Source of the DNA: a virus
Length of the DNA stretch: 25,511 nucleotides
Reading direction: 5' to 3' (one strand)
IMG/VR virus record: IMGVR_UViG_3300030099_005026
Location: 1-25,511 of that record
A model generated the notes under the pieces. It made no database searches. It saw nothing but the letters and a program-made list of their open reading frames with translations, and was not told the origin of the DNA. Position numbers and translations under genes: made by a program. Position 1 is the stretch's first letter, and each line of letters begins with the position of its first letter. Shown piece after piece: positions 1-25,511 of this stretch.

Positions 1-102
1 AAAGACTCTTCAAAGGCAGAAATGAGAAGAATGGCTGATGAAATCGGTCGTATGATTAATTCAAAAATTAATAGAAGCACATCTTCTAGCACTTTGAGGT
101 GA
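1..102 (+). CDS. C-terminal end of a tail protein, possibly tape measure (partial)
   Basis: The frame is open from the first base and ends at TGA 100-102, leaving 33 residues of a protein that starts outside the window. The visible part is a charged amphipathic helix (AEMRRMADEIGRMINSKI) followed by a Ser/Thr-rich tail. Such a helical end just upstream of distal-tail genes is where a tape-measure protein would sit in a tailed virus, but the fragment is too short to assign. The stop lies inside the SD sequence (GAGGTGAT) of the next gene, which points to coupled translation. Confidence 0.6.
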   Translation, partial: KDSSKAEMRRMADEIGRMINSKINRSTSSSTLR

Positions 103-106
103 TTAA

Positions 107-778
107 ATGACAAGCACAGTTTATTTAAAAATACAAAATCATTCAGGTAGTAGTGCAATTATTGATACTATTCCATTAAAAGTGACTTCTGTCTCTGTTT
201 CTGTTGATAAGCAGATTCCTGCTTTTCCTTTACCTTTAAGTGGTTTAGCAACAGGTGAATCTCTTACTGCTGCTTTAGATTTAGGAATGTCTAGCAAAAG
301 AATTAGTTTAACAGGATTCATTCTGCCAACTGAAATACAAAGAACCCATTCTCCTGATACATCGCCTCATAGAACATTAAAATTCACAGCACAAGAATTA
401 GCGCAGATGATTGCTTCAGGTGTTGATTCAACGGGTTTAGCAACTTATCAGGCTATCAACGAATTAGTGGTTTTAACTCCATCTTTTGTTAATGAAAATT
501 ACATTGATAGAGGAAGACTTGCAGATAATCCAACAAGTCCCGATTCATCAACCGTTGCTTTAGGAAGTGTTTCTGTTGATATTCCTTTGACATTTAGAGC
601 AAGAGGTGAACCTAATACTTTAGATAATACCAATGTTAGTGGTTCTTTACCTTTTCCAACAGCATCAACTTCTGAAGGACTAAAAGGTTTTATTCAAAAC
701 TTTGGATATGAATTAAATGCTGAATCGGTGGATGTTTCTTTTAATTTAGATTTTGTTGTTGCTTTAATTTTACCTTGA
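107..778 (+). CDS. Putative virion structural protein (distal tail/baseplate)
   Basis: This 223-residue protein has no family I can name. It is rich in beta-prone Ser/Thr/Val stretches (TSVSVSVDKQIPAFPLPLSG near residues 27-46; KRISLTGFILPTE near 64-76), with one helical patch (FTAQELAQMIASG, about 93-105). There is no signal peptide or membrane segment. The ATG at 107 is preceded by GAGGTGAT at 96-103, close to the ideal archaeal SD. It lies between the possible tape-measure gene and the LamG and hub genes, so a distal-tail or baseplate role is inferred from position and composition only. Confidence 0.6.
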   Translation: MTSTVYLKIQNHSGSSAIIDTIPLKVTSVSVSVDKQIPAFPLPLSGLATGESLTAALDLGMSSKRISLTGFILPTEIQRTHSPDTSPHRTLKFTAQELAQMIASGVDSTGLATYQAINELVVLTPSFVNENYIDRGRLADNPTSPDSSTVALGSVSVDIPLTFRARGEPNTLDNTNVSGSLPFPTASTSEGLKGFIQNFGYELNAESVDVSFNLDFVVALILP

Positions 779-787
779 GGTTTCGTT

Positions 788-1975
788 ATGTCATATTCTA
801 TTTTCGCAGGAAAACAACGCTCGCTTGTTTTTCCAGTCATGTGTAATGGTTTTTTGACATTAGATTATTCCGATAATATTGCTTCAACAGGAACAGGTAT
901 TCCTTATGGTCTTTGGAATTTAGATAATAATTTTACATTTGAGTGTGTTTTGACACCATATGAAATTAATGGCTATGGCTTTTATGCCGCATCTGGGAAT
1001 GAGTTTCCTCCACAATTTACAGACAATAATCCTTCGGGAAGTGCTAAAGCATATGTTTCGGGTAGTAAAAAGATACAGAATGGATTAAATTTTGCCGCTA
1101 CTGAAAGTAATTATGAAAACCATAAATATATGGACAAAGATGATAGAGGAACACACGAAATGCGTATTTTTCATAGCACTAACTTACAAATTAGTTTAAT
1201 TAATAGCACAACTCATAATTGGAATAATCCAGCAAGATATAAAATTAAAGTAGGTATTAAATTAGGAACTGCTTCTATGGAGTATTTTACAACAGATGAA
1301 GTTATTGTTCCAAATTTAGGGGCGCAATATTCTTATGCGGCTGATGAATGGTCGGGCGGAGATAATGACTTAACTGGGTTTGATGCAGACGGTAAAGCAA
1401 AATATAGACTTATTGGTAAAACAAGTTCAATTTTTAGTGGAAGTCATGCAGTAAATGTAAGCGGTGGCAACCCAAATGATTATGTTAGTGAGTTTAAAGA
1501 GATATTTGTTAGAGATGGTTTTACTTTTACTTCTATCGGTTTTGTTGATAGTGCTACTGCAAGTGCTTTAACTTTAAAAGCAGCCCCTTCGCAAGCAGTT
1601 GGTGTAAATACTAATCTTTATATCCATGATAAGTATTTTGAGCCAAGTTATATAAACAACACCTATCATATTGCTTGTGCGTGGGATAATCAAAATAAAG
1701 AGATTCTTATTTTCTTTAATGGGAGGCTAGTAAAAACAGGAACCCATACTCAAACAGATTCATTTTCTATGGCCGCAGAAGATTTTTATATTGGTGCAAA
1801 TGGTGGCGGAACAACAGGAGTAAGTTCCGCAAAAACCAACAATCAATTTATGGGTGAACTTCATGAATTAAGTTTTATGAATATTAGAAAAACCCAATTT
1901 TCGGCAACAAATAACTTAATGCCTAACTATAACAATACTGTTTTATATTTAAGATTTGAGGAGGTGGATGAATAA
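788..1975 (+). CDS. LamG/concanavalin A-like tail protein
   Basis: This 395-residue protein has a beta-sandwich lectin-like fold. The first-strand signature is FTFECVLTPYEINGYG near residue 50. The typical LamG/Laminin_G_3 core follows around 287-392: YHIACAWDN, then ILIFFNGRLVKTG, DFYIGANGGG, MGELHELSFMN, and a final LYLRFEE. The stretch between these two parts looks like a long insertion. Such domains bind carbohydrates in many tail and adsorption proteins, so a receptor-binding or virion-decoration role is likely but inferred. The SD GAGGT overlaps the stop codon of the previous gene. The stop TAA overlaps the next start (TAATG at 1973-1977), so translation is probably coupled to the hub gene. 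Confidence 0.7.
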   Translation: MSYSIFAGKQRSLVFPVMCNGFLTLDYSDNIASTGTGIPYGLWNLDNNFTFECVLTPYEINGYGFYAASGNEFPPQFTDNNPSGSAKAYVSGSKKIQNGLNFAATESNYENHKYMDKDDRGTHEMRIFHSTNLQISLINSTTHNWNNPARYKIKVGIKLGTASMEYFTTDEVIVPNLGAQYSYAADEWSGGDNDLTGFDADGKAKYRLIGKTSSIFSGSHAVNVSGGNPNDYVSEFKEIFVRDGFTFTSIGFVDSATASALTLKAAPSQAVGVNTNLYIHDKYFEPSYINNTYHIACAWDNQNKEILIFFNGRLVKTGTHTQTDSFSMAAEDFYIGANGGGTTGVSSAKTNNQFMGELHELSFMNIRKTQFSATNNLMPNYNNTVLYLRFEEVDE

Positions 1976-4900
1976 TGGTCGTTGATTTAGCCACAGGCTT
2001 ATCTAAAGAAGAGTCTCCGACAAATCCTAAGTTCTCTGATAGTTCTATAACTTCTTCTCATAGAATTTATACTGCTATTGCTACAAATGGAGCAAGCACC
2101 TTTACTGCTACTGACCATACTGGCGGAACACAATATTCTAATTTAGCGACAACAAAAGGATTTAGAATTAAATGCTATGATGCTTTAACAACCACAGGCT
2201 TTCGTTTTAATCCTGGTGATTTCGCAACATATAACTATTTTGTATTAGTGTATTCAGATGATGATAAGAAACATCATTTTGCTAGAATAACTGAAATGAT
2301 AACAGAAGACTTAGAAGGAGATGCTTTTGAGTTTGAACCAAAATTAGGTAATGAAATTCCAAAAGATACAAAATTTTTAATTGTCAAAGGCCACATCAAA
2401 ACAAATACTAACATTGTTGCTTTTTCGGGAGGTATTCTAAATGATAGTATAGCATTGGATGAAAACCTTTCCTGTGCTAGACCATTGTTTTATTTCTTTG
2501 ATAGTCTTTTAGATAAGAAAAATGAATTAGACCACAACACAAAATACTATTGTATGCAAAAAAGCGGTTCGGGAACTAGTTTTGCATTTGATACTACGGA
2601 TGCTGTTGTATTTAGAACTGTTCAAGATTTTGGTAAAACAGTTATTGATTATAGTAAATTTTCTCATAGAGTTACTTTAACAGATAAATTAAGAGATTTA
2701 GATAATACTGTAAATCAAGGAGCATCTATTACTACAAATGAAGGAGCAACTATTACTGCCGACACTAATGACTATAATGCTATGTTTCCTAACGCTAGAA
2801 GAATTAGCGATGATTTGATAGCAACCCCCACATATACTGGACCAAAAAGATATTTGCATTATGATTATTCTCCTACTAAATCAAATCTTTTATATAATGT
2901 TTTTGAACATGTAAATACTGAATCTATTGATGGTAAAGGTGGTTTTTCCGAAACTTCTATTTTAGATAACGGAAGAATCATGCCTAAGAAAATTAAAGAG
3001 TTTTATGAATACAAAGTAAGACATAATATTCATCGTGGCGATATGAACGAGTTTTTCTCTTTAGCAGCAACATATTCATCAAAAACATCTAATGCTGTGT
3101 TTTCTTTCAATACTGAATATAATTTAAGTGATGTTCTAAATGCAGGAGATGAAGTCAAGTTAGGGGATAATATTTTAATTGTTCAGTCTATTGCTGGCCT
3201 AACAGGAACAACCCAAGAGATAACCTTCCAAAGCGACACACACCCCTATGTGAGAGGCGTAAATGACTCCGCTTTCACCGCACAGTCCACGACACCGACA
3301 AGCGGAGATGTGCTTCAACGGCGGGCATATAACGCAACTGATGGAACACTTATGCTAAACACACATCTGCTAAATAACCGATTTAGCAAGATGTATGTGT
3401 CTTTTACATCTTTAAACCATAATGAAAGATTTGCTAGTATTACTGCTTGTAATGCTACCACAGGTATGCTTACTTTATCTTTTACGGATGATTCGTATAA
3501 CAATAATCCTTTAAGTTTTGCTAAAGGCCAATATCAAGTATTTATTGAAAGGTTTAACGGGGAGATAGAAAATATTGAAACTAAAAAAGAAGAAGGGCAA
3601 ACTATTGTTGAAATTCAAGGTAGAGACAAATTTAATAAATTATTATCTCCTGTTGTGAATTTAAATACATTATTTAGTGAAGATATTATTTATTCTAGCA
3701 ATAGTCCATACAATAAATTAGCAAATATTAGAGCCGCATCTACATTTACTATACCATTAGGAGTTACTTTATTTCAGACTACAATTCCTGATAATGGAGA
3801 TGGTTCTAATTTTGATAATTTTCCCGTAGTAGGAACAAAATTATTTACGGCTAATGGATATATTGGGCAAGTAACTGCGTCTAGCACTTATTCTCATGGA
3901 GGTGGGCCTGCAAGACAATATTCAATTACTTCTTCTCTAACTGCCGCTAATAATGAAGCAGTTTATATGGAAACAGAAAAAAATTATATTCTTTCAAAGG
4001 CACTTGGCTCATCTCATTTTGCTGATAAAAAGGCGGCTAGTTTAACTGGTTCAGCAAATAAAGGTTTAGTTTTTACATCAGGGAACGAAATTACTTATTC
4101 TTCAGGTGCTGAGGGAGACACTTTAGTTTCATCCAGCACTAATCAGAGCGTTGGAGCAGTAGGGCATTCAATTAATAGCCCATCTAATATTAAAAATGAT
4201 TTAGCGTTTCAAGCAAAATTACATGATGAACATGGTTCTGCCTCTGCTTCTACATTTGATACTGTAAATACTTTAATTGATTTTGAAATCGTTTCTTCTA
4301 CAAAAAAAGGCAACATAACTCAAATTGAATTAGCCCCATATTTGCCTATTACATTGGGAAGAAAAATTAAAAATTATGGACAAAGTGAAGGATATACTTT
4401 AACAAATACGGAACAAGCCAATAAAAATGCTGGACTTAATGCTATACATCCAAATATTATTGAAGCAAACGGCAATATCATTAAAAATTTCAACAGAGGC
4501 GACCCAGTATTTATAGGAGCCGATACTGATAATGCTGTTTTTGCTGGATATGTTATGGTTAAAAAGTTTGAAAAGGGAACAGGAAATGGTAAATTTTTGT
4601 TGTTCTTAGACAGAGATGTAAGTTATACTGCTGGAGATAAAATATACCAAGTAAGTAAAGACACGCATGATTTAGTCTTTATTAATGGAGCGCATCTTTG
4701 GGGAGGAAAGATTTTGACTCTGCCTCATAGTAAATTGACCTCTAGTGGGCCTGTTCCATTAAACATAGAAAATATCTTTGTTAGCAACGAAGACACTAAT
4801 AAGAAATATGGACAACCCTATTACAAATCAATTGCTAAAGCAGATGGTTCCTTTAATGAAAAACCCACGCAAATTAAATCATCAATTGTCGAACTAAGAG

Positions 4901-7900
4901 AAGTTTATCCAAATGATTCTAAATTGGAACACCACTCTATTAATTACAAAATAAAGCCTAATATTTCTTCTGTAAATATTAGTGAATATGATAAAACTGG
5001 AACAGGTGATGATAACCACAGGGATTTTGATATGAGAGGATTTGGTAGCGCACATGGTTCTTTGTTAAATGGAGAAGCAAAAAGACATAGAGTTAATGTA
5101 GATGATGCAAATAAAGCAACTGACCGTTATGGAGGCTACGGAGGCTATGTTCATTTAAACACAGAATATGGAAAGGGGCTTATACATGAAGTCAGTTCAG
5201 CAGCAACACTCTTTTTGTATATTAATTCTGATATTTTACCATATTCCTCATTAAGAGGAGATAGTATTATGGATGGTAATAAAAACATCATAGACTATAA
5301 TTTACTTCTTATTGAAAACAAAAAAACAAAAGATTCTTCTCTTACATATACAAATACTACCGCAGGGAATCAAGTTCGCCTAACAGATGATAATTTTCAA
5401 ACAATAACTATACAAAACAATACTGATATTTCCTCTCTTAAAAGATTTGGAATTATGAGACTAACTGAACTTTGTTTTGATATTCACTATAACTTATTTA
5501 ATCCAGAGAAAGAAACTGTGCCTAATCAAGAATACATTAGAGTAGCACAATTAACTGGTGAGCACTTTTCTTCTGCTATTGGGACTTTGGACGCTACTTC
5601 AATTACTGATTCTATGACAGGTTCTCTTGCCTCTGAACCAACAAAAATTAAATTAGCAACAGTATCAACGAATCCAGCAAACGGAGATTTTTTATATGAT
5701 ACCAATTACAAACTTATAGGGCGAGTTAATTCTTATGATACTGGAACAAAGGTAATCACATTTACTAGCGATGTTAATTTAAATGATGATGCTTCTTTAA
5801 CTGTTGGAAATATATACAAAGATGGTGGGCAAGGAACTGCTTTCGGTCTTGAAGGAAGTAAAGATAGAGATACCTTTATGTCCGAAGATAGGGCACATAT
5901 TCAAAAAGGAGCAATTGTTAGCGGCAATTATGGTTCTCAAAGTTCAGATGCATGGCATGGATTCCACAATAATGTTATTGCTGGTTTTGCTTCAACTGAT
6001 GCAGTAGTATTCCCAATTAGGGTCAGTTATTCTAATACTCTTAATACTCCAGGAAATACACCAAGAATCTTTTTTTCAAGACCATTTTACTATATGTTAG
6101 GATTTGCTGATAATTTATATGACCATAATATAGTGGTTGCTTTAGATACATATATGATTGAAAATGGGCAAAAACATGATATTAATGCAGGGGCAACAAT
6201 TCCTCTTAGCGATGGAAGGCAGTATGACCATGATGACGCTGCTTCAACTAAAAGAAGTTTGACTATTGGGAAAACAAGCAGTAATTATATTTTTGGAGAA
6301 AAAACAAGAGGTTCATCAAACACAAAGGCCACTACTTCTCCTTATGAAGCAACAGGAATTAAAATAGGTATTAAACCAAGACTTTGGTATGATGCTTCCG
6401 AACATGATACTGTTTCATCAATAGGTTCATCAAGTGGAACTCTCTATGAATATGGTTTCAATGCCTATGCTGAAAAATTAGGCTGGATGGACATGATAGA
6501 CTTAACTGGATGCTATTTAGTATCGGAAGCAGGAAAAGATATTGATTTAGGAAAAACTGTTATAACAGGTGATGAAAATGCCGAGTCCTCAAGAAATATG
6601 AATAATGTTGTTCCTAACGATATTATTTATGTTGTTTCTCACACCGTGACTAATTCTGGTGGTTTGAAGAATCATCTTATTTTAGATAAACAATTGGTGG
6701 ATGAGTCTGCTTATCGTGTGCTTAAGCCAAACGAAACCACTTTTTATGATTATAGCCCAAAAGAAATAAAACTTAATACTTTACATTCAAAATACACTAA
6801 AATGGCAAATGAAGATAAAATGTATGATATTAATCAAGACATTGATATTGTTGAAGGAACGAGAGGAAAAACTCTTACTGGTTCAACTCCAGATAAAACG
6901 GGGCCAAACCAAGAAGCATTTCTATCAATGTATGTTGTAGTAGACCCTGATAAGCAAAGTTCTACGGAAAATCATTTGGTTATGAGAACAGACACAAATT
7001 TCTTAGAAATAATGTCTGAAGGAAATTATAACATGTATATGTCTGATGGAGAAGATAATACAAAAACTAGTCTTGAAGTTATTAAAAATGTGTCTGTTGA
7101 TGGAACTTCTTCCCCAACTCCACAAAATACTGTTGTTTTAAATTTCTCAAAAATAAAAGAAATGCAAGGGGTTGTGAGCGTTTCGGAAACATTTACTTTA
7201 GATACTGCCCAAGAAATTCAAATTGATGCTAAAAGAGCGTGTATTGGTTCAACGGTGAGTGTTGGTCTTGAAGGAGAAGACTTGATTAATGAATTACTTG
7301 AACAAGAAGGAATTGAATTTGAAACAACATCAACTGATACTCCTATGTATTTAGCACCTAATTATCAAGGATTGGATTTATTTTCAGCAATTAAATATGT
7401 TTTAGACAAAAAGGAGATGAAATTAGTTGAAGAGAACAATGTTTTTAAAATTGTTCCCGATGACACAAATGACTATTATACTAATATCATAATTGATGAT
7501 AGTGAAGAATACTTAATATCAGAGTTTGAAAAGGTTTCAACTACTTTTGATTTTTACAATGAAATTATTGTTTATGGACTATCTCACAAAGCATCAAGAA
7601 AGGACATTCGTTCTATCCAAAAAAGAGGAAGAAAGACCTTAGAAGTAGTTGATAATACTTTATTAACTCAAGAAGAAGTAAATAAACAAGCAATTAGATT
7701 ATTGCTTATTCATTCAAGAGTAAACCAAAAATTAACATTTACTATGCAAAATAAAGGAATAAATCAATTAAGACCTGGAGATATTGTAAACGTTTCTATT
7801 CCTAGAGAAAACATAGAAATGAGCGAATATATTATTTTAGAAATGGAACACCTATTGACAGGTTTTATTAAATTACAACTTGGAAGATACACAAAAGACC

Positions 7901-8169
7901 TTTCCGATATTTTCTCTGAACTTCTCGTTTCAAGCAAGGAAACAAAAGCAGCGTTGAGAAATAATGATTTAACCACTAACGAAATATCCTTTGATTTCTT
8001 GGATAGCATCAACATCAAAGGACTTAAATTATTGGTTCGCAAGCGTGAGGCATCGGGCGGTATGACCTTCGGATTCGGACAGGCGTTCAATACATCAACT
8101 GCTAAACTTGGATTTGAAGGCGGCGCAAGTATTACACTTACTGATTTATTGGAGAGGGATTTGACATGA
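1975..8169 (+). CDS. Giant baseplate-hub/tail protein, 2064 aa
   Basis: This is by far the largest gene in the window. Around residues 527-560 it has a hub-like half-barrel signature, FNGEIENIETKKEEGQTIVE followed by GRDKFNKLL. Residues about 1771-1830 contain a small alpha/beta domain (GLDLFSAIKYVLDKKEMKLV, then NVFKIVPDD). Residues about 1844-1975 resemble the second hub domain of phage-type tail proteins, with RPGDIVNVSIP and a following strand ending in IKLQLG. The roughly 1200 residues between are Asn/Thr/Ser-rich beta material, probably inserted receptor-binding or spike domains. The start overlaps the LamG stop (TAATG) behind GGAGGTGGATG. The end overlaps the next gene by ATGA. Two GC-rich patches, near 3190-3345 and 8031-8130, differ from the AT-rich rest. 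The hub role is inferred from motif shape and position. Confidence 0.7.
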   Translation: MVVDLATGLSKEESPTNPKFSDSSITSSHRIYTAIATNGASTFTATDHTGGTQYSNLATTKGFRIKCYDALTTTGFRFNPGDFATYNYFVLVYSDDDKKHHFARITEMITEDLEGDAFEFEPKLGNEIPKDTKFLIVKGHIKTNTNIVAFSGGILNDSIALDENLSCARPLFYFFDSLLDKKNELDHNTKYYCMQKSGSGTSFAFDTTDAVVFRTVQDFGKTVIDYSKFSHRVTLTDKLRDLDNTVNQGASITTNEGATITADTNDYNAMFPNARRISDDLIATPTYTGPKRYLHYDYSPTKSNLLYNVFEHVNTESIDGKGGFSETSILDNGRIMPKKIKEFYEYKVRHNIHRGDMNEFFSLAATYSSKTSNAVFSFNTEYNLSDVLNAGDEVKLGDNILIVQSIAGLTGTTQEITFQSDTHPYVRGVNDSAFTAQSTTPTSGDVLQRRAYNATDGTLMLNTHLLNNRFSKMYVSFTSLNHNERFASITACNATTGMLTLSFTDDSYNNNPLSFAKGQYQVFIERFNGEIENIETKKEEGQTIVEIQGRDKFNKLLSPVVNLNTLFSEDIIYSSNSPYNKLANIRAASTFTIPLGVTLFQTTIPDNGDGSNFDNFPVVGTKLFTANGYIGQVTASSTYSHGGGPARQYSITSSLTAANNEAVYMETEKNYILSKALGSSHFADKKAASLTGSANKGLVFTSGNEITYSSGAEGDTLVSSSTNQSVGAVGHSINSPSNIKNDLAFQAKLHDEHGSASASTFDTVNTLIDFEIVSSTKKGNITQIELAPYLPITLGRKIKNYGQSEGYTLTNTEQANKNAGLNAIHPNIIEANGNIIKNFNRGDPVFIGADTDNAVFAGYVMVKKFEKGTGNGKFLLFLDRDVSYTAGDKIYQVSKDTHDLVFINGAHLWGGKILTLPHSKLTSSGPVPLNIENIFVSNEDTNKKYGQPYYKSIAKADGSFNEKPTQIKSSIVELREVYPNDSKLEHHSINYKIKPNISSVNISEYDKTGTGDDNHRDFDMRGFGSAHGSLLNGEAKRHRVNVDDANKATDRYGGYGGYVHLNTEYGKGLIHEVSSAATLFLYINSDILPYSSLRGDSIMDGNKNIIDYNLLLIENKKTKDSSLTYTNTTAGNQVRLTDDNFQTITIQNNTDISSLKRFGIMRLTELCFDIHYNLFNPEKETVPNQEYIRVAQLTGEHFSSAIGTLDATSITDSMTGSLASEPTKIKLATVSTNPANGDFLYDTNYKLIGRVNSYDTGTKVITFTSDVNLNDDASLTVGNIYKDGGQGTAFGLEGSKDRDTFMSEDRAHIQKGAIVSGNYGSQSSDAWHGFHNNVIAGFASTDAVVFPIRVSYSNTLNTPGNTPRIFFSRPFYYMLGFADNLYDHNIVVALDTYMIENGQKHDINAGATIPLSDGRQYDHDDAASTKRSLTIGKTSSNYIFGEKTRGSSNTKATTSPYEATGIKIGIKPRLWYDASEHDTVSSIGSSSGTLYEYGFNAYAEKLGWMDMIDLTGCYLVSEAGKDIDLGKTVITGDENAESSRNMNNVVPNDIIYVVSHTVTNSGGLKNHLILDKQLVDESAYRVLKPNETTFYDYSPKEIKLNTLHSKYTKMANEDKMYDINQDIDIVEGTRGKTLTGSTPDKTGPNQEAFLSMYVVVDPDKQSSTENHLVMRTDTNFLEIMSEGNYNMYMSDGEDNTKTSLEVIKNVSVDGTSSPTPQNTVVLNFSKIKEMQGVVSVSETFTLDTAQEIQIDAKRACIGSTVSVGLEGEDLINELLEQEGIEFETTSTDTPMYLAPNYQGLDLFSAIKYVLDKKEMKLVEENNVFKIVPDDTNDYYTNIIIDDSEEYLISEFEKVSTTFDFYNEIIVYGLSHKASRKDIRSIQKRGRKTLEVVDNTLLTQEEVNKQAIRLLLIHSRVNQKLTFTMQNKGINQLRPGDIVNVSIPRENIEMSEYIILEMEHLLTGFIKLQLGRYTKDLSDIFSELLVSSKETKAALRNNDLTTNEISFDFLDSINIKGLKLLVRKREASGGMTFGFGQAFNTSTAKLGFEGGASITLTDLLERDLT

Positions 8170-8540
8170 TAACTGATGAACTTAAAAAACAACTTGTTTC
8201 CCACCTTAAAAGCATTATTACTAGTGCTAAAATAGGCTTGGGAGGTAATTCAACTAATCCTATATCAACTGATTTAGATGTTCCATTAAGTGTTTCTCCT
8301 ACATTAGTCAAAACTGAATCTGATTTGAATGTATTAGAAATTAAAGTTTCAGTAGCAGGTAGTTCTATTCAAGGACAGGTTATTCGTGAAGTTGGTTTGT
8401 TTGATGACAATACTTTATCAGCCCATGCTTCAAGAAGTCCTAGAGTAGATTACTCTCTATTTAGAACTAACTTTGACGGAGTTGGCCCATTTTCCACAAC
8501 AGAAACATTAGAACTGTTTATTTTATTGGAGGTTGAATAA
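8166..8540 (+). CDS. Small tail-fibre adaptor/collar-like protein
   Basis: This 124-residue protein has an N-terminal helix (LKKQLVSHLKSIITSAKIGLG), then beta strands (LNVLEIKVSVAGSSIQGQVI) and REVGLFDDN near residue 80. The REVGLFD pattern and the ending ELFILLEVE resemble the N-terminal domains of tail-collar or tail-fibre proteins that fix fibres to baseplates. It starts with an ATG that overlaps the hub stop (ATGA, 8166-8169) and is followed directly by the fibre gene. The assignment is a weak family resemblance strengthened by gene order. Confidence 0.55.
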   Translation: MITDELKKQLVSHLKSIITSAKIGLGGNSTNPISTDLDVPLSVSPTLVKTESDLNVLEIKVSVAGSSIQGQVIREVGLFDDNTLSAHASRSPRVDYSLFRTNFDGVGPFSTTETLELFILLEVE

Positions 8541-8541
8541 G

Positions 8542-9798
8542 ATGGTAAGCAATAGAAACTACTATGGTCAAAGCACAACAGGAACTGCAAATCAAATTGA
8601 AGATGATGTGGATTTTCCGCATACTGGGATTATTAAGGCTTTATCTGATGGATTAGGACAAAACTATGCAATTAGTGGCTTTGATATTACTGTTGATAGC
8701 GCAACGCAAATTGATGTTGGTGCAGGGGTTATTTTTCGTGATGGTAAAAGAATTGCTGTTGCGGGTGTAAATAATTTAACTTTAAGTTCATCATATACAA
8801 ACGGTTATCATTTGTTAGTTGCTAATAATCACGCAACTGCCCCTGTTTTAGAAATTAGAAACCCAACCGCAGTAAATAAAGTTCCTGAATATAGACACCC
8901 TGCTTCTGGAGTAGCGGGAGCAGATACTATTATTGCTGTTATTACTCATACAGGAAGCGACCCAAATATTCAATACTTAACAGTTCATAAGACTGAAAAT
9001 AGTTTGAGCGTAGGATATGATTCTAGTGGTTATACAGAGGCTATGTCAGTAGAAGGCACTTCTACTAAAACAACTTTCCATAATAAAATAGCAGATGCAG
9101 ATATTAGATTTGTTTTAGGAGATAATACTGCTGATGAGAAATTTGAGATAGTTACTGATGATGACGCTGATGGAGATTTAACTGACACACTTACTGAAGT
9201 ATTTTCAGTAAATGGATTAGGTGCAACATCAATTGCAGGGACGGTAAATCTAGGAAGTGTAGTAAATGCTGGAACAGATACAGATAAGTTCTTGGTTTTA
9301 GATAGTGGTGGAAATGTAGATTTTAGAACAGGAACAGAAGTTAGAAGTGATATTGGAGCAGGAACATTAAGTGCAGAATCAGATACATTAGACACAGTTA
9401 CTGGAAGAGGTGCTACAACCTCAAATTCAATAACGGTAGGGACAATTAGTTCAACTGATAATCAACTTCTTGGTTATGAAGTGCATGAAACCGCAACAGG
9501 TCCAATTATTACAGGTGGAAAAACTGTTGTCTATGTAAATGATATTACCGCCCTTACACCAGCAAACCAAATTACTTTACCTCCACCTGCGGCTGGAACT
9601 ATTTTACATATTGTAAATATTGGTGGTGTGTCTATTACTATTTTAGGAAACCCTACTATTAATTTAGGACTTACCACTCATGCTAAAATTGCCGTTGCTA
9701 ATCAAATAACATTAGCACCACATGAATATGTTACATTACAAGCACATAACGATAGCGTTCCACCATTAGTTACTGGACATATGATTATTAGTGATTGA
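8542..9798 (+). CDS. Tail fibre protein
   Basis: This 418-residue repetitive, beta-rich, Gly/Thr/Asp-rich protein is typical of marine viral tail fibres. The N-terminal part (ISGFDITVDSATQIDVGAGV near residues 47-66) looks like an attachment domain. The middle (about 235-310) carries the familiar fibre phrases KFLVLDSGGNVDF, RSDIGAGTLS and TLDTVTGRGATTSNSITVG. The C-terminal part (about 345-418) has a receptor-binding or collar feel: NQITLPPPAAGTILHIVNIG and EYVTLQAHND. I place the start at ATG 8542, which is 8 nt after GGAGGT at 8528-8533. A TTG at 8533 in the same frame lies inside that SD and is rejected. This is the last gene of the + block, followed by a terminator hairpin. Confidence 0.8.
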   Translation: MVSNRNYYGQSTTGTANQIEDDVDFPHTGIIKALSDGLGQNYAISGFDITVDSATQIDVGAGVIFRDGKRIAVAGVNNLTLSSSYTNGYHLLVANNHATAPVLEIRNPTAVNKVPEYRHPASGVAGADTIIAVITHTGSDPNIQYLTVHKTENSLSVGYDSSGYTEAMSVEGTSTKTTFHNKIADADIRFVLGDNTADEKFEIVTDDDADGDLTDTLTEVFSVNGLGATSIAGTVNLGSVVNAGTDTDKFLVLDSGGNVDFRTGTEVRSDIGAGTLSAESDTLDTVTGRGATTSNSITVGTISSTDNQLLGYEVHETATGPIITGGKTVVYVNDITALTPANQITLPPPAAGTILHIVNIGGVSITILGNPTINLGLTTHAKIAVANQITLAPHEYVTLQAHNDSVPPLVTGHMIISD

Positions 9799-9863
9799 TT
9801 TTGTATGGCTTAATCTCCTGATTTAGCCGAACAAAATAAATTTTACAGAACGGATAAAAAGCC

Positions 9864-9906
9864 AAAAAAAAGCGAGGGAGGCCGAAGCCCCCCTCATGTT
9901 TTTTCT
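9864..9906. terminator. Bidirectional hairpin terminator between convergent blocks
   Basis: A 9-bp stem with one A-C mismatch spans 9874-9895 (GAGGGAGGC, loop CGAA, then GCCCCCCTC). It is flanked by eight A residues at 9864-9871 and a T tract at 9899-9904. Read on either strand, a GC-rich stem is therefore followed by a run of U. It lies 75 nt after the fibre gene on the + strand. On the - strand it begins right at the stop codon of the zinc-ribbon gene. Archaeal termination relies mainly on U tracts, which are present here in both directions. Confidence 0.75.
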
Positions 9907-10034
9907 GACCATATTCCTAAACAAGCCCTACATTCCCACAATTTAACTTGTTCGGTTGAACCCACATAAAAACCGTATAGCCGTTTGGCTACGGTTTTTT
10001 CCGAACAATACGGGCAAGCCTGTTTTAGACCCAT
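9894..10034 (-). CDS. 46-aa zinc-ribbon microprotein
   Basis: A short ORF translates to a clean zinc-ribbon pattern: CPYC (Cys7, Cys10), a 24-residue middle (KRLYGFYVGSTEQVKLW) and CRAC (Cys35, Cys38), then LGIWSEKT. CxxC pairs separated by a beta hairpin usually bind one zinc ion and serve in nucleic-acid or protein contact. It starts at ATG 10034, 5 nt after the stop of the upstream membrane microprotein, with AGTGAT as a modest SD. The TGA stop (9896-9894) runs straight into the terminator stem, making it the last gene of the replication operon. No function beyond metal binding can be given. Confidence 0.7.
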   Translation of the reverse strand: MGLKQACPYCSEKTVAKRLYGFYVGSTEQVKLWECRACLGIWSEKT

Positions 10035-10038
10035 CTAA

Positions 10039-10185
10039 TCACTTTTTAGCATCTTCACTCATAAGACGCTTCATATATTCTTCAACGCTTTCATCGGTAA
10101 TTGAAGTTCCACCAAAAGCGGCAAAGAAGAGAAGCATCAGAATGATGACGAAAATGATTAATCCGAACCAATCCCAACCATCCAT
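10039..10185 (-). CDS. 48-aa single-span membrane microprotein
   Basis: The short ORF has an N-terminal membrane segment (residues 6-23, FGLIIFVIILMLLFFAAF) after a Trp/Asp-rich start (MDGWDW). A hydrophilic charged tail follows (about 30-48, ESVEEYMKRLMSEDAKK). A near-perfect SD (GGAGGTGAA, 10200-10192) precedes ATG 10185, and the start overlaps the stop of the exonuclease gene in TAATG. It lies between the exonuclease and zinc-ribbon genes. Possible roles include holin-like, superinfection-exclusion or membrane-anchoring functions, but none can be shown from sequence. Confidence 0.75.
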   Translation of the reverse strand: MDGWDWFGLIIFVIILMLLFFAAFGGTSITDESVEEYMKRLMSEDAKK

Positions 10186-10778
10186 TACCAATTCACCTCC
10201 AAATCTTTGTGTTCTCCATGTTCAATAGAGAATCCTTTAACAAATCCATTATCCTGACCATATTTCCAAAGGTCATATACTAACTGTGTATCTTTCATAC
10301 AATACTCAACGACTTCATCAAACTTACCCATTTTCCATAGTCGGGGCGCATCTGCACTTTCCATTAATTTAAAGTCATTCATTGTGCATTTTACCAAGTT
10401 TTTGAGTTGGTATCTTTCACCATGTCCTTTTAGTAGTGCTTTAGAAGTATCAATATACTTTTTATCTTTTAGATACTTTGTGATGCAGTAAATATCCATT
10501 GAGTCTCTTAGGATGGGTAAATCAAAAGAAGCGATGTTATGGCCTAACAACAATCCGCCCTTTTGTAAATGATTATCTAAATCATATTTGAGTTCACTCA
10601 ATGGTTTTACAATATGTCCCGATTTAGAAAAGGATTCAACGGGTTCATCAACATAAACAGTTCCGTTGTTTCCATCCCAAGTGGCTACTGTTGAAACCTG
10701 AAACATATGGGTATTACCGAAACCACCAATGTCATACGACATATTTTTGGTTTCAAGGTCAATAGCCAAAACCGACAC
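10185..10778 (-). CDS. DEDDy-type 3'-5' exonuclease (DnaQ/PolB-exo fold)
   Basis: This stand-alone 3'-5' exonuclease of the RNase H-like DEDD superfamily has all the motifs: ExoI LAIDLET (Asp7, Glu9), ExoII GHNIASFDLPIL (Asn81, Asp86) and ExoIII YCMKD (Tyr159, Asp163), placing it in the DEDDy subgroup. Its likely reaction is removal of 3' nucleotides from DNA, in proofreading or end trimming. I choose GTG 10778 as the start (197 aa), because GGTGAT lies 4 nt upstream, as at other genes here. A GTG at 10787 in the same frame would put that SD inside the gene. It follows the DUF4177-like gene by 1 nt. Because the ExoII motif of the viral PolB is degenerate, this enzyme might assist proofreading (inference). 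Confidence 0.85.
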   Translation of the reverse strand: MSVLAIDLETKNMSYDIGGFGNTHMFQVSTVATWDGNNGTVYVDEPVESFSKSGHIVKPLSELKYDLDNHLQKGGLLLGHNIASFDLPILRDSMDIYCITKYLKDKKYIDTSKALLKGHGERYQLKNLVKCTMNDFKLMESADAPRLWKMGKFDEVVEYCMKDTQLVYDLWKYGQDNGFVKGFSIEHGEHKDLEVNW

Positions 10779-10779
10779 T

Positions 10780-11007
10780 TTAATCACCGCTAGACCAAAG
10801 TTTGGAAATCTTTTCTTCTTCTTTATCCACCTTTGGTTCTTCGTTAAGGTCGGTTCGTCGCTTCAGGAAAGCCACGATTTGCTTATTTGCTACACTTAGC
10901 ATAGCACAACATTCCCAACCATCATCACCATAGGTATTCAAAGTATCAACGATAACATTTGGCCCTTTAGAGATTTCAAAGTATAATACTGTATTTTCCC
11001 ACTTCAT
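10780..11007 (-). CDS. DUF4177-like small protein
   Basis: This 75-residue protein matches the DUF4177 pattern: an N-terminal strand (WENTVLYFEI), a helix ending in the GWE signature (IVDTLNTYGDDGWECCAML), then strands ending in VAFLKRR. A charged tail (about 53-75) follows. The family is small alpha/beta proteins of unknown role, common in phages and bacteria. The start overlaps the helicase stop as ATGA (11007-11004), with AGGTGAT about 7 nt upstream. Function is unknown. Confidence 0.65.
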   Translation of the reverse strand: MKWENTVLYFEISKGPNVIVDTLNTYGDDGWECCAMLSVANKQIVAFLKRRTDLNEEPKVDKEEEKISKLWSSGD

Positions 11008-12482
11008 TCTATATCACCTGCGATGTATTTAACATACTTGCTTTGCCCAATTTTTGTTTCTTCAAACTTATGTTGAATTGATGCGTAGTTGCGATAGACT
11101 TGAGATTGTGATTTCTTAGATTTCTTTTTCACAGTCTCAAACAATTTTCCTTTGTGAACAAATCCTTCTTCATTTTTGTCAAGAACCTCAAATGCTTTCT
11201 TGAAGATTGATTCATCAGCCTTTTCCGCAACCGACTTCTGCCGCACCCGTAGGCTTCGCTCCAACCAATCAACCAATGTCATATAAGACTGTCGGACAAT
11301 AGTTGCGGCTTGACGGACATTATGCCCAGTTACTATGAATCTATCGTTTTTATTTTTAATTGAAGGTGCAGATGCAACACTACATAGAACTGCCATTTTC
11401 ATCAGAATTTTCATCAATCTGGTAGTAAAATTTGACGCAATCGCTTCAACTTCGGGGCGAGTATTCCAAAGATAATTGTTCATGTTATTGTATTCTAATC
11501 TGAGAACATCGTTGTAATCTGGTGAATACCTCATCACTTTAAGCGGGTCGCCTCCTACTTCTCTAAATCTTTCCTCAACCAATTCATAAATAGTAAATAA
11601 AGCATTTGAATACCTTTCAATCTCTTGCTCAACAGGAATATATTTTCCTGCTTGGCGAATCTGTTCAAGACGCATTTTATGTTGAATGAACTTAGGGACT
11701 TCCCAAACAAACAAAAGCATTCTTTGAAGAACACCCTTTTCAGCCATAACATCATTTAGATTGTTAGGAGGATAAGTCATAGCCATAACAGAACGCTCAG
11801 AGAAGCATTCCATAACTTGATTCTCAAAAGAAGTCAGAGCCTTTGAGATAATCCAAGATTCTCCCGCCAATGAATTCATTAGAGTATTCATATATACAAT
11901 AGACTTTTCTTGATGCTGGCTTTGTTTAAAGATACCTGAATATTCAAATTCATCCCAATGAGCCAAACCATTTCCTTCCAATTGACCAGCAATTCTTTCC
12001 CAGACGATTTCTCCTTCATCATCAAATTCTTTCTTAAATCCACCAATAAGAACAGAATCTGTGTAATCTGTCAAACCAAAAACATCAAAAGTTCTTTTCA
12101 TCGTTGGTCTATCCTTTAGAGCCAAGGATGGATGCTTTCCTTTATCGTTAATTCTTTTAAATACATTTTTTGAAACAGGCCCAACAAAGTTCCACAATGT
12201 AGATTTGCCAGTTCCGCTTGTTTGAACCCAACAAAAATGTATTCGGGTATCTTCAAGATTGCTTCCACTTGGGACATAGATAAAGTCTTTGACAATTTGT
12301 CCAAGGATTGTAAAGAAAGAAATACCAGCAGGAATATCATTATAATGGGAAAACTTTACTGCTTCCCCCTGAAAATCCCTAATTACTTTAGGTAATGCTT
12401 CTCTAAATACAGACGCATTGGCTTCAAAATTATCCCAATACGAATCCATGTCTTCGTTTTCATATAAATTTTCTTCTTTCAT
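11004..12482 (-). CDS. P-loop ATPase, probable replicative helicase (DUF3987-like)
   Basis: This 492-residue protein has Walker A QTSGTGKST (residues 87-95) and Walker B GLAHWDEFE (about 172-180, Asp177 and Glu178). A possible arginine finger lies in GVLQRMLLFVWEV. The N-terminal part (PKVIRDFQGEAVKFSHYNDI, then PAGISFFTILG) resembles the region before the P-loop in DUF3987/primase-associated helicase-like proteins. A C-terminal winged-helix-like segment (FVHKGKLFETVKKKSKKSQS, about 438-457) could bind DNA. Sitting with primase, polymerase and clamp genes, and with no MCM or DnaB in view, it is the best replicative helicase candidate. It starts at ATG 12482 behind AGGTGA and overlaps the nuclease stop (ATGA). 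The ATPase call is firm; the helicase role is inference. Confidence 0.7.
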   Translation of the reverse strand: MKEENLYENEDMDSYWDNFEANASVFREALPKVIRDFQGEAVKFSHYNDIPAGISFFTILGQIVKDFIYVPSGSNLEDTRIHFCWVQTSGTGKSTLWNFVGPVSKNVFKRINDKGKHPSLALKDRPTMKRTFDVFGLTDYTDSVLIGGFKKEFDDEGEIVWERIAGQLEGNGLAHWDEFEYSGIFKQSQHQEKSIVYMNTLMNSLAGESWIISKALTSFENQVMECFSERSVMAMTYPPNNLNDVMAEKGVLQRMLLFVWEVPKFIQHKMRLEQIRQAGKYIPVEQEIERYSNALFTIYELVEERFREVGGDPLKVMRYSPDYNDVLRLEYNNMNNYLWNTRPEVEAIASNFTTRLMKILMKMAVLCSVASAPSIKNKNDRFIVTGHNVRQAATIVRQSYMTLVDWLERSLRVRQKSVAEKADESIFKKAFEVLDKNEEGFVHKGKLFETVKKKSKKSQSQVYRNYASIQHKFEETKIGQSKYVKYIAGDIE

Positions 12483-13168
12483 ATTTTCACCTTCTCTTCC
12501 GAGTTCAATGTGGAGATTATTCTGTTGGCTAAAGTTTCTCCAATTCCTTCAACGGCTTGTAATTCGTAAGCCGAACACTCGCCTATTTCCATAATAGAGC
12601 CAAATTGTTTTATTAGTTGTTTTGCCTTTTTAATAGATACGCCTTTGATGCTACTTAGTAAATCAATTCTTAAATCATCTGTTGTTAATCTTTTAAATAC
12701 TTGTGGGGCTATTGTTTCTCTCGTTAATGGTTTCATCTTACTTACTGCGGTTATAATCAATGCTGCTTCTTCTTCTGTTTGCACCCAAAAGGGCTTAATG
12801 TCTGTATCAAGAACAATTCTACCGATTGCTCCAAGAAATTTATTATTTAACATAATACTTCTTGAACCGACTGTCATGTTGCTTTTTGAATTTTCAATAA
12901 CATTTAAAATTGCTTCTTGCATATCGCCATGAATAATTACAATATTAGTAGCATAATGTCTATCCATGTTGTCTAATTGAGTCCACAATCTTTTGGACAT
13001 TACTGAACCTAAGAAATCCGTTGTTGATTTCGCTTCAAAGCAAACATCATCAAAAACATAATCACCAATTTCTAACCATTTGGTTTCAGTTGGTATCTGC
13101 ATGGCTTTTGCTTTCTGCAAAACTAATTTAGCCAATTTCGATTTTTCTCTTGAATCAATAACAAGCAT
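12479..13168 (-). CDS. XPF/Mus81-family (ERCC4) structure-specific nuclease
   Basis: This 229-residue nuclease contains the ERCC4 domain (about 1-140): IDSRE (Asp5, Glu8), GDYVF (35-39) and FEAKSTTDFLGSV with Glu45, Lys47 and Asp51. The last corresponds to the catalytic ERKxxxD motif, with Ala replacing Arg. Two helix-hairpin-helix elements follow, LLSSIKGVSIKKAKQLIKQF (170-189) and LQAVEGIGETLANRIISTL (203-221). The family cuts branched DNA such as flaps and forks, typically as dimers. No helicase domain is attached, as in the short archaeal XPF form. The start at ATG 13168 has SD GGAGGT (8-nt spacing) lying inside the overlapping microprotein gene. Confidence 0.87.
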   Translation of the reverse strand: MLVIDSREKSKLAKLVLQKAKAMQIPTETKWLEIGDYVFDDVCFEAKSTTDFLGSVMSKRLWTQLDNMDRHYATNIVIIHGDMQEAILNVIENSKSNMTVGSRSIMLNNKFLGAIGRIVLDTDIKPFWVQTEEEAALIITAVSKMKPLTRETIAPQVFKRLTTDDLRIDLLSSIKGVSIKKAKQLIKQFGSIMEIGECSAYELQAVEGIGETLANRIISTLNSEEKVKI

Positions 13169-13265
13169 TTATACCTACCTCCATAACTATATTTACAATA
13201 AAAGCAATACTGCCTAAACAATAAAAACAGACCCTTGAGTAAAACATTATGCTTTTTCTTTCCAT
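13155..13265 (-). CDS. 36-aa membrane microprotein
   Basis: The short ORF begins ATG 13265 (MERKSIMFYSRVCFYC), continues as a hydrophobic span (LGSIAFIVNIVMEVGI, about residues 17-32) and ends at TGA 13155. GGAGGT lies 7 nt before the start, inside the last codons of the primase gene, and the start overlaps the primase stop (TGATG). The 3' end overlaps the nuclease start by 14 nt. It fills what would otherwise be a 96-nt gap in a tightly packed operon. Three cysteines are present (residues 13, 16 and 35). Function unknown. The strong SD and overlapping junctions are the evidence that it is real. Confidence 0.6.
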   Translation of the reverse strand: MERKSIMFYSRVCFYCLGSIAFIVNIVMEVGINACY

Positions 13266-14293
13266 CAAGAATACCTCCAGCATTTACCCACACAAAACCC
13301 TTCACTAATCAATCTATCACAATGAGGCGTATTGTAGTTATTATGCACAGTAAATCGTGCGTGTTTCTTTGTGGTGTTTTTATCCCAATCAAGCCATACT
13401 GAATCGGACTTGCCAAAGACTCTCTCAAGTTCTTCAACCACCGACTCAAGCACTTCCTCTTTAACTTGGTGTGTATTTAGGTCTTGGTAGCCCGAAAGCA
13501 AGTCCCGATACCAAGAAACGAGGTATGCTCTTGCTATATGCGTTGGATTCTCCACCATGACCGCATTATGCAAACAAGGCAAGATAGGTAATTTTCCTAC
13601 GCCCTTTGGCACAGAAACCGACCCCCGCATTTCCTTAATAGGGGGTGCTTCGGGGAAAGTGGCCTCCACTTCTCCACCCTTTCGGAAGGATAAATGGCGA
13701 GGCTCTTTTGCTAATACGAGTATTTCTTCAATACTAAGAGATAGGTCATCAACAGTCAAAGGAATGCAATAGCGAGCATTACCCTCTCCATCAGAAGAAG
13801 ACATATTTACAGTATTTGGCACTCTTCGTAGACGAGTAATTTGACCTACTCTTTCATCAAGTGTATTATCCTTACCTACTTTAGAAACCAAGTATTCTTT
13901 GATTTCTTTAAAAAGAGTCTGAACATTTCTCATATTATTAGTTCTCTTACCAAAGATGAATAAATGAAAACCACGCCCCGAAAAGAAAAGCGTATGAAGA
14001 TAATTTCTTTGAATTACCAACTGCATCACTTCCTTCACATCACGCCATGCTTTATCTAATTCATCTTCATGTGCATCAAAGTCCAAAAAGATTCTATCAA
14101 TAATCACCGTTGAATCAATAGCCATCTTTTCACTAAAATGCTCAAAGTCATAAACAGTAGTATATACATTCGTTCTATTGTTTTGAGATTGAACGAATTT
14201 AATATACTGTTCTTTACTTTCCATTTTCTTTCTTCTCATCTGCGGAGCGTTCTTGATTTGACTCCCCGCCCAAACCATTCTCGGAAACTTCAT
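13265..14293 (-). CDS. DNA primase: AEP catalytic core fused to a PriL-like Fe-S domain
   Basis: This 342-residue primase of the archaeo-eukaryotic type makes primers for replication. The catalytic part (about 25-190) has FLDFD (Asp71 and Asp73, metal ligands), SGRGFH (105-110) and RLRRVPNT (154-161), the DxD, sGxGxH and R-x-PxT blocks of the PriS/AEP fold. After a linker (about 195-235), the C-terminal part has LPCLHNAV (Cys240), THIARAYLVSWYRDLL, then TPHCDRLISEGFCVGKCW with Cys325, Cys334 and Cys338. This matches the four-cysteine iron-sulfur domain of the primase large subunit. Start ATG 14293 is chosen because GGAGGT lies 7 nt upstream; an ATG at 14308 precedes that SD and is rejected. 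ATG 14224 is another possible start. Confidence 0.82.
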   Translation of the reverse strand: MKFPRMVWAGSQIKNAPQMRRKKMESKEQYIKFVQSQNNRTNVYTTVYDFEHFSEKMAIDSTVIIDRIFLDFDAHEDELDKAWRDVKEVMQLVIQRNYLHTLFFSGRGFHLFIFGKRTNNMRNVQTLFKEIKEYLVSKVGKDNTLDERVGQITRLRRVPNTVNMSSSDGEGNARYCIPLTVDDLSLSIEEILVLAKEPRHLSFRKGGEVEATFPEAPPIKEMRGSVSVPKGVGKLPILPCLHNAVMVENPTHIARAYLVSWYRDLLSGYQDLNTHQVKEEVLESVVEELERVFGKSDSVWLDWDKNTTKKHARFTVHNNYNTPHCDRLISEGFCVGKCWRYS

Positions 14294-14579
14294 TTTTATT
14301 ACCTCCAAAATTTACTGTTGCGGTATTTAACAGAGACTTAATCGTATCTGCTATCTGTATTTGTAGTGATGCATAAACCATTTCTTTCATCACATCACTA
14401 AAATATTTACCAACATAATCTTCTTTAATTCTTAATTCATCAATTATTTTAAATTTTTCAATAAGACTCATTTCTGAGTAAATGTCATTACAGATAAGAG
14501 AAATTGTATTTCTCAAATCCGAAATCTCATTGAATGACCAATTTCTTGATAAGACCTTCTTTTCAATTAATTCTTTCAT
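14214..14579 (-). CDS. Hypothetical protein, helical with charged tail
   Basis: This 121-residue protein has no recognised family. Residues 1-85 are predicted helical (KELIEKKVLSRNWSFNEISD, then LIEKFKIIDELRIKEDYVGK). The last 35 residues are hydrophilic and Gly/Asn/Glu/Lys-rich (EVSENGLGGESNQERSADEK), probably disordered. ATG 14579 is chosen because it lies 4 nt after the upstream stop with GGTTGTGAT as SD. The tail overlaps the start of the primase gene by 80 nt in another frame. It sits between the Cas4-like nuclease and the primase, so a replication accessory role is possible but unproven. Confidence 0.6.
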   Translation of the reverse strand: MKELIEKKVLSRNWSFNEISDLRNTISLICNDIYSEMSLIEKFKIIDELRIKEDYVGKYFSDVMKEMVYASLQIQIADTIKSLLNTATVNFGGNKNEVSENGLGGESNQERSADEKKENGK

Positions 14580-14583
14580 ATTA

Positions 14584-15495
14584 TCACAACCATGAATCAT
14601 TCTGTGCCGCTTCACAAATTCCATAATAAGAACAATACTGAGAACAGGTTTTCATGTAAAATGAAGCAGGGAAATGCCCTTGTTCATAAGTATAAATTAA
14701 CTTAGCAATATTATCCCAAAGAGCCGTCATTGAACGCTTCAAAACAGGTTCAACTGTAATATGGTTAGCAACAGGATAATACCAACCCCAATGGCTAACT
14801 TCCATATCTTTTGTCAAACCGTGTTTTTCAAGCACTTCTTCGGGTGCATTATCAATCATCAGTTTATAGAAAGCCATTTCTTGACGCATAGAAGAAGTCT
14901 TAGAATCTTTCCAACTGCCTGTCTTATATTCAAAGGGAATTAGTTTCCCATTCTCAATAAACACACGGTCAATGATACCTTGAAGTCTCACGACATAATC
15001 TCGTTGTAAAGGATATTTCTTACTTACATTCTTAGGAATAGTAATTTCACAATCAAATACTTTTTCATTGATTACTGGTAAAAATTCATCAATTCTTTCT
15101 TCACTTCTTGCCTCAATGAAGCGTTGTGCCTCAAATGCGGCGACTGTTAATGAGAGGTCATAATACTCATCAATCGGCATAAGGCTGGTGCAGTATTCAA
15201 GAACCTCTGAATTATTCATGGCTTCTGCCTTTTTAATGTCAAATTCATTAAAGAATTCTTCACGGTAGTTGTGAAGAATAGTTCCCTTTCTCATCGCTTC
15301 TGTTTGGTCAGTCGGCAATCGTTGAATATATTGAAATTCATATTTCTTATTGCACCAACCGAAAGAACCCACCAAAGAAGATTTACTAATCTTCAAAATT
15401 GGCTTTGATGGGTCGTCTGCATTTTCAGGCTTCCAATCATAAGTAAAGTCCCTCATGGACTTAATTCTTGCTTCATATTTTTCATCTTTGTTCAA
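14584..15495 (-). CDS. Cas4/RecB-like PD-(D/E)XK nuclease with Fe-S cysteines
   Basis: This 303-residue nuclease of the PD-(D/E)XK superfamily has all family motifs: KGTILH (His75), GIIDRV (Asp176), PFEYKTG (Glu189, Lys191) and QEMAFYKLM (Gln205). It carries the four cysteines of the AddB/Cas4 iron-sulfur cluster, Cys48 (FGWCNKKYEF) and C-terminal Cys284, Cys288 and Cys294 (CSQYCSYYGIC). Such enzymes resect or process DNA ends, often during recombination or packaging. No cas genes are near, so this is a viral recombination nuclease rather than CRISPR machinery. I place the start at TTG 15495, 6 nt after GGAGGA and overlapping the polymerase stop (TTGA). ATG 15501 in the same frame lies only 1 nt after the SD. 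Confidence 0.8.
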   Translation of the reverse strand: MNKDEKYEARIKSMRDFTYDWKPENADDPSKPILKISKSSLVGSFGWCNKKYEFQYIQRLPTDQTEAMRKGTILHNYREEFFNEFDIKKAEAMNNSEVLEYCTSLMPIDEYYDLSLTVAAFEAQRFIEARSEERIDEFLPVINEKVFDCEITIPKNVSKKYPLQRDYVVRLQGIIDRVFIENGKLIPFEYKTGSWKDSKTSSMRQEMAFYKLMIDNAPEEVLEKHGLTKDMEVSHWGWYYPVANHITVEPVLKRSMTALWDNIAKLIYTYEQGHFPASFYMKTCSQYCSYYGICEAAQNDSWL

Positions 15496-16385
15496 AACCA
15501 TTCCTCCAATGTTTTTTGTATTCTTCCTGTTCTAATACTGGATAAATCCCAGTTCATAGCCTTAAAAATAGGCTCGGCTTTCTTCAAAACCTGTTCAGCG
15601 TAGTGTTCCAAGTCAGGAACAAGGCCGCTAAAATCCTTCATTTCAACTCCCGATATAAACTCAACGGCTCGTTTTTCATGCGTCAAGGGATGAGTATAAA
15701 CATCATTTACACCCCTTACTTTCAAAAATAAATATGAGTCGTCAAAATTAGCATCATATTTTTCCCAAGCATATAAAACACCAGCAATACCTGAACCAAT
15801 TGACGGCTTCTTTCCTTCAAGTGTAGTAAAATTCTTCGTTGGAGAAGCACACTTTGGACAAGCCCCATATTTCATAGAGATACAGTCTTTCAAATGAAAT
15901 TTTGAACGACATTCGGGACATTTTACTTCAAAGCGATTTCTTCTCAGTCGGCTTCTCTTGATGAATGAATCAAGAGGCATTTTACCAGACATGATTTCTT
16001 CATAGGTTTTATGAAGAGAAGCAACAATTTCTTCTTGCTTTTTCTCACCAACCCACATTTTAAGAGTCCGAGTTTGCACCTCTTTCGCCATTTTTGTTTC
16101 ACTAACTCGTTTTGCAGTAAAACCTGTCATTGTGAATTTTGGCTCATCAAGCCATGTTCCATCATCCCAAGTAATTAATCCTGCGTTTCTGTTTTTTGTA
16201 GTGCCGACCCCAAGAGCAGAATAAAACTTTTCAAATTCCAAACTGACGGGATGCTGTTCAAGTCCGAGAACATTCGGGAAACTTTTTTTGACTTCATCTT
16301 CAATCACCTTAATTGCTTGTTGTGCGGCTTCTACGGAATCAATTTGCACATAAATAGAATCTGTATGTCCATAAACCACTTTCAT
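15492..16385 (-). CDS. polB: DNA polymerase B, C-terminal part (motif C, thumb, PIP box)
   Basis: This 297-residue polypeptide begins MKVVYGHTDSIY and carries polymerase motif C as YGHTDS (residues 5-10; the usual YGDTDS with His for the first Asp and the second catalytic Asp9 kept). Next come TKNRNAG (compare KKRYAG) and GFTAKRVSETKMAKEVQ (from 88), which match the palm-thumb region of archaeal PolB. Residues 156-179 hold CPEC, C and CPKC, a zinc-ribbon-like insertion. It ends QKTLEEWF (290-297), a PIP-box-like peptide for PCNA binding. The start is ATG 16385, 3 nt after GAGCGTGAT. With the protein at 17327-18994 it would make one complete polymerase. Confidence 0.87.
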   Translation of the reverse strand: MKVVYGHTDSIYVQIDSVEAAQQAIKVIEDEVKKSFPNVLGLEQHPVSLEFEKFYSALGVGTTKNRNAGLITWDDGTWLDEPKFTMTGFTAKRVSETKMAKEVQTRTLKMWVGEKKQEEIVASLHKTYEEIMSGKMPLDSFIKRSRLRRNRFEVKCPECRSKFHLKDCISMKYGACPKCASPTKNFTTLEGKKPSIGSGIAGVLYAWEKYDANFDDSYLFLKVRGVNDVYTHPLTHEKRAVEFISGVEMKDFSGLVPDLEHYAEQVLKKAEPIFKAMNWDLSSIRTGRIQKTLEEWF

Positions 16386-16389
16386 TTTA

Positions 16390-16590
16390 TCACGCTCGGT
16401 AATGTGTAAATAGCAACCCAACAGGAACGCCTGCTAATTTTGCTACTTCTTCTTGTATTTCTGTAATTTGAGATTTTAGATTTTGAAGATTCTGCATATC
16501 AACATACAAAGAATCTAATTCCTCTGCAATTTGTTCTTTCATTTTTTTAATTTCTTTAAGTGTTTCTAAATATACTCTATCATCGGTCAT
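16390..16590 (-). CDS. 66-aa coiled-coil protein in the polymerase gap
   Basis: This short protein is mostly one long charged helix with heptad spacing (LKEIKKMKEQIAEELDSLYV, then QNLKSQITEIQEEVAKL), consistent with a coiled coil over residues 9-52. The last residues (VPVGLLFTHYRA) are less helical. It starts with ATG 16590, overlapping the stop of the 29-aa membrane protein (ATGA), with GGTGGT upstream. It ends 4 nt before the PolB C-terminal part, whose SD overlaps its stop. It belongs to no family I recognise and may dimerise or act as a spacer or partner of the split polymerase (inference). Confidence 0.6.
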   Translation of the reverse strand: MTDDRVYLETLKEIKKMKEQIAEELDSLYVDMQNLQNLKSQITEIQEEVAKLAGVPVGLLFTHYRA

Positions 16591-16676
16591 AATACCACCA
16601 CCAGTAATGTAATGATTGTCGCAATATTAACTACATTGACCATCATCAAAATTTTGTTGCTTCTGTTAATCATCAT
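16587..16676 (-). CDS. 29-aa membrane microprotein in the polymerase gap
   Basis: A tiny ORF (MMINRSNKILMMVNVVNIAT, then IITLLVVVL) is almost entirely a single hydrophobic span over residues 9-29, with a short basic N-terminus. GGAGG at 16689-16685 gives an 8-nt spacing to ATG 16676. A second ATG follows at once. The stop overlaps the next start (ATGA). Without it there would be an unexplained 105-nt gap in a tightly packed operon. Function unknown. Confidence 0.5.
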   Translation of the reverse strand: MMINRSNKILMMVNVVNIATIITLLVVVL

Positions 16677-16695
16677 CAATAATTCCTCCAGCAAT

Positions 16696-16869
16696 TCATT
16701 CGTTCTGTCCATCATCATCTTCATTCACACCTTGCTCAATATCTACAATGATAGCGTTTCGTTTTAGATTATTCATCATTTGAAATATCTCTTTGACTTC
16801 CTGCATTGTAATATCATAGGTTTCTTCACTATCATAAGACAGTTTGACTGTAATATACTTAGTTTTCAT
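16696..16869 (-). CDS. 57-aa acidic small protein in the polymerase gap
   Basis: This 57-residue protein has a beta-hairpin start (MKTKYITVKLSYDSEETYDI), a helix (TMQEVKEIFQMMNNLKRNA) and an acidic tail (VNEDDDGQNE). ATG 16869 is chosen because GGAGG lies 7 nt upstream; longer frame readings would place the SD inside the gene. It overlaps the end of the winged-helix-like gene by 11 nt. No family is recognised. Confidence 0.55.
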   Translation of the reverse strand: MKTKYITVKLSYDSEETYDITMQEVKEIFQMMNNLKRNAIIVDIEQGVNEDDDGQNE

Positions 16870-17083
16870 CTGTAATCCTCCAATATGTTCTTTTGTTCTT
16901 TTGGTCAATAACTGTCAAAAGACTTCTATGCTTAGATAAATAAGCACCAATGCTGGTAGTATTCTCAAGATACTTAAGAGTCTTACCATAATCAATAAGT
17001 CTGTCTTTCATCTGATTTGCAGAAAAACCATCATGCATTTCAGGTATAAGTTCATCAATCCACTTTTGTAAAAATTTATTCAT
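16859..17083 (-). CDS. 74-aa winged-helix-like small protein in the polymerase gap
   Basis: This short protein has helices (NKFLQKWIDELIPEM, then FSANQMKDRLIDYGKTL) followed by SIGAYLSKHRSLLTVIDQ and KRTYWRITDEN. The last part looks like a wing (strand, turn, strand) after a recognition-like helix, so DNA binding is plausible. ATG 17083 sits 4 nt after AGGTGAT. The start overlaps the preceding gene's stop by 8 nt. The architecture resembles the 86-aa protein at 23066-23326, but no clear homology can be claimed by eye. Confidence 0.55.
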   Translation of the reverse strand: MNKFLQKWIDELIPEMHDGFSANQMKDRLIDYGKTLKYLENTTSIGAYLSKHRSLLTVIDQKNKRTYWRITDEN

Positions 17084-17330
17084 GTTTATCACCTAGTTTT
17101 GTAAACGGCCCAGAAATTTCTGTTATTTTTTCATGAAAGAGATAATTACAACAAAGAACAACTAAAGGTAGTCTACAAACCTTTTCTCCATCTATTTCAA
17201 TCTCAATAATCTGTCTATCAACCTTATTTTTAGAAGGGTGTTCTGTAATATAATAGTGAATATATTCATACTCATTTAATTTATCATATAATGTGTAATA
17301 TTCTTCTTCTTCTGGTCTATAATATCTCAT
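17076..17330 (-). CDS. 84-aa Tyr-rich hypothetical protein in the polymerase gap
   Basis: This 84-residue protein has a Tyr/Glu-rich N-terminus (MRYYRPEEEEYYTLYDKLNE) and a beta-like centre (RQIIEIEIDGEKVCRLPLVV) with two adjacent cysteines (LCCNYL). The ATG overlaps the stop of the PolB N-terminal part (ATGA), and the SD (AAAGGAGATG) lies inside the last polymerase codons, so translation is coupled to it. No family is recognised. Confidence 0.55.
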   Translation of the reverse strand: MRYYRPEEEEYYTLYDKLNEYEYIHYYITEHPSKNKVDRQIIEIEIDGEKVCRLPLVVLCCNYLFHEKITEISGPFTKLGDKHE

Positions 17331-18994
17331 ATTTTCATCTCCTTTGCTTTAAATGCGGCAAGTCTAATTGCTTCTCTTGCACTTGCAGTAATAGATGCAG
17401 CCAAATCAACATCAGCCCAACCAAATCCTTGAAAGGCAACAATGCCATAAAAAGAAGCCATTAATCTCTTGACAGCCATTTGATTGTTATACCACTTTGC
17501 ATACTCGCCGTTGTCCTCCTTTTGTGCTTGATACATAAGTCGCTTATATTCATTTCGCAACTCCTTCAATTCAAGAACGGCTCTCGGTAAAAGACCAAGT
17601 TTATCTGTTTTATAGTAAAGCATATCTTGGTATTTAACTTCACTAAAATCTCTTGGCGTAAGAATGTTCACGGCAAATTCTGTTGGTTGTTTTGATTTTG
17701 TTTCCCAACTGATATTGCGAGCAATCATCATTGAAGGATATAGACCAGCAAAATCAAAGGCGGCTACATTCAAATGTAATCCATTTGTTTCTTCGCTTAA
17801 TGGGTCATAAATCATCGCACCTTCATATTCTTTGCGTTCATCAACCTTTTTTCCTGTTGGTGCTTTCCAAGTAGCATTTCTCATAAAATAAATACTACCC
17901 ATGTGAGAAGCATAAAAACAAGCATCAAATGGTGCTTTCAATAGCCTTTGAAGTGAAAGAATGGCTTCACTACAAAAATTTTTCTCATCAATTTCAACCA
18001 TCAATTCAACATCTCTCAAAGCATATTTGAGGTATGTTTGTGTATCTTCTAACCAACCCTTGCGATAAAATTCGTTAGTGTCTGGAAACTTCTCAGAAAC
18101 CAATTTCTTTTTGTTAAGAACAGTCTCTCCGATGTAATCAAGCGATAAAGAAGGTAATGTCCCTCTTTGACTGTCATTCCATTGTCTTTCAAAAGCAAGG
18201 TCTAACGAGAGGGTTATGCGACCCCCTACGGGTTGCTCAATGGGAGAGAACCCACTTTCACCATAGGCGAAAGAGAAGCCATCCTTGACCTTTTTAACGC
18301 CCTTAACGAAGCCAATTGGAGACATGATACGAGGGTCAAGACCCACGGCACACGCCCGTTCAAATAATTTCGGTAAATCAGCAAAATGACCAAACCAAGC
18401 AATTAACATATCGGGGTCTTTTACAATCATTGTAGTCATAAAATGTTCAATCATTTCTCTTTCAGAAGGAAAATAGTGGCCTTCCCAATCACTTCTTTCA
18501 TGTGAAGTATAATCCCAATGTTGGTCTTGATTAGGAAACCAAGCCCATTGATAGTATTTCTCATCGTAGTTATCATAAACAACAATAGTAGTCAATTGGT
18601 CGTGATATTCTCCGCCTTGTTGCCATTCCATATCCCAATACCACTTACGCAGTTTATATTCAGGCATTTCATCTAATTCATCAACACAATACCGAAAATG
18701 CAAAGGAACATCTGCTTCATAGGTTTCATTCCACATCTTCTTTGCATTACGAATATCATTGGCGTTTTCAACAAAAACTTTCTTCAAAGGTTTCCCTTCA
18801 AGATTAGTCCAATCGCCACGAAGATACTCAAAATCCCTAGTGATATATTTACTTGGCGAATAACTAGGAAATTCAGTAGCCTCTTCATCCACAAAGAAAT
18901 ATGGTCTGAAATTAACCATCTCATACTTTCTTTCATTGTTCTCTCTCCATGCTTTGTATATTCTCATTCCATCATTCATTTTATTAATAATCAT
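17327..18994 (-). CDS. polB: DNA polymerase B, N-terminal part (exonuclease, motifs A and B)
   Basis: This 555-residue polypeptide holds the N-terminal, exonuclease and first palm/fingers regions of a family B polymerase. ExoI is WYWDMEW (Asp121, Glu123). ExoII is AWFGHFADLPKL (Asp206 kept, the usual Asn and Phe replaced). ExoIII is YALRD (Tyr324, Asp328). Motif A is DFAGLYPSM (414-422). Motif B is KRLMASFYG (509-517, Ala where Asn is usual). It stops at FKAKEMKI, just where the strand leading to motif C should begin. No intein sequence is visible at the end. ATG 18994 is chosen (GGTGAT 4 nt upstream); a GTG at 19003 in frame is rejected. A GC-rich patch covers about residues 210-268. Confidence 0.88.
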   Translation of the reverse strand: MIINKMNDGMRIYKAWRENNERKYEMVNFRPYFFVDEEATEFPSYSPSKYITRDFEYLRGDWTNLEGKPLKKVFVENANDIRNAKKMWNETYEADVPLHFRYCVDELDEMPEYKLRKWYWDMEWQQGGEYHDQLTTIVVYDNYDEKYYQWAWFPNQDQHWDYTSHERSDWEGHYFPSEREMIEHFMTTMIVKDPDMLIAWFGHFADLPKLFERACAVGLDPRIMSPIGFVKGVKKVKDGFSFAYGESGFSPIEQPVGGRITLSLDLAFERQWNDSQRGTLPSLSLDYIGETVLNKKKLVSEKFPDTNEFYRKGWLEDTQTYLKYALRDVELMVEIDEKNFCSEAILSLQRLLKAPFDACFYASHMGSIYFMRNATWKAPTGKKVDERKEYEGAMIYDPLSEETNGLHLNVAAFDFAGLYPSMMIARNISWETKSKQPTEFAVNILTPRDFSEVKYQDMLYYKTDKLGLLPRAVLELKELRNEYKRLMYQAQKEDNGEYAKWYNNQMAVKRLMASFYGIVAFQGFGWADVDLAASITASAREAIRLAAFKAKEMKI

Positions 18995-18999
18995 TATTA

Positions 19000-19764
19000 T
19001 CACCCGTTAATCTGCGGTGCTTTCACTAACATTCTATCTTCTGCTACCATAAGAATAGGGAAATCGTCTTTCAAATAAATATTCACCATCTGCTGTTTTT
19101 CAAACAAAGAATACAAAGGCCCACTAAACTCAACCGTTGCTGATTCTCCTATGTTAAAGAAAGGTTCAATGGTTTCTTCATATTTATTACTCGCACCATC
19201 TCTTGATGATACTGAAAGAATCTCTTCGTGGTAATTAAATTTGTATACTCCTGTTTTCACTAATTCACAATTTTTGATTGCATCTCGTAATTGCACCTGC
19301 ATAAGACTAATACCCGCTTCAAACTTTGATTTACCAAAAGTAAAAAGCATCCGAGGCATGACCTCATAACTTACATGATTCAATAAACCACGCATTCTTG
19401 AAATAGAATCTCCTTGTGGGTGGCGAACCACCAAAGGAATAGATGCCTTTCTGGTATCAGAAGTTAATTGAATAAAATCTCCAACTACAAAATTTATTTC
19501 ATCTTTGAACGATTTAAGATACGGAGCAACTTTCGTAGTATCAATGACGACATTACCATCTTCTTCACCTTCAACTGTCAAATTTAATTTAACGGCAACA
19601 GTATTATTGCCGTTCCAAATAGAAAGAACATTACCTTCCAAATACAGAGAGGCATAGTTTCCAAGACTCGTATTCCCGAATCCACTTCCACCAATACCTT
19701 TTCCTTTCATTTGAACTTTGGTTAATGCCTTTTCTAATTTTTCACTATCTATTGTAAATTTCAA
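19000..19764 (-). CDS. pcn: PCNA-like DNA sliding clamp
   Basis: This 254-residue protein has the length and outline of archaeal PCNA, a ring-forming processivity factor for polymerase and nucleases. It begins KFTIDSEKLEKALTKVQ, has an interdomain region near 120-135, and ends YLKDDFPILMVAEDRMLVKA followed by PQING, the typical final strand and 'AP-I' ending. The start is TTG 19764, overlapping the RecA-fold gene's stop (TTGA) with GGAGGGT 6 nt upstream. It lies directly before PolB, whose C-terminal part ends in a PIP-like box. Domain sequence is divergent, but context and ending make the call strong. Confidence 0.82.
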   Translation of the reverse strand: MKFTIDSEKLEKALTKVQMKGKGIGGSGFGNTSLGNYASLYLEGNVLSIWNGNNTVAVKLNLTVEGEEDGNVVIDTTKVAPYLKSFKDEINFVVGDFIQLTSDTRKASIPLVVRHPQGDSISRMRGLLNHVSYEVMPRMLFTFGKSKFEAGISLMQVQLRDAIKNCELVKTGVYKFNYHEEILSVSSRDGASNKYEETIEPFFNIGESATVEFSGPLYSLFEKQQMVNIYLKDDFPILMVAEDRMLVKAPQING

Positions 19765-20579
19765 ATCTTACCCTCCCGCATTTCAGGAATACCGTCCCAA
19801 GAAACATTTCCGCCACCAACGGTCAATGATTCCCAAGACTTTCCAACAAGCGATGTATTGGTTTTACTACTGAGTAATTCAGCCTTATACACAACATCGT
19901 TCTTTTTGCGGGTTCGTCGGGTTGTAATGATTTGATGGAGGTAATCTCCCCAGTTATGCCAGTTTGGTTTAGAACCAATAACTTCTCCTGTTGCACCATA
20001 ATCAGCCTTTGAGTGGGTGATGTAGATTTGGTCGCAGTTAAGGTTCTTACACATCATCAAAAGAGAATAAAAGGGAGCGTTTCGCTTTCCCCATTCAAAC
20101 TTCATCTTTTGAGGCTTTCCAATCTTTGAAGACCCAGTTACATGTAAAGTGCAACAATCAAGCCATTTATCCACACCATCAAAAACAAAGAGAACATTTT
20201 CACCCTCTTCAATCTTTGATTTAACATACAAAACAAAGTCTTCGGAATTTGCTTCCGACTTTTGAATATCCAATTCACCATTTTTGTTTCGCACTTCAGG
20301 ATTCCAAAGAGTAATCCTATCGGTCATTTCATGGTTTTGTCGCCATGTTGGTTCACAACCATCATCCCAGTCAAGAACATAAATTTGCTTATCTGGGAAA
20401 TCAAGAGCCAAACCGCTTTTAACAGTCTTTGGTTCTCCCCAAATACCACAAATAAGACGATTGTTTCTAGCCAATCGTCCTTCTGTTTGTTTTGCTAACT
20501 TATCCTTAAATGCAACAACTCTTGCGTTGTTCACCATTCCTTCATCAACTTCAATCTTTTTTCCACTAGTTAATCCCAT
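19761..20579 (-). CDS. RecA/RadA-fold ATPase
   Basis: This 272-residue NTPase has a P-loop at GEPKTVKS (48-55; Val where Gly normally precedes Lys), followed by YVLDWDDG (67-74) and Walker B VLFVFDG (129-135, Asp134). Residues ITHSKADYGATGEVIGSKPN look like a RecA-type mobile loop. The compact fold resembles phage RecA/Sak4-like and AAA_24 ATPases that load recombinases or anneal strands. The start is ATG 20579 with GGTGAT 4 nt upstream. The altered P-loop could reduce or change nucleotide use. A recombination role is inferred from fold and neighbours. Confidence 0.7.
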   Translation of the reverse strand: MGLTSGKKIEVDEGMVNNARVVAFKDKLAKQTEGRLARNNRLICGIWGEPKTVKSGLALDFPDKQIYVLDWDDGCEPTWRQNHEMTDRITLWNPEVRNKNGELDIQKSEANSEDFVLYVKSKIEEGENVLFVFDGVDKWLDCCTLHVTGSSKIGKPQKMKFEWGKRNAPFYSLLMMCKNLNCDQIYITHSKADYGATGEVIGSKPNWHNWGDYLHQIITTRRTRKKNDVVYKAELLSSKTNTSLVGKSWESLTVGGGNVSWDGIPEMREGKI

Positions 20580-20583
20580 ATTA

Positions 20584-20835
20584 TCACCAAATTAAATCTT
20601 CTTCTTCAATTTTAATTTCTTCTCCCCTTAGACGAGTCCATGATTTAATCAAATCATGTAATTCTTCTAAAGACGAACAGACATATCGGGCTTCTTTCGT
20701 TCCAATGTGAAGTTTAACCCAATAGGTTCCTGTCTCATTCTCGTTTTCTTTCCAAGTAATAAAATCAACATTGAATAAATCAATCATATAACTATTACTT
20801 TTAATTAAATATCTTTTATTGTATAAATTTTCCAT
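20584..20835 (-). CDS. 83-aa hypothetical protein
   Basis: This small alpha/beta protein has strands around IDLFNVDFITWKEN and TYWVKLHIGTKEARYVC, then a helix (SLEELHDLIKSWTRL) and an acidic end (EEIKIEEEDLIW). No family is recognised. ATG 20835 is chosen because GGGGGT lies 6 nt upstream; the in-frame upstream ATGs would run through a stem-loop leader. It lies 4 nt before the RecA-fold ATPase gene, after the largest gap of the operon. Confidence 0.6.
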   Translation of the reverse strand: MENLYNKRYLIKSNSYMIDLFNVDFITWKENENETGTYWVKLHIGTKEARYVCSSLEELHDLIKSWTRLRGEEIKIEEEDLIW

Positions 20836-20919
20836 AATTTTACCCCCATAAGGGAGAGGCTTCGCACCTCTTTTGGCCGTCATTGTCGCCAACGACTACA
20901 CAAATTGAGTAAGACTCAA
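20836..20919 (-). promoter_or_regulatory. Structured leader with three hairpins
   Basis: This is the longest gap inside the replication operon. It contains three inverted repeats in a row: ATTGAGT/ACTCAAT (20904-20920, 3-nt loop) directly at the stop of the RPA-like gene, TTGGC/GCCAA (20873-20892) and AGAGG/CCTCT (20855-20871). The SD GGGGGT of the next gene follows the last hairpin. It could be a processing, attenuation or translation-control element. No clear archaeal TATA box or long U tract is visible. Function is inferred from structure only. Confidence 0.45.
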
Positions 20920-22125
20920 TCAAAACCAGTCAAAGTCTTCCTCAACGGGTTGTGCGACTTCAACGGCAGAACCATGACGAATCACACAATATAGACCTGC
21001 TACATTGATAGTGATTGGTTCAACACCTTCATCAGTTGTTCGTTGGCTTGTTCGGCCAATAACGATAACAGACGAACCAATACCGAAATCAAGAGTCAAA
21101 TGCTCAGGAATCCAGCAAGTGGTGATTGCATCATCATCGTAAGAGATTTCAGCATTCAAATCCGTTAGGTTAATGATTCGGTTTCCGTTCTTTGTTGGAG
21201 TCATGTTCATATTGCACACCGTTCCATCAGTAATAACGAAACGCTCCTTTGAAGCGAGTTGTTGTAGTTCAATGTGCGCTCTTTCCAATTCAACAAGGGG
21301 ATAAAGGTGCTTATCAAAGTTGTTTCGCAGACAGTCTTCAAAGTCAAACGAAGACATATCACGATACAAATCGTTTTCCTTATCCATTTCAGCATTCATG
21401 GTAAGACTACTAAAGGTTAAATCCTTAGCACCATAAATAGAGGTTTCATCACTTGAAAGAACACAAAGGAAATGACACCATTCAAAGGTGTTTGGTGAGA
21501 AATCAACCCCTCCTTGATTCTTGTAAGAAAAGAAGTATGGCTTCATTTCACCATTTCCGATTTGACCAAAGAAAATACCTGTTCGTCGGAACTGTGCCTT
21601 TGGTAGTGGCTTACCGAAAGATTCGTTCTTACCACCATTCATGTAGGTTTCGGTTGAATCAAGAGGAATGTAGATTCGTCCATCTTCAAGAGTTTCTGCA
21701 CCATCGGGCAGACTTGAAACAATCTTTTCTTCATAGGTTCCCTTGTGGAATCGGGAAACTGTGAATTTGCCGAGAGCATTTTCAATTGCTACTGCAACAA
21801 TACCCTTTTCAAGAGCATTATCCGAATCACGCATGAATTCTTCCTTTGCTTGGTTTCGGTTCCAACTCATCATATCTCTTGGCGCATCAAGAGAAACAAA
21901 GAACCCAAATGCACTCTTATAGAAAGAATCATTTGACTTTTCTTCATTACCAGACTTCTGCGCTCGTCGGGTATTTGCGACAAAGTTTCTCCAAAGACCC
22001 AATGCAATAGGGTTAGAGGTTTCAATGCCGTTTTCGGAACAAATCTCTTCCAATTTGTTCGTCGCTTCTTCAACGCTCAAGCCAATGACCTTTGCGCCTT
22101 CTTCAATTTGGTTTTTCATATCCAT
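20920..22125 (-). CDS. RPA-like OB-fold single-stranded DNA-binding protein
   Basis: The C-terminal third of this 401-residue protein (about 294-384) looks like an OB fold: RFVITDGTVCNMNMTPTKNG, NRIINLTDLNAEISYDDD, CWIPEHLTLDFGIGSSVIVI and ITINVAGLYCVIR. The protein ends VEEDFDWF, an acidic tail with aromatic tip like those single-stranded DNA-binding proteins use to contact partners. The N-terminal 290 residues contain helices and a second beta domain of unclear type. It sits between RFC-S and the RecA-fold ATPase, as expected for an SSB. ATG 22125 is chosen (AGGTGA 5 nt upstream), leaving 26 nt after the RFC-S stop. No zinc finger is visible. Confidence 0.6.
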   Translation of the reverse strand: MDMKNQIEEGAKVIGLSVEEATNKLEEICSENGIETSNPIALGLWRNFVANTRRAQKSGNEEKSNDSFYKSAFGFFVSLDAPRDMMSWNRNQAKEEFMRDSDNALEKGIVAVAIENALGKFTVSRFHKGTYEEKIVSSLPDGAETLEDGRIYIPLDSTETYMNGGKNESFGKPLPKAQFRRTGIFFGQIGNGEMKPYFFSYKNQGGVDFSPNTFEWCHFLCVLSSDETSIYGAKDLTFSSLTMNAEMDKENDLYRDMSSFDFEDCLRNNFDKHLYPLVELERAHIELQQLASKERFVITDGTVCNMNMTPTKNGNRIINLTDLNAEISYDDDAITTCWIPEHLTLDFGIGSSVIVIGRTSQRTTDEGVEPITINVAGLYCVIRHGSAVEVAQPVEEDFDWF

Positions 22126-22151
22126 TTTTTTCACCTTTTGTTTTTTTGTTT

Positions 22152-23063
22152 TTATAGTAATTGACCCATCATCCATGATACTAACACTTTCGGGGTCATT
22201 GTGTTAGAACGCCATTCGCTTTCGCCTAATGTCCGTAGGAATTTAAATTTCGTTGCCGAATCCAGATTCTCTGCATTAATAACTGCGTCATGCAAACCGA
22301 TACAAATATCTCTTACTGACTTACCATCATACAAGAAATCATGAACTTTGCTGAGAGCATTTGCATTTTTATTCGTAATTAAAATTAACAATTCGTTATA
22401 TTCAGTCAAACCGATTTCAAGTTGTTTTGATAGAGGGGAATTGCTTGCTTTAGCCGCTTGCAGTTCGGTTATCCCTCGTCTTAAATCACCGTGAAGAGAG
22501 TATATAAAGGGCTTCATCTCGTCTGCGGTAAATCGGGTTATTTCTTCACGCTTGAGAATTGATTGTAATACATCAAGCATGACCTCATTAGATAGAGGTT
22601 TAAAATGATAATTTGCACATCTGCTTTGAAGCGCAAAGATAATTTTATTTCTATCATTACAGGTAATAATGAAACGAATATTACTTGCATATCGTTCCAT
22701 AATTCTCTTCAAGGCATTTTGAGCATCAGTAGTCATACCGTCCATCTCATCAAGAAGAATCATTCTAAATGGAACATCACCGATAGTTCCGCTTTGAGCA
22801 TAGTTCTTAATAGTAGTTCGCACAGTCTCTAAACGCCTATCATCTGAAGCATTCACTTCAATAAAATTATCATTGAAGTTTTCGCCTAATACTTCTCTCG
22901 CTATAACTATTCCTGCTCCTGTTTTACCAGTTCCAGGATTTCCGTATAATAGAAGATTAGGGACATCTTTTTCTTCAATCCAACTTCTAGCGTCCATTAC
23001 AAAATGTTCTTGTCCTTTAATTTCTTTGATTGTTTTTGGTCTATATTTTTCTGTCCATAGCAT
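22152..23063 (-). CDS. rfcS: Replication factor C small subunit (clamp loader)
   Basis: This 303-residue AAA+ clamp-loader subunit opens and loads PCNA on primed DNA. It shows the RFC box (WTEKYRPKTIKEIKGQEH at the start), Walker A GNPGTGKT (41-48), NASDDR (about 71-76), Walker B MILLDEMD (101-108), the NALKRIME helix and the SRC motif in LQSRCANYHF (147-149, arginine finger). The C-terminal collar domain is slightly short compared with about 320 residues for archaeal RfcS. The start is ATG 23063 with GGAGGA 7 nt upstream; an earlier in-frame ATG at 23087 precedes that SD and is rejected. Confidence 0.93.
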   Translation of the reverse strand: MLWTEKYRPKTIKEIKGQEHFVMDARSWIEEKDVPNLLLYGNPGTGKTGAGIVIAREVLGENFNDNFIEVNASDDRRLETVRTTIKNYAQSGTIGDVPFRMILLDEMDGMTTDAQNALKRIMERYASNIRFIITCNDRNKIIFALQSRCANYHFKPLSNEVMLDVLQSILKREEITRFTADEMKPFIYSLHGDLRRGITELQAAKASNSPLSKQLEIGLTEYNELLILITNKNANALSKVHDFLYDGKSVRDICIGLHDAVINAENLDSATKFKFLRTLGESEWRSNTMTPKVLVSWMMGQLL

Positions 23064-23065
23064 TT

Positions 23066-23326
23066 TTATTCCTCCTTTAATTTCCATAGAGCAGGTTGTT
23101 GGCTCTTATCATTGACTCTAATGCAACCATATTTACCATTAGCCAGCATACCAACTAACACAGTATAATTAGGTATAACTGCTCTTTTTTTAGTTCTGTA
23201 AGGCCTATTAGAACCATTGTTCTCAAAAGAAGGAAGGTCAATAATTGCATCATGAATTTGTCTTGATGACATAATTTTTCCTCCTTCTAATACTTTATGA
23301 ATTAATCTTTGATATTGTTTTTTCAT
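23066..23326 (-). CDS. 86-aa winged-helix-like protein
   Basis: This basic 86-residue protein has helices (MKKQYQRLIHKVLEG, then SSRQIHDAIIDL) followed by VLVGMLANGKYGCIRVND and a final strand (QPALWKLKEE). This outline fits a winged helix-turn-helix. ATG 23326 overlaps the stop of the RFC-L-like gene (ATGA), with GGAGGA 7 nt upstream. It ends 2 nt before RFC-S. A DNA-binding or regulatory role is possible but inferred. Confidence 0.6.
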   Translation of the reverse strand: MKKQYQRLIHKVLEGGKIMSSRQIHDAIIDLPSFENNGSNRPYRTKKRAVIPNYTVLVGMLANGKYGCIRVNDKSQQPALWKLKEE

Positions 23327-24165
23327 ATATATTCCTCCAATGTTTGTTGTTGAACCTCAATTGGGTCTGTTTTCTTTCTTTTTCTCTTTTCACCGATTTT
23401 AAGAAGTCGGCACTCTGCGTGTGTCAATTTTTTCTTCGCCCATTCCTTAAATTCTGGGTCTTTTAATAACTGATTCAGTATAACAGGGTTTTTGACACCT
23501 AGTTTGCGAGAAAGAAATGGTATTTTAGAATACTGTCTCCTTCTCGGCATATTTAACCGACCTGCCATGTTTCCTTGATGCGAATACGCCAACATCTCAT
23601 AGAAATATCGCTGACTCCAACGCCTTTTGACTACTCCATCTACAAAAATTAACCTGTTTGGGTGCATATTTTCTGCCAACCAAGATAAAATCTGCGTATC
23701 GGCTGGTTTGTTAAACAAAAGCAAATCTTTAATCAAATCACGATTACTTTCCTTCAAATATTCATAACAAAGAGAATAAGTGTCTCTCTCGTAAGAAAAA
23801 GGAGGCTCGGAATGTGGAGCGATAGTTGCTAAATGGCTACGCAGAAAGTTGTTGCTTCCTGCTCTTTTGATTTTACACATCGCTATAATATTCTTTGGAA
23901 CAGATTTTTGGTCAATAGAAGTTAAAACTATTTGGCCTCTGTATCTGCGAAGAATATCAAGGATTGCTTCCTTATCAGGCTTATAATGAACATCTTCAAT
24001 GATAATGCCCCTTTCAATCGGAAAGGAACCTACATCAAAATCAATGTCATTTGCATACATCACGATAGGGTCATTCACAAAAGTCTTTGCTTTTGTTGAT
24101 TTGCCTGTTCCGTGTTTTCCTGTTAGTAGTATTGGTCTTTCTTTATTGTAATTGGTTAATCCCAT
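23323..24165 (-). CDS. RFC large-subunit-like AAA+ ATPase with C-terminal PIP box
   Basis: This 280-residue ATPase has Walker A GKHGTGKST (16-24) and a Walker B-like GIIIEDVH (53-60; acidic pair as Glu57-Asp58). The arginine-finger segment is not obvious. The C-terminal half contains LSWLAENM and YFYEMLAYSHQGNMAGRLN, which match the lid/collar region of archaeal RFC large subunits. A basic stretch (KIGEKRKRKKTD) is followed by QQTLEEYI (273-280), a PIP-like peptide, the same arrangement found at the end of RfcL. It is shorter than cellular RfcL (about 400-500 aa). The start is ATG 24165, right after the upstream stop, with GGAG upstream. Confidence 0.72.
   Translation of the reverse strand: MGLTNYNKERPILLTGKHGTGKSTKAKTFVNDPIVMYANDIDFDVGSFPIERGIIIEDVHYKPDKEAILDILRRYRGQIVLTSIDQKSVPKNIIAMCKIKRAGSNNFLRSHLATIAPHSEPPFSYERDTYSLCYEYLKESNRDLIKDLLLFNKPADTQILSWLAENMHPNRLIFVDGVVKRRWSQRYFYEMLAYSHQGNMAGRLNMPRRRQYSKIPFLSRKLGVKNPVILNQLLKDPEFKEWAKKKLTHAECRLLKIGEKRKRKKTDPIEVQQQTLEEYI

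Positions 24166-25511: not shown

Follow-up and report, generated by a model that had tools for sequence, protein, structure and literature searches.

Gene content of the locus

The window analysed here is a stretch of viral DNA of 25,511 nucleotides (IMG/VR record IMGVR_UViG_3300030099_005026) in which a family B DNA polymerase (PolB) is encoded by two genes on the minus strand. PolB-N (17327–18994; 555 aa) comprises the N-terminal domain, the 3'-5' exonuclease, palm motif A, and fingers motif B, and PolB-C (15492–16385; 297 aa) comprises the motif C palm strand, the rest of the palm, the thumb, and a PIP box. A preliminary description of this DNA had given the N-part as ending FKAKEMKI after motif B and the C-part as opening MKVVYGHTDS with motif C; the coordinates and frames of both, and the start of the latter, agreed with our analysis, in which PolB-N ended in AAFKAKEMKI followed by a stop codon. 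The gap between them (16386–17326, minus strand), described earlier as about 940 nt with five small open reading frames (ORFs), measured 941 nt from stop to start and held same-strand ORFs of 84, 74, 57, 45, and 66 codons.

The flanking genes, also on the minus strand, form a replication cluster. A sliding-clamp-like protein of 254 aa (19000–19764), to which the PIP box of PolB-C presumably binds, matched PHROG 947 (processivity factor; E 1.5e-5) and had no Pfam match. A PD-(D/E)XK/RecB-like nuclease (14584–15501; PF12705) is encoded directly downstream of PolB-C, overlapping its end, and its gene is syntenic in both split and fused relatives. The same cluster contains an RFC-like clamp-loader AAA+ protein (22152–23087; PF00004, PF08542) and an ERCC4-type nuclease (12479–13168; PF02732), the latter syntenic in the fused sister clade. 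Genes for PolB, a clamp-like protein, an RFC-like loader, and ERCC4 and RecB-like nucleases thus stand together, as in the Magrovirales replisome, and we describe the window virus as magrovirus-like on gene content (named magrovirus records: ON649702 and OR863078). The cluster is of the same kind as that of YSH_150918 (Aoguangviridae/Magrovirales; genome ON649702), a likeness of gene arrangement rather than of aligned sequence.

Domain composition of the two halves

The two parts covered complementary portions of the same profiles and jointly complete one polymerase. DNA_pol_B (PF00136) scored 66.8 bits in PolB-N over profile positions 37–193 and 44.3 bits in PolB-C over positions 222–371, both exceeding the cut-off of 23 bits, and PHROG 262 was matched over 19–560 by PolB-N and over 574–722 by PolB-C. 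PolB-N additionally contained the exonuclease domain PF03104, with residues Exo I D121/E123, Exo II D206, and Exo III Y324xxxD328, followed by motif A D414 (DFAGLYPS) and motif B K509...S514FY516G517. Exo I–III, the motif A Asp, the motif B residues K509/Y516/G517, and the second motif C Asp (D9 of PolB-C) were all invariant in alignments of the window and related-locus sequences, and the polymerase residues among them (motif A Asp, motif B Lys/Tyr/Gly, second motif C Asp) were invariant in split and fused forms alike. The PolB-C thumb bears a Cys4 zinc-ribbon-like insert, found in 57 of the 85 unique loci, and its C-terminus carries the PIP box QKTLEEWF, present in 82 of the 85. Annotators should be cautious with such genes, as each half on its own resembles a truncated polymerase.

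The AF2 model of PolB-N (pLDDT 90.7) aligned over residues 1–555 with residues 2–533 of KOD/9N Pol (Z ~27.7), and that of PolB-C as a chain alone (pLDDT 88.9) matched PolB palm/thumb structures (Z ~15.6), its opening residues being modelled less reliably (low confidence; block mean 68). The sequence of PolB-C aligned to KOD/9N from residue 535, the PolB-N model ending at 533.

The junction and motif C

We compared the junction with the B5-like intact PolBs of haloviruses (HCTV-7, HF2, HGTV-1, and HATV-2), which showed full-length homology. The preliminary description had held that the halves, joined end to end, lack no sequence; against HCTV-7 PolB, PolB-N residue 555 and PolB-C residue 2 flanked a single residue, and the joined halves were collinear with the intact halovirus polymerases within ~1 residue. 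Across split loci, N-parts stopped no more than a few residues from the palm helix, while C-parts opened with M-x-V-V-Y-(G/A)-H-T-D-S. The division probably lies in a length-variable turn between the post-motif-B helix and the motif-C strand. Most halovirus PolBs have a PIP box at the same position, whereas they are encoded by a single gene, read YGDTDS or GGDTDS at motif C, and lack the zinc-ribbon-like insert; the window PolB is split, reads YGHTDS, and contains the insert.

The histidine of motif C had been passed over in the preliminary description. It replaced the first Asp of the family B motif YGDTDS in every split locus (as YAHTDS in some), and was shared by most of the fused sister clade, a few members of which have Phe. 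This substitution is a variant inside family B and does not overturn the Pfam assignment. Since the first motif C Asp is His throughout the split members, however, catalysis by the split PolB should not be taken for granted.

Conservation and origin of the split

To place the split among relatives, we surveyed 297 public loci, of which 189 (125 unique) were divided at the identical residue. No fused gene was found among clade members whose contig reached far enough, and the occurrence of one junction in 125 unique loci from many metagenomes showed that it is neither a misassembly nor a chance event. The nearest relatives outside the split clade, haloviruses and a marine sister clade of like replication gene order, have fused polB genes, and the split thus had a single origin; in the N-part tree, split versus fused states required one change, and the split clade received an SH-aLRT value of 98. 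The clade appears to be a widespread ocean virus group with archaeal hosts. It thus presents a replicative polymerase divided through the palm, with its catalytic Asp residues on different chains and no exception detected.

The two halves are under equal purifying selection (dN/dS 0.175 and 0.180) and co-evolve, the correlation of their distance matrices (r=0.90) lying well above the permutation maximum of 0.45. In near-full-length contigs of 88–97 kb, neither PolA nor a further family B polymerase was found, leaving the two halves as the sole PolB. PolB-C started with ATG in 121 of the 125 unique loci, with GTG in two, and with TTG in two, and was preceded by an SD-like motif at a frequency of 0.90 vs 0.21 in the background (0.31 vs 0.03 under the strict definition). 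A scan of genome contigs returned one match, in a Maricaulis MAG, most simply read as a misbinned virus contig. At one locus (L020), an N-part resembling that of L005 was combined with a C-part resembling that of L130; we did not regard this as a natural swap of halves, because the N-part was itself mosaic and L005 and L130 share one 184-kb contig, which makes assembly chimerism likely.

Genes in the gap

The gap varied from -4 to 2819 nt over the split loci, with genes turning over and HNH genes present in some; the negative value is that of L176, in which the two polymerase ORFs overlap by 4 nt. In the window, ORF 1 (17076–17330; 84 aa), whose start overlaps the PolB-N stop (ATGA), occurred in just 3 of the 85 unique gaps. 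The families to which the other four belong are under purifying selection (median dN/dS 0.12–0.21): ORF 2 (16859–17083; 74 aa), winged-helix-like by eye and without a Pfam match (88 of 130 gaps; dN/dS 0.17), the acidic ORF 3 (16696–16869; 57 aa; 111 of 130; 0.12), ORF 4 with a hydrophobic C-terminus (16587–16724; 45 aa; 111 of 130; 0.16), and the coiled-coil-like ORF 5 (16390–16590; 66 aa; 103 of 130; 0.21), whose stop lies 4 nt ahead of the PolB-C start. All five are on the minus strand.

A coiled-coil gene just downstream of the fused polB in L171 and L173 resembled ORF 5, and an origin of the split by tandem polB duplication and reciprocal loss was considered on this account. We did not adopt it: in split lineages that branch deeply, the four gap families are absent and PolB-C is followed by small genes of other kinds, some of them coiled-coil-like, so the likeness may reflect coiled-coil bias.

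Interpretation of the divided polymerase

The locus very probably encodes a two-subunit replicative PolB of a magrovirus-like tailed archaeal virus, whose halves are made separately and assemble non-covalently. Each half would be translated from its own start to its own stop codon within one same-strand replication gene cluster, PolB-N contributing the exonuclease, motif A, and fingers, and PolB-C the motif C, the thumb, and the PIP box, by which the enzyme would be anchored to the viral clamp encoded nearby. The halves would fold together non-covalently, and as the motif A Asp is on PolB-N and the motif C Asp on PolB-C, the active site would be shared between chains. The division of the gene occurred a single time, in the ancestor shared by all split members, and small genes, at times including one for an HNH endonuclease, gathered between the halves afterwards. 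From these data we infer physical assembly, activity, clamp binding, cotranscription, and the host, which for a member of Magrovirales would be Poseidoniales.

Non-covalent assembly without an intein, as proposed in the preliminary description, was the best-supported reading. Covalent rejoining by a split or degenerate intein, in the manner of Nanoarchaeum equitans, is suggested by motif C being a favoured intein site, by the intein at YGDTD^S in a halovirus-like fused PolB (L148), and by phage MIJ3, whose divided PolB comes together with a split intein and HNH (PMC6892783). We nevertheless consider it extremely improbable: in the window and its relatives alike, both halves are free of appended intein sequence, neither end of any split locus examined has room for an IntN on the N-half or an IntC on the C-half, and the 4-nt overlap in L176 leaves no space for an intein or intron. 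The L148 intein, moreover, is offset from the magrovirus split point by ~8 residues in the downstream direction; the two sites therefore differ, and an intein-derived origin of the fission, though conceivable, is not supported. Scarcely more credible is a gap that is an intron (group I, group II, or archaeal BHB), or halves that are trans-spliced, yielding one continuous mRNA. HNH-bearing insertions do invade halovirus PolB genes (L143), and HNH genes occur in some gaps, but a search at the Rfam gathering thresholds found no family in the window, and hence no self-splicing intron like those interrupting 43B of phage 25 (group I) or the PolB of halovirus L143, and the variable gap ends and lengths, gene turnover, and retention of the in-frame stop, the start codon, and the SD-like sites all argue against splicing.

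It is also improbable that no polymerase is left, with PolB-N acting as a lone exonuclease, PolB-C as a clamp- or DNA-binding factor, and host polymerases replicating the genome. The motif C His, the invariant exonuclease residues, and the Cys4 insert gained by PolB-C in most members would fit such roles, whereas the invariant polymerase residues, the co-evolution of the halves, the His shared by most of the one-chain sister clade, and the virus-encoded clamp and clamp loader point to a polymerase. An assembly error or pseudogene has a negligible probability; in its favour is an early stop in the PolB-N of a single relative (L047), and against it stand the recurrence of the junction and the purifying selection. 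The fission itself is rather unlikely to be adaptive instead of simply tolerated, with separate dosage or timing of PolB-N, which is a complete 3'-5' exonuclease, and of PolB-C, the clamp-binding module, allowing the virus to toggle between synthesis on the one hand and DNA degradation or proofreading on the other, and with conserved gap proteins helping to regulate or scaffold the heterodimer.

Comparison with known split polymerases

The map of the Aoguangviridae ICTV profile (2023) labels the split as "PolB-NTD/CTD" (PMC10768690), of which the preliminary description was unaware. The profile text consulted is silent on the split, its position and origin, and the intervening genes, and the split had apparently been labelled but never studied. 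Already known are this label and working split PolBs elsewhere; new are the survey, the single origin, the exact junction, and the gene-filled gap. The locus offers a clear case of core-enzyme gene fission with traceable single origin and later gene accretion, and a natural two-part polymerase cut between motifs B and C is a candidate scaffold for split-polymerase engineering.

In the T4-like Aeromonas phages 44RR and 25, a viral PolB is likewise encoded in two cistrons (gp43A/gp43B) without an intein, a homing endonuclease may lie between them, and in phage 25 the two proteins, 43A and 43B, are recovered together on purification and show polymerase activity (PMC2988022). The 44RR split, however, falls in the fingers before motif B, leaving motifs B and C on one chain, whereas the magrovirus split falls between them and is fixed in a large clade. 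The PolB3 of Methanobacteriales (Kelman 1999), including Methanothermobacter, also consists of two polypeptides (PMC7776575), a likeness drawn at the level of chain number, and belongs to a cellular lineage, unlike the viral PolB of the window; its origin has been proposed to lie in erratic intein excision (Makarova 2014; PMC4104785). The PolB of N. equitans is likewise encoded by two genes (NEQ068/NEQ528), but there a split intein joins the products (PMC4104785), whereas the window contains no intein parts.

Replication genes and polymerase junction

The window lies within a 27.6-kb virus record and encodes, on the minus strand, an RFC-like clamp loader (22152-23087), a Sak4-like protein (19761-20579), a clamp-like protein (19000-19764), the N-terminal part of a family B DNA polymerase (PolB-N; 17327-18994), five small ORFs, the C-terminal part (PolB-C; 15492-16385), a RecB-like nuclease (14584-15501), and an ERCC4-type nuclease (12479-13168). 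Judged by this gene content, the window probably derives from a magrovirus. A 2064-aa ORF on the opposite strand (1975-8169, plus) had no Pfam match at an E-value of 0.001.

The frames, ends, and sizes of both PolB parts in the preliminary description matched the window sequence. The two conserved ORFs, started separately, add up to exactly one PolB; each scored above the Pfam DNA_pol_B cut-off, and they matched adjacent stretches of the profile (37-193 and 222-371). Both tblastn and MAFFT showed that the parts are collinear with the intact PolB of halovirus HCTV-7. In tblastn, residue 555 of PolB-N ended at record position 43539 and residue 2 of PolB-C started at 43535, leaving a single codon at the position of the PolB-C start methionine. 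MAFFT aligned NEESIANVAYGDTDS of HCTV-7, ungapped over the joint, with AKEMKI ending PolB-N and MKVVYGHTDS opening PolB-C.

The split point lies past the long helix that follows motif B and ahead of the motif-C strand. Modelled with AlphaFold2, PolB-N (pLDDT 90.7) aligned over its full length to residues 2-533 of KOD/9N polymerase (Z ~27.7), and the alignment of the PolB-C sequence to these polymerases began at residue 535. The PolB-C model (pLDDT 88.9) matched the PolB palm and thumb (Z ~15.6), its first residues being less certain, as expected of a strand without its partner. The junction is a length-variable turn, because MAFFT placed additional residues there in haloviruses HATV-2 and HGTV-1 and in Aeromonas phage 44RR.

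PolB-N contains the complete exonuclease domain, and the two chains would fold into one palm, with PolB-C supplying the clamp tether. As the metal-binding Asp residues of motifs A and C sit on different chains, neither half should polymerise alone. Precedents for such a two-chain PolB are 43A and 43B of phage 25, which co-purify and polymerise (PMC2988022), and Methanothermobacter PolB, which consists of two polypeptides (PMC7776575).

Distribution and origin of the split

Six IMG/VR scans and one GTDB genome scan, with loci sorted by N and C profile HMMs, yielded 189 split, 55 fused (one-gene), and 53 N-part-only loci. The N-only contigs mostly end shortly past PolB-N; L189 extends 1802 nt downstream, a length that known gaps also reach, and L168 and L181 are not part of the split clade. 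The split seen in the window recurred in related viral contigs: after removal of identical sequences, PolB-C began at the same residue in 125 of 125 split loci (121 ATG, 2 GTG, and 2 TTG starts).

In the N-part maximum-likelihood tree, which was quick and midpoint-rooted and had long branches on some distant fused rows, one change explained split versus fused genes (split clade SH-aLRT 98). The sister of the split clade was a fused marine clade (L165, L169, L171, and L173; pairing SH-aLRT 100), and the two share the gene order RFC - g418 - Sak4 - PolB - RecB - g347 - ERCC4. Motif C of the window reads YGHTDS, and in all split members His replaces the first Asp of this catalytic motif. The one-chain gene of most fused sister-clade members also has YGHTDS (L165 and L213-L228; Phe in L173 and L223), so the Asp-to-His change most likely preceded the split. 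The tree, together with the gene order and one-chain YGHTDS of the sister clade, indicates that the split had a single origin, at the root of the split clade.

PolB-NTD and PolB-CTD are marked on a Poseidoniales virus (order Magrovirales) in the ICTV profile of Aoguangviridae (PMC10768690), which means that the split was already on record for this group. A word search of Kazlauskas 2020 (PMC7544198), which places magrovirus PolB near B5/T4-like enzymes, found no mention of it. Relative to these two papers, the analysis adds the survey, the single origin, the exact junction, the His motif, and the gene-filled gap.

Several loci were unusual. A 184-kb contig (3300021958_000021; 184,733 bp) carries two different split polB loci, L005 and L130, of which L020 (3300021959_000409) is a mosaic, probably through chimeric assembly or possibly through recombination. 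PolB-N of L047 has a premature stop (...NEFYRRA*), reflecting a sequencing error or a decaying copy. A magrovirus-type PolB contig binned in a Maricaulis MAG (L304; NZMJ01000151.1) is probably a misbinned virus contig.

Conservation of both halves

Distance matrices of PolB-N and PolB-C correlated at r=0.90 (highest of 2000 permutations, 0.45), and median dN/dS was ~0.18 for both. The Exo I-III residues, motif A Asp, motif B Lys/Tyr/Gly, and second motif C Asp were invariant across split and fused alignments. No PolA, and no PolB other than the two halves, was found in the contigs of 88-97 kb searched. Of 85 unique split loci, 82 encode a C-terminal PIP box (QxxLxxWF type), as do most fused haloviruses, and a clamp-like gene lies directly upstream of PolB-N. 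A Cys4 zinc-ribbon-like thumb insert occurs in 57 of 85 split C-parts, whereas halovirus PolB lacks it.

The gap between the halves

Gap size ranged from a 4-nt ATGA overlap (L176; possibly a single-contig indel) to 2819 nt. Four gene families, to which four of the five window ORFs belong, were present in 88-111 of 130 gaps (dN/dS 0.12-0.21), and a check of twelve deep-branching split loci found none of them between the halves. In 87 of 130 loci, the PolB-N stop and the start of the first gap gene share 4 nt. HNH endonuclease genes occur in some gaps (PF01844 in L079); in L207, one HNH-like gene (6650-7156) precedes a 42-codon gap gene otherwise identical to that of its close relative L204, which lacks the insertion, likely reflecting a recent homing event. 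Insertions cluster between the halves, since median spacing is 883 nt there but 6 nt from the clamp gene to PolB-N and -2 nt from PolB-C to RecB. The variable size, gene families, HNH insertion, and clustering thus mark the gap as a place where genes have been gained, not as an intron. An Rfam search of the window gave no match, and SD-like motifs preceded PolB-C in 90% of unique loci versus 21% of random positions.

Two halovirus-like PolB genes carry insertions. L148 (5001-8489; IMGVR_UViG_3300007038_000001) has a ~340-aa intein within motif C (YGDTD^S ... VHN^S), and the C-terminal region of L143 (4980-8410; IMGVR_UViG_3300019927_000016) is broken by ~0.8 kb, possibly an intron, in which an ORF for an HNH-type endonuclease lies. 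Directly downstream of fused polB in L171 (5575-5796) and L173 (7133-7360) is a coiled-coil gene resembling gap ORF 5 of the split viruses; the resemblance might mean that duplication led to the fission, or it might reflect coiled-coil bias.
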